A DNA stretch of 64,000 bases from Chrysophaeum taylorii. Taxonomy: Eukaryota > Sar > Pelagophyceae > Pelagomonadales > Pelagomonadaceae. A model generated the notes under the pieces. That model did not search any database, was not told the DNA's origin, and saw only the letters and a list, made by a program, of their open reading frames with translations. Below, piece after piece: positions 1-64,000 of this stretch (the stretch's first letter is position 1; each line of letters begins with the position of its first letter). The stretch lies in NCBI GenBank assembly GCA_029834535.1, contig JAQMWT010000314.1:682001-746000 (forward strand). Reading direction: 5' to 3'. The translations under genes were made by a program, and so were the position numbers.

Positions 1-2
1 CA

Positions 3-3000
3 GTGGCTACTGGTGGGGCAATCATCGCTATGAGTGGCGAGGGCACCGCCTCGTCGAGTGGATCAATTTTAGTTTCGAGTGCGAATGCCGGCGTCGCTGG
101 GACGAGTGGAAGGCTTGTATTTAGTACTGGGAGCGCGAAGGCTGGCAACAGCGGGGCCATTGCGCTCGGCTCAGGTACCGCAACCGGTGGAAGTGGTGGA
201 ACATTACGCCTCGGCGTCGGCAGCGGTACGAGCGGTGCAGGTGGAGCCATGCACCTGGCAGCTGGGAGATCAACAGCCGCAACGGGCGGTGCTATAAGTA
301 TCGCAAGTGGTGAAGGCACGGCCTCTAGCTCTGGCGCCATTGTCCTAAAATCTGCGAACGCGGGCGCGGCTGGGGCAAGCGGTAGGCTCGTCTTCAGCTC
401 CGGGTCGGCGTGCACTGGAAACAGTGGTGCTGTTGCTGTGGGATCAGGGACCGCAACTGGGGGTCGCAGTGGCACCGTCGCGATTGTAGTTGGAAGTGGC
501 ACTAGTGGTGCGGGCGGTCTTGTTCAGCTTCAAGCCGGCTTGAGCACTGTGGCAAGCGGAGGCTCGATCGTTGTCAGCAGCGGAGAGGGCACGGCGACAA
601 GTAGTGGTAGTGTGTTTATCACGAGCTCGAATGCAGGCGTGGCCGGGACAAGTGGATCACTCGTCTTCAGCTCTGGCTCATCAGTCAGCGGAAATAGCGG
701 TTCAATCTTTGCCGGGTCATGCACAGCAACCGGTGGGCGAGGTGGCGCTCTAACGCTCTCCGTTGGGAGCGGCACAAGCGGCGTCGGTGGTGCAATCGTG
801 GCAGCGAGTGGCCGAAGCACTACGGCGACCGGTGGTTCCATGGTACTGGCTTCGGGCGAAGGAACGGCGACCAGCAGCGGAAGTATCTTGGTGAGTAGCG
901 CCAACGCTGGTGGTGCAGGCTCGAGTGGTGCGCTTGTCTTCAGCTCGGGAACGTCAAAGTCGGCAAACAGTGGTGGTATCTTTGTCGGAACTGGAGGCGC
1001 AACGGCTGGAACTGGTGGTGCGATCACCATAAGCGTCGGCAGCGGAACCAGTGGAGCTGGTGGTGACGTCTACATGCTTGGCGGTCGCAGCACGGTGGCA
1101 ACAGGAGGGACAGTTAATGCCATGAGTGGCGAGGGGACCGCGTCGTCGAGTGGAGCCATCGTCATTTCTAGCGCAAATGCTGGTGTCGCTGGCACTTCGG
1201 GGAATCTCGTTTTCAGCAGTGGTAGCGCAAAAACTGGTAATAGCGGGGCCATTGCACTAGGTTCCGGCGCGGCTATAGCCGGGCGTGGTGGAGCCTTGAG
1301 TCTTGCTGTCGGCAGCGGTACGAGCGGAACAGGTGGAGCAGTGCGCGTGTCGTCTGGAAGATCGACTGGTGCAACCGGTGGTGTTGTCAGCGTTGCGAGT
1401 GGTGAAGGCACAGCATCAAGCTCTGGCGTGATTGTGATCGGTAGCACGAACGCTGGCGTGACCGGAACGAGCGGTTGGCTCGTCTTTAGCTCTGGATCGG
1501 CATGCACTGGCAACAGCGGTGGGGTTACCGTGGGATCCGGCCCAGCGACTGGTGGGCGAGGTGGATGTGTTACAATTGCCGTCGGAAGTGGTACTAGTGG
1601 CGTCGGCGGAGCGCTGCAGGTTCAAGCCGGACGTAGCACGGTGTCTACTGGCGGAGCGATCTCGATCGCAAGTGGAGAAGGTACAGCGACTAGTAGCGGA
1701 TGCGTACTCGTTTCGAGTGCAAATGCTGGAGTCTCGGGTGTGAGCGGCGCGTTGGTTTTCAGTTCAGGTGCGGCGACGGCTGGTAGCAGCGGCGCCCTGC
1801 TTATAGGAACAGGAAGCGCAACAGGTGGTCACGGTGGCGCTGTGAATCTGGTCGTTGGGAGCGGAACAAGTGGAGTCGGTGGTTTGTTGATTGGGAATGC
1901 CGGGCGTAGCACGGTCGTGACGGGTGGTTCTGTCTTTTTGACTTCGGGTGAAGGAACCACAACCAGCAGCGGTGGCATCTTCGTCAGCAGCGCGAATGCA
2001 GGCGCCTCGGGTCAAAGTGGTGTGCTCGTCTTTAGTTCCGGGACGTCAAAGTCGGCAAACAGTGGCTCCATTCTTCTTGGCACTGGAAGTGCGACAGCTG
2101 GAACCAGCGGTGCAGTCACATTGAGCGTCGGTAGTGGAACTAGCGGTGTTGGCGGTCAGGTCAATGTGCTTGGCGGTCGAAGTACCGTAGCAACTGGCGG
2201 GTCGATTGTTGCCATGAGCGGTGAAGGCACCACCACTTCGAGTGGAGCCATCCTAATATCGAGTGCGAATGCTGGTGTTACGGGGACGAGTGGCAAGCTT
2301 GTATTTAGCACTGGAAGCGCGAAGGCTGGCAACAGCGGGGCCGTCTCGTTCGGCTCCGGTGCCGCAACGGGTGGAAGTGGCGGGGCATTACGCCTCGGCG
2401 TCGGCAGCGGTACGAGCGGTGCAGGTGGAACTGTGCACGTTTCTTCTGGGAGATCAACAATTGCTACCGGGGGTGCTATCCGCATCGCAAGTGGTGAAGG
2501 CACGGCCTCTAGCTCTGGCGCCATTGTCATAGCATCTGCGAACGCGGGCGCGGCTGGGGCAAGCGGTAGGCTCGTCTTCAGCTCCGGGTCGGCGTGCACT
2601 GGAAACACTGGTGCTGTTGCTGTGGGATCAGGGACCGCAACTGGGGGTCGCAGTGGCACCGTCGCGATTGTAGTCGGAAGTGGCACTAGTGGTGCGGGCG
2701 GTCTTGTTCAGCTTCAAGCCGGCTTGAGCACTGTGGCAAGCGGAGGCTCGATCGTGGTCAGCAGTGGAGAGGGCACGGCGACGAGTAGTGGTAGTGTGTT
2801 TATCACGAGCTCGAATGCAGGCGTGGCCGGGACAAGTGGATCACTCGTCTTCAGCTCTGGCTCATCAGTCAGCGGAAATAGCGGTTCAATCTTTGCCGGG
2901 TCATGCACAGCAACCGGTGGGCGAGGTGGCGCTCTAACGCTCTCCGTTGGGAGCGGCACAAGCGGCATCGGTGGTGCAATCGTGGCTGCGAGTGGCCGAA

Positions 3001-6000
3001 GCACTACGGCGACTGGTGGTTCCATGGTACTGGCTTCGGGCGAAGGAACGGCGACCAGCAGCGGAAGTATCTTGGTGAGTAGCGCCAACGCTGGTGGTGC
3101 AGGCTCGAGTGGTGCGCTTGTCTTCAGCTCGGGCACATCAAAGTCGGCAAACAGTGGTGGTATCTTTGTCGGAACTGGAGGCGCAACGGCTGGAACTGGT
3201 GGTGCGATCACCACAAGCGTCGGCAGCGGAACCAGTGGAGCTGGTGGTGACGTCTACATGCTTGGCGGTCGCAGCACCGTGGCAACAGGAGGGACAATTG
3301 TTGCCATGAGTGGCGAGGGGACCGCGTCGTCGAGTGGAGCCATCTTCATTTCTAGCGCAAATGCTGGTGTTGCTGGCACTTCGGGGAATCTCGTTTTCAG
3401 CAGTGGTAGCGCCAAAACAGGTAATAGCGGAGCCATTGCACTAGGTTCCGGCGCGGCTACAGCCGGACGTGGTGGAGCCTTGAGTCTTGCTGTTGGCAGC
3501 GGTACGAGCGGAACAGGTGGAGCAGTGCACGTGTCGTCTGGGAGATCGACTGGTGCAACCGGTGGTGTTGTCAGCGTTGCGAGTGGTGAAGGCACAGCAT
3601 CAAGCTCTGGCGTGATTGTGATCGGTAGCACGAACGCTGGCGTGACCGGAACGAGCGGTCGGCTCGTCTTTAGCTCTGGATCGGCATGCACTGGCAACAG
3701 CGGTGGGGTTACCGTGGGATCCGGCCCAGCGACTGGTGGGCGAGGTGGATGTGTTACAATTGCCGTCGGAAGTGGTACTAGTGGCGTCGGCGGAGCGCTG
3801 CAGGTTCAAGCCGGACGTAGCACAGCGTCTACTGGCGGAGCAATATCGATCGCAAGTGGAGAAGGTACAGCGACTAGTAGCGGATGCGTACTCGTTTCGA
3901 GTGCAAATGCTGGAGTCACGGGAGTGAGCGGCGCGTTAGTTTTCAGTTCAGGTGCAGCGACGGCTGGTAGCAGCGGCGCCCTGCTTTTAGGAACAGGAAG
4001 CGCAACAGGTGGTCACGGTGGCGCCGTAAATCTGGTCGTTGGGAGCGGAACGAGCGGTGAAGGTGGTTTGTTGATTGCAAGCGCCGGTCGCAGCTCCGTC
4101 GCGACGGGTGGTTCTCTTATTGTGTATTCGGGTGAAGGAACCGCAACCAGCAGTGGCAGCATCATCGTTGGCAGCGCCAATGCGGGCACGTCAGGAGAAA
4201 GCGGTGTTCTAGTATTTAGCTCTGGCACATCGACATCGGCGAATAGTGGTTCTATTCTTTTGGGAACTGGAAGTTCGACTGCGGGGACTGGAGGGACTGT
4301 ACGGATAAGTGTTGGTAGCGGAACCAGTGGGTCGGGCGGTCGGGTCAATCTGTTCGCAGGTCGAAGTACAGTGGCTACTGGTGGGGCAATCATCGCTATG
4401 AGTGGCGAGGGCACCGCCTCGTCGAGTGGATCAATTTTAGTTTCGAGTGCGAATGCTGGCGTCGCTGGGACGAGTGGAAGGCTTGTATTTAGTACTGGGA
4501 GCGCGAAGGCTGGCAATAGCGGGGCCATTGCGCTCGGCTCAGGTACCGCAACCGGTGGAAGTGGTGGAACATTACGCCTCGGCGTCGGCAGCGGTACGAG
4601 CGGTGCAGGTGGAGCCATGCACCTGGCAGCTGGGAGATCAACAGCCGCAACGGGCGGTGCTATAAGTATCGCAAGTGGTGAAGGCACGGCCTCTAGCTCT
4701 GGCGCCATTGTCCTAAAATCTGCGAACGCGGGCGCGGCTGGGGCAAGCGGTCAGCTCGTCTTCAGCTCCGGGTCGGCGTGCACTGGAAACAGTGGTGCTG
4801 TTGCTGTGGGATCAGGGAGCGCAACTGGGGGTCGCAGTGGCACCGTCGCGATTGTAGTTGGAAGTGGCACTAGTGGTGCGGGCGGTCTTGTTCAGCTTCA
4901 AGCCGGCTTGAGCACTGTGGCAAGCGGAGGCTCGATCGTTGTCAGCAGCGGAGAGGGCACGGCGACAAGTAGTGGTAGTGTGTTTATCACGAGCTCGAAT
5001 GCAGGTGTGGCCGGGACAAGTGGATCACTCGTCTTCAGCTCTGGCTCATCAGTCAGCGGAAATAGCGGTTCAATCTTTGCCGGGTCATGCACAGCAACCG
5101 GTGGGCGAGGTGGCGCTCTAACGCTCTCCGTTGGGAGCGGCACAAGCGGCGTCGGTGGCGCAATCGTGGCAGCGAGTGGCCGAAGCACTACGGCGACCGG
5201 TGGTTCCATGGTACTGGCTTCGGGCGAAGGAACGGCGACCAGCAGCGGAAGTATCTTGGTGAGTAGCGCCAATGCTGGTGGTGCAGGCTCGAGTGGTGCG
5301 CTTGTCTTCAGCTCGGGAACGTCAAAGTCGGCAAACAGTGGTGGTATATTTGTCGGAACTGGAGGCGCAACGGCTGGAACTGGTGGTGCGATCACCATAA
5401 GCGTCGGCAGCGGAACCAGTGGAGCTGGTGGTGACGTCTACATGCTTGGCGGTCGCAGCACGGTGGCAACAGGAGGGACAGTTAATGCCATGAGTGGCGA
5501 GGGGACCGCGTCGTCGAGTGGAGCCATCTTCATTTCTAGCGCAAATGCTGGTGTCGCTGGCACTTCGGGGAATCTCGTTTTCAGCAGTGGTAGCGCCAAA
5601 ACTGGCAATAGCGGGGCCATTGCACTAGGTTCCGGCGCGGCTACAGCCGGACGTGGTGGAGCCTTGAGTCTTGCTGTCGGCAGCGGTACGAGCGGAACAG
5701 GTGGAGCAGTGCTCGTGTCGTCTGGGAGATCGACTGGTGCAACCGGTGGTGTTGTCAGCGTTGTGAGTGGTGAAGGCACAGCATCAAGCTCTGGCGTGAT
5801 TGTGATCGGTAGTACGAACGCTGGCGTGACCGGAACGAGCGGTCGGCTCGTCTTTAGCTCTGGATCGGCATGCACTGGCAACAGCGGTGGGGTTACCGTG
5901 GGATCCGGCCCAGCGACTGGTGGGCGAGGTGGATGTGTTACAATTGCCGTCGGAAGTGGTACTAGTGGCGTCGGCGGAGCGCTGCAGGTTCAAGCCGGAC

Positions 6001-8736
6001 GTAGCACGGTGTCTACTGGCGGAGCGATCTCGATCGCAAGTGGAGAAGGTACAGCGACTAGTAGCGGATGCGTACTCGTTTCGAGTGCAAATGCTGGAGT
6101 CACGGGAGTGAGCGGCGCGTTGGTTTTCAGTTCAGGTGCGGCGACGGCTGGTAGCAGCGGCGCCCTGCTTATAGGAACAGGAAGCGCAACAGGTGGTCAC
6201 GGTGGCGCCGTGAATCTGGTCGTTGGGAGCGGAACAAGTGGAGTCGGTGGTTTGTTGATTGGGAATGCCGGGCGTAGCACGGTCGCGACGGGTGGTTCTG
6301 TCTTTTTGACTTCGGGTGAAGGAACCACAACCAGCAGCGGTGGCATCTTCGTCAGCAGCGCGAACGCAGGCGCCTCGGGTCAAAGTGGTGTGCTCGCCTT
6401 TAGTTCCGGGACGTCAAAGTCGGCAAACAGTGGCTCCATTCTTCTTGGCACTGGAAGTGCGACAGCTGGAACCAGCGGTGCAGTCACATTGAGCGTCGGT
6501 AGTGGAACTAGCGGTGTTGGCGGTCAGGTCAATGTGCTTGGCGGTCGAAGTACCGTAGCAACTGGCGGGTCGATTGTTGCCATGAGCGGTGAAGGCACCG
6601 CCACTTCGAGTGGAGCCATCCTAATATCGAGTGCGAATGCTGGTGTTACGGGGACGAGTGGCAAGCTTGTATTTAGCACTGGAAGCGCGAAGGCTGGCAA
6701 CAGCGGGGCCGTCTCGTTCGGCTCCGGTGCCGCAACGGGTGGAAGTGGCGGGGCATTACGCCTCGGCGTCGGCAGCGGTACGAGCGGTGCAGGTGGAGCT
6801 GTGCATGTTTCTTCTGGGAGATCAACAATTGCTACTGGGGGTGCTATCCGCATCGCAAGTGGTGAAGGCACGGCCTCTAGCACTGGCGCCATTGTCATAG
6901 CATCTGCGAACGCGGGCGCGGCTGGGGCAAGCGGTAGGCTCGTCTTCAGCTCCGGGTCGGCGTGCACTGGAAACAGTGGTGCTGTTGCTGTGGGATCAGG
7001 GAGCGCAACTGGGGGTCGCAGTGGCACCGTCGCGATTGTAGTCGGAAGTGGCACTAGTGGTGCGGGCGGTCTTGTTCAGCTTCAAGCCGGCTTGAGCACT
7101 GTGGCAAGCGGAGGCTCGATCGTGGTCAGCAGTGGAGAGGGCACGGCGACGAGTAGTGGTAGTGTGTTTATCACGAGCTCGAATGCAGGCGTGGCCGGGA
7201 CAAGTGGATCACTCGTCTTCAGCTCTGGCTCATCAGTCAGCGGAAATAGCGGTTCAATCTTTGCCGGGTCATGCACAGCAACCGGTGGGCGAGGTGGCGC
7301 TCTAACGCTCTCCGTTGGGAGCGGCACAAGCGGCGTCGGTGGTGCAATCGTGGCAGCGAGTGGCCGAAGCACTACGGCGACCGGTGGTTCCATGGTACTG
7401 GCTTCGGGCGAAGGAACGGCGACCAGCAGCGGAAGTATCTTGGTGAGTAGCGCCAACGCTGGTGGTGCAGGCTCGAGTGGTGCGCTTGTCTTCAGCTCGG
7501 GAACGTCAAAGTCGGCAAACAGTGGTGGTATCTTTGTCGGAACTGGAGGCGCAACGGCTGGAACTGGTGGTGCGATCACCATAAGCGTCGGCAGCGGAAC
7601 CAGTGGAGCTGGTGGTGACGTCTACATGCTTGGCGGTCGCAGCACCGTGGCAACAGGAGGGACAATTGTTGCCATGAGTGGCGAGGGGACCGCGTCGTCG
7701 AGTGGAGCCATCGTCATTTCTAGCGCAAATGCTGGTGTCGCTGGCACTTCGGGGAATCTCGTTTTCAGCAGTGGTAGCGCCAAAACTGGCAATAGCGGGG
7801 CCATTGCACTAGGTTCCGGCGCGGCTACAGCCGGACGTGGTGGAGCCTTGAGTCTTGCTGTTGGCAGCGGTACGAGCGGAACAGGTGGAGGCTTGCACGT
7901 GTCGTCTGGGAGATCGACAGGTACAACCGGTGGTGTTATCAACGTTGCAAGTGGCGAAGGCACAGCATCGAGCTCTGGCATGATTGTGATCGGTAGCACG
8001 AACGCTGGCATGGCTGGAACGAGCGGTTGGCTCGTCTTTAGCTCTGGATCGGCATGCACTGGCAACAGCGGTGGGGTTACCGTGGGATCCGGCCCAGCGA
8101 CTGGTGGGCGAGGTGGATGTGTTACAATTGCCGTCGGAAGTGGTACTAGTGGCGTCGGCGGAGCGCTGCAGGTTCAAGCCGGACGTAGCACGGCGTCTAC
8201 TGGCGGAGCGATCTCGATCGCAAGTGGCGAAGGTACAGCGACTAGTAGCGGATGCGTTCTCGTTTCGAGTGCAAATGCTGGAGTCACGGGAGTGAGCGGC
8301 GCGTTGGTTTTCAGTTCAGGTGCGGTGACGGCTGGTAGCAGCGGCGCCCTGCTGTTAGGAACAGGAAGCGCAACAGGTGGTCACGGTGGCGCCGTGAATC
8401 TGGTCGTAGGAAGCGGAACGAGCGGTGAAGGTGGTTTGTTGATTGCAAGCGCCGGTCGCAGCACCGTCGCGACGGGTGGTTCACTTATTTTGAATTCGGG
8501 TGAAGGAACCGCAACGAGCAGTGGCAGCATCATCGTTGGCAGCGCCAATGCGGGCACGTCAGGAGAAAGCGGTGCCCTAGTATTTAGCTCTGGCACATCG
8601 ACATCGGCGAATAGCGGTTCTATTCTTTTGGGAACTGGAAGTTCGACTGCGGGGACTGGAGGGACTGTACGGATAAGTGTTGGTAGCGGAACCAGTGGGT
8701 CAGGCGGTCGGGTCAATCTGTTCGCAGGTCGAAGTA
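3..8736 (+). repeat. Higher-order tandem repeat, 2184 nt (8 x 273) nested in 4368 nt (16 x 273)
   Basis: The segment beginning at 1 recurs almost unchanged at 4369 and begins a third time near 8737, a period of 4368 nt. Blocks within it recur at 2184 nt, for example the same internal block at about 530, 2714, 4898 and 7082. Both periods are exact multiples of the 273-nt unit, so the reading frame is kept. Copies differ only by scattered substitutions, some of them synonymous, as expected for recent unequal crossing-over or conversion within the gene. Confidence 0.9.
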
Positions 8737-11700
8737 CAGTGGCGACTGGTGGGGCAATCATCGCTATGAGTGGCGAGGGTACCGCTTCGTCGAGTGGATC
8801 AATTTTAGTTTCGAGTGCGAATGCCGGCGTCGCTGGGACGAGTGGTAGGCTTGTGTTTAGTACTGGGAGCGCGAAGACTGGCAATAGCGGGGCCATTGCG
8901 CTAGGCTCAGGTGCCGCAACTGCTGGATGTGGTGGAGCCCTGCACCTTGCCGTCGGCAGCGGTACAAGCGGAGCAGGTGGATCTGTAACTTTTCACGCAG
9001 GAACTTCGACCGTAGTTACAGGTGGCTCTCTTTTTGTTGGGAGTGGTGAGGGTACGGCAACAAGTTCTGGTTTGATTGCTATCTACAGTACAAATGGAGG
9101 CGTCTCTGGATCCAGCGGCCGGTTGGTATTTAGTTCCGGCACTGCAACAGGTGGTAACAGCGGTGCTATGTTTATAGGATCTGCTCCAGCGACTGGCGGC
9201 ACTGGGGGCCAGATTCGTGTCGTTGTTGGCAGTGGAACAAGTGGCGCTGGAGGCAAAGTTCGTCTTCAAGCGGGAAGAAGCACGGCCGAAACGGGGGGTC
9301 TCCTCTCCGTAGCAAGTGGCGAGGGTACCGCGACGAGCAGTGGCAGCATTTTGATCTCCAGCGCGAACGGTGGAAGTGCAGGTGCGAGTGGCAAACTCGT
9401 CTTTAGCTCAGGAGGAGCTACATCTGGTAACAGTGGCGCGCATCTCGTCGGATCGGCACCTGCGACTGCCGGGCGCGGCGGAGCTCTTCGCCTAGTGGTC
9501 GGCAGTGGTACGAGTGGTGCTGGAGGCTCGGTTGAGAGCGTCGCGGGCAGGAGTACGACGGCAACAGGCGGAGCTGTCATTTGTACATCTGGAGAAGGGA
9601 CAGCGTCGAGCAGTGGGCATGTCGTCATTACTAGTGCCAATTCCGGTTCAAGTGGTCAAAGTGGCAAACTTGTCTTCAGCTCGGGGACCTCCAACTCAGC
9701 AAACAGCGGCAGCTTGTGCTTTGGTACCGGAACCGCCACTTCTGGCCGAGGTGGGTGCTTCATGATTGGCGTGGGCAGTGGTACGAGTGGCGTTGGGGGA
9801 GAAGTGCAAGTTCTAGCTGGTCGTAGCACGGCAGCAACTGGTGGTAGCGTCGAAATGCGATCTGGCGAAGGTACTGCAACCTCAAGCGGTTCGATAATGA
9901 TTTCTACGGCAAACAGTGGTTCGGCTGGATCGAGTGGGAGACTAATCTTTAGTTCTGGAAGTGCCAAATCCGGAAACAGCGGAAGCGTGCTGCTTGGATC
10001 AGGCGCCGCTACTGGTGGTCGTGGTGGGAACGTGCGCCTGAGTGTCGGAAGTGGCACCAGTGGTGCTGGTGGCTCAATTCGATTGAGGAGTGGTAGAGCA
10101 ACAGTCGCGACAGGAGGATCCATAGCTTTCCACAGCGGCGAAGGTACTGCGTCGAGCTCAGGGACAATGTCTATTCGCAGTGCTAATGGAGGCGTCTCTG
10201 GATCCAGCGGCCGGTTGGTGTTTAGTTCCGGCACTGCATCAGGTGGTAACAGCGGTGCTGTGTTGATGGGATCTGCTCCAGCGACTGGCGGCACTGGGGG
10301 CCAGATTCGTGTCGTTGTTGGCAGTGGAACAAGTGGCGCTGGAGGCAAACTTCGTCTTCAAGCGGGAAGAAGCACGGCCGAAACGGGTGGTCTCCTCTCC
10401 GTGGCAAGTGGCGAGGGTACCGCGACGAGCAGTGGCAGCATTTTGATCTCCAGCGCGAACGGTGGAAGTGCAGGTGCGAGTGGCAAACTCGTCTTTAGCT
10501 CAGGAGGAGCTACATCTGGTAACAGTGGCGCGCATCTCGTCGGATCGGCACCTGCGACTGCCGGGCGCGGCGGAGCTCTTCGCCTAGTGGTCGGCAGTGG
10601 TACGAGTGGTGCTGGAGGCTCGGTTGAGAGCGTCGCGGGCAGGAGTACGACGGCAACAGGCGGAGCTGTCATTTGTACATCTGGAGAAGGGACAGCGTCG
10701 AGCAGTGGGCATGTCGTCATTACTAGTGCCAATTCCGGTTCAAGTGGTCAAAGTGGCAAACTTGTCTTCAGCTCGGGAACCTCCAACTCAGCAAACAGCG
10801 GCAGCTTGTGCTTTGGTACCGGAACTGCCACTGCTGGCCAAGGTGGGTACTTTATAATTGGCGTGGGCAGTGGTACGAGTGGCGTTGGGGGAGAAGTGCA
10901 AGTTCTAGCTGGTCGTAGCACGGCAGCAACTGGTGGTAGCGTCGAAATGCGATCTGGCGAAGGTACTGCAACCTCAAGCGGTTCAATAATGATTTCTACG
11001 GCAAACGGTGGTTTGGCTGGATCGAGTGGGAGACTAGTCTTTAGTTCTGGAAGTGCCAAATCCGGAAACAGCGGAAGCGTGCTGCTTGGATCAGGCGCCG
11101 CTACTGGTGGTCGTGGTGGGAGCGTGCGGCTGAGTGTCGGAAGTGGCACCAGTGGTGCTGGTGGTAGCGTCAATTTCCAAAGTGGTCGATCCGCTGCGGC
11201 CACCGGTGGAGCTATTGCAATAGAAAGCGGCGAGGGAACTACGTCAAGCTCAGGAGCTGTAGTCATCACCAGTGCCAATGCAGGCGTCGTAGGATCCAGC
11301 GGTCGATTGGTTTTTAGTTCCGGCACATCGACGGGTGGCAACAGCGGTGCAGTTTTGATGGGATCCGCTTCAGCGACGGGAGGCGCTGGAGGCGAGATTC
11401 GCGTCGTTGTCGGCAGCGGAACCAGCGGTGTTGGAGGTAAAATTCTCCTTCAAGCAGGCAGAAGCACTGCCGAAACTGGTGGATTGCTATCGATCAAGAG
11501 CGGCGAGGGCACGGCGACGAGTAGTGGCAGCGTGGTGGTCTCGAGCGCAAACGGGGGAGATGCAGGCGTCAGCGGTAAGCTCGTCTTCAGCTCCGGAGCA
11601 ACTGCAGCAGGTACGAGTGGCGCTCTTCTCATTGGATCGGCAGCAGCTACGGGTGGCCGTGGCGGTGCAGTGCGTCTAAGTGTTGGGAGCGGTACGAGTG

Positions 11701-14700
11701 GCTCGGGGGGTATCTTGAGAGCAGTGAGTGGGCGAAGTACTGGCGCTACGGGAGGCATGTTTTCTGTTGCATCGGGAGAAGGAACAAGTTCAAGTTCAGG
11801 GGCCATCTACATAGCCTCGGCGAACGCAGGAGTCTCAGGGGCCAGCGGGCGTCTCGTCTTCAGTTCAGGCTTTTCGAGTACAGGGAACAGCGGCGGCGTA
11901 CGAATAGGCTCGGGCGCGGCGAGTGGTGGTCGAGGAGGAGCAGTGACTCTCTCTGTCGGCTCAGGTACCAGCGGGGTGGCTGGCTCCATAGAGCTTCTCT
12001 CAGGTCGAAGCACCATCACCACTGGAGGTTCGGTGATCATTCAAACCGGTGAAGGTACCGCGACAAGTAGCGGGTTCATCGCCATCTTGAGCTCGAATGC
12101 TGGCGTATCTGGAACAAGTGGTCGACTCATATTCAGTTCAGGAAGTACTAGCTCGGGTAACAGCGGTGACATCGCGATCGGAACCGGTGCTTCAACTGGC
12201 GGTCGGGCGGGCGAGCTCCGCGTGACGGTGGGTAGTGGTACGAGCGGCGCAGGGGCATCAATACTGTTGGCAGCGGGACGAAGCACGTCGCGCACTGGCG
12301 GTGAGCTGCGCTTTATGTCTGGCGAGGGCACAGCATCAAGTAGTGGTTCTATCCGAATCACCACGATGAATGCTGGGATCACCGGCACGAGTGGTCGCTT
12401 GTCGTTTTCCACCGGCGTATCGACAACAGGAAACAGCGGTGCCGTGCTGGTGGGATCGGGTGCTGCGACAGGAGGTCGTGGTGGGGCAGTGTCCCTTTCG
12501 GTTGGAAGTGGTACGAGTGGTTCCGGTGGGAGCCTTTTGCTTCTCTCGGGACGTAGCAGAGGTGCCACGGGGGGCGCGGTTACGATCGAATCGGGAGAGG
12601 GCACGGCCTCTAGTAGTGGCATGATATGTATCGCGAGTGCGAATGCGGGCAGTGCTGGTGCGAGCGGTCGCCTTGTGTTTAGCACGGGCACGGCGGTGAC
12701 CGGGAACAGCGGGTCAATTCACGTTGGATCTGGCTCCGCAACGGCTGGTCAAGGTGGAGCCGTTCTCATAAGTGTTGGAAGTGGCACCAGTGGTGTTGGC
12801 GCGAGACTCAGTTTATTGGCTGGGAGGAGCACGATAGCCACAGGAGGTTTGCTGTCCATATTTGGAGGGGAAGGTACAGCATCGTCAAGCGGGGCGGTGT
12901 TGATCACGTCCGCAAACGCAGGAGTTTCTGGCGCTAGTGGAAGGCTCGTTTTCAGTTCTGGAATTGCAACCGCAGGAAATAGTGGGGCGATCCTCGTTGG
13001 GACTGGTGCGAGCACAGGAGGCAGAAGCGGCGACATTCGTATCACTGTCGGATCCGGCACGTCGGGAGCTGGCGGCGACCTGAAGATGAGTGCTGGCGTG
13101 TCCTACGGCGCATCGTCAAAGACTGGGGGGTCGCTAACAATCGAAAGCGGTGCCGGCTCTGCGACGAGCAGCGGATCTGTCATCATCTTTACCGCGAATG
13201 CTGGTACCGCTGGCTCCTCGGGTAGCATTGTGCTGTCAACCGGGGTCTCGACGACGGGGAACAGCGGTGCCATCAGTCTCATCAGTGGTGATGCAACGAC
13301 CGGGAGTGGAGGTGGCTTGTCTCTCTCCGTTGGTGCCGGCGACAGCGGTGTCGGCGGAGTCATATCTATCACTGCGGGCGCAACCACCGCGTCGAGTGCT
13401 ACCGGAGGATCCGTCACTATTTCGGGCGGTGCGGCGACCGCTGAAGGTGGTGCAGTCGCGGTTCGCTCGGGCACAGGAACTTCAGCCACGGGCGGTATTG
13501 CGTGGGTTGTTTCTGGCGAGGGGGCGGCGACCAGCAGTGGTGCTATGCTCATCATGTCGTCGAATGCTGGCACGTCAGGCGCGAGCGGGAAACTGGTGTT
13601 CAGCACGGGAACTTCGAAGACGGGCAACACGGGAGCCGTGCTTGTTGGTACAGGCTCGGCGACAGGAGGTACCGCCGGTTCTGTTTTCATATCTGTCGGT
13701 AGTGGCACGAGTGGCTCTGGCGGTGGCATCTCTTTGTTCGCAGGTCGCAGCACGGTCGCGACGGGGGGTTCCACGCAAATCTTATCGGGCGAAGGCACGG
13801 CGTCCAGTAGCGGCAGTCTGGTGGTCATGAGTGCGAACGCGGGGGCCTCAGGAGGCAGTGGCCGCTTGGTATTCAGCTCGGGCTCGGCAAAGGCTGGCAA
13901 CAGTGGCGGCCTGTGGCTTGGCACGGGAGCCGCAACCGGGGGGCGCGGCGGCTCGGTCGTGCTCAGCGTTGGAAGTGGAACCAGCGGCGCTGGTGGTCTG
14001 TTGGTTGTTGCTGCTGGGCGGACCACGGATCTGACTGGTGGGTCTCTCCAAATTCACAGCGGAGAAGGAACGGCGTCCAGCAGTGGAATGATCGCGGTGA
14101 GTAGTGCCAACGCGGGGTTGTCGGGAACTAGCGGCCGGCTCGTGTTTAGCTCTGGCGTTGGCAACGGGGGGAACAGCGGCGCACTCTGCATTGGGACTGG
14201 TAGTGCGACAGATGGACGTGGTGGTGCTGTATATCTGACCGTGGGAAGTGGGACGAGCGGCGCCGGCGGCATGCTGTACGCGGAGGCGGGTCGCAGCACG
14301 GCGAAGACGGGCGGATCGCTTCACGTTCGCGCAGGCGAAGGAACTGCGACGAGCAGCGGGAGCATCACGATTCGTACCGCCAATGCCGGCACAGCTGGAA
14401 CAAGCGGGCGTCTTGTCTTCAGTACGGGTTCGTCTTGCACTGGAAACAGCGGATGTCTCGTCTTGGGCACGGGCGCCGCGACGGCGGGACGTGGTGGGTC
14501 TGTGATGCTAGCGGTCGGAAGCGGGACGAGCGGCGCTGGAGGCTCAATCCAGATGTTTGCTGGCCGAAGCACCGTGGCAACGGGAGGCGATGTAACTCTA
14601 TACACCGGAGAGGGTACGGCTACCAGCAGCGGGGCTATTTTCGTATCTAGCGCGAACGCGGGGGTCGCTGGAGCAAGCGGAATGCTGATCTTCAGCTCGG

Positions 14701-15451
14701 GCTCAGCGTGCAGTGGAAACAGCGGTGCCATCCTTATCGGTTCTGGTGCCGCGACCGGTGGGCGTGGCGGTTTAGTCAGCATCACCGTCGGAAGTGGAAC
14801 GAGTGGCGCGGGAGGTGCCGTATACATTTCGGGCGGGCAATCAGCAGCAACAACGGGAGGCTCGGTGCGTTTGTTGTCCTTATTGTTGTTGTATTCGTAC
14901 GTGTGACGTCTGCCACTACGCAGGTCACGTTGAAGCCTGGCGCGTCGACCTCTGGTACCGATGGGTCTCTCTACATCACGAACCCGACGACGGCCGCGGC
15001 CGTCGTAACCGTCAGTTCGAGCCAATTTGGAGTGTCGACGACAACGGTTTCAATCACGGCGACATCAACCATCACCATCGACTCGTCCACGACATTGACG
15101 CTCACTGGTACGAATGGAGTCACGTTCAGTTCTTCCTACGTATACGGTTTCGAGACGGGCTCCGGGACCGTCAGCAGTTCGGCGGTCTCCGTCGCGGCGA
15201 TGGCTGGGTCGATCACGTCGGATAGTGGGTCTTTGCTCGCCGGTAGCTCAACACAGACGTTTACGCTCACCAATTCCCGAATACTGGCAACAAGCTTGCT
15301 CTTCGTCCATACGAAGTCGTCGTGCACGAACGGCTACGTAATCGTCACGGAGGCAAGTCCCTCTGCGGGTTCGGCGAGCATCACGGTCCTCAATCTTGGA
15401 TCGGCGTGCACGGATGCGTACACATTAGGGTTTATCGTCATCAACGCATGA
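3..15451 (+). CDS. Giant glycine/serine-rich beta-solenoid-like repeat protein (3' part, 5' end outside window)
   Basis: The open frame enters from the left edge and runs to 14864. A 59-nt intron (14865-14923, GTGCGT...CTACGCAG, phase 0) joins it to a second exon, 14924-15451, ending in TGA; without splicing the frame would stop at 14906. The visible part is about 5,130 residues. The repeat unit is 91 residues (273 nt), made of six 15-16 residue rungs of the kind GRSTVATGGSIVVSS, GEGTATSSGSVFITS, NAGVAGTSGSLVFSS. Alternating small residues with a hydrophobic beta-strand in each rung suggests a long beta-solenoid. The last ~175 residues are not repeated, are Thr/Ser/Val-rich and contain a paired-Cys segment (SCTNGYV...SACTDAY), giving a distinct C-terminal cap. 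I infer an extracellular or surface structural or adhesive role; no catalytic motif is visible. N-terminus and any signal peptide lie outside the window. Confidence 0.85.
9092..11162 (+). repeat. Second higher-order tandem duplication, 1092 nt (4 x 273)
   Basis: Sequence at about 9092-10070 is repeated at about 10184-11162, an offset of exactly 1092 nt, again a whole number of 273-nt units. It is a different duplication from the 2184-nt block, so this gene has expanded by several independent frame-preserving events. Confidence 0.85.
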
Positions 15452-15634
15452 TGAATAGGACAACTTCGTGCACGAATGGCTACGTCGCAATCGTCACAGA
15501 GGCGAAGTTATTTTAAGTCCCTCTGCGGGTTCGGCGAGCATCACGGTCCTTTATCTTGGATCGGCGTGCACGGATGCGTACACATTAGTACGTTTTTTAA
15601 TAGTCATCTACGCGTAATGTATAGGATTAGTCTT
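15304..15634 (+). repeat. Imperfect tandem duplication of the gene's 3' end
   Basis: About 150 bp covering the last coding part and stop of the giant gene (about 15311-15460) is followed directly by a diverged copy (about 15463-15629) with shared stretches such as CGGCGTGCACGGATGCGTAC. The second copy has an early in-frame TAA after a small insertion and lies downstream of the true stop. It probably sits in the 3' UTR or is a non-coding remnant. Confidence 0.75.
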
Positions 15635-17249
15635 TAACTCTTTACTCGCGCAAACGCCGCCGTTGTGCGGATTTTGGCCACGAAAGAAAGAAGACGGTTT
15701 TGCGTACCGAACCTTATTCGCTACTGGTAGGAACACACGCGTACACACTTATCTCTCTGCCGCCGTACTCGGGTGGCTGTTGCAGCGCGTGGGGAGGAGC
15801 AGACCGGTTTGCGCGAAAAACCAAAAAAATTGAAGACCGTGGCGAGTACTCGGACGGAAGAAAACAAGCAATGCTGTTATTTAAAAGAGCGTTTGAGAAG
15901 AAACAGCGAACACTCTCATCATTGGCAGCGTGCTTACCACACACTGTCCTGGCCAAGGAGTAAGATGGAATAAAGCCGCAGTATTCAAGGTCGCAAGCTG
16001 CGGCACGAAGCATAGACTACTCGCGACGAATTTTCACATTATTCAAACAGGAATTTAGCGCCGAATCCGACTCCTGACGAGAGTTTCATCGCCAGAAGGC
16101 GAACTTCTTCGTTTGAGACGACGGCCCTCAACACGATCTTTGGTGGAATTCGAACTCGAAGCGAGACTCGACGAAAAAAAGAAAACCACACCGTAATAGG
16201 CCAAGAGATAGCGCTGCTGCGAATAGCAATCGCGCATGTGCTGACACACGGCGGGATTTCCCCAGCACGTTATTTTGGACAAAACGGACGGCGTTTTCCC
16301 AATACCCGTCGTTGAATGGCATGAATCACCAACGGTCGCGCGCGACGCGATATCAGACATTCTCCGCACAAGCGAATCGAATTCAAATATACGACATGAC
16401 TGCGGAACATAAGCTAGGTCGGTTGATGGAGCGTTTGCTCCGCCCATAGCGTGGAGTCGACAACATAAGGATAATCTGTCAATAAATGTAGAGCAGAGCG
16501 TTTGAGTGGAACGAACGCTCATGCCGCGTTGCCAAGTCTTAGAGGCAAGCAAGCGCCACATGGACAGTGTCATGTTGTCTGGCACCGTTCGCGCAGTCTG
16601 TTTGGCTTCGAGGCGGTGTGGTTGAAGTACCAAAGCTTGTTTTAAAGACAATTGACGTGCCCTGAGTCGAGGATAATTAAGGAGTGTAAAGAGGATAAAT
16701 AAATGAGACTGAAGCGTAGTTTGGTAACAAAAAGCACCCCCCCCCCCCAAAAAAAAAGACAATAATGTGCTAAATTCAACAATACTTGCGACCAAGCTAG
16801 TAAACAGCGCATTCATCGTCATCCTGACGGCAATGAACACGGGCGAGCAGTGCTGCCCACCGCGGTTCGGCGTTCGGAGTTGACGTCGTGCAGTTGGTTA
16901 CAACGGACATCGATGATAGGCTGTGTATCCACCATTAGAATTCATAATGTCCTTCATCCACAGTAGAGAGCTCTGGCGAAGTGATTTTGTGCACATGGTT
17001 TGCTGCAATAATAAATAAGTTACTTCCTTTTTGTTCAAAGGGGAACTTTCAAATTCGACTGCTGAAAGAAAGTAGGGGGCACGCACGGCAGGTTCCGTGG
17101 GGGCTGTGCGCGCGGGTGCCGGGCTGTGGTGGGTTGCGTGGAGACGTGAGGGACGCCTCGAAGGCGGAACCGTGGGTTGTTGTTGTTTTTATTATGGTTT
17201 GCAACTCCCAGGCTCAAAGAGCCCCCAGAATGGATGATCGCTCAAGGGG
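15635..17249. other. Intergenic region without a supported gene
   Basis: Open frames are short or AT-biased, without the high GC3 of the neighbouring genes. A homopolymer run of C followed by A lies at about 16737-16757. No RNA gene, repeat family member or convincing promoter was recognised. Confidence 0.5.
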
Positions 17250-18123
17250 TGGGCGAAGACCGCTTCCAGGGGGGAGGACAACGAGATACTGGGCGGGGGG
17301 GTAGCGACCCCCCAGCGCTAAAATTTCAAGCTGAGGGGCTGGGGTTCCTGGCCGCGCACCTACGCCTACGCGCCTGTCTCTAGCTCTCGCTAGTCGCGAA
17401 GAGGTCTCATATGCGAGGGTAAACCTGCCTTGCTTACCAGTCGCCCCAGTCTTCAGAGCTAACGCGAGGGTTAACCTGCCTTGCATGCCAGGCGCCCCCG
17501 TCTTCAGAGCTACCATTCGACGGACCGCCGCTAACTCAGGCTCGGCGGCTCTGTCGGGGGGGAGCGCCTCTGAGAGCCTCGCGCTCTTCTCGGGCACGGG
17601 CGTTGAAGGCTCGGAGGATCAGAGGGAGCGCCGCTGCAGAGAGATCACTGTGCCGTAGCCAAAGGCGCGACTCCGAGCCGTAATACACGGCGAGGTACTG
17701 AATGCGACCTGCAAGTTTTCGGCTCGGACCGCCTGCTTTCTGCATTTTCAGGGATGCGAAGATCTGCCGCGATGCATGAGGGGCATGCCCCCCAAGGTCA
17801 AAGCGGGAGGAGTTCGCCCTGAGCACTCGAGGTGTGCACGCACCCGTGGGGCTTCTTTCCTCGTGGTTACCGCCCTCACGCCAAAACCCTCCCCCCAGCC
17901 AAAAATGCCCTGCTGGTCTGTAGCTTGACGAGTAGAAGCTGTCTGGCGCAGCAATGCCAGTCGTCCCGGGCGGGGGGGCCCGAGACCCCCAAAGACGCCA
18001 CCACGGAGACAAGCAAGCTCGAGGGAGGAGGTCGCCGACCCCCTAGGGCTTAATTTTTCTCCGTGCTGGGGGGGGGGGTGTTTTGTCGTGTCCTCGCCCC
18101 CCCCGGGAAGCGGTCTTCGCCCA
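17250..18123. mobile_element. MITE-like element with 18-bp terminal inverted repeats
   Basis: The left end TGGGCGAAGACCGCTTCC (17250-17267) is matched by its exact reverse complement at 18106-18123. About 870 bp lie between, with no transposase frame, so it looks like a non-autonomous DNA element. Inside, a roughly 51-bp direct repeat (about 17413-17515) contains the shared string AACCTGCCTTGC. The right half is found again at 42087-42469. A CAAGGG string occurs close to both ends but not directly against them, so a target-site duplication is unproven. Confidence 0.6.
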
Positions 18124-18652
18124 GCCAAGGGAAGAGAAACACGAAAAGGAGAGAAAACCAAAGATGGCCGCATAGAACTGCGATGGAGAAAGTAAAACTT
18201 CCCGCGGAATGGGCGAGCCAGGAGCTATAGCCAGAGAGCGGCCGCGACGGTGACGACGGCGCTAGGGCGACAAGCGCGGATGGAGGAGGGGTTCTATTTG
18301 CTATTCCTGCATCGTTGTTTTTGCTCTAGAATGTGCCTCTCTCTCAACATGAGAGGCTCAGGATGTGGCAAGAACGCGTGGTCCGACGACACAATGTCAG
18401 CCGGGCTTCGGGGGGTGGGAGAATCGTCGCGACGATCGGCCAGTAGAATTCGCGGAAATGAATGACCACGATATCTAGATAGTCTCGCTCCTCGGCAAGC
18501 CGCATCGCCTAGGGACCTGCCTTTTCGTCGACGCGTCGGAGGTGATGGGCGTACTCTCTTAGCGCTCGCGTTTATTTCTAGTTTGGCGATCGAGCGGGGA
18601 GTGGTTCGGCGTCGCGAGATACTTTGCGGTTAGCAACTCTCATATAGGTTCG

Positions 18653-19133
18653 CTACCAGAACACGAATATGATGATGATGAGGCGGATGTCGATAGAGAG
18701 GGCCTGGACGATGGTTCCCAAAAAGTGTCGCGACGGAGACGAGGCGACCGAGGCGGCGTCGTGCGACAATTTTGAGGCGAAGAGGTACGAGCTGAGATCG
18801 TTGACGAGCGCGGCGGCGGTCGTCGGATTCTAGGGGGAGTTTTTGGCAAGGGAAAATAAATACCTGTCGCCGAGGCTCTCGGCGGCGGCGATGTGAGACG
18901 GGAACGACGAACCGGGCGCGAGTTCGAGCCCGAATAAAAGGGGTAACGATGGGCTGCGGTGCCGCGCGGGCCGTAAATCTACGTACGCGCCGCCCTGTCG
19001 CGTCGAGGAGGCTCTCCGCCAAGTCGCAACAACCCTCGTCGCGAGCCAAAGTGTCGAGAAATGCCGCTCGCAAAATTTCTTCAACGTTCACCAAGAAAGA
19101 AAAAGCCCGTTGAACGGATTGGATTGTACCTTC
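18653..19133 (-). pseudogene. Unresolved minus-strand gene or gene remnant
   Basis: Two stretches on the minus strand look coding by composition. One at about 19000-19120 reads VEEILRAAFLDTLARDEGCC. One at about 18653-18829 has high GC3, includes NPTTAALVNDLSSYLF and ends with a hydrophobic tail and TAG at 18653. A GTATTT...CCCTAG segment (34 nt) directly precedes the second stretch and could be a very short intron; a similar 33-nt GTACGT...CCGCAG segment lies upstream. No combination of these gives one convincing frame through the middle, and I see no start codon before the divergent gene at 19180. I do not recognise the product. It may be a real gene with tiny introns, a decayed one, or one carrying a sequence error. 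Confidence 0.35.
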
Positions 19134-19179
19134 AAGGTCTGCCGATCTTGGAGGAGTCGAGTCGAGTCGAGTCGAAGAG

Positions 19180-19914
19180 ATGGGTCGGGTGTGGGTCGTC
19201 GTGGTGTGCGTGATGAGCGGCGTGCTCGGCGGGCCATTCACGAAGAAGAAGGAGGAGGAGGAGACGTCGTACAAAAAGCTCGCGCGCGAGGCGTTTGAGG
19301 CGGCGAACTCTGACGATTTCGACGCTGCGGCGACGCTGAGCGAGATTCGGCGGAATCCTGCAGTGCAGGAGAAGATGCGGGCCATGCTGCGGGACCCCGA
19401 GGCCATCAAGGAGTTGAGCGAATTGATGCAGGATCCGACGTTCAAGGCGCAGGTGGAGGCTTTCGCGGGGAACCCGGAAGTTGCCGCGCAGCTGAGGAAA
19501 AAGGGACCGGCAGCTTTTGTGGAGGAGGGCTCGCCTTCTGACCGCGTGAGGAGAGCGGCGGCCGCCAAGGCGACGGCCGACTTGGAGTACGAGAGATACG
19601 CGAGCCAGTTTTCCGGCGAGCAGAACGCTGCCATCGGGCTCCGGTCGTTGTTGGACGCCGCCAAGGATCAGGACGTTCTCGCCGATGCTCTTAACGATCT
19701 CAACGATCCCGACATGATGACGGCTGCCAAGGAGATGATGTCCGATCCCGACTTTCAGAAGGAAATGCGTCGCATGATGGACCAGCCCGAGATGCGGAAG
19801 ATTCTCGAGGCCTCGAGGAGTATGATGGCCGAGGTGGCGAAAGACCCCTCCAAAATGAAAGACCTTCAAGACCGCGTCGCCGCTCTCACGGCCGCCTCCC
19901 GCGCCGAACTCTGA
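19180..19914 (+). CDS. Secreted-type protein with two STI1 (Hsp-binding) modules
   Basis: The frame encodes 244 residues without introns. The first ~18 residues (MGRVWVVVVCVMSGVLGG) form a hydrophobic signal-peptide-like segment, followed by a Lys/Glu-rich linker. Two helical modules rich in D-P/N-P turns follow at about residues 57-100 (NPAVQEKMRAMLRDPE...DPTF...GNPEV) and 175-230 (DPDMMTAAKEMMSDPDFQKE...DPSKM). They match the pattern of STI1/DP domains of Hop, ubiquilin, HIP and plastid Tic40, which bind chaperones or hydrophobic clients. No TPR or ubiquitin-like domain is present. A co-chaperone of the secretory pathway or a plastid-related compartment is an inference from the N-terminus. 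Its start faces the unresolved minus-strand gene 46 bp upstream. Confidence 0.75.
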   Translation: MGRVWVVVVCVMSGVLGGPFTKKKEEEETSYKKLAREAFEAANSDDFDAAATLSEIRRNPAVQEKMRAMLRDPEAIKELSELMQDPTFKAQVEAFAGNPEVAAQLRKKGPAAFVEEGSPSDRVRRAAAAKATADLEYERYASQFSGEQNAAIGLRSLLDAAKDQDVLADALNDLNDPDMMTAAKEMMSDPDFQKEMRRMMDQPEMRKILEASRSMMAEVAKDPSKMKDLQDRVAALTAASRAEL

Positions 19915-20126
19915 TAGATGATAATATGTGATTGCGCCCCCTGCTTTTTTCGGAAAAGAAAATTTCATAATAGTTATTAATAATAACTCTTAACAGAAAA
20001 AAAAGAAGAAGCGTGTCGTTGTTGTTGTTGATCTTCTTCGCGTTGTTGGCGAGAGGGTTCGAGGAGGCGACCGACCTCTCGGATGGATGGCCCTCTCCGG
20101 GCGCGAGAAGCACTAGAGCATCATCA

Positions 20127-21202
20127 TGGCGCTCCACCCGAAGTAGTTGTCGTTGTACAAGAGCAGCAGCAGTTTGAGCTTGAGGAAGCAAGCACCTCGA
20201 GGTCGACGACGGTTACTTCGACAAGTTCTTAGTCAGCACGCCGTGCTTGTTCGAAAGCGAAACGAGGGCCATCTCGCGGGGCGAGATGACCCTCGAGGGC
20301 AACAACGATACCTTCCTCCTCCCGGGAACCGTCGAGGAGATCGAATCGAGCCGCGGTAGGCTGGACGCCCTCGTCGATAGCGGCGGCGGCGGCGGTTTGC
20401 GCGAGAAATACAGAGAATTCGTTCCGAAATTCGTGCAGTCGCCGCACGACTTAATCCTCGACGCGGAGGTCTACGCGACCGATCCGGTGTCGGCGGAGAT
20501 GCTCTTTACCGACGACGGCAGGAGCCGAGTGATTTCGTACTGTTGCGGCGGCGATCCGGCGTGGTGCCGGGACGAGGCCTAGACGCGGTCGTCGGACGGT
20601 GGGGCAAGAGTTACGACCACTCGCTCGGCCTTTTGTTTCCTGACAAGAAGATAAGAACCAACTTGTCCTCGGGGGTCCCCCGGGACTGGTGCGCGATCGC
20701 GGCGACGCCGCAGACGCTCAACACGGTCGTCGTCGGTCGGGCGATCCTCGCGAGACTCGAGAAAGTCTACACCGTGGAAGAAGAGATGCCCGTTGGATTC
20801 TCGACGAGAGGACGCCGACCGGGGTAAGAAAGACCGTGGTGGATTCGCCTCGCGATGTCGGCGCTTCACGGAATATTTATTCTCTTTACAACGCATTTTT
20901 TTCTTCTCGGACGCTGGGATTTTATTTTATTTTATTTTGTTTTCTCAAAAAGGCGGCTGGACGACTTTATAGTCGCCCCAACGCGACACACGCTGTCAGC
21001 GGCACTCAGTTCGCCGATCTGCAGGAGCATCATTATTTTGAGGGGGGTATTGAGAAGGCCGCGAGGGCTCGCGCGATCCTTGCCGCCAGGCCGTCGCCGC
21101 CCCACTTTTTTGTCTGAGGCCACGACGAAACCGGCCTCGCACCTGGCCGACCTCGTCGCCCACAAGTGCGGCCTGGCCTTCCCGGGACATGATATCGTCT
21201 AG
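20127..21202 (+). CDS. Unrecognised plus-strand gene, exon structure unresolved
   Basis: Three stretches have coding composition. 20190-20581 includes GNNDTFLLPGTVEEIESSRG and KYREFVPKFVQSPHDLI. 20585-20823, in another frame, includes DWCAIAATPQTLNTVVVGRA. 20953-21202 ends KCGLAFPGHDIV and TAG. A GTAAGA...AAAAAG intron (20824-20952, 129 nt) joins the last two in frame. The change of frame near 20580 is unexplained: a missed intron, a sequence error or decay are all possible. A second reading of the last part (FADLQEHHYFEGG..., stop at 21115-21117) is also plausible. The start ATG at 20127 is a guess; it meets a stop six codons on unless a short intron follows. No family was recognised. The gene converges on the ankyrin gene, with 153 bp between their stops. 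Confidence 0.4.
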
Positions 21203-21355
21203 TTTTTTGTTGGGGAAAAGGCAACGAGACTACACGCGTCCCTCTTCTTCTTGTTCTTAAGTCCGTCGTCGTCGTCCTCGTCGTCGCGAGCACGATGATA
21301 ATAATAAGAAGGGCGCGATATGGAGCAGTCGGGGTGGTCATCATGACTTTTGTCG

Positions 21356-22781
21356 TCAGATGTTGAGGGCGAGTCGGTCCCGGCCTGACTTGCGGAACTC
21401 TTCCACCGCGCCGCGCTGTCGCAGGAGCTGGAGGATGGTCGCGTGGCCCCGGTTGGCGGCGAATTCGACCTAAGAGGTAGGAGCGTGCGCACAATTCGAA
21501 CAAAAAACGCACGGCGGTGAGACCGCAGGGGTCGCGGGCGTCGATGTCGATAACGAGGGCGCGGGCGGCGGCCGAATCGAGGAGCGCGACGGCGGCGTCC
21601 CGCGCCCGGACGGCGCAGCAGGCCCAGAATATGGAGCGGTGGTCGTCGTCGACGACGGTGGGATCTGCGCCGGCGCGGACGAGGTAAGCGACGACCTTGG
21701 CTTGGTCGGCGACGGCGGCCGCGTAGAGCGGAGTCCGGCCGACCGCGTCGCGTTTCTCGACGTCGGCGCCCGCGCGCTCCACGAGGTGCGCGACGACGTC
21801 GAGGCGGCCTTCTTCCGAAGCTATGGTGAGCGCCGTGTAGCCGTCCTGGGGATCGGCGACGTCGACGTCGATATTCGAGAGGTGACGTTTGACCGCGAGG
21901 ACGTCGCCCGCTTCGGCGGCCGAGAGGAGCGCCCGGACTCGCGGCGGAGCGAGGTTTGGCGACATCGAGAGCGACCGGCGTTCGCGCCTCGATTGGTAAG
22001 GCGACGCGCGAGATTGGTGCGAAATGAGCGGCGTGCGCGGCGGCGTGTGCGGATCGAACTTCCTGCCCGAGATCATCACGACCGGCCTCGGCGACGCCGC
22101 CGCCGCCGCGACGACTTTACTGTCGGGGGTCGCGGGCGTCGGGAGGGCGGGTGTCTCGCGCTTTCCCCGTTTTGGCGGCGAGAGCACGGGAAGAGGGGGA
22201 GCGGCCGCCTCGTCCTCCCGCTTCCGCGCCGTCTTCCCCCGCGTCGGCGAGATCAGCTTGTTTTCGTCGTTGATCGGTCGGACCGGATCCTTCGAGTTCG
22301 GAAGCTTCGGCTTTTCTTCGAGCCACGCGATGTCGTTGGCCGCCGTCGCCGCAGCGAATCCCGGGGGCGGACCGAAGAGCAGCGACCCCCGCTCCGACGG
22401 CGTCACGCTTCGGGACGTTTCGAAGCCCGCCTCGTCGTCGTCGTCGTCGTCGACCGGATCGACGATCCGAGGGACGCACGCCTCGTCGAGGGGCGTCACC
22501 TCGCGCCAGGTCGATGCCTTGGCCTCCCGCCGCCGCCGCGTAAACGGCCGCAACCGACTCAGCCCCCCCCCGAATCGAGGACGATCCACCGACGCGACCG
22601 ACGCGTCGTCGTCGTCGGCCGACCGACGACGACGGTGCAGGAAGAAGTGACGCTTCTTCGACGCCTCGGGGGCCGTCTCGAGCGTCCACATCTCCTGGCT
22701 CCACCCCTCGTCCCGACGCTGCTGCTCGGGTTTTTTGAACGCCCCCGTCACGCGCGCGACGCCCTTGCTCAGCAGACCCAT
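21356..22781 (-). CDS. Ankyrin-repeat protein with long disordered N-terminus
   Basis: Two exons on the minus strand: 22781-21513 (423 codons from ATG) and 21469-21356 (37 codons plus TGA), separated by a 43-nt intron (21512-21470, GTGCGT...CTCTTAG, phase 0). Splicing restores the last ankyrin repeat as DPCGLTA joined to VEFAANRGHATILQLLRQ, which supports the model; unspliced, the frame runs on into low-complexity sequence. The 460-residue product has an Arg/Asp/Pro/Ser-rich, apparently disordered N-terminus (about 1-275) and about five ankyrin repeats (about 280-450, e.g. DGYTALTIASEEGRLDVVAH, GRTPLYAAAVADQAKVVAYL). Ankyrin repeats mediate protein binding; partner and location cannot be read from sequence. 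The start is 134 bp downstream of the kinesin stop on the same strand. Confidence 0.8.
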
Positions 22782-22914
22782 CGTTTTGTTTGCTCTTTGT
22801 TTGTTTTCCGCACTTTTCCCGCGCTCCTCTCCCCTTTTTGAAACCAAACCACAAAGCAAAAAAGCCGCCGTTTGAAAAAAAAAAACAACAATTTCAACGA
22901 TTATACTACTACTA

Positions 22915-24504
22915 CTACTTTCTCCTTGTTCTTCGAAGATCCTTCTGCCGCGCCGCGAAGCGCTCGACGTCGGCCCGCGCAGCCGTGAGGTCCCGGTACG
23001 CGGTGCGGTACTCGGCCTTGACGCTCTCGAGCCGCCGCGATACGACCTCTTTCGCTTCCTCATTCTCCTCGCTCGAAAGCCGGGCGACGAGGACGTCGAT
23101 CGCCCTCTTCGCGTTGTTCACGTCAGAGGCCGCCTGCTGCGCGCGGGCCCTGCTCGATCGGACCGACCGCTTGCACGCGGCGAGCTCGACCTCATCAAAA
23201 TCATAGTCCTTTTTGTTGTTGTTGCCTTGGGACGCCGCCGCCTTTGCCAGAGAGACGCGGTTTTCCGACGACGAGCGGGGGGCGACGGCCGCCTCGCGCA
23301 ACGCGGCGAAGACGGCCCGCACCTGCGCCACGGTGGCCACCGGCGGCACGCAGTCCGGGTCCGCCAGGTAGGCGGTCGCGTCGGCCATCGCCCTCTTGTG
23401 CTCTTCGTCGCCGAGCCGCGCGTACGAGTACGTCGGCGGCGACGTCAACAAGTCGCGCGCGGCGAGCTCCTCGCGGAGCGCGTCGATCTCCCGGCGCATC
23501 TTTGCCGCGGCGAGGTGCTGAGCGGCGGCGGCGGCGGCGTTTCCCCCGTCCTCCTCCTCCTCCTCCCGCGAGATGCGGCCCATGCGCGCGGCGAAGCGCA
23601 GCGTCGCGACCGTCTGGTCGACGTGCGCGGGATCCGGCCAGAGGCACGCGACGAGCGTCGCGCGCGCACCCCCGAGCGATTCCTTCAGGAGGTGCGTGAG
23701 CTTGCTCGAGCGATAGGGAACGTGGTCCCTTTTGTCGGCGAGCGCGATCACCACCTGCTCGAGAAAGCTCAGGCTCTTGTTGATGTAGCTCGCCTCGCGC
23801 GCGGTCTGAGCGCGCGACGCCGCGGTGCTCTTGACGCGCTCCGAGCCCGCGAGGTCCACCAATTCGAGCTTGCTACGACACGCTCCAAACGCAACGTGCG
23901 CCGTGACGATCAGGTGCGAGCGGCTCGACGCCGCGTTCATCGAATGACTCCCTACGGCGCGCGCGACCTCGGCCTCGTAGAGCAACTCGAGCGCTTCTGC
24001 CGTCGACGAAGCAGCGGCCGTCGAGAGCCCGGCGACCCTCACGCCCGCGGTCGTCTCGCTCACCTGGAGCTCCGTCTTGCCGTCGCCCAACAAATCAACC
24101 ACCGAATCGTTGTAGACCTCGACGAAGCTCAGCCGAACCTCCCCGGGGCTCCCCGCGCGCCGTCGTCGCGCCGCGACCTCGTACAGCTGCTCGACAGCGC
24201 GCGGCACGAGTCCCCGGTCCTCGCTCGTAGTCCCCTCCGGACCCAAAATCGTGTGCGTCTTACCGCTCCCCGTCTGTCCGTACGCGAGCAGCAGCGCGTT
24301 CTTACCCTCGAGAACGCGCTCGATCAGCGGCAATCCCTCGCCTTGGAACACGTCGCGCTGCGACGTATCGCAGTCGTAGATCCGATCCACGCGGAACCGG
24401 ACCTCCTCCTTGCTCCGAGGCCTCACCACGACACTCTCCTGCTCAGCCCGCACGCACGACGAATTCGCCGGCCGCAACCGTACCGTGATTCGGATCGACC
24501 ACAT
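22915..24504 (-). CDS. Kinesin motor protein, kinesin-9 (KIF9/KIF6)-like
   Basis: Single-exon gene for 529 residues. The motor domain starts at the N-terminus and shows the P-loop GQTGSGKT (residues ~76-83), switch I NAASSRSH (~190) and switch II DLAGSE (~217). The block YINKSLSFLEQVVIALADKR and the following HVPYRSSKLTHLLKESLGG match the kinesin-9 signature rather than kinesin-1. The motor is followed by a Glu-rich linker, a helical segment containing VATVAQVRAVFAALREA, resembling the region after the motor in KIF9, and a coiled coil to the end. Kinesin-9 proteins work in cilia and flagella (central pair and axoneme), so the organism probably has a flagellated stage. At 529 residues it is shorter than typical KIF9, mainly in the tail. 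Confidence 0.85.
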   Translation of the reverse strand: MWSIRITVRLRPANSSCVRAEQESVVVRPRSKEEVRFRVDRIYDCDTSQRDVFQGEGLPLIERVLEGKNALLLAYGQTGSGKTHTILGPEGTTSEDRGLVPRAVEQLYEVAARRRRAGSPGEVRLSFVEVYNDSVVDLLGDGKTELQVSETTAGVRVAGLSTAAASSTAEALELLYEAEVARAVGSHSMNAASSRSHLIVTAHVAFGACRSKLELVDLAGSERVKSTAASRAQTAREASYINKSLSFLEQVVIALADKRDHVPYRSSKLTHLLKESLGGARATLVACLWPDPAHVDQTVATLRFAARMGRISREEEEEDGGNAAAAAAQHLAAAKMRREIDALREELAARDLLTSPPTYSYARLGDEEHKRAMADATAYLADPDCVPPVATVAQVRAVFAALREAAVAPRSSSENRVSLAKAAASQGNNNKKDYDFDEVELAACKRSVRSSRARAQQAASDVNNAKRAIDVLVARLSSEENEEAKEVVSRRLESVKAEYRTAYRDLTAARADVERFAARQKDLRRTRRK

Positions 24505-25051
24505 TTTCCAACCGATTATTAAATTATTGCTAATTTTAAATAAACCCTTTTGGACGCTCGACCTTTATTTATTTAACCCTTATCGACCTTTCAAAAAAAA
24601 CAAGAAAAGCCCTTGAACCGGAACACAAACAAGAACAAGCACCTGAGGACCTCGAAAAAACTTCCCAAAACGTCGTGTCGTGTCGTGTCGCGTCGTTCAG
24701 GACCGCCTGCCTTTCCCGTCTCATCGTCGTCGCGGGAGCATGCGTGCCATCCCCCCATTTTTTATTTAATACGCACGGTGATGTGATCGCACAGGTGAGA
24801 GTTCGGAAGCACAATCACTGGGATCCCACGCACGCACGCACGCACGCACCGGTGCCATCGAACTCAGGGAGGTGGTGATGCACGCGCAGGGCGTCACCTT
24901 ACTTTTTTCCCTCGTCTCGTCTCGTCTCGTCTCCTCCGAGAGAGACGGCCTCGTTGCGTGCTTCGTGAAATATAATAAATAAAGCGGACGAAAGGAGAAG
25001 TGAATGTAGGAGAGATGCACACTTAAAAAAAATCGGAATCGACGTGCTTGT
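24505..25051. other. Intergenic spacer with short simple repeats
   Basis: About 550 bp between the kinesin start and the MazG-like gene's stop. It holds a GTGTC/GCGTC pentamer run near 24672-24695, a (GCAC)n run near 24831-24850 and a (GTCTC)n run near 24903-24932. No coding signal or RNA gene was seen. Confidence 0.6.
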
Positions 25052-25435
25052 TTAGGCGGTGTCGGCCCGTTTTCTCTTTTGGGTGGTGGTGGTGCGCAGG
25101 TCGGGGGTCTCGCTCTGCCGCGCGAGTCGACGGTTGCCCCGGGGATCGCGGGCCAGGATCTTGGCCATCTGCATCGTGATGATCGTTCCAAGGTCCGCCC
25201 CCAGGCACTGGGCAATGGCCGTCGCGTTTGACACGACTTCCCCCAGGCCCAACAAAATGCGCGCGCGGCGCTCGGGCGCCAGGACGCCGTCATCGTCGCA
25301 GAAAATGCTGATAATTTCCTCCGAGGCCTCCTCGCTCGTCGCGTTCATCACGTTTGCGAGGTCGGCGAGATCGTGGTTGGCCCGGTGCGCCAGCACATCA
25401 CACACCTTTTTGAACTGCGAGCCTCGCATTTGCAT
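25052..25435 (-). CDS. Small all-alpha protein resembling the MazG/dUTPase-like NTP pyrophosphatase fold
   Basis: The frame encodes 127 residues with TAA at 25052-25054. Most of it is predicted helical. The segment GLGEVVSNATAIAQCLGADL and the following IITMQMAKILARDPRGN resemble the C-terminal helices of MazG-type pyrophosphatases (EELGDVL...LGIDL...K...R), and SEEASEEI upstream resembles the EExxE metal motif. The usual Asp of the ExxD motif appears to be Asn (GEVVSN), so activity is doubtful. The C-terminus is a short basic tail (QKRKRAD). Family assignment is from pattern only; an unrelated helical protein is possible. An upstream exon cannot be excluded. Confidence 0.5.
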   Translation of the reverse strand: MQMRGSQFKKVCDVLAHRANHDLADLANVMNATSEEASEEIISIFCDDDGVLAPERRARILLGLGEVVSNATAIAQCLGADLGTIITMQMAKILARDPRGNRRLARQSETPDLRTTTTQKRKRADTA

Positions 25436-25964
25436 GTATGTTGTTGTCTCTCAAAGTCGCGCGCACAGTTTCAATCCGATTGTCCCAACAGATGTGCGAA
25501 GCCACGTGTAAGTTGATTCGTACGCTGAACATCCAGTTTTAACTGCCCTGCACCCGAACATACCAAGGCAACAGAAAGGAAACGGTCCCTCGAGCAAATT
25601 GAATATCTATTTTGCGACAACTACATTAAACATTGCATTCTACCAGGAACCTGAAAATCCGTCTGGATAGTAGGAGCCAAAAATAAATCGATCGATCGAC
25701 CAAGTGCCGTTATCCGTTTATCCTAACTACTAATCGACAGATGTTTGTCTGTCTGTCTAAATGGGCGGACGTTTCCGGACGGTCCGTTAGAAGTGCTTGC
25801 TTCCTACACGCGGAAGACCAGAGGGGAAGGACCGGGGGAAGAGTCGCGAAACCCAACGTTCGCGGCATTTTCAAACCAAAGTATAGGGATATTGGAAATA
25901 TATATTGGATATAGATGCGACGACAAAGCCAAAGCCGAGCCAAACGTCCGACGCCCCAAAGTCG

Positions 25965-26095
25965 TAGGGCACGACCAAGTCGTGGACGACCAAGTCGAGG
26001 AGGTCGCCAAGTCGAACGCGGGGTACGACCAAGTCGTGGACGACCAAGTCGTGGACGACCAAGTCGTGGAGGTCGCCAAGTCGAACGCGGGGTGA
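25965..26095. repeat. Short direct repeats upstream of the recombinase gene
   Basis: A 15-bp unit close to GACCAAGTCGTGGAC occurs five times, in two clusters each followed by the same GAGGTCGCCAAGTCGAACGC string. The array ends about 40 bp before the recombinase start codon. Iterated sites beside a tyrosine recombinase could be binding or recombination sites, or only a minisatellite. Confidence 0.7.
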
Positions 26096-26111
26096 GTCGA
26101 CGGACGTAGTC

Positions 26112-26121
26112 TATATATATA
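26112..26121 (+). promoter_or_regulatory. TATA-like box before the recombinase gene
   Basis: TATATATATA lies 16 bp upstream of the ATG at 26138, between the direct repeats and the coding region. The spacing is short for a TATA box preceding a start codon, so any transcript would have almost no 5' UTR. Confidence 0.4.
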
Positions 26122-26137
26122 CGCGGATCGACAAAAC

Positions 26138-28638
26138 ATGAGCGGCGCCGCGGTTCCCAGCGGAACCATCGGGAGCGCAGGAATGTCTGGAGACCGCGAC
26201 CGAGCTCGAACGAACGCGATTCGGCACTTCAATGCTTTCGCCAACGGCAAAGGCGACCGGCCCCGGGGCCCCTTCAGCGATGTGGACGTTGCGGTCTTGG
26301 CGACGCCCAGGGTTTGGGAACGCTTCGCCTTCTATCTCGTCGAGGAAACGAGCCTCGGAACGACGAGCATCCTCGACATTTTGGGCATCGTCCTCCGGGC
26401 CGCCAAGACCAGGTTCGACGTTCGGGAGCGGCGGCGGACGTCAAAGACTTCTTCATGTGTCTCAACTCGGATTCGCGCTCGGAATGGGCCGTCTGGTATC
26501 GTGGTATACGCCACAACATCCAGCGCATCAAGTCTCAACGCTCGATGGCGGCGGGCGAAGATGAGGACCACACGGCTCCAGCTATCTACCCTTGCCAAAT
26601 TGACCGCATTGTCCGGGCCTACGCTCGGAAGGGCAGCCAGGAATCCGCCAAGCGCATCCACACGATCCACGGCCTCTGGATGGCAGGGGCTCGATCGAGC
26701 GAGCCCAGGTGGATGGCGCTAGGAAACGTGGGACGCTTCGACGTCCAGTTCAACGCGTGGTTCATCACGGTGCCGCAGTCCAAGGTCTCGAAGACCAAGC
26801 TCACTGCCTGGATTGCGGGGAACGGGTGGGAACGCTGCATTCTTACGTCGTTTGCCGACAACATGGTCCTCAATCGCCTCGAAGTCCAGGAGGACGACGG
26901 CACTCGCTGGCTCTTCCCCGACCTCGTCAACACCGACAGCTCCGCGAAGAGGATCGGGCGATACGTCAAGGACCTGTTGCCGCATTCCTCAACGGCGGCC
27001 CGAGGCTCGCGTGCTCGCAGCTTCGAAGCCGTCGAAATTACTGGCGGCGACGACAAGCCTCCCGACAACGCCTCCGCGGCTAGCTTCCGCCACGGTGTCT
27101 GCGAGTATCTTGCCGGCTCGTTGGCCCTCGAGCACTGCGTAATGGTGACGGGACACGAGCTTCGCTCTGTCTCAGCATTCTTCGAATACTTCCGGAAGTT
27201 GAACTGCCAAGTCATGCCGGGCGCTATCATCCTCGCGGGCTGGCGCAAGCCGGCTTGGGGCCAAATACCCCGCGGTCCCGTGCCGGCGTCCATCGACGTC
27301 ATCCTCGCCCTCGGCGTTGACCCCGACAAGCTCGTCGATGTCATAAAAGCCGTGCTTCAGATCGACACCCAGTACCCCGAAGAATATCAACGCGACGGGA
27401 AGCTGTGGAGCCTCATCACGGCGGCCTTCGCCAGCATCGTCATGTACTACCCCGAGCGGCAGGACGGCAATTATTTCCTGTTCGTTAACCTTAAGCTTCG
27501 AGACGCCGTCAATCATATCTTTAGTGCGCAGTACGGCGCGCCCGACGCCGTCCTTCGCCAATGGAGCCGCAAAATTCGCTCTGCGTTCGACGAGGCCAAC
27601 CTTCACCTCACAGGCCGCTGGATCTCAGGCGATGAGGATCGTGAGATGGCTCGCCAGCGCAACGAAAACCGCGAGCTCCACGGAAAGGTCGATCAACTCC
27701 ACGGAAAGTTCGATCAGCTGCAGATGATGGTTCGGTGCCTGCTCGATAACTTTGGAGTCGCGCAGCCAGCCCAACCACCGCAACTGCAGCCAATCGAGCC
27801 ACCGGAGCAGCCACTCCTGCCGCCTCCACCGGCGCTGCCGCCTCCAGCAGCGCACAACCCCGTCGCTCCGCTTCCACCACCGCCGCCGCCTCCCGCGATG
27901 GCATCGGCGTCGGTCCCGGCCTTGGCCCCGGCCCCTGTCGTGCCTCAGCCCGAGCGGATCGTGAATGCACCAATCCCCGAACCGGCGCCCACAGCCGTTG
28001 TCGTGCCCCCGCCCACGCCGGCGGCAGTCATGCCGCCTTTGGTCATGCAATCTCGAGGCCCTCTCCCACCCTCCGTCTTCCCGGCCTGCACTCACGCGAC
28101 CGCTCCTCCAACAGCCAACAACATGCTCGTGCGTTCCAGCGCAGCACCCTCATTCGACCTCGACAAACTCAGTGGCGTCGCCGCCGTGGATGTCGTTGTC
28201 GGGTGGTTAGGACATAAATTGCCTCCCACCATGACACGCCAGGACAAGAGACGCTGCGAGAATCTGCTCAAGTATGTCAGGTTTATGGGAACCGACGCCG
28301 AAATCAAGGGATTGGCATCGTCGAACATGGAAATTGGCAAAAAGCGCGCACTTGCCACCAAACTCCTCGGCTTCGTACGCCGCTACCTTGCGATGTTGTA
28401 CATGAAGCACAAGAACCCATCGGATCCGATGCCCAAGGCCTTCGAAGCGAAGGGCGGCATGAAGGCCAACTACATCGACGACCGAGTCAGTCAGATCTCC
28501 AAACTCCCCGGAATCTCCCGCCGGGATTTCCCAATCTCAAGAGCAAACTTCCACAATTTCCGAAAGGAGATCGACGACACGTTCGACCCCGATTTCGCCC
28601 CCGCTGCCAAACGGCCGCGCATCGCGAGCAGCAACTAA
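26138..28638 (+). CDS. Crypton-type tyrosine recombinase (DNA transposon), with a frame change near its N-terminus
   Basis: Coding starts at ATG 26138 (MSGAAVPSG...) and runs in one frame to about 26425, where the sense passes to a second frame that stays open to TAA at 28638. A single-base indel near 26420-26430 best explains this; no good intron fits. Recombinase features are visible: an N-terminal helical SAM-like core-binding region (ERFAFYLVEETSLGTTSILD), catalytic Arg in SEPRWMAL, box II ASFRHG, GH in VMVTGHEL and a Tyr 12 residues after that His (SAFFEY). The usual His of HxxR is not seen. A short coiled coil, a proline-rich linker (about 27750-28120) and a C-terminal domain of about 160 residues with a basic tail follow. 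There is no reverse transcriptase, which separates it from DIRS/Ngaro elements. Cryptons integrate by tyrosine recombination as circles. Confidence 0.7.
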
Positions 28639-28789
28639 TCCGAACACCGCGAGCACGCCCTGGAACCGCCCCTAAGCCGCCGGCCGTCCGCGGCCGGGGG
28701 AACAAGCTGGCATTAACAAGTAAGAAAAGCATCACCCATCGGTTAGCAACCTCGGGCCGACCCCGTAGCCTCGTGCCAGAAGGCCGCGA

Positions 28790-29235
28790 AAGGGTCCTTC
28801 TACGCGGCGCGAGCCGCCGGTGTCGAAGAAGCGGCTTTAGCGGCGCGGAGGTGCCGAGACGCCGGAGGGCTCCACAAAAGCCGCCGGCGTCGTCGGAGAA
28901 GCCGCCACGGCGCTGGAGGGCGCCACTAAAGCCTTCGGCGCCGCCAAAGCCGCCGGGGCCTCCGGCGGCGGCGTCACCGGCGCCGCCAAAGCCGCTGGCG
29001 CCTTCGGCCCCTTTGGCGCCTCCAGCGCCGGCCCCGAAGGCTTCGGCGCCTCCTTCGGCGCCTTCGGCGCTTCGGCGCTTTGGAGCCTTCGGCGCCTTCG
29101 GCGCTTCGGCGCCTTTTCGCCACCTTTTCGCCACCTTTTCGGCGCCTTCGGCGCCTTCGGTGCCTTTTCGCCACCTTTTCGGCGCCTTCGGCGCCGGCGC
29201 CTCCGGCGCCGGTACTTTTTTTTCCGGCACGGGGG
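28790..29235. repeat. GC-rich low-complexity block of GGCGCC/TTCGGCGCC units
   Basis: Degenerate short units (CTTCGGCGCC, CCACCTTTTCG, CGCCGCCAAAGCC) run through this block and leave all frames open, which yields artificial Ala/Gly/Pro-rich frames on both strands. I treat it as a satellite-like repeat, not a gene. Confidence 0.7.
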
Positions 29236-30054
29236 GTCCGGAAACGTCCGTTTTTCTGTTTGTTTGTCTGTTTGTTTGTCTTTAAATGTCGACTGCTAAG
29301 AGGGGGGGGTGTGTGTGGTGAGCATGAAGGATGTGGGTGGGTTTGTGGGGTATGAAGGATGTGCTTGACGGGCGGAGATACTGTTTGTTTGTCCCTCGAT
29401 TTAGGGCAAGGATCAGGTAGGCGCGAGAGTAAGGATCATGTAGGCCCGCGAGGCAGCCATTGATCCTCGAAGCCGTCTACGGCGACCTCGCAGACTATTT
29501 CCACGACCCGCGGCGGCTCTTTTAGCCAGCGCACCATTCTCACGCCCCGTTGAAACGATGTTGTCGATGCTGACAACGCGCGCATGACTGCGGCCTTTTT
29601 TTCCCGGAGACGAGGCGTCGGAGTTCTTTTCGGCTGACTAGGCTGGGTCGGAAGACGACGCCTCGCTCTTTACAGTAGAGTTTTCAACTCCCTGACAACC
29701 AACGGCATGCTGACTTTGATCGCGAGCTTAAAGTCTTCGCAACCTCGACCCGTCGCACGGCCACTGCAACGGTACCAGATACATGATCTATCGTGTCGTG
29801 TCACCGAGGCTCCTCCAACCTGTATCCCTTAAGGCCCGCTGACGCCAAACGATCAACAAGAGCCAGGGCCAGACGCCCCGCGAGGTCGGCGTCCTCTTGC
29901 CCACAAGCCCGTCTTCTGCCACGTCCAGCTCTACGTGGCTCTCTGTCGATCGGCAACCCCGAGGATATCCTCTTCTTGGTCGACGACTCCACCCTACCCC
30001 ACACGTGCTGCGCAATACCGATAAGCCCCCTCCCGGCGTCTACACGCGCACTAT
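29236..30054. other. Intergenic region without a supported gene
   Basis: A GTTT/TGTC-rich run near 29257-29285 and a G/T-rich stretch near 29300-29355 are present. Remaining open frames are short and on both strands. Nothing recognisable was found. Confidence 0.5.
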
Positions 30055-30370
30055 AAGTGAACTTACTGGGACCACGTGAACTTGCTGGGGTTTGAGATTG
30101 GGACTAGGTGAACTGAGTGACCAGGTGAAACTGGGACCAGGTGAACATACTGGGGTCTTTAGAGTAAAGGGTTTTAGAGTAAACTCAAAGGTTGGCGGCG
30201 CGTGCGGATCAAAGCAGCTGAGATTGGCGGAGGCGAGAGCGACGAGCTCAAAGGAGTTGGTGTGAGCTAGGTGAACTTACTGACCAGGTGAACTTATATG
30301 AAACTTACTGGGACCAGGTGAACTTACTGGGGTTAGAGATTGGGACTAGGTGAACTTACTGGCCTGCACT
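30055..30370 (+). repeat. Degenerate minisatellite of GGGACCAGGTGAACTTACTG units
   Basis: Variants of a 20-22 bp unit (GGGACCAGGTGAACTTACTG, GGGACTAGGTGAAC) recur six or more times, interrupted by a ~95-bp segment at 30172-30270. Two further units occur 20 kb away at about 50331-50382. Confidence 0.75.
30172..30270 (+). repeat. Dispersed ~95-bp repeat, copy 1
   Basis: This segment (AACTCAAAGG...GATCAAAGCAGCTGAGATTG...GTGTGAG) is matched at 60117-60203 with scattered substitutions. It has no coding potential. In the second locus it starts just outside the inverted-repeat arm. Confidence 0.65.
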
Positions 30371-30460
30371 TGTAATAATAATAACCCCCCCTCTTAGAAC
30401 AACAACAACAAGAGTCGACCCTAAAACCCTTGTTGTTGATTATTATTATTCCAGCAGTTG

Positions 30461-32401
30461 ATGTTCGGAAGGAGATTGGTGAGCCGGGGGCTGAGCGGGC
30501 GTGCTATCGGGATTCTCGCGCACGTGGATGCGGGAAAGACGACGACGACCGAGCAATTGCTTTTCGTGTCGGGGCAGCGGCGGGCCGTCGGTCGCGTCGA
30601 CGCCGGGTCGACGTGCACCGACTTTCTGCCCCAGGAACGAGAACGCGGCATAACTATTCAAAGCGCCGCCGTGCACCTCGAGTGGAAGGGCGCCGAGATC
30701 GCGCTGATCGACACCCCGGGGCACGTGGACTTTGGGTACGAGGTCGACAGGTCCCTCGCTGTCCTGGACGGCGTGGTTTTGGTCGTCGACGCGGTCGCGG
30801 GCGCGCAAGCCAGGACGGAAGTCGTGGCTCGAAGCGCTAAGATGAGGGGTATCCCTACGCTCGTGCTCGTGAACAAGATGGACCGCGCCGGGGCGGACTT
30901 CGACCGCGCCGTTGCGTCGGTGCGGGACCGGTGCGGCTTGGAGACGATCCCGGTCCACAGTCCGACGCCCGGATTTACGTCGGGTTTCGAGGACGTTCTC
31001 GCGGGTGTGGCGTATGACCTCGACGACGAGGCCGCCCCTGCGCGCGACGACGCTGCGTTTCGGCGCGTTGTAGAAGCGGTGAGCGACTTTGACGACCAAA
31101 TCGCCGAAGCGTATGTTTCGGACGCGGAGGTGACCCGCGAGGACGTGTCGGAAGCCGTCGCGCGCGCGACGGCGACGCGGCGGTGCGCTCCGGTGCTGTG
31201 CGGTGCGATGCTGCGGGGCGTCGGGACCCGCGCCCTGCTCGACGCCGTGGTTCGGTACCTCCCGGCGTCCTCGAACGTCGAGGCTTACCCGTTTAAGGCC
31301 GTCGCCTTCAAGGTGACCCACGACAAGCGTCGCGGACCCCTGGTGTTTTGTCGCGCTATTCAGGGCACCCTCCGCGCCAAACAGACCTTATTTAGCAACA
31401 AGACCACCCGCGAGAAACCCACGGCCTTGCTTAGGCCATTTGCAGACGATTTCGACCCCGTATCCGAAGTCTTCGCGGGCGACATCTTCGTCGCGGTCGG
31501 CCTCAAGGCGACGACGTCGGGACACACCCTATCCACGGAACCCAACGTTTCTGCTGTCCCTTTCCCCATCCCCGGCAACGCCGTCTTCTCCCTCGCGGTC
31601 GAGCCCGAAAGATCGGCTGACTACAACCAGCTCGTCTCGGCTCTGCGACTCCTCGCGCGCGACGATCCTAGCCTCCGCGTCTCTTCGGACGACGACGACG
31701 ACCAGGACGAAATAATACTCTCGGGCATGGGCGAGCTCCATCTCGAGGTCGCTAAGGACCGCCTCCGCCGCGAGCACGGCATTACCGCGCTTTTTGGGAC
31801 GCCCGCCGTCGCCTACCGGGAGTCGGTCGAAATCGAGGCGCGAACTCGAGTTTGCTACGACCACGCGCTCCCCGACGCGCACCACCGCATCGTCTTCGGA
31901 TCGATGACGGTTCGAGTCGAGCCGGGTCCGCACCAAGTCCAAATCACCATCCCCGATACCTTAAACCCCGACATCCGCGACGCGCTCCGCGACGGCTTTT
32001 GCTCGGCCGCGGGGCCGCTCGAGGGACGCCCGCTCGCCAACGTTTGGTTCCACGTATCCGACGTCGACGTCCACCCCCAAGCCACCCCGGGGGCCGCGCG
32101 CGCGGCCGCTGCCCTCGCCCTCCGCGACCTCCTCCCAAAAGCCCGTCCTATAGTCCTCGAGCCCATCATGCACCTTGCGGTCCACACGCCCCCCGCCACC
32201 CTCGGCGATGTCCTCACCGACCTCTCCAGAAAGCGCAACACTCACGTCGACGCCGTCCAGGACGATCGAGCATCCCTCCAGCTCGTCACGGCCCAAGCCC
32301 CGCTCGCCGAGCTCCTCGGCTTCGCGACCCACCTCCGCTCCATCACGCACGGCCAAGCCACCTTCGATACCCACTACTCGCACCATGCCCCACGACTTTA
32401 A
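30461..32401 (+). CDS. GFM2: Mitochondrial elongation factor G 2 (ribosome-recycling GTPase)
   Basis: Single-exon gene for 646 residues; ATG at 30461 chosen as the first Met of the frame. A short Arg-rich, acid-free N-terminus (MFGRRLVSRGLSGR) fits a mitochondrial presequence. GTPase motifs are complete: G1 AHVDAGKT (~20-27), G2 RGITIQSAA, G3 DTPGH (~87), G4 NKMD (~141). The block DAGSTCTDFLPQERERGITI matches EF-G2 (GDTVTDFMAQERERGITI) better than EF-G1. Domain II, a domain III with the GMGELHLEV motif, domain IV and a C-terminal domain V (RSITHGQATFDTHYSHH) follow. EF-G2 acts with RRF to split mitochondrial ribosomes after termination. It is somewhat shorter than animal GFM2 (about 780 residues). 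A bacterial-type or plastid EF-G is the alternative but less likely. Confidence 0.85.
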   Translation: MFGRRLVSRGLSGRAIGILAHVDAGKTTTTEQLLFVSGQRRAVGRVDAGSTCTDFLPQERERGITIQSAAVHLEWKGAEIALIDTPGHVDFGYEVDRSLAVLDGVVLVVDAVAGAQARTEVVARSAKMRGIPTLVLVNKMDRAGADFDRAVASVRDRCGLETIPVHSPTPGFTSGFEDVLAGVAYDLDDEAAPARDDAAFRRVVEAVSDFDDQIAEAYVSDAEVTREDVSEAVARATATRRCAPVLCGAMLRGVGTRALLDAVVRYLPASSNVEAYPFKAVAFKVTHDKRRGPLVFCRAIQGTLRAKQTLFSNKTTREKPTALLRPFADDFDPVSEVFAGDIFVAVGLKATTSGHTLSTEPNVSAVPFPIPGNAVFSLAVEPERSADYNQLVSALRLLARDDPSLRVSSDDDDDQDEIILSGMGELHLEVAKDRLRREHGITALFGTPAVAYRESVEIEARTRVCYDHALPDAHHRIVFGSMTVRVEPGPHQVQITIPDTLNPDIRDALRDGFCSAAGPLEGRPLANVWFHVSDVDVHPQATPGAARAAAALALRDLLPKARPIVLEPIMHLAVHTPPATLGDVLTDLSRKRNTHVDAVQDDRASLQLVTAQAPLAELLGFATHLRSITHGQATFDTHYSHHAPRL

Positions 32402-33755
32402 GACGATTTTTTTATAGGAGGATGATGACGTCGTATGGAAGTTTCTCCAGAGTTTATATTAAATAAATCGCCGCAGTAATAATGCAAAAAGTTTTCCTTC
32501 CTTCCTTCCATCCTTTTTCGAGGAGGCGGCTTGGGCATACCCACAAAGATATGGTACTCCATCGCTCAAGATCGTGGCGACAGACCATCTACTTGCCCTC
32601 TGACCGCCCGGTGACTCTGATTGCACGCGCCACGGTGCTGGGAGTAAATAGTCGACGCCCCATGCATTGGGCCGGCCTTTAGTTTATTAGTTTGTGGTGA
32701 CAGCTGCCAGATACACGAGGAGGGCGCGAGGAGCGAGAAGCAAAAGTACGCCCCCCGCGAGAATACCAAGAATCGGCTTGTCATGAAGTTCGAGAATCAG
32801 CTGAACGGCGGTGAGCAGCTGTAGCGGCCGGTCAACTATGTCGAGATTGGCTGGAAGAAGCTCGACGCCTTCCTCGACCAGTTCGAACACAAGTATGCCA
32901 GGGTCAAGTGGTTCAAGCCCTCGGCGCCGCAGCCTTCGACGGGCGAACGGCTTACTGCTCAGGAGGCCACCCGAGATGCCCAACGTGATGCCCTCACGGC
33001 CCTGTGCGAGGAGCTGCCGCCGACGTCGATCGAGACGGTAAAGAGGATGGACCTCGCGCGAAGGGCCAAGCTGATGAGCCTCAGCTCCAGGCCCCTAGGA
33101 CCGACGGCAAGCCCGGCACGCGCCAGATGAAAGTCGCGGAGCTCCGCAAGGCTTTCCTCGAGACACTCCACCCCTCGGCCAAAGCCGCGGCGCCCGCTCC
33201 GTTAGCTCCCGCGCCCGCCGCACCGTTCCCGCCCACCACCTCGGCTTCAACCGGATCCGACGTCGATATGGCCTCGTCTTAAACGCAACACCTTTGCGGG
33301 CGCTTGACAGCCCGACGGCGCCTGGCGGACGAATGGAGGCAGCTGACGCCGACTTTGTCAAGACGTGCCGTGCTGATATCAGAAGCCTCACCCGCGAGGT
33401 AGCATACTGCGACCCGGCCGAGAAGATGGCGAAGCGTTCAAGAATCGTCGAACTGTGGGAGGCCATCGTTTCCATGACGAAGGATCCCGAAGACAAGGAG
33501 CAGCTGTACGACGCCAAGGAGCAGCTGTAGGACGCCCGCCGCGCGCGCGCTTGGAACTGGCGGGGATCACGGACTTACAGCGCGAGGGGTCGCTGCGGTT
33601 CGTTAATCGATTTGAGGCGCGCGAGGCGGCGGAGCGCGAGGAGCGCAAGGTGGTGTGGAAATGTGTCACGGGGACCATCGAGCGAAAGCACGACGCTGGG
33701 GGGACGCGGCGCGAACTGTATCGTCTAGCGCGAGGCGGCTAGTATCTACCCGAGC
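32402..33755 (+). other. Gene-poor region with broken plus-strand coding remnants
   Basis: Plus-strand stretches with coding character lie at about 32785-33130 (e.g. VEIGWKKLDAFLDQFEHKYA) and 33294-33530 (e.g. DPAEKMAKRSRIVELWEAIV), interrupted and in different frames. No family was recognised. The region looks like relics of a repeated or transferred sequence, not an active gene. Confidence 0.4.
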
Positions 33756-33931
33756 ACGCAATGGAGTATGAAAAAGCGTTCAAAGCGGTGCCGAGTCCCA
33801 AAAATGGCAGTTTGCGGCGTGTGCTCATGTTTACGGTAGTCTTTGAAACGTGGGAGCGAGTCAACGTCTTCATTGCCGGGGTGGCCGCTCAGCATCGCAC
33901 AAAATTAATGGAACTCAATTTTGCACAGTGA

Positions 33932-34549
33932 ATGGCGATGCGGTTGGCTGTGACGCCAATTTCTTTCTTCTTTGTGTCGGACGTGAAACCACACGAAGAC
34001 CCCACGGTCATCTCGTCCAACCACTACGTTCCCAGGCAGCAGGACGCGGAGTCTCCGTTCGACTCGCCGCCTTTCTACCCCGAATCTGAAACTCTAAGCA
34101 CCAGCAATACTAGTGTGTGTATCCGCCTAGCACCGTTGATACCAAGAACGAGCTCTTTCGATTTCAACGAATTGAGGTTCGGGGAGCCTTCTCGCGCTCA
34201 TCACCGGATTCTGCGCACGTTTTCGCACGATCGAAGTGTGAGGACAAATTACGCTTGGTTGGACAAGGCGGATTTTAATCGACTCACCTTGAGCAAGGAT
34301 GCACACGAAGCTTTCGACGGTTCCGGGCGTAACCGTGGAAAAAAAAAGCATGGCACGACGTCGTGGGTAACTCTCGAGCCCACCATTCCTCCCAAAGGTG
34401 GTTTAGATTTGGTGACTCTCCCAGAAGAGAACAATACGCAACTTTGCGTTATTCCGCTCGCCCTTTGGTGCAAGGCAAGCGATACGGTGGAGTCGTGGAA
34501 AGACGTCCTCCCTGAAGGGATTTCCGTGGAGGAGGTAGAACGGTTCTGA
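33932..34549 (+). CDS. HNH-nuclease-like ORF (possibly partial)
   Basis: 205 residues from ATG 33932. The arrangement RLAPLIPRTSSFDFNELRFG followed about 50 residues later by DFNRLTLSKDAHEAFDG recalls the HNH_2-type fold, in which an AHIIP-like strand is followed by NGL-L---H-LFD. The first His of the motif is replaced (LAPLIP), so catalytic competence is doubtful. A 56-codon frame (33761-33931, MEYEKAFKAV...) ends immediately before the ATG, and coding character seems to continue past the stop to about 34795 (YCHSDRWHKLRTETLRN; DIPGLDKLEDASSLQADG), so this may be part of a larger, broken or spliced gene. Proteins of this type are often expanded families in protists and fungi. Assignment is by pattern only. 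Confidence 0.4.
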   Translation: MAMRLAVTPISFFFVSDVKPHEDPTVISSNHYVPRQQDAESPFDSPPFYPESETLSTSNTSVCIRLAPLIPRTSSFDFNELRFGEPSRAHHRILRTFSHDRSVRTNYAWLDKADFNRLTLSKDAHEAFDGSGRNRGKKKHGTTSWVTLEPTIPPKGGLDLVTLPEENNTQLCVIPLALWCKASDTVESWKDVLPEGISVEEVERF

Positions 34550-34799
34550 CGCATTCGTGGGCTCAAAGTTTACTGCCACTCGGACCGTTGGCACAAACTG
34601 CGCACGGAAACGCTTCGGAATCCTGGCGGTTCGGCGAGCGAGGTGTTCCTGGAAGATATCCCTGGGTTAGACAAGCTCGAAGACGCCTCGTCGCTGCAGG
34701 CAGACGGCCTCACCATAAGTGTCGCCGAAATCGTGGTTTACCTCCTGCGTGCCAACTTCAAGGATACGTTCGATACAAGGGAGAGTGTAGGTAGATAGC

Positions 34800-35219
34800 A
34801 GCGGGTGACAGCCATATACTTTCACAAGGAAAAACCCATAAAAACCCATCACAGCTCTTTCGCTACTTGGCGGCTTACAAGCTTATTCGACCATAAACCC
34901 ACTTTTTTCAGTTTGCACAAAAAAAAAAAATCGCGCCGACCGAAACCCGCGTGTCGCCCGGCCACACCCGTCGAAACAACGTCCCCTTGCGCAGTCCGTG
35001 AAGGTACAAGTGGTCTCGGGCGACCCGGCAGAGCGGCGTGAGCCCTCTTTTCAGTCAATTGAGGCTCAAAGCCTGTCTTCGGTCGCAGCCTGCGGTACGG
35101 ATATAATGGCCCGAGATATGATATGACCCCCGGATTTCGACGCGGACTAAGCGGCTCTGAAGTGTGCGGGGTACCCTCCTCTCGGACCTATCGCGACACT
35201 GTCCAGCGGTCTACTACGA
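34800..35219. other. Intergenic region without a supported gene
   Basis: A poly-A run sits near 34918-34930. No coding frame, RNA gene or repeat family was recognised. Confidence 0.5.
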
Positions 35220-36120
35220 ATTTATTCGGTAAGTAATAATAGAGTCCATGGCGCTGGCGTTGGCGCGCTGCAGTTCATCAGACTGGGGGATGGATAGTGC
35301 GATGGATACCGGCAGTCCGCTTGAGCTTCTGGGCGTGGTGCTGGGTTTCGATCGATCGCGAGAAAAATGGGCGATCTCGTCTTTGCCTCCATTCTCGGCG
35401 CGGTAGACGAGCTATAGTACTCGCGGGCCGTCCGCGAGTACCGCGCGAAACGTACAGCATGTTCCTCCTCGAAAAGTGCCTCGTCTTCCGCTTTCTCTGG
35501 GCGCCCTGCAAGCACTTGGCAAGATCCTCGGCGGTGCGCTTTGAGTCGATGAACTCAGCCTTGCGCTTCTTGTTCTGGAGAGGCCGGCCCAGTGAGCTGT
35601 GTCTCCGACGGCACGACGAGCGCCCCGTTTCGGTCCCACAAAGGCCGGTGCGAACTTGGCCTTCTTCAGCGGCGGCGGCGACGACGCGGCCACCAATTTC
35701 GGCGGCCTCTTCGCCGTCTCCTCCTGCGGGGCAACCGGCGCGCCCGCAGGCTTGCGCTCGTTCTCCCGCGGCTCGTGCTCCTGTCGCTGAAAGTCGTCCT
35801 TCGCTGCAACGGCTTCCTCCTTTGTGTCGTACAGCGTCGAGCTCCGAACCACCTTCGCCTTGCCTTTTCCCACCCTCTTCTCGTACTTGTCAATGATGAC
35901 GAAGAACTTGCCCGCGCCGCTTTCGTGTTGATTGCATCGCTCTATACAGCCCGATCGATCCCTGGGATCGGCGGCCCGTCTCCGGGGGCCTCCTCATACA
36001 AACCGTGCAGGAGCGTGAAGTTGTACTCTCCCGAGGCCATCACAGCGTGCAAGAGCGACGCAAATATCGCGATCAGCTTGATTCACCAAATCGATTACGC
36101 CACCACCTTCGTCGATGTGA
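35220..36120 (-). pseudogene. Relic of an unrecognised repeated sequence, copy A
   Basis: Minus-strand coding fragments in more than one frame, including GKFFVIIDKYEKRVGKGKAK, a Lys/Pro/Ala-rich stretch and LVYRAENGGKDEIAHFSRDR. The last resembles a plus-strand fragment in copy B at 37550-38700, so the two are probably members of one family. Function is unknown; the copy is broken. Confidence 0.4.
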
Positions 36121-36139
36121 GCAGAGTCCCCGTGAGTCT

Positions 36140-36335
36140 CAAGGGGAACGGGGAAAGTCGCGGGGACGGGGAAGAGAAGGTGCGGGGAGCGAGGAAGGTG
36201 CGGGGAAGGGAAGGTGCGGGGACGGGGAAGGTGCGGGGACGGGGAAGGCGCGGGGGCGGGGAAGGTGCGGGGAGCGAGGAAGGCGCGGGGAGCGAGGAAG
36301 GCGCGGGGAGCGAGGAAGGCGCGGGGACGAGGACA
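36140..36335 (+). repeat. G-rich minisatellite array 1 (GGTGCGGGGACGGGGAA-type unit)
   Basis: Units of 16-18 bp (GGTGCGGGGACGGGGAA and GGCGCGGGGAGCGAGGAA) run head to tail. The G runs are regularly spaced and could form G-quadruplexes. Two larger arrays of the same unit are at 39095-39325 (opposite strand) and 39560-40225. Confidence 0.85.
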
Positions 36336-36935
36336 TCGCAGAGACAGCATCACCAATGTTTATGAGACTGTCTTACGTACATCCCTTTCAAACACGTACA
36401 TGGCACGCCCTGGCTCGCGACGCGACGCAGGGGGGGAGAGTGCGTGGCGCGGGGCCTGGTTCGGGGTGAGTCAGCAATTAATCCGAACCCGCTCGCGGCG
36501 CGAGCGAACGCGCTTCGAAAACGAGAAACCGAGGCAGTCGTTGTCGGCTCAGCTGGGTGTTGGTTAATACCCCAAGTCGACGCTGTACTTCCTAGATGTA
36601 CCGGATCTAGCAATCTATCTACTTCTCGCACAAGCTCGTTCGACCATAAACAGCACATGCAGCGCATTTTTTAGGGTTTTGTGTCAAGTTCGTTGTTCGG
36701 ACATCCAGGAGGGTTTAAGTCGCTTCGATCGGCGACTCAGCCTTAGCTGCATGCGTCGATAGCACGCATCTAGAATGGGACTAATAACTACTTCCATCTG
36801 TAAAATCTGCTCAGTGTCGCTACTGCCGCGGGCTTGGACGCCGATCGACGCGCCCTCGATCCAGTATCAATTTGAACCCCAAAACCTCCCAAAAATGTGC
36901 CAAGATCTAGGGTGAGTTGGTGAGCACGCAGGGCG

Positions 36936-37335
36936 TTCATGAACTAACTAACTAACTGACTTCGGACCTCTCCCGGGCATGGGAGCCAGGCTGGGCCGGC
37001 AGGAGCCGGTCCAGGATCACAGAGCAAAATCACACAGTTGGGGTAGAGGCGAGGGATGAAAAGGCGTTGATGGCGGACCGCCACTGCGCGCGGTCTTGTG
37101 CGAGGTCTTGCAAAAGCGTCGCGGGCCGCGGACGTGTTGATCCACGAACAATCGACCTGTCCGTCGCGTTCTGCCCAACCGAGCGAACCCCATCCCAGCG
37201 CGGACTTTCCGGGTGCTAACCGGCCAGCCCGGGAAGTAAGCAGGCACCGTCTCACTCCGGGACGGCCGGGGCCGCCGCAGGGAGCAAGCGTGTTAGGCGC
37301 CGTCCTCCATCGCAACCATACGGTTAGCGATCGCA
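36936..37335 (-). mobile_element. SINE-like element with LINE-derived 3' end
   Basis: On the minus strand the tail (TTAG)n is at 36943-36957. The ~190 bp before it matches the 3' end of the LINE at 43322-45573, including part of its C-terminal coding sequence (ACAAGACCGCGCGCAGTGGC). The 5' part is unrelated to the LINE and contains GGCCGGTTAGCAC and GGGTTCGCTCGG, which resemble tRNA A and B boxes, so a tRNA-derived head is possible. The 5' limit is uncertain and no clear target-site duplication was found. Confidence 0.6.
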
Positions 37336-37344
37336 GGGTTTAGG

Positions 37345-37475
37345 AGTGGTATGAAGCGTAATTTAAGGGTAAGGGGGAAATTAAGGTGGTAAGGTAAAAA
37401 GAGAGGTGGTAAGGGAGAAAACAAAGGTGGTAAGGGAGAAAGCCACAGGGTTAGGGAGTACAATCGATGGGTAAG
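37345..37475 (+). repeat. Degenerate GGTGGTAAGGGAGAAA repeats
   Basis: Short units near GGTGGTAAGGGAGAAA recur about four times beside the SINE-like element, followed by GGTAAGGG-type variants. No coding potential. Confidence 0.6.
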
Positions 37476-37549
37476 GGTTTGTGGTGCTTCATGTGTGTCT
37501 TTTTTTGCGTGCCGCTGCTGACCAGCCGAAGAGCGCGATACCAGGTCGG

Positions 37550-38700
37550 CAGCGTATGTACTGGAAGTGGTGCTGGACGCTCCTGCAACTGTTGATGGCC
37601 TCCACGAACGAAACGCGTGGCTCCACGGGTTTTACAACTCAGGTGACAAGCTTCGCCAAGTAGCGACCAACGTGCCAGAGGGTTTACGACGAATACGACG
37701 ACGACGGCGAAAACGATGTCGACCTCACGATCGATCCGACACTCAAGCATCCCTTTGAAAAGGTCTTCCTCTTTGATAGCGGCGACGGCTTCAAGTGGTT
37801 CCAGTCTCCGGCTTTCCAGACGATCAAGATTGGCATTCAGCACCAAGGCTTTTGGGACTCGGACAATTTTCGTTTTCAGGTCGAGGACGTCCTCGATGTC
37901 ATGGAGATTTGGTTTCCTCCTCACCAGATCCTAATTGAGGTTGACCGTCGGAACACGACAAGTTCAAACCCGACAGCTTCAACGTCGACAACATGTCCGC
38001 CGGCGTTGGCGCCAAGACGCAGCACCTCCTCCAAACCTCGACGAAACTCGATGCGGGCTGCATCGAAGCTCATTCGGCCATCTTCGAACTCAAGGTCGGA
38101 GCGCAGCGCAAAGGGCGAGCGGCAGAAGGTGGTCGATTAGTGGAACGTCAAGCTCGAGCCTGGCCAAGACCAGCACATGAACTTCCAGCCGGGTGACCCA
38201 CCCACCCCGACTGGAAGCCCGAGGCCTACGTCGGCAAAGCGAAGGAATTCACAAAGCGATCTTCGAGCGCGGTTGGTTTGATTCCCTAGAAGCGGCTGTC
38301 GTATTAGCAGCTCGCCCTTGACCCTTGCCACATCCTACTCTCGTCACCGAATGCCACCAAGAGCTCGCCGGAGTTGGCGTTGAGTACGGCTGGGGCCAGT
38401 CAAAGCAGCACTACCGCCAACATAACACCGGAACAGAAAGTGAGATGGCGCGGCGACAACGTGGGCGCGTCTTCGACATCATTTTCCCCGAAAACCTTCC
38501 GCCTCTTCCGGCTCGTGCGGCGCTCGCGTCGCCTGCGAGTATAAACTCGTGTGCCGCTCCGAGGACGGTGGCACCGCCCAGTTCGAACACGCCAAAATCG
38601 ATCGACAAAGAGAGGCCGCGCGTCTCAAGCGCAAACACTCCTCCCATCGCGCGATCGACGTGCCAGTTCTATCCACGGTGACTCTGCAAGATAACGTCGC
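37550..38700 (+). pseudogene. Relic of an unrecognised repeated sequence, copy B
   Basis: Plus-strand coding fragments include DDDGENDVDLTIDPTLKHPF, VFLFDSGDGFKWFQSPAFQT, KTQHLLQTSTKLDAGCIEAH and EYKLVCRSEDGGTAQFEHAK in several frames. The last matches a fragment in copy A (LVYRAENGG...). No known family was recognised. It is broken by several frame changes. Confidence 0.4.
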
Positions 38701-39094
38701 TGGCTAGCTATATGTATGACCCTGGTGGTGACCTCGGCATACGAAAAGCGTGGCGAGAGGAAAAGGAACAGTCCCCTCGCGTTTCGGGGCCGCTCTGCGG
38801 TCCGACTTGAGTCGCTTCCGACCGCTGGCGGGACGTAGGGCGCCGAAGTTGGACTCGATACACGGTCGCCAACTTCAGGCATAGTGTGCATAAGCCATAC
38901 GGGCTCCCCCGGAGTCACGTGTACTTTTAAGCACAGCCCTAGAGGACCCCCTCAGAGACCCGAACGAAACTCATCGAAACTCATCGACCGATTTACCCCT
39001 TCGAAAAACCGCAGGTTTATTTGAAAGGCCGCGTTGTGACAGCCGGTCCGGCCTAGAGGGGCGGGGGAAACGGGTATCCGCTACACCTTCCTTT
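38701..39094. other. Intergenic region without a supported gene
   Basis: Only short frames on both strands; no repeat family or RNA gene recognised. It leads directly into the C-rich minisatellite array. Confidence 0.5.
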
Positions 39095-39325
39095 TTGCCC
39101 GCGACCACCCCGTCCCCGCACCTTCTCCGTCCCCGCACCTTCCCCGCTCCCCGCCACATCCCCGTCCCCGCACTTTCCCCGTCCCCGCGCTTTCCCTCCC
39201 CGCACCTTCCCCGCTCCCCGCGCCTTCCCCGCCCCCGCACCTTCCCCGTCCCCGCACCTTCCTTTCCCCGCACCTTCCTCGCTCCCCGCACCTTCTCTTC
39301 CCCGTCCCCGCGACTTTCCCCGTTC
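39095..39325 (-). repeat. G-rich minisatellite array 2 (inverted orientation)
   Basis: On the plus strand the units read CCCCGTCCCCGCACCTTCC, the complement of arrays 1 and 3. With array 3 beginning about 235 bp downstream in the opposite orientation, the pair could fold as a large hairpin. Confidence 0.85.
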
Positions 39326-39559
39326 CCCTTATGCCTCTTAAGGTACTTGTCCTTTTAGAGCTGCACGTTTACAGGACTGAACCGGCGGGACGCACGAGAG
39401 AGAAAGCATGGGGGGGTAGGGGGGATCAGAGTGCGCGGTGGTCCCGGGTTAAGGAGTCCTTGGGCGAGAGGAACTCCCGTGGACCCCCCCCCGGGTTTAC
39501 TCGCAAACCACCCTGAGAGAGGGTGTGGCTTCGCGAGGAAAGAGGATCCTCGGAAAGCG

Positions 39560-40225
39560 GGGAAGCCGCGGAGTAAGAGGAAGGTGCGGGGATGGGGCAG
39601 GTGCGGGGACGAGGAGAGTGCGAGGACGGGGAGGTCGCGAGGAAGAGGAATGTGCGGGGGGCGGGGATATCGCGGGGAAGAGGAAGGTGCGAGGTTGGGG
39701 AAGATGCGGGGACGAGGAGAGTGCGAGGACGGGGAGATCGCGGGGAAAGGGGAAGGTGCGAGGACAGGGATGTCGCGAGGAAGAGGAAGGTGCGGGGACC
39801 GGGGACATCGCGGGGAAGAGGAAGGTGCGAGGTCGGGGAAGGTGCGGGGACGAGGAGGGTGCGAGGACGGGGAGAGCGCGAGGACGAGGAGAGTGCGGGG
39901 AGCGAGGAAGTCGCGGGGAAAGGGGAAGGTGCGAGGACGGGGAGATCGCGGGGAAGAGGGAGGTGCGGGGAGCAGGGAAGTCGCGGGGACGAGGAGGTCG
40001 CGGGGACGGGGAAGGTGCGGGGAACGGGGAAGGTGCGGGGAGAGAAGGTGCGGGGAACGGGGAAGGTGCGGGGAACGGGGAAGGTGCGGGGAGGGAAGGT
40101 GCGGGGACGGGGAAGGTGCGGGGACGGGGAAGGTGCGGGGAGCGAGGAAGGCGCGGGGAGAGAAAGTGCGGGGACGGGGAAGGTGCGGGGCGCGGGGAAG
40201 GTGCGGGGACGGGGATTTTCCCCTT
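39560..40225 (+). repeat. G-rich minisatellite array 3
   Basis: About 665 bp of GGTGCGGGGACGGGGAA-like units and GAGGTCGCGGGGAAGAGGAA variants. All six frames stay open because the unit contains no stop, so the long frames here are artefacts of the repeat. Confidence 0.85.
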
Positions 40226-42086
40226 TCGACTCTCGGCCTGGAAGGCCTATGCTTATTAGCACAGCGCGTGGGACGTGATCTCTCATCTCTCTGACCACCA
40301 CGGCGGCGCTCCCGGTGACCCCGCCAACCTTCATCTCGTCGACGGTCCTCTCGCCCGCGAGTTTGTTTCCATCCATGGGCTTCCTCGTTAACTCCACCGT
40401 CACGACACTCCTGATCCACGTGCTCACACATCTCGGCGCGCGATCGGGCCACTGAGCGATTGGTGGCCACCATTCCCATCACCGGGTACCGGCGTCTTTG
40501 CGCACGGGATCGCTTCTCGACTACCTTTATGAGGGATCGCTTCTCGACTACCTTTATGAGCTCGTGCTCCTCCCAATTCCCAACCGCGGATGGGCCGAGA
40601 TGTGTGCGCCTAATGCTTTGGCTAGCTTGTTCGGGCCTCGTGCGTACTCGTATTCTTGGCACTGACGACGTTCTCGCGTCAAGGTGGTTTTCGGCATCTT
40701 ACTACCGACGTCGTCGCCCCTGCCGTTCGCGCGCGCCTCTACGGCCGGTATCAAGGCAATTTTGCTCGCCTTAAGTCGCGTCGTCCCCACCACACTCGAT
40801 ATTGAGCGACTCTACGACATCGAGATGCTCGCCTCGGGCTCGCCTTCGCCGTTCATTCTTCCTACCCGTCGTCGCCTGTCGAGACGACTTTATCCCGATA
40901 TCAACATCTCGCGATGATATTATTCGCGTGTTGTCTTAGACGATCGTATTTTAGCTTCAGCTGTCCCACACTACACTCGGGACGACAGCTTCTCGACATG
41001 TATGTGACAGACAGCCCTTTGGTTCTTACATCTTCCAGTGTTACAGCTTCGCGCTACTCGCTATCGCAACGACGATTACCCTACCACGTCGAGACCGATT
41101 TGGTTACATGGTCATATCTGTTCATGGGATAACGCTGCCGCTCAGTCACATCGCCACATCCTTACTAGTCCGCCTTCAGTCACAGTATAATCTTATTCCT
41201 ATGGCCACTCTCGCTATTCGCCTTTCGATCACTCATCGGTCTGCTGTACTCTTCACGACTGCTTGGCCTTTGATCCTGCCATTGTTACCAGTTAGACCTC
41301 CCGTTTTACTACGAGGATCCCTCAGCCATCGGGATTTACCCATCTGCACGCACAGTCATTCTACATCATAGAACATCCACGACCTAATGCATGCACCCCT
41401 CGTATATTACGATGATATTAGTACACCCTCTTATTTCTAGACACATCGCACTTCTTCTGTGCACTTTGCACCCAGCATCATCTTCACAATGCTTTGTCAT
41501 CGCAATCTTTCCTTCATCAGTCACTGAACAAGCTGATGATGTGACATCGAGCACTGTATTTTCCGTCTTTCATACTTAGCCCATTGAGCATCTTCTTTCA
41601 CGCCCCCTCTTCTTTACGATCGATGCTTTTCCCTTTTCTAATTATTTACCTCCTCCTCTTCATTTTGTTTTTCCTTTCTCAAGCTGGTCCGCGTTCAACA
41701 TTGCGCTCTTTCTTCTTTCTCACTTATCTTCCCCTGCTACTCTGCTCTCTCTATCTCTCTCGTCCACACTTCGCACACTTCTCACCACACGCCTCCTCGC
41801 AACGTGTCAACTTGTCATCACTGTCTTTGACCAGACATTTGGGTTTTGCTTGTTCCAGACTTTCGCGCTTCCCGAGTTCAATCTGCGAGGGCGTAGAGAT
41901 ACAAAATTTGATTAAGGGTTAGACACCCCCCCCCCCTCTCTCTCACTCACACACCAAATCACCAATAAAATCGTCGAACACCGTGTGCTGCTCTTTGTGT
42001 CGTTAGGGTTAGGGCGTCAGGGCAACACTACCACTGCCATCATTCTCTACCAGGGACACAGTGATTATTACTGTTCTCTAGAAAAG
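40226..42086. other. Repeat-rich region without a supported gene
   Basis: A 27-bp tandem duplication (GGATCGCTTCTCGACTACCT...) lies at 40507-40560. From about 41380 the sequence turns T/C-rich, and a C run is at about 41927-41937. It may hold diverged flanks of the copia fossil downstream, but I cannot define element ends. Confidence 0.5.
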
Positions 42087-42469
42087 CGAGGTGCTGAATG
42101 CGACCTCTTTTCGGCTCAGACCGCCTACTTTCTACAGGGATGCGAAGATCTGCCGCGATGCATGAGAGGCATGCTCAGGGTCCAAGCGGGAGGAGTTCGC
42201 ACTCGAGGTGTGCACCCGCGTTGGCTTCCTCGTGGTTACCGTCCGCACGCCAAAACCCTCCCTCCAGCCCCAAATGCCCTGCTGATCTGTAGCTTGACGA
42301 GTAAAATTTGCCTGGCGCAGGAATGAAAGTCGTCGGGGGTGGGGGGGTGGGGTAGACCCCCCAGCGCCACTGAAAAGATCCAGGGAGGAGGTCGCCGACC
42401 CCCTAGGGCTAGATTTTCATGCTGGGGGAGGTGTTTTGTCGTGTACCCCCTGGAATCGGTCTTCGCCCA
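42087..42469. mobile_element. Second, 5'-deleted copy of the MITE-like repeat
   Basis: Matches 17691-18123 along its length, e.g. GGGATGCGAAGATCTGCCGC and GGAGGAGGTCGCCGACCCCC. It retains the right inverted end with one mismatch (GGAATCGGTCTTCGCCCA, 42452-42469) but lacks the left half. Confidence 0.7.
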
Positions 42470-43321
42470 GCCGTCCCCAGCCACTGTAGGTCCGGACGAA
42501 TACAAAGCCCAGGAATCTGATATTTCTATCGACGACCAGTACAAGTTCAAGTGTCTTCAAGGACTTACACCTGAAGAGCTCATGTCAAGGCGATCGCAAA
42601 AGAGCTCCAGAATATTATTCGTTTTGGGTTTTTTCAAGCTAGCTCTGCCTGGTGCCTCGACCCGTCATATTGATAGTCGCTTGGTGCTCAAGATCAAGAC
42701 CAACGCGGCCGGCGAGTACTAGTCCTGCGTGGCTTTGTAGCTTCGCTTGGCGCCTATTTCTTTGGGACGTTCAGTCCCGCGGCGACGATGACTGCTATGC
42801 GCGTCATCCTAGCCATTGCTGCTTACAAGAACCTCCCCGTGTACCACGCCGACATGCCCAACGCGTTCGTCCAGTCCGACATCGATGCACACGTCTACGT
42901 TCAGCTTCCCGACCACAACCACGAGTTGCTTGATCCGCGAGACGATTAGTATCGTGGTCGCCGCTTACCCAAGTTGCTCAAGTCCCAACTGTGCGGACTC
43001 AGGCAATCTCTCTGGAACAAGGAGATCGACAAATTCTTCTTCCAGGGGCCTGGCTACAAACGCCTTCTTGCCGACTCTTGCCTATACGTTCGTGTCGCCG
43101 CTTTCTTATCTGTAGCCTATCTGTTGATGATTTCGTTATTGTCGCGAACGATGATGGACGAACTCCAGGAAGCTCTACACAAGCAGTTCTCCGTCGAGCA
43201 ATTCGATCTCTGTCCACGCGCTCCTTGCAGAACGACTGATGGCTCCATATCATTGGACGTTCGAGAAAATCTGGATGTTGGAGGATCATCCAGTATTGAA
43301 GACTTTAACTCCTTTGAAAGG

Positions 43322-45573
43322 CCTCGGCCTCTGACGCCTTACTGCCGAAGACCCGACGCCTCCGACCCGGATGGTTTGAGGACGCGGCGGAAGAACTCCA
43401 GCCTCTGATCGAGCGACGCAACTCCCTCCACGCGTTTGTGCTCTCGCTCGGTGCCCGGCGCCGTCTTCGCTCGGCGTCCACGATCCTCGACGACCTTCGG
43501 GCGATCAAGTCGCGGCTCGCGAAGGCCGTAGCACGGGCGAAAGAGCGATGGTTTACTCGTCTGTGTGCCGGACTCAACGCGGGAAGCGAGTCGCTCGGCG
43601 GCACCTCGAAATACTGGAATACGGTCGGACGGCTCCGACGCGGTCTCACGAAGACCACATTGGCTAGGCAGGTGCAGATGACGAAGGCCGACGGTAGCAG
43701 GTGCTCGTCGCCACAGGAGAACGCCGACGTGTTCAAGGCGCACTTCAAGCACCTCTACAGTCGACAAGCTCGCTACGACCCCACCGTGATCAACGACGTT
43801 GACCAGTTGCCGATCCGCCCGGAACTTGGGGAACCACCGACGCAGGAGGAGATAAAACGGGCCGTTGGTCAGCTGAACTGCACCGCGCCCGGCGAATCGG
43901 GTTTGCGCGCGGAGGTCTGGAAGGCGCTCGCCACCGACGCTCGCACGCTCCCGCTGTTGGAGCGTGTAGTCATCGAGTTCTGGGAGTCCGAAGTCCAGCC
44001 GGCCGAGTGGGACGTAGGCCTCCTCGGGATTCTCCCCAAGAAGGGGGACCTCTCCCTGCCGGGCAACTACCGCGGGATCATGATGCTCGAGGTCGCGCAG
44101 AAGATCGTTTCGAACATCGTCCGTGCGCGACTCAACGTCATCTGCGAGGCCCTCGATCACGAGTCCCAATGTGGCTTCCGATCCGAGCCCGGTACGTCCG
44201 ACGCCACCTTCTCGCTCAAGCTAGCGCCGAAGAAGCGGCGTGAGCACGGTCAGGACTCGTGGGTACTGTTCATCGATTTCGTTAAGGCGTTCGACCGCGT
44301 CCCGCGATAGCTTCTCTGGGAGGTGCTCCTGGAGTTCGGCGTCCCGCCGAAGCTCGTCGCAGTCATCAAGGGCCTCCACCGCATCCAGGTCCACTTCTCG
44401 GTCAGCGGTGTCGTCGCCTCGGTTGACTCGATCATCGGCGTCAAGCAGGGCGACGTCCTGGGCCCCGTCCTATTCGTGCTGTTCATGGCGGCACTGACGA
44501 CGTCGTTTCGACGACGCCATGGCCGCGCCCCGTGTGTCTACCGTACGCGGAAAGACTTTCAGATGACGAACCGGGGTTGGTCCGCTCGCGGCGACGAGTT
44601 TCCCTTCGATGAATCGGCGTACGCCGACGACGTTGCCTTTCTCTTCTGGGACCGCCACATCGCCGCCAGCGAGACACCGCGCCTCATCGAACACTGCGAC
44701 GCCTGGGGCATGGAGGTGCATTGCGGCAACCGACACACGAAAGCGGCGTCCAAAACGGAGATGCTGTTCGTCGCTCGCCCGGCACACCTGTACGGCGACC
44801 CAAAGTCGTTCGACGACACGAACCTCTCGGACATCGAGCTCGGGCGCGGCCGCTTCATACCGGTCGTCGACCAGTTTAAGTACCTCGGCTCGGTCCTCTC
44901 GCGCGACTGCCGCGACGACTCAGACGTCGACGCGCGGATCAAGAAGGCGTCTCAGGCCTTCGGTGCCTTGCGGGACTGCATCTTCGCCTCGAAGTCCGTC
45001 TCTGCTCGCGCCAAGCGCCTCGTCTATGTCTCGCTCGTCCTGGCCATCCTCCTTCGCGGTGCGGAATCGTGGTGCCTCACCGAGGTCCTGTTCCGCCGGC
45101 TGCGGTGTTTCCACGCGCAGTGCGCCCGCGTCATGTGTCGTGTGACCCGGAAACACACCTGGTCCCACCACATCTCAACGGAGATCCTGCTGCGGCGCCT
45201 CGGCCTCGAGTCCATCGACGTCTACGTCACGCGCCGCCAGCTCCGCTGGGCCGGTCACGTCGCCCGCATGCCCTTCTCCCGACTCCCTCGCAAGATGCTC
45301 TCGTCTTGGGTCCGCTCCAAGCGCCCACCGGGGGCTCCGCAGATGACGTACGGGAGGTCGCTCGCCAAGGCACTCCGGAAATGCGACATACCCTTCAACT
45401 CGTGGCACGACCTCGCACAAGACCGCGCGCAGTGGCGGTCCGCCGTCAACGGCTTTTCATCCCTCGCCTCTACCCCAGCTGTGTGATTTTTGCTCTGTGA
45501 TCCTGGACCGGCTACTGCCGGCCCAGCCTGGCTCCCATGCCCGGGAGAGGTCCGAAGTTAGTTAGTTAGTTAG
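43322..45573 (+). mobile_element. 5'-truncated LINE (non-LTR retrotransposon) with (TTAG)n tail
   Basis: The LINE interrupts the copia fossil. The junctions share AAAG (43318-43321 and 45574-45577), a possible short target-site duplication. The 3' UTR is about 70 bp and ends in CCCGGGAGAGGTCCGAAG followed by TTAG repeats. The same 3' end is found at 36936-37130 (minus strand) and at about 47270-47361. Confidence 0.8.
43324..45486 (+). pseudogene. LINE reverse transcriptase, interrupted by one stop codon
   Basis: One frame is open from the truncated 5' end to TGA at 45484-45486 except for a TAG at 44308-44310, just after the catalytic A motif (FIDFVKAFDRVPR). RT motifs are in order: ILPKKGDLSLPGNYRGI, DFVKAFD, GVKQGDVLGPVLF, YADDVAFLF and QFKYLGSVLS. 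The C-terminus has HAQCARVMCRVTRKHTW and RRQLRWAGHVARMPFSRLPR, common in RTE/CR1-like and related LINEs. The N-terminal endonuclease is missing by truncation. Apart from the single stop the copy looks well preserved, suggesting a fairly recent insertion. Clade assignment is uncertain. Confidence 0.8.
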
Positions 45574-46036
45574 AAAGTATCCCATGGGATCTTCCACCTT
45601 TGCCTAGAGATGCTTCAACACCTTCTCCGGTATCTTCGTAAGCCGGAGAACAGAGCCCTTCGTCTTTGGTTTCACCCTAAAAGGCAACGCTATTGAGAAT
45701 CACCCGCGTCTCAGCTCGTCAAACCGAGTTGACTTGGCCACCTTCGTTGACTACCAGGACAAGGATGTTGCTACTGTTAAATTTGACCCTCTGGTTCCCC
45801 ATAGTCGACGCTGACAATGCCCTTTCCCTGGCTCAGGAAGATAGAAAGTCAACTCTCCTGGTTTTGTCTTCTATTTGTTCAACTGCTTTATTTGCTGGAA
45901 AAGCCAAAAAATTCAACGGATTGTTTCGTGCTCTACACATGAAGCTGAACTCATTGCTCTAAGCATCTGTGCTGACGAAGCAGTCTGGCTCCGCAAGATA
46001 CTGGTTGAGCTTTCCTTCGTTCTAAACCCACCTTTA

Positions 46037-46104
46037 TAAATAAATAAACAAACAAACAAACAAATAAACAAATAAATAAATAAATAAACAAACAAATAAA
46101 CAAA

Positions 46105-46140
<36 letters not shown>
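46037..46140. repeat. (AAAT)n/(AAAC)n microsatellite
   Basis: About 100 bp of alternating AAAT and AAAC units inside the copia fossil, possibly the tail of an otherwise unrecognised insertion. Confidence 0.9.
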
Positions 46141-46141
<1 letters not shown>

Positions 46142-47036
46142 ACACGTGCAGATATAGGGATCCGACTTTGACGCTGAACACTATCCTATTGCTGAGGATG
46201 CACGTTTCATTCGGGGCCTACCGCTCCTGTCTGACAATCCTGCTGCAGTACACACCTTCAACAATCATGACAGCTCTTCTCGTAGCAAGGCCCTGTCCAC
46301 TCGCTGGTTCGCGAATGTGTCGTCTCATTGCAAAAGATTCGTGTTCACCACATCCCTGGCAAATTAAATGTCGCTGACGGATTTACCAAGCCACCTGCCG
46401 CCGACTTTGCCACGTTTCGTTCCCTTCTAGATATGCATCATACCATCTCCGATTCGAGTTCAGAACAAATCTGATGACCAAAATGTCGTTAAACTAACCC
46501 TTCCACTTCTTGCCACTACCACTACTCGGACGTCGCCAATGCCACATCCGGCATGGCCTAATCTCCCAGGGGGAGTAGCTCCTGCTCGCCGAGACCCTCC
46601 TCGCTCTCTGGCTCCTGTGGAATCGTCGTCCTTCAACACCCCTCCCACTTCCAATCGCAGGAAGCCAAATCGTGAAGAGATGACGCGGTTGCTGTCCAAG
46701 TCTGCTTCGGCGATGCAAGCCGAACTTGCTTCCTGCCGCCCACGCTTGCCGATATCCTTAACTTTGACTTTGACAACTTCGAAAAAGGCCTGCCAGTGGA
46801 CGAAACCTACCGTGGTGTCCCATTGACCGGACTCCTTACTTCCTTTGTACGCTCACAGCTGCATGAAGCCATTGACTCCGTTTACGCGTCAAATGATTAT
46901 CTGGTTATTATGGAAGTTTCAACCTTCATATCGATCCGCGCCCCAATAGTAGTTACCATGCCTTCTGCTCCCGCCATCCAAGCCACCTCGTGTTATCGTG
47001 GTACCAAGAAAGAATCCCAACAGGTTTCCTTCCACT

Positions 47037-47308
47037 GTATGCAGTGTAGGTTGGCACCTATTCGCCTCCCGGGCGGGCCGGTTGGCAGCCGGAACGTTCG
47101 CAGTGGGACGTGGTATGGCCGGGGGGCGAAGACGGAAGGTTATCGACGAGTTGGTTGTCAGTCACATCGCGGTCTCCTCGTCGCATGGCGACAAGCTTGA
47201 TGGTCACTCTCCGCCGACCGACCTTTCGGCGCTCCTCGTCTACAGGCCCGTGATTCCGGACTGGCCCCTGTCGGTCCGGCCTGGCTCCCATGCTCGGGAG
47301 AGGTCTGA

Positions 47309-47363
<55 letters not shown>

Positions 47364-47372
47364 ATGCAGTGT
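47037..47372 (+). mobile_element. SINE-like insertion with 11-bp target-site duplication and (TTAG)n tail
   Basis: The insert (47048-47361) is flanked by GTATGCAGTGT at 47037-47047 and 47362-47372. The right arm of the inverted repeat has the empty site with one copy (about 59522-59532), which proves the insertion. The last ~50 bp match the LINE 3' end (CCTGGCTCCCATGCTCGGGA, GAAG, TTAG repeats). The 5' part resembles the head of the element at 36936-37335 (CCCGGGCGGGCCGGTTGGCA). It encodes nothing, so it must rely on another element's reverse transcriptase, most simply the LINE. Confidence 0.85.
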
Positions 47373-47970
47373 CTTGGACAGGATGCCATTCTTTATCGAT
47401 ATTGCGACATACGAAAAGAGAATTGACCCTGAACTCCCCAAAAGTGTAATAGATCATCTGGCTAGTTCTACAAACTTTGGTTATTCATTCATTCATTCCC
47501 ATCTCAACTGTTACTCTTTCACTGCCTCAACGCTGATCACAATAAGCGAAGTATTATTATTATTTTTCCGCGCAATGCGACTACAACGTCCTTTTTTTGT
47601 GAATCCTCTTGTATTGGCCATCTTCGGGCCACTATACTCCGAGTCTACTTCCTCCCTGTTGATCTTTATACGCTTTTACAGGATTTATATGCTCAGCATA
47701 GTATGCCTGCTGACATGGTCCTTCCATCCTCGATCATCACAGACTCCCCTCAAATTCCTTATCCTCTGAATTTGAAAAGAGCAACTAGACTATACTTCTG
47801 GAACACATGTCCTTCCTGGTCACTGCTGTGCGGTCGCAAAATAAGAAGCAATCGGTTATTAAGGCTGCTGCTGCTGCCTATAAACCATTCCTGGATGCTG
47901 TTTCCCGTTCGCTCATACGCCATATCTCCGAATATAACCCAAGTGCCGATGAAAACAAGCCACCATCTGT

Positions 47971-48552
47971 GTGTTTGAGGAGATGCAATCCAACTCTGCT
48001 TTTACTGATACTGAGCGGAGAGATTTTGCGAAGCTGCTAGCTTCTAGATATCATCCTCAGCTCCACTCAGATTTTACCATTTCGACCGAAATGTCGCTAA
48101 ACTACTCGCCTAAGGTCTCATCATCGGCCTCTGACTCCCCTTCGCAGATTACAACCAATACACCTTCCAACCAGGACCCTGATGCCTTATTAACTAACGG
48201 GAAGCATCTCACGCAGTGTGTTGAGACACTTCAGGTGTCACTCAATCAACAGGCGCGGAAAATCCACACCTTAACTACCGAAAATGCTGTTTTACGCTCC
48301 GATTTGGAAAAGGCTGTTACCAACGGAAGTGCCTTAGAAAACCGCCTCTTTCCTCCAACATCAAACACAAACGTACTTCTGGTGACATTGATCAAAGTTT
48401 GTGAAGTCCTCAGCAGATTCACTCTTGCTCTGAATGATCAACATGATGTGGTGCACGGTGTACCTGACGACACACTTGTACGACTCAGAAACGAGTTTAT
48501 CCAAACTACCCATCATCCCTCTCTACAACAAGGTCCTCAAGTCGCCTCATGA
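47971..48552 (+). CDS. Unrecognised 193-residue ORF in the left arm
   Basis: The frame begins MFEEMQSNSAFTDTERRDFA and contains a predicted coiled coil around NQQARKIHTLTTENAVLRSD. The frame is preserved with an identical protein in the right arm (58342-58923, minus strand), which could reflect function or simply recent duplication. A preceding partly overlapping frame (47807-48040, e.g. KKQSVIKAAAAAYKPFLDAV) may belong to the same gene. No family was recognised; it may be an accessory protein of an unknown element. Confidence 0.5.
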   Translation: MFEEMQSNSAFTDTERRDFAKLLASRYHPQLHSDFTISTEMSLNYSPKVSSSASDSPSQITTNTPSNQDPDALLTNGKHLTQCVETLQVSLNQQARKIHTLTTENAVLRSDLEKAVTNGSALENRLFPPTSNTNVLLVTLIKVCEVLSRFTLALNDQHDVVHGVPDDTLVRLRNEFIQTTHHPSLQQGPQVAS

Positions 48553-49354
48553 CCCATTCACAACACCTCACTTCATTGAAGAAGACCGCTTGGATGAATT
48601 GCAGTAGAACACTCTCATCCCACAGGTCTTAAATCAGCTCCTCGCCCTCACGCATCGGCTTGTGCCACAGCACTGTTCTGCCATTAATCCGGTGCCAGAC
48701 TCTTACCCTGAGGGTGATGGCGTTTCTGCTATATATGTCAAATTAAAGAGGATCAAGCAATCTCGTTACCCTCTCCTCCACCTTCACTACCTTTTAAAGT
48801 TCCACTAGCTCTCGCCGAGAGCATTCATTCAGAGAGTCACTTCATTGACCAAGCCCAAATCTTGTTGTGTCTTGGTAATGACTTTACCGCTGAATATGAA
48901 CTGAAGTTGTGTTACCTCATGTGGCCTCTGTAGTTTTACTCCTCCATGTTCATCAACGGCTTCTTCCGTATTATCACATTTCCCCAGGAGATGTGCCATG
49001 TTGCTCTGCTTCAAGACACATCTCGAGGGGGTGCAGAGAAATCTGCAGACTCCTACCCTTATTCCGTCCGTTGAGAACGCGATCTCTCCCTTACCCTTCA
49101 TCTTCCCTTTTCACCACCAAATAGTCCACTGATATTTTTGCTCACGCTCATCATCATATGTGGTCTATAGCGCGTCCCGTAGGTACGTAGGATTACATGT
49201 TAACCTAGATGTAGTTCTATGTGTCGTCCGTCGTGTGCTGAGGCTAGGGGGACTTACCTTCCGTTCCCTGAACTGAGCCTGCCAGACTCACACGGTGAGA
49301 CGGGATGGTTCTTCAGTGACTTTAAACCACTGCCTCGCGGAATACTCCGCAGGT

Positions 49355-50894
49355 TATGGGCCCAGCGGGGTCCTGAAGGATCATGTGTTGCATGCACATA
49401 CCATATTGGGCATTGGACTGTTACGGCGCCAGTCTACTAGCCTCGCCATGCAAGACGCTTGTTTATATACGCTTAACATGGGTTGTACAGTACAGAGTTA
49501 CACCGCATGCGTTAAGGCCCGTTCTTTACGGAGCCCTTGATATTTTTTGTACATACCCCAAAAAAAAATTAGACTGCGTCGTACCCTGTGTCCTTGTTTA
49601 TATATTATCGTGTTAGCGTGAAAGTGTTGGTGTGTGTGTATTCTGTCTAACCTGTACTGATGGCAATTGCGCTATGGAATATTTTGGGTATGTCCACCTG
49701 GACACTCCACCATGATGCACTAACCGCTCATTAGAGCACAACCTACCACAACTGCCAGTTAGTGCTACCCCTGCACACTGACTGGAATCACAGTTTGTAC
49801 AGTTGCCATATAGGCATCCCTCCATTGTTTACCTGATGAGTGTACATAGACACCGCTAGACAGAGCCCCCTAGAATGCCTAGTAGAAGTGAACTGCTCTG
49901 ACTGAACCCACAGGTTCACGTCACCGTTGAGTGCCTCAATGAGGGGAACCGCTTTCAACTTCAAAGCCGAAAAGCGTCGCTCCAAGTGCGGCAAATCCGG
50001 CAAATGCTTCGGTATCACCATGCCGAAGCGCTCTTCGAGTTCGACTCGTACGAATTTTACAGGAGACCCTGCCCTGACTATGACGCGTCTTGCGCAATAG
50101 AATTCTCGATACTGGGGAGTGGCGGAACTCAACCTCGGATCTGTTGAAGCGCTGAATTTCAGGAATGGCACTTCACAGCCGAAGCGTTTTCACACCTACC
50201 CGACCCAGAGGTAGCACACTGTTTGCTACGATAATGAGGTCAGGGTTATCCGGCCCGAAATAAATGATCGCTTCAGGGATGGTGAGCGCATTTTAAATCG
50301 CAACCTATCCTTGCAGAATCAACGCGCCATTTGGGACCAAGTGAATGTGGGGTTTGAGATTTGGGACCAGGTGAACTTGCTGGCATGCATACTTATTCGA
50401 AACTTACCATGGGGTTATCAATATCCCATTGTACTACTAACCTTTGCGTCACGGCCCACTGCATCTTTGTGTGGGGAAGTCAGCCGGAGCCCACGTCAGC
50501 GCGACGGCACAAAATGTTCTAAATCGAATACCAACTTCGGACTGCGAAAGCACGCGATCGGAGCCCGCCGGACTTTGCGTCTACGGAAACTTCACGACCT
50601 CATCTGGCGGACGAAAAACAGGTAACCCAATTCAGATAACCCGCGTTATGTTTGCCTTCCGTTGAACTTTGGACCATATTTCAGCGTTCGCATCTTTGTG
50701 GCAAGAAAGAAGCCCCTCTGGCCATCACCCTCAGCATTCAATACTCAAGTACGCACTCTTCCCCCCGAAAGATAATATTTGACACTTCAACTGATTACTC
50801 ATCATATTATCGTTCTCAGCTGTGCCACTAAGGAGGAGAGAGGTTGCTCAGTTTCTCAGGTCGGGCGACGTCAAGTCGCGCTGTCGGAAGGAGC
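49355..50894. other. Spacer between left arm and kinase gene, with one minus-strand ORF
   Basis: A minus-strand frame at 49788-50171 (127 residues, e.g. ERRFSALKLKAVPLIEALNG) has some coding character but no recognised family. Two units of the GGGACCAGGTGAACTTGCTG minisatellite lie at about 50331-50382, as at 30055-30370. A GT-rich run is near 49628-49642. No convincing promoter for the kinase gene was identified. Confidence 0.45.
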
Positions 50895-53800
50895 ATGGAG
50901 ACGGCGAGCGCATATCTGCTAGGGAAACTCATCAACGACTTCAAGGATTTTGCGGACGCCCGGGTGACGGCCGACGACAAGAGCAAGGAGTTGCGCGTCA
51001 GCATGGCGAACCTCTACGCCACGCTGCTCAGCATGCAGGATCAAAGGGACAACCTGAGCGTGCACGTCCTCGAGTCGACAAAGGTGACGCTCGACAGTGT
51101 TTTGGAAACGTGCCGCGAGTGGAGTGGCAAGTCAAGCTTCGGCAAGTTTTCGGACGGCACGAAGTACGCGAAGCTGTTCAGGCGGCTCGAGGAAGCGCTC
51201 GATAAGCGCGTCAGCGAGCTCGCGCTCGCGAAGACGGCCGCGAACGGGGACGTGCTGCAATCTCTCCGGCGCAAGCAGAACTCGATCTTCGCGCGGATCG
51301 AAGGTGGAAACGAGATGACTTATGAGTTCGACCCGCCGGGCCCGGACAACAGGCAGAGGGCTTCGCTGCTGGGTCAGGGCACGTTCGGGCGTACGCACCG
51401 GGTAAAAGAGCGCGGAGGGGTGGGCGTGCAGCGAGCGATGAAGATCATTGACGTCGACCGCGCGCGCGACGTCGGGGTCGATATCAAAAAGCTACACGTC
51501 GAGGCCAGACTTTTGGCCAGCCTCAACCATCCGAACATCGTGAGCTACGTCTCGAGCTTCGAGTACGGCAGCGACTTCTTCATTATCACGGAGTACGTGG
51601 GCGGCGGCCACCTCGGGCTCCAGATCGGCAAGTCGCAAGATGTGGCGACGTTACGTTCGTGGGCGTGCCAGATATTCAGGGCGTTGGAGTACATTCACGC
51701 GCAGGGCGTGCTCCACCGAGATCTCAAGCCGGAGAACATCCTCCTCGACGTTGGGAACCTGTTCATCAAGCTCTGCGACTTCGGCCTCGCTGCTCAGATG
51801 AGGACGGCTGGCCTGAGTTCGTTGACCGGTACGATGAACTACATGTCGCCGCAGAAAGCTACGAACAATCAGCGGTATGATGCCGCCGATGACATGTGGG
51901 GTTCCGGCTGCCTGCTCGGCGAGCTGCTCACGGGCACGCCACTCTACGTGCGTTGCCCACGAATGTCGTTCTTCAACGACACGCCGGCTGTCATGGATGT
52001 CTGCACCCAGAGCCGCGAGGCGGACGGGGTCCTCGGTGCCATCGTGTGCGACCTCCTCAAGACAGTTCCGACGCAACGTCCGTCCGCGGCCGAAGCCGCA
52101 AACCGTCTTGAAGGAGGCCGTGCTGCGGGTTTCGAGCGCTTGCCTCGAGTTTCTGAAGAACCAAAGCAGGGTGAGGAGCAGGCCGAAAGGGTGTGCCCCG
52201 AACTAGAAGATGAACATCGACGCGAAAAAGGTGAGCGGCAGGCGATAGAGGCCATAAGGATGCGCGACGACGAGATGGCGTCCGAGGAAGTGCGCGAACC
52301 ACAAAAATACGAGGCGGCGGCGCGACAGGCTGCTGAAAAGAATCGACTCGATGAGGCTGATCTGCAGGTGATGGAGTCTGAGGCCATTGAGGCCATTCGG
52401 GAGCGTGCTGAGCGGGTCGCGGCGATCGAAGCCGAGCGAATGCGCGCCGAGCGGGTCGTGGCGATCGAGGCCGATGCCGAGCGGATGCGCGCAGAACGGG
52501 AAGTAGCGATCGAGGCCGAAGCCGAGCGGATGCGCGCCGAGCGGGTCGTGGCACTCGAGGCCGAGACCGAGCGGATGCGCGCAGAACGGGAAGCAGCGAT
52601 CGAGGCCGAGGCCGAGCGGATGCGCGCCGAGCGGGTCGCGGCGATTGAGGCCGAGACCGAGCGTGTGCGCGCTAAACGGGAAGCAGTGATGGAGGCTGAA
52701 GCCGAGCGGGTCGCGGCGATTGAGGCCGAGACCGAGCGTGTGCGCGCTAAACGGGAAGCAGTGATGGAGGCTGAAGCCGAGCGGATGCGCGCCGAGCGGG
52801 TCGTGGCGATCGAGGCCGATGCCGAGCGGATGCGCGCAGAACGGGAAGTAGCGATCGAGGCCGAAGCCGAGCGGATGCGCGCCGAGCGGGTCGGGGCGAT
52901 CGAGGCCGAGACCGAGCGGATGCGCGCAGAACGGGAAGCAGCGATCGAGGCCGAGGCCGAGCGGATGCGCGCCGAGCGGGTCGCGGCGATTGAGGCCGAG
53001 ACCGAGCGTGTGCGCGCTAAACGGGAAGCAGTGATGGAGGCTGAAGCCGAGCGGGTCGCGGCGATTGAGGCCGAGACCGAGCGTGTGCGCGCTAAACGGG
53101 AAGCAGTAATGGAGGCTGAAGCCGAGCGGATGCGCGCCGAGCGGGTCGTGGCGATCGAGGCCGATGCCGAGCTTGTGCGCGCAGAACGGGAAGCAGTGAT
53201 CGAGGCCGAAGCCGAGCGGATGCGCGCCGAGCGGGTCGGGGCAATCGAGGCCGAGACCGAGCGTGTGCGCGCAGAACGGGAAGCAGCGATCGAGGCCGAG
53301 ACCGAGCGTGTGCGCGCAGAACGGGAAGCAGTGATCGAGGCCGAGGCCGAGCAGATGCGCGCAGAACGGGAATCAGCAATCGAGGCCGAAGCCAAGAAGA
53401 TGCGCGCCGAGCGGGTCGTGGCACTCGAGGCCGAGGCCGAGCGAATGCGCGCAGAACGGGAAACAGCGATCGAGTCCGAGGCCGAGCGGATGCGCGCCGA
53501 GCGGGTCGCGGCGATTGAGGCCGAGACCGAGCGTGTGCGCGCTAAACGGGAAGCAGTGATGGAGGCTGAAGCCGAGCGGATGCGCGCCGAGCGGGTCGCA
53601 GCAATCGAGGCCGAGACCGAGCGGATGCGCGCAGAACGGGAAGCAGCGATCGAGGCCGAGGCCGAGCAGATGCGCGCCGAGCGGGTCGGGGCACTCGAGG
53701 CCGAGACCGAGCGGATGCGCGCAGAACGGGAAGCAGCGATCGAGGCCGAGACCGAGCGTGTGCGCGCCGAGCGGGTCGGGGCAATCGAGGCCGAGACCGA

Positions 53801-56800
53801 GCGTGTGCGCGCAGAACGGGAAGCAGCGATCGAGGCCGAGACCGAGCGTGTGCGCGCAGAACGGGAAGCAGTGATCGAGGCCGAGGCCGAGCAGATGCGC
53901 GCAGAACGGGAATCAGCAATCGAGGCCGAGGCCAAGAAGATGCGCGCCGAGCGGGTCGTGGCACTCGAGGCCGAGGCCGAGCGAATGCGCGCAGAACGGG
54001 AAACAGCGATCGAGTCCGAGGCCGAGCGGATGCGCGCCGAGCGGGTCGCGGCGATTGAGGCCGAGACCGAGCGTGTGCGCGCTAAACGGGAAGCAGTGAT
54101 GGAGGCTGAAGCCGAGCGGGTCGCAGCAATCGAGGCCGAGACCGAGCGGATGCGCGCAGAACGGGAAGCAGCGATCGAGGCCGAGGCCGAGCAGATGCGC
54201 GCCGAGCGGGTCGGGGCACTCGAGGCCGAGACCGAGCGGATGCGCGCAGAACGGGAAGCAGCGATCGAGGCCGAGGCCGAGCAGATGCGCGCCGAGCGGG
54301 TCGTGGCACTCGAGGTCGAGACCGAGCGGATGCGCGCAGAACAGGAAGCAGCAATCGAGGCCGAGGCCGAGCAGATGCGCGCCGAGCGGGTCGTGGCACT
54401 CGAGGCCGAGACCGAGCGGATGCGCGCCGAGCGTATGGCTGCTATCGAGCCCCAGGCCGAGCGAATGCGAGCCGAGCGGATGGCTGCTATCGAGGCCGAG
54501 GCCGAGCAGATGCGCGCCGCGCGGGTCGAGGCTATCGAGGCCGAGGCCGAACAGATGCGCGCCGAGCGGGTCGCGCGCGAGCATCGAGTTCAACGACAAC
54601 GCGAAGAGGCCGCGCGGAAGGCGTTACCAAGTTACGGAGCGAGCGAGCGCTTGCTCCGAAATTGCAGAATGACCTGGCGTCGGGTCCTAGAGCGTCTCGA
54701 AACGAACGATTGCGATTTGAGGGAGCTCAATCTTTGGTGCGAACGCGGCGCGTTAGGAATTTATCAATGCTAGTTTGGGTTTCTCGGATTGACTTTGTAT
54801 TGTCCATAGTGATAGCGGAATCGGCGACCAGGATGCGGTCCGCCTCGCAAAGTCCCTCGAGAAGAACACGTCGCTCCAGGCGCTCGGTCTCTCGTGCGTT
54901 TCCCTTTGGCGTTTTCGCGAGAATTGCGAACGTTTTTTTTTTTTTTAATTGGATTTTACTAAAACGCCCCGATTTTGCCGACGAAATTTCGCAGGGCCAA
55001 CGGTATTGGTGCCGAGGGCGCGACACGCCTCGCAAAGTCCCTCGAGAAGAACAGGTCGCTCCTGAAGCTCGGTCTCTCGTGCGTTTCCCTTGGGCGTTTT
55101 CCCGAGGACTGAAAACGATGATTTTTTTTTTCCTGCACGGATTTCCCCAAAACCCCTGATTTTGCCGACGAGATTTCGCAGGTACAACAGTATTGGCGCC
55201 GAGGGATTGGCACGCCTCGCAGAGTCCCTTGAGAAGAACACGTCGCTCCAGACGCTCCATCTCGAGTACGTTCCCCGTCGGCGTTTTCGCGAGAACTGCG
55301 AACGATGTATATTTTTTTTCTGATTTTCTGAACTTCTTATATCCAAAACCCCCGATTTTGCCGACGAAATTTCGCAGGTCCAACGGTATTGGTGCCGAGG
55401 GCGCGGCACGCCTCGCAAAGTCCCTCGAGAAGAATAGGTCGCTCCAGACGCTCCATCTCTCGTGCGTTCCCCGTCGGCGTTTTCGCGAGAACTGCGAACG
55501 ATGTATAATTTTTTTCTGAACTTCATATATCCAAAACCCCCGATTTTGTCGACGAAATTTCGCAGGTCCAACGGTATTGGTGCCGAGGGCGCGGCACGCC
55601 TCGCAAAGTCCCTCGAGAAGAACAGGTCGCTCCAGACGCTCTGTATCTCGTGCGTTCCCTTGGGCGTTTTCTGCGAGTGATGTAAATTTTTTTTCTGCAC
55701 GGATTTTCCCAAAACCCCAAAATTTACCATCGAAATTTCGCAGGTACAACGGTATTGGAGCCGAGGGCGCGGCACGCTTCGCTAAGTCCCTCGAGAAGAC
55801 CAGGTCGCTCCAGACGCTCTATCTCTCGTGCGCTTCCCTTCGGCGTTTTTCTGCGAAAGATGTAATTTTTTTTCTGCGCGAATTTCCCCGAAACCCCCGA
55901 TTTTGCCGACGAAATTCCGCAGGGGGAACAATGTTGGTGACGAGGGCGCCGCGCACCTTTTAGCGATTCTCGAGAAAAATAGGACACTTCAGACGCTAGT
56001 TCTCTCGTACGTTTCCCGTCGGCGTTTTTGCGAGGACCGAGCGAGACTTAACTTTATCCTGAACTGATCTTTCCGAAACCTCCTAATTTCCCGGCGAAAA
56101 TTCGCAGGGAGAACAGTATCGGCGATCTGGCAGCAGCGCGCCACGCAGAGTCCCTCGAGAAGAACAGGTCGCTGGAGACGCTCATTCTCGCGTGCGTTTC
56201 ACGTCGGCGAGGATTGCGAACGATTTATTATTATTTTTTGGACTGATTTTCCCAACCTCCCGATTTTTCTATAGCGACGAAACATATTCGCAGGAGAAAT
56301 GGTATCAGTGCCGAGGGCGTAGCACGCCTCGCTAAGTTCCTCGAGAATTACACGTCGCTCCTGACGCTTAATCTCGAGTGCGTTTCGCGTCTGAGATTTT
56401 TGTCGCGAGGAATGATAAGTTTTTTTTTTTTTTAACTGGTTTTTCCCACGAACCTCCAATTTACCTACGAAATTCCGCAGGCACAACAATATTCGCGATC
56501 AGGCCGCGGCACGCCTCGCAAAGACCCTCGAGAAGAACGTGTCGCTTCAGACGCTCAAACTCAAGTGCGTTTTCCCCGTCGAAGCTGATTGTGTGCACTT
56601 AACGATTATTTTTAGTTCGGAATTAATTTTCCAAAACCCCCTTTTAACTGACGAAATTTCGCAGATGGAATTGTATCGGCGATCAGGGCGCGGTCCACCT
56701 CGCAGAGTCCCTCGAGAAAAACAAGGCGCTCCAATCGCTCGATCTCCAGTGCGTGTGTTTCCCGTCGGCGTTCTCACGAGGACAGGCCTTTTTTCCCAGA

Positions 56801-57238
56801 ATCCCTGAGCTAACTAGCGGAATTTCACAGGGTTAACAGTATCGGCAATCAGGGAGCGGCACGCCTGGCAGCGGCCCTCGAAAAGAACGCGTCGCTCCAA
56901 TCGCTTGATCTCCAGTGCGTTTTTTTTTTTTTCTGAGTTGATTTTACCATGAAAAACCTACTTACCTCCTACGTTTCGCAGGGACAACAGGATCGGCTAT
57001 CCGGGGGCTTTGCGCCTCGCACGTTCCCTCTCGAAGAACACGTCGCTCCAGAAGATCAATCTTGCGTGCGCATTTCCAGGCCGGCGTCGGGAAATTTTTC
57101 GTTTTTTTTCCAGCAAAAGTTCGTATCGCTCATCCTAACAACACCGACGTGCGACGCAGGTATATCGAACTCGACGAAAAAAAGATTCAACACCTTCGGT
57201 CTATCGCCAAAGACGCCGGGAAGAGTATCGGACTTTAA
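50895..57238 (+). CDS. Helical domain - protein kinase - coiled coil - leucine-rich-repeat protein, 15 exons
   Basis: Exon 1 is 50895-54736 (first in-frame ATG). Thirteen 84-nt exons follow: 54810-54893, 54995-55078, 55182-55265, 55378-55461, 55566-55649, 55744-55827, 55923-56006, 56108-56191, 56294-56377, 56481-56564, 56665-56748, 56831-56914, 56982-57065. The last exon is 57160-57238 with TAA. All introns are phase 2 (GTGCGT/GTACGT...CAG) and the model gives an open 1670-residue protein. Residues ~1-130 are helical and recall four-helix-bundle domains of the MLKL/HeLo type (weak). A complete kinase domain (~155-420) has GQGTFG, AMKI, HRDLKPEN and DFG; SPQ replaces APE. About 50 copies of a 15-residue charged repeat (~495-1230) form a long coiled coil. 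Thirteen 28-residue LRRs of ribonuclease-inhibitor/NLR type (NGIGAEGAARLAKSLEKNRS) follow, then a basic helical tail. The layout suggests a signalling receptor or scaffold; an immune role is inference. Confidence 0.85.
52380..54590 (+). repeat. 45-nt tandem repeat encoding the charged coiled coil
   Basis: About 49 units of 45 nt encode variants of AIEAEAERMRAEREV. Larger blocks are themselves duplicated, for example GAGACCGAGCGTGTGCGCGC-containing stretches at about 52600-52790 and 52960-53150, and 53210-53600 versus 53760-54140. All changes keep the frame. Expansion by slippage or unequal crossing-over is likely, so alleles probably differ in length. Confidence 0.9.
54810..57065 (+). repeat. 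Tandem exon-intron units, one LRR per 84-nt exon
   Basis: Exons are all exactly 84 nt, and the introns resemble each other too: a GTGCGTTTCCC start, a CGGCGTTTTCGCGAG element, a poly-T tract and an AAACCCCCGATTTTGCCGAC end before CGCAG. The units of about 180-195 bp are therefore duplicated as exon plus intron, with later units (from about 56107) more diverged than the central ones. Confidence 0.9.
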
Positions 57239-57596
57239 AGATACCGACCTCGGCACGGTGGCGTGCGCGCTAAAGACCATTCCGTTTTCTTTTTACATCC
57301 GACTTTCGAGGCACCGTTTCGCTCTTTGATAGCGAAAAAAAGTCCCTGCTCGAATGGCGAGCAGTATCGAGAAAGTGGAATTCCGAATGAAGGTCGTCCC
57401 CTAAGTCAGTCAGTACAGAAAAATTTAAGAAAACCGTAGCAGTTTAACGTCGTCTCCTCGTATTTTTATTTTTACCTCATCGACGCCTGGCGTTACCCTC
57501 TTTTAAAATTCTCCTTGCCCTCTTTAAGCTCCGTTTGACACTCCTTCTTGCGTTGCTCCCTTCTTCCTACCATTGCTTCTTAGAGTGTGCGTTTGT
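57239..57596. other. Downstream spacer of the kinase gene
   Basis: About 360 bp between the kinase-LRR stop and the right arm. T/C-rich stretches are present; no gene, RNA or repeat was recognised. Confidence 0.5.
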
Positions 57597-60105
57597 TGCG
57601 GAGTATTCCGTGAGGCAGTGGTACAAAGGCACGGAATAACCATCCCGTCTCACCGCGAGAGTCTGGCAGGTTCAGTTCAGGGAGCGGATGATAAGCCCCC
57701 CTAGCCTCAGCGCACGACTAAGACGCGCTATATACCACATATGAGCGCGAGCAAAAATATCCGTGGACTATTTGGTGGTGAAAAGGAAAGAAGACGGGTA
57801 AGGGAAAGATCGCGTTCTCAACGGACGGAATAAGGGTAGGAGTCTGCAGATTTCTCTGCACCCCCCCGAGATGTGTCTTGAAGCAGAGCAACATGGCACA
57901 TCTCCTGAGGAAATGTGATAATACGGACGAAGCCGTTGATGAACATGGAGGAGTGAAACTACAGAGGCCACATGAGGTAACACAACTTTAGTTCATATTC
58001 AGCGGTAAAGTCACATTACCAAGACACAACAAGATTTGGGCTTGGTCAATGAAGTGACTCTCTGATTGAATGCACTTGGCGAGAGCTAGTGGAACTTTAA
58101 AAGGTAGTGAAGGTGGAGGAGAGGGTAACGAGATTGCTTGATCCTCTTTAATTTGACATATATAGCAGAAACGCCATCACCCTCAGGGTAAGAGTCTGGC
58201 ACCGGATTAATGGCAGAACAGTGCTGTGGCACAAGCCGATGCGTGAGGGCGAGGAGCTGATTTAAGACCTGTGGGATGAGAGTGTTCTACTGCAATTCAT
58301 CCAAACGGTCTTCTTCAATGAAGTGAGGTGTTGTGAATGGGTCATGAGGCGACTTGAGGACCTTGTTGTAGAGAGGGATGATGGGTAGTTTGGATAAACT
58401 CGTTTCTGAGTCGTACAAGTGTGTCGTCAGGTACACCGTGCACCACATCATGTTGATCATTCAGAGCAAGAGTGAATCTGCTGAGGACTTCACAAACTTT
58501 GATCAATGTCACCAGAAGTACGTTTGTGTTTGATGTTGGAGGAAAGAGGCGGTTTTCTAAGGCACTTCCGTTGGTAACAGCCTTTTCCAAATCGGAGCGT
58601 AAAACAGCATTTTCGGTAGTTAAGGTGTGGATTTTCCGCGCCTGTTGATTGAGTGACACCTGAAGTGTCTCAACACACTGCGTGAGATGCTTCCCGTTAG
58701 TTAATAAGGCATCAGGGTCCTGGTTGGAAGGTGTATTGGTTGTAATCTGCGAAGGGGAGTCAGAGGCCGATGATGAAACCTTAGGCGAGTAGTTTAGCGA
58801 CATTTCGGTCGAAATGGTAAAATCTGAGTGGAGCTGAGGATGATATCTAGAAGCTAGCAGCTTCGCAAAATCTCTCCGCTCAGTATCAGTAAAAGCAGAG
58901 TTGGATTGCATCTCCTCAAACACACAGATGGTGGCTTGTTTTCATCGGCACTTGGGTTATATTCGGAGATATGGCGTATGAGCGAACGGGAAGCAGCATC
59001 CAGGAATGGTTTATAGGCAGCAGCAGCAGCCTTAATAACCGATTGCTTCTTATTTTGCGACCGCACAGCAGTGACCAGGAAGGACATGTGTTCCAGAAGT
59101 ATAGTCTAGTTGCTCTTTTCAAATTCAGAGGATAAGGAATTTGAGGGGAGTCTGTGATGATCGAGGATGGAAGGACCATGTCAGCAGGCATACTATGCTG
59201 AGCATATAAATCCTGTAAAAGCGTATAAAGATCAACAGGGAGGAAGTAGACTCGGAGTATAGTGGCCCGAAGATGGCCAATACAAGAGGATTCACAAAAA
59301 AGGACGTTGTAGTCGCATTGCGCGGAAAAAAAATAATAAAACTTCGCTTATTGTGATCAGCGTTGAGGCAGTGAAAGAGTAACAGTTGAGATGGGAATGA
59401 ATGAATGAATAACCAAAGTTTGTAGAACTAGCCAGATGATCTATTACACTTTTTGGGGAGTTCAGGGTCAATTCTCTTTTCGTATGTCGCAATATCGATA
59501 AAGAATGGCATCCTGTCCAAGACACTGCATACAGTGGAAGGAAGCCTGCTGGTATTCTTTCTTGGTACCACGATAACACAAGGTGGCTTGGATGGCGGGA
59601 ACAGAAGGCATGGTAACTACCACTGGGGCGCGGATCGATATGAAGGTTGGAACTTCCATAATGACCAGATAATCATTTGACGCGTAAACGGAGTCAATGG
59701 CTTCATGTAGTTCTGAGCGTACAAAGGAATTAAGGAGTCCGGTCAATGGGACACCACGGTAGGTTTCGTCCACTGGCAGGCCTTTTTCGAAGTTGTCAAA
59801 GTCAAAGTTAAGGATATAATCGGCAAGCGGAGAGGCGAAGCAACTTCGGCTTGCATCGCTGAAGCAGACTTGGACAGCAGCCGCGTCATCTCTTCACGAT
59901 TTGGCTTCCTGCGATTGGAAGTGGGAGGGGTATTGAAGGACGAATCAAATCAAATCCACAGGAGACAGAGAGCGAGGAGGGTCTCGGCGAGCAGGAGCTA
60001 CTCCCCTTGGGACAGTACGCCTTGCCGGATGTGGCATTGGCGACGTCCGAATAGTGGCAGTGGCAAAATGAGGAAGGGTTAGTTTAACGACGTTTCCGTC
60101 ATCAA
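57597..60105 (-). repeat. Large inverted repeat, right arm
   Basis: Reverse complement of 46476-49354, but without the SINE-like insertion. Together the arms flank about 8.2 kb that contains the kinase-LRR gene. The outer limit is near CATCAAGGCGTAGGAC; the inner limit is near GAGTATTCCGTGAGGC. Confidence 0.85.
58342..58923 (-). CDS. Unrecognised 193-residue ORF in the right arm
   Basis: Its protein is identical to that at 47971-48552. The neighbouring upstream frame (58854-59087) differs from its counterpart by one residue (DAVSRS versus DAASRS). Same comments on coiled coil and unknown family apply. Confidence 0.5.
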   Translation of the reverse strand: MFEEMQSNSAFTDTERRDFAKLLASRYHPQLHSDFTISTEMSLNYSPKVSSSASDSPSQITTNTPSNQDPDALLTNGKHLTQCVETLQVSLNQQARKIHTLTTENAVLRSDLEKAVTNGSALENRLFPPTSNTNVLLVTLIKVCEVLSRFTLALNDQHDVVHGVPDDTLVRLRNEFIQTTHHPSLQQGPQVAS

Positions 60106-60116
60106 GGCGTAGGACA

Positions 60117-60203
60117 AAACTCAAAGGATACCGAACGTACGCTGATCAAAGCAGCTTAGATTGGCGGGGGTGAGAGCGTCGAGCTGAAATGAGAGTGGGG
60201 TGA
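60117..60203 (+). repeat. Dispersed ~95-bp repeat, copy 2
   Basis: Matches 30172-30270 (AACTCAAAGG, GATCAAAGCAGCTTAGATTG, GTGAG). It starts about 12 bp outside the right arm. Confidence 0.65.
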
Positions 60204-60234
60204 GTGGGTGTAAGGGGGGCGGCATGGCATTAGC

Positions 60235-63200
60235 CTAACCGTCCGGGCGCCGGTGCAGGGACCCGGCGGCCGAGAGACAGACGTAGGGGCACCAAGTTGG
60301 CGTTTCTGTAAGCGTATTGGCGCTCCCTGAAGTGTGCCTGTGCGTATTGTCGTTGCAGGAGGTGGGCGGTGGCTGCACCGCCTTCGACATACTGGATGCC
60401 CGCCAGAAGGAGCCGGGCACGCTCAAGGTGCACCGTGATGGTAAGCCGCCGGTAGAGGCGCGTTGTCTGAGCCGCCGAGGCTGCCGCGAGGGAAGGGAAG
60501 GAGCACCCTCCGTGAGGCCAGTGTTGATACCAATTTGACGGGCAACACGGTGGAGGAGACCACGTAGGTTGTCACTACCCTCCGCGAAATTACCAATTAC
60601 AAACCCGAGCTCGGACCCGAACTCCGCGTGGTGGTCCCGGAACGGGCCCCGCGAGGCTGCCGGGTCGACCCCGCAGAATTTCCTGTCGACGTACCCAGCG
60701 TGCGCAACGTATTCGCGTTGAATGTTGTTGGCCCGCTTGTCGACCGGGGTCGGGGTGCCAAAATTCGCGGCGGCGATCGACGTTAGTGGTCGGATACCGC
60801 GACGGGCAGAATACGATCGTTTTTTTGCCCTCGGCGGAGACCGCCCGGAGTAGGCGTTCCTGGTGGCTTCGCGATTGATAAGTCAGGAACGAGCCTCGAC
60901 GTGGACTCGAAAGAAGGGAAAGCATTCCGGGCGAGGCGTGGGACGCAATTCCAAAACAAATCTGAGGGCTCGACCGTGTGCCGGACGCCCCCTTTCGTGC
61001 ATGAGGCCACTCAACACGTAAAGCACCGAGTCGTGCATACAGGACCGAGCTCCGTTGCGGTTGACCAAGCGATTGTCCGTGAGTACGACGTTACCGTTCG
61101 CGTCGAGAACCCGCTGGGTGTCGCCAAGAATGCCACGCCCGGGCAGCGGTACGTAGGCCGGCGACGGCAGCCCGAAGAAGTTGCCAAAACGACTTCCGGG
61201 AAGTCGCCGTTCGAGAATGCCAGATATCGCGAGGGCCATGAAGCCACCCAGGCGGTGGAGAGCTTGTCGGCGCACAGGAAGGACGCGTTGCGGACGTCAC
61301 GCGCAGGGAGAGCACGACTAAGGCTCGCCTCAAGGCGCTCGGCGCGAAGAGCCTCGCGTTGTCTCGTCACGACCCGCTGTACCTTCCCGTACGGGGCTCT
61401 GGCCGATGTGTCAATGCCCGCGCATTGTACTGGCGCGGCCAATGGGCCCTCGTCAGGCCTCCCGGCGTCCGCCTGCAAACGGCTCCAAGCGCCACACAAA
61501 GAAAAGAAAAGAAAAGCGCGGGCCAGCAAGGACGTTGGTTGGGATGCCGCAAGGGTCGCGAAGCGCGAGCTCATGTTGGCTGCGTCGAAAGAGTTACGCC
61601 CCAGCAAGGGTGCGAGCGGCTCGCAGAAACCGCTCACTGTGCCGCCCATGGCCGGAGAGCGGCTGAGCATGCGGGGGAGGACCGCACAGAAGGTCCCAGT
61701 GATGAAAGCCGCATCAGCGACATCGGCACGCGAGCGCAATCCAAGGCCACGCAACCGACCGGGAAAACGCAGGCGGCGTGTCGCAAAGGTGTCCGCACCC
61801 ACAACATCGCCGGCAGAGCCCAGCGCCGTGTAGTAGGTAGGTGTCAAGGACCGCGGCGTCGAAACGGGTGAGGGCTGCACGCGAGTCGGCTGGGTAGGCG
61901 TGCTGGGTAACGTGGTCTGCAAGAGAAGTAGCACAGTAGTACATGACAGGATGGGCGGCATTGGCGCGAGTGTGACGTGAGTGTTCGTTGAATAGTTTCA
62001 ATAATCTTATTGCACATTCTGTCGATTCTCTCGCTCACCTCTTGCCGGGCAAACGACGGGGTGCCAACCGCAATGCCGCCAATCGTGATGCTCTCACTCT
62101 CACGACCCTAATTCCGCGGAGAGTTCGAAACGAACAGCCGCCCACTGTGCGCCAATCCACTAGATCCTTGACGGAGGGGAGGTGGGCCGGGCAGTGGAGG
62201 TAGGACTTGTCAAGCCGCAGTGTACCGTTGCGCACCTTGATCTCCTCACCATACGCCAGAGCTGCCAGCACAGCTTCGCGTTGGGGGACTTCCATGACAT
62301 GACGCCGTCATCGAAGAAGAAAAAGCGGGCACAACCCCCGTGCGAGCAGAGACGGTCGTCTGATGCCTTCATCTCGGGGAAGGCAGCCACCGCGCATACA
62401 GCCGGGAAGGTGGGCATGCCCCCCGGCGTCTCCGCCGTTCTCTGAACGGAAGGAGGCAAAGTCGCCGCCGTCAAGAACTCAATGGGGGAAAAAAAAGGGC
62501 GTCAACTCGGCCTCTGCAAGTCGTCCGAGCGACGACGCAAGGTTTGCCCCCTGCAGCGTAGCATCGCTGTATCGACAGTCGCGCGTTCGATGCGGTCGAA
62601 GCAGTTCTCCTCGTCGAGCTTGATGATGGCAAAATCGGCACGTAGCTCCTCCAACAAAGAGCGGAGTCCAAAGATGAACTGAGAGATCCCGTGAGGTACG
62701 CCAACGCCGCACTGAACTGGATAGCAATGTGCGGCAACATCGTCACGGATTCGTAACGCGAAAGCGCGGCCAGTGGCTCTCGCGCGCACGCAGCCCATCG
62801 CAATAGGACGCGCGTCCGGCACCGCCTCCGGGGACTCGAGAGGTTTTTTCAAGAGCGGCACGAGGAGGCTGGTACCGACGTAGGTGTAGTACCAGGCGGG
62901 AAGCTCACCGGCAGCATAATACGCAGACTCGAAAAACTCGTTTACAAGAGACATGACGCGCTTGGCCTTCGGGCGGGGGAATTCTTCGTACGCCAGGACG
63001 GAGAGATGCTCGTTCCGGAGGAGCCCTGCGGGCCCGATCCCCGCCTTGGGTGGCAAGCGGAGATAAACCTCGGTAAGGTCGAGGACAATACGCGGCGCGG
63101 AGCCGCGATCGAAGCCCCCAATCGGCGGCCGATAGCGCGCGACGGGTGTTTTGTAGCTGCCATCTGGGCGATACATAACGCGGGCATCGCTGGCGACGCC

Positions 63201-63970
63201 CAAACTGACAATAAGCGCGACGGCCTTTCCCAACTGACCGGCATGAATGAATGACCCTGGTCAGATCGCGCCGGCCGCGCGCGCGTGCGTTATCCACGTC
63301 ACCGACGAAGCAGTCGAAGACACGCTCGTAGTCCCGACGTTCCCACGGGTCAATAAAGCGGGCCGCGACAGCCGCGCTCGCCCCCGCGAACCGATCGGAA
63401 GAAGAGGAAGTGCGCGACAGTCAGCCACTTGATAGCCCGCGAACGCTCCAAATCGTCGGTCCTTCCATCGCTCGTTATGTCGACCATGGCCCGTGCCCAG
63501 CGCACTGCGACGTCGGGATGGCACGGGTTCACATTTGCCGCGAGGGGCAGGACATGGAGCATGGGTCCAGGTCGAGCTCGTCGATAACCGACCAGGGATT
63601 CGCAAGATCCATACGTGCCATGATGGGGGCGGATATGCCGCGCGAAGATGATCCGCCGCTGTCTGGGCTGTAGCAGCGGGGCAGCCATGGCCGCAGCTCG
63701 CGCGGCCGCGGCAATGTCGGCAGCATCGGCTGCAGCTCGAGCACCTGCCGCCCGAGCTGACGCCGCAGCGCTATCTCGCCTCGCCTCCGCCTCTGCTGCG
63801 GCGGCCGCCGCATGGGCTGCAGTTCGAGCACCTGCCGCCCGAGCTGCCGCCGCTACCGCTTGAGCCGCCGCCGCCGGGTCGGGAGCTGACTGTCGCCGTC
63901 GGCGCCCTGTGCCTCTTGACCCTGACCGGCCAGGGTGTGGCTGTGAAGGTGGCGCTGGCGGTTGAGTAGT
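60235..63970 (-). mobile_element. Fossil retroelement with non-LTR-like reverse transcriptase and C-terminal nuclease-like region
   Basis: Minus-strand coding sequence runs from beyond the right edge leftward. At 62502-63233 reverse-transcriptase features are visible: KAGIGPAGLLRNEHLSVLAY, LLVPLLKKPLESPEA, QCGVGVPHGISQFIFGLRSL and the A-motif position IIKLDEENCFDRIER; an FFDDG box typical of this RT group lies near 62320-62335. Downstream, at about 60590-61275, the sequence resembles the C-terminal region of algal and invertebrate elements whose RT is followed by a restriction-like nuclease domain. Clade and ends are unresolved. The copy is broken in several places. Trinucleotide runs at 63675-63870 give Ala-rich or Arg/Pro-rich artefact frames. 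Confidence 0.6.
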
Positions 63971-64000
63971 AGGGTGGCTGCGCGTACTCCGACCGTGCGT

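Follow-up and report, generated by a model that had tools for sequence, protein, structure and literature searches.

A candidate receptor gene of an alga that joins an MLKL_N-related helical domain, a protein kinase, a charged rod, and LRR exons

The window, which is the whole 64,000-nucleotide stretch of DNA analysed here, contains a gene whose frame, rebuilt from the sequence, runs through 15 exons (5013 nt) and encodes 1670 residues without an internal stop (Table 1). Its 14 introns are of the GT-AG type, 67-112 nt long, and in phase 2 in 14 of 14 cases. Exon 1 measures 3842 nt and is followed by 13 exons of exactly 84 nt, each of which corresponds to one LRR, and by a last exon of 79 nt. 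It was thus confirmed that the helical domain, the kinase, the rod, and the LRRs belong to a real single frame. In the LRR part, Pfam recognizes LRR_6 in nine stretches (E 6.1e-61). The gene model is more than a chance arrangement because 84-nt LRR exons and end exons recur across the scanned loci: under one scanning rule, such LRR exons are present in nine of eleven loci (one of the nine, a broken copy, has a single exon), and a similar last exon with a stop in four of the eleven, namely the window and the contigs C8, C600, and C308. A sequence-only reading of this locus had proposed one 1670-residue frame of 15 exons with 14 phase-2 introns and 13 LRRs, and this holds.

Table 1. Parts of the window gene, with positions in the window and the basis of each assignment
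Feature	Position	Strand	Basis
Whole gene	50895-57238	+	frame rebuilt from sequence
N-terminal four-helix domain, MLKL_N-related, residues 1-125	50895-51269	+	MLKL_N 16.0 bits (cut-off 27); homology to STAND-linked domains; helices in model
Bundle-kinase linker, residues 126-155	51270-51359	+	position only; model helix 90-137 extends into linker
Protein kinase domain, residues 156-403	51360-52103	+	Pkinase E 7.5e-50; conserved in paralogues
Charged rod of 15-residue repeats, residues 406-1241	52110-54617	+	TRF and self-match
LRR N-terminal cap, end of exon 1	54618-54736	+	19 genome matches at E up to 1, own included; alignment
13 LRR exons of 84 nt and the introns between them	54810-57065	+	gene model; LRR_6
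LRR exons 1-5	54810-54893, 54995-55078, 55182-55265, 55378-55461, 55566-55649	+	
LRR exons 6-10	55744-55827, 55923-56006, 56108-56191, 56294-56377, 56481-56564	+	
LRR exons 11-13	56665-56748, 56831-56914, 56982-57065	+	
Last exon, C-terminal cap and stop	57160-57238	+	gene model; similar end exons in C8, C600, C308

The genome in which the gene lies (70.8 Mb, 697 contigs) contains 84 matches to the light-harvesting family; for one of them a PDB comparison was made, in which algal LHCI, FCPI, and VCPI chains came closest. The organism is therefore a photosynthetic alga. Residues 1-406 have 103 matches in the genome, most of which are other kinases (102 of 275 candidates scored). Open bundle-kinase frames were found in C8 (99%), C359:114607 (97%), C339 (68%), and C359:156172 (67%), and in a further relative in C318 (58%) the frame starts at the kinase. 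The copies C359:3032 and C309:223819 are broken by stops, while C8 and C359:1-7000 match the window past the gene ends and into the flanks. The window gene is one member of a varied family, and its modules recur in other arrangements in this genome, as described below.

Pfam detected the kinase domain in a scan of residues 1-512, and its catalytic motifs are present except for APE, which reads SPQ. The motifs that we take to be kept are the glycine loop, lysine 183, HRD, N281, and DFG. The earlier description of the kinase motifs as intact is thus right for all but the APE position, where SPQ is common to the window and four close paralogues. The sixth sequence of this comparison, the C318 kinase, departs further, with a threonine replacing the helix-C glutamate. 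Among the best 60 of 2682 matches, the solved chains nearest to the window kinase are CAMK2, PKA, and S6-type kinases. Its Ka/Ks is 0.42 against C339 and 0.42 against C359b, and constraint relative to these two more distant paralogues is supported by the comparison; among three near-identical copies the ratio ranges from 0.10 to 1.25 on few changes, the values of 0.73 and 1.25 each resting on 10 changes. The window protein would be expected to have kinase activity.

All four N-termini scanned have MLKL_N as their top Pfam family when ranked by E-value, at 14.2-18.8 bits (16.0 bits for the window domain, Table 1) and each time below the cut-off of 27. Residues 1-152 have 20 matches in the genome, including C359:238459 (E 1.8e-9) and C359:242009 (E 1.5e-8), in both of which the helical domain is followed by a STAND-type NTPase; in C359:242009, 14 WD40 stretches come after the NTPase. 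The domains of these two proteins reach 32.5 bits (above the cut-off) and 25.2 bits against MLKL_N, respectively. A local HMM of the two STAND-linked domains scored the window domain at 50.1 bits, a value that none of 2000 shuffles reached, and hhalign gave 97.8% for the window domain against the STAND-linked domains and 96.1% for the latter against TKL-type MLKL_N domains. Between the window domain and the TKL-type MLKL_N domains of the genome there was no significant direct link: the score of 2.1 bits was equalled or bettered by 258 of 2000 shuffles, and hhalign gave 2.9%. Because the steps from the window to the STAND-linked domains and from these to MLKL_N are significant and the direct link is not, the profile comparisons demonstrate homology to MLKL_N via the STAND-linked intermediates only. 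A single-sequence model of residues 1-152 predicts four helices (4-26, 31-49, 56-77, and 90-137) with a mean pLDDT of 68.8, and fold searches with this model did not single out MLKL from other bundles. Of the earlier proposal of an MLKL-like N-terminal bundle, the four helices of the model and the kinship through STAND-type relatives are retained; the domain's own score stays below the MLKL_N cut-off, and the fold searches do not point to MLKL in particular. The predicted bundle has no net charge by simple count and, with Ka/Ks values of 0.71 against C339 and 1.02 against C359b, is weakly constrained. Residues 126-155 would, by analogy, occupy the place of the MLKL brace.

An MLKL_NTD joined to a kinase is known from the wheat resistance protein Pm13 (PMC10951266), an immune gene product that resembles the window protein in having an N-terminal bundle (MLKL-type in Pm13, MLKL_N-related in the window), a linker, and a kinase with catalytic residues. 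In the available text of that source, Pm13 is without rod and LRR and its kinase belongs to the plant LRR_8B subfamily, whereas the window kinase is CAMK/PKA-like (best 60 of 2682 matches). When measured against the Pm13 type, the window kinase is complete except for APE and the bundle scores 16.0 bits, below the cut-off of 27; a plain fusion of this type ending at the kinase is ruled out, as the rod and 13 LRRs come after it. Animal and plant MLKLs also place the bundle ahead of a kinase fold, but as they are presented in the accessible parts of PMC10951266 and PMC12881547 they have a pseudokinase and no in-chain LRR sensor, whereas the window protein has catalytic motifs and a putative sensor fused to the kinase. 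The window gene was accordingly rejected as an MLKL proper, since its kinase with its motifs is CAMK/PKA-like (best 60 of 2682) and not a TKL-type pseudokinase. In fungal NLRs with HeLo/MLKL-like N-termini, as far as PMC9815663 was available, MLKL-type bundles are exchangeable effectors of STAND receptors, a layout that C359:242009 shares, with WD40. Those receptors contain a STAND NTPase, whereas the window protein has a kinase and rod in the middle and LRRs as its candidate sensor; it was rejected as an NLR because Pfam scans of residues 1-512 and of the LRR part revealed no STAND NTPase, although LRRs do form its C-terminus as in such a receptor.

The rod is 836 residues long, 48% of them charged. 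TRF reports a 45-nt unit in 48.6 copies at window positions 52427-54570, and the protein matches itself at 61% when shifted by 15 residues and at 64% when shifted by 30, which bears out the roughly 50 copies of a 15-residue charged repeat that had been claimed. A rod was found in all family members read. In the four paralogues with both rod ends found it measures 836, 471, 236, and 75 residues (836 in the window vs 471 in C8), so that it resembles a spacer whose length is not tightly fixed. Structural proteins often contain long charged rods and LRRs, and this, together with the presence of the rod in every member read, would suit a cytoskeletal or other scaffold kinase, in which rod and LRRs bring the kinase to some structure of the cell while the bundle serves for docking. 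We regard such a role as quite unlikely in view of the loose rod length (75 to 836 residues), the diversification of the LRR face described below, and the occurrence of bundle homologues at the head of STAND-WD40 proteins.

Across 54 LRR exons from eight loci, the most variable residues of the 28-residue unit are 1, 28, 3, and 26 (entropy 3.50, 2.90, 2.79, and 2.60, respectively). According to the LRR consensus, residues 26, 28, and 1 line the concave face and residue 3 lies beside it. Residues 2, 4, 22, 25, and 27, which are structural, are nearly invariant (entropy 0-0.58), several of them having been required by the exon filter itself. Selection was counted by the Nei-Gojobori method, not by site models, on a set that left out the broken C359 copy, C309, and C359c (1, 0, and 0 exons, respectively) as well as one 87-nt exon. 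The concave-face positions 24, 26, 28, and 1, which were fixed from the LRR consensus before the count and after the exon listing had been seen, have a dN/dS of 3.8, and all other positions, including the very variable position 3, have a dN/dS of 0.52, a value that the filter lowers by demanding conservation at several structural positions. When the 20475 sets of four positions are ordered by dN, this set comes 13th; it comes 6th in the window alone, 33rd in the other 41 exons, and 26th in C454 alone; the ranks are descriptions and not tests, because repeat exons are not independent.

The comparison with C8 follows the same pattern at close range. The two copies are 99.5% identical in the upstream flank, 99.3% in bundle and kinase, and 95.1% (with 52 gap columns) in the downstream flank, and in the seven LRR exons that could be paired, 44 of 588 nt (7.5%) are different. 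Amino-acid changes affect 9 of 21 exposed codons vs 15 of 168 others (Fisher p 2e-4); the pairing covers seven of the nine detected C8 exons, as C8 exons 2 and 7 have ambiguous partners. Taken together, these comparisons demonstrate LRR exon turnover and an excess of amino-acid change on the predicted binding face, and they support a face diversified as expected of a sensor. Alternatively, the variable rod and LRRs could be products of neutral turnover, with unequal crossing-over and gene conversion acting among the repeats of a gene that has little function. Tandem arrays, broken copies (e.g., C359:3032 and C309:223819), the divergence from C8 of the downstream flank as well, and the non-independence of repeat exons as samples would all agree with this. 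We nevertheless hold neutral turnover to be very unlikely: the 15 exons stay open, the kinase Ka/Ks is 0.42, exposed positions show dN above dS rather than equal to it, and the structural LRR positions hardly vary, though the filter required this in part. Both neutral turnover and a scaffold kinase are less likely than a receptor.

Comparable exon arrays are known from other organisms. Brown-algal LRR-ROCO genes (PMC11378527) likewise have one LRR per phase-2 exon, exon shuffling, and four selected concave sites; in the available part of that source the exons measure 72 bp and accompany a ROC-COR GTPase, whereas the window gene has 84-nt exons with a kinase and bundle, and Pfam scans of its residues 1-512 and of the LRR part revealed no ROC-COR GTPase. 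Tetrahymena LRR genes (PMC6564038) also contain arrays of equal-length phase-2 LRR exons, some fused to protein kinases, but with 90-bp exons, mostly purifying selection, and no MLKL-type bundle described in the accessible portion of the article. A literature search did not find the fusion of these elements or a mixed repertoire in an alga. The layout thus appears to be undescribed, with known parts: one-LRR phase-2 exons and MLKL_NTD-kinase immune proteins.

The modules of the window gene are also found apart. A search of the genome for MLKL_N yields 21 matches with E up to 1. Of these, 11 exceed the curated cut-off (one of them only together with its neighbours); among 14 control genomes, one gave a match, which lay below the cut-off. 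The C25 and C521 matches probably represent one locus assembled twice. In C565, C8:41495, and C309:112598, MLKL_N is followed by a kinase, as in the classical MLKL layout, the C309:112598 kinase being nearest to TAK1 and RAF; in C25 MLKL_N also precedes a kinase, with the presumed remainder of the kinase and Arm repeats in the adjoining frame. At two places in C356 a helical domain that matches the window domain (E 1.3e-6 and 2.4e-6), with no match to Pfam MLKL_N, stands directly before an LRR cap, without a kinase. With E up to 1 the cap itself has 19 occurrences, counting that of the window, and the last two are weak. In C454, C600, and C575 it lies behind a different, DAC-like N-terminus. 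In two of these three, the first 175-182 residues give a Pfam DAC match that stays below the cut-off (E 0.0085 and 0.027). The genome contains 21 matches to this module of about 800 residues, the first part of which weakly resembles DAC, the diadenylate cyclase domain of bacteria; its DAC motifs are presumably altered. At C309:613112, in the segment C309:613000-617000, a single frame joins the DAC-like module, an MLKL_N-like domain (26.7 and 29.5 bits in two scans), and ankyrin repeats. Adjacent matches with equal frame lengths suggest a pairing of the DAC-like module with STAND in C454 (twice), C165, C396, and C599, and of the bundle with STAND in C44. The STAND profile used is NPHP3_N, which also has matches in 9 of 14 control genomes. 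From these adjacent matches and the frames read it follows that the bundle and the DAC-like module each occur on STAND and on LRR platforms, and the searches thereby show that the bundle and the LRR platform recur in other receptor-like proteins of the genome.

These arrangements would fit a combinatorial, NLR-like immune repertoire, a tentative and somewhat doubtful proposal. MLKL-type bundles and DAC-like modules would then be interchangeable N-terminal effectors before kinase-rod-LRR, LRR-alone, STAND-WD40, or ankyrin sensors, with sensor, kinase, and executor fused in the window protein. Turnover of the symmetric 84-nt phase-2 exons would generate the diversity of the LRR branch. Skipping any combination of these exons could leave the reading frame intact, so that splice forms could add receptors.

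For the window gene itself, we see about an even chance that it encodes an intracellular receptor-executor, with the LRRs as its sensor and with the kinase and the MLKL-type bundle as executors of defence or cell death. The 13 LRRs would form a curved solenoid whose concave face, given its position-specific diversification, may bind a variable ligand. Binding could be passed on or clustered via the long charged rod, bringing kinase domains together, and the kinase might phosphorylate itself, the bundle, or a partner. The MLKL/HeLo-like four-helix bundle would then have membranes as its target or serve as a signal domain that oligomerises, and would lead to defence or regulated cell death, an execution step modelled on Pm13, MLKL, and HeLo proteins. 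One chain would thus combine the sensor with an activating kinase similar to RIPK3 and an executor resembling MLKL. The earlier suggestion of an LRR sensor linked by a long rod to a kinase effector in a protist is supported by the architecture, the diversified LRR face, and the kinase motifs; beyond these we infer expression, ligand binding, activation order, membrane action, immunity, and cell death. On the other hand, the gene could serve self/non-self or mate recognition instead of pathogen defence, with the LRR-kinase-bundle protein deciding cell compatibility as HeLo does in fungal incompatibility. Such a role predicts equal LRR diversification, and allorecognition in fungi involves HeLo and MLKL-type domains according to the available text of PMC12881547; it is rather unlikely here, as nothing in the analysis points to cell fusion in the alga.

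A survey of 67 protist species (PMC7539657) reports, in its available text, that homologues of the regulators of necroptosis and pyroptosis in mammals were absent, with MLKL sought by homology only. In the algal genome studied here, 11 MLKL_N matches exceed the cut-off, several of them in receptor-like settings. If the receptor-executor reading is true, algae, like fungi and plants, have linked MLKL-type death domains to sensors, and named genes are available for testing how algae recognise viruses, bacteria, or one another.

A few further observations concern the surroundings of the family. C318:211500-221400 contains a 2021-residue frame from the kinase onward, in which LRRs are present and the charged region is much longer. 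At C359:238100-246600, neighbouring STAND proteins are headed by the window-type helical domain, on a contig that also carries several family copies. What we take to be Copia-type retroelement-like frames lie beside a broken gene copy on the minus strand of C309:217000-226500. In the window itself, positions 3-14906 hold an open frame of 4967 residues with glycine-, serine-, and alanine-rich repeats and no Pfam match, and positions 60900-61900 hold a dispersed repeat with 48 genome matches.
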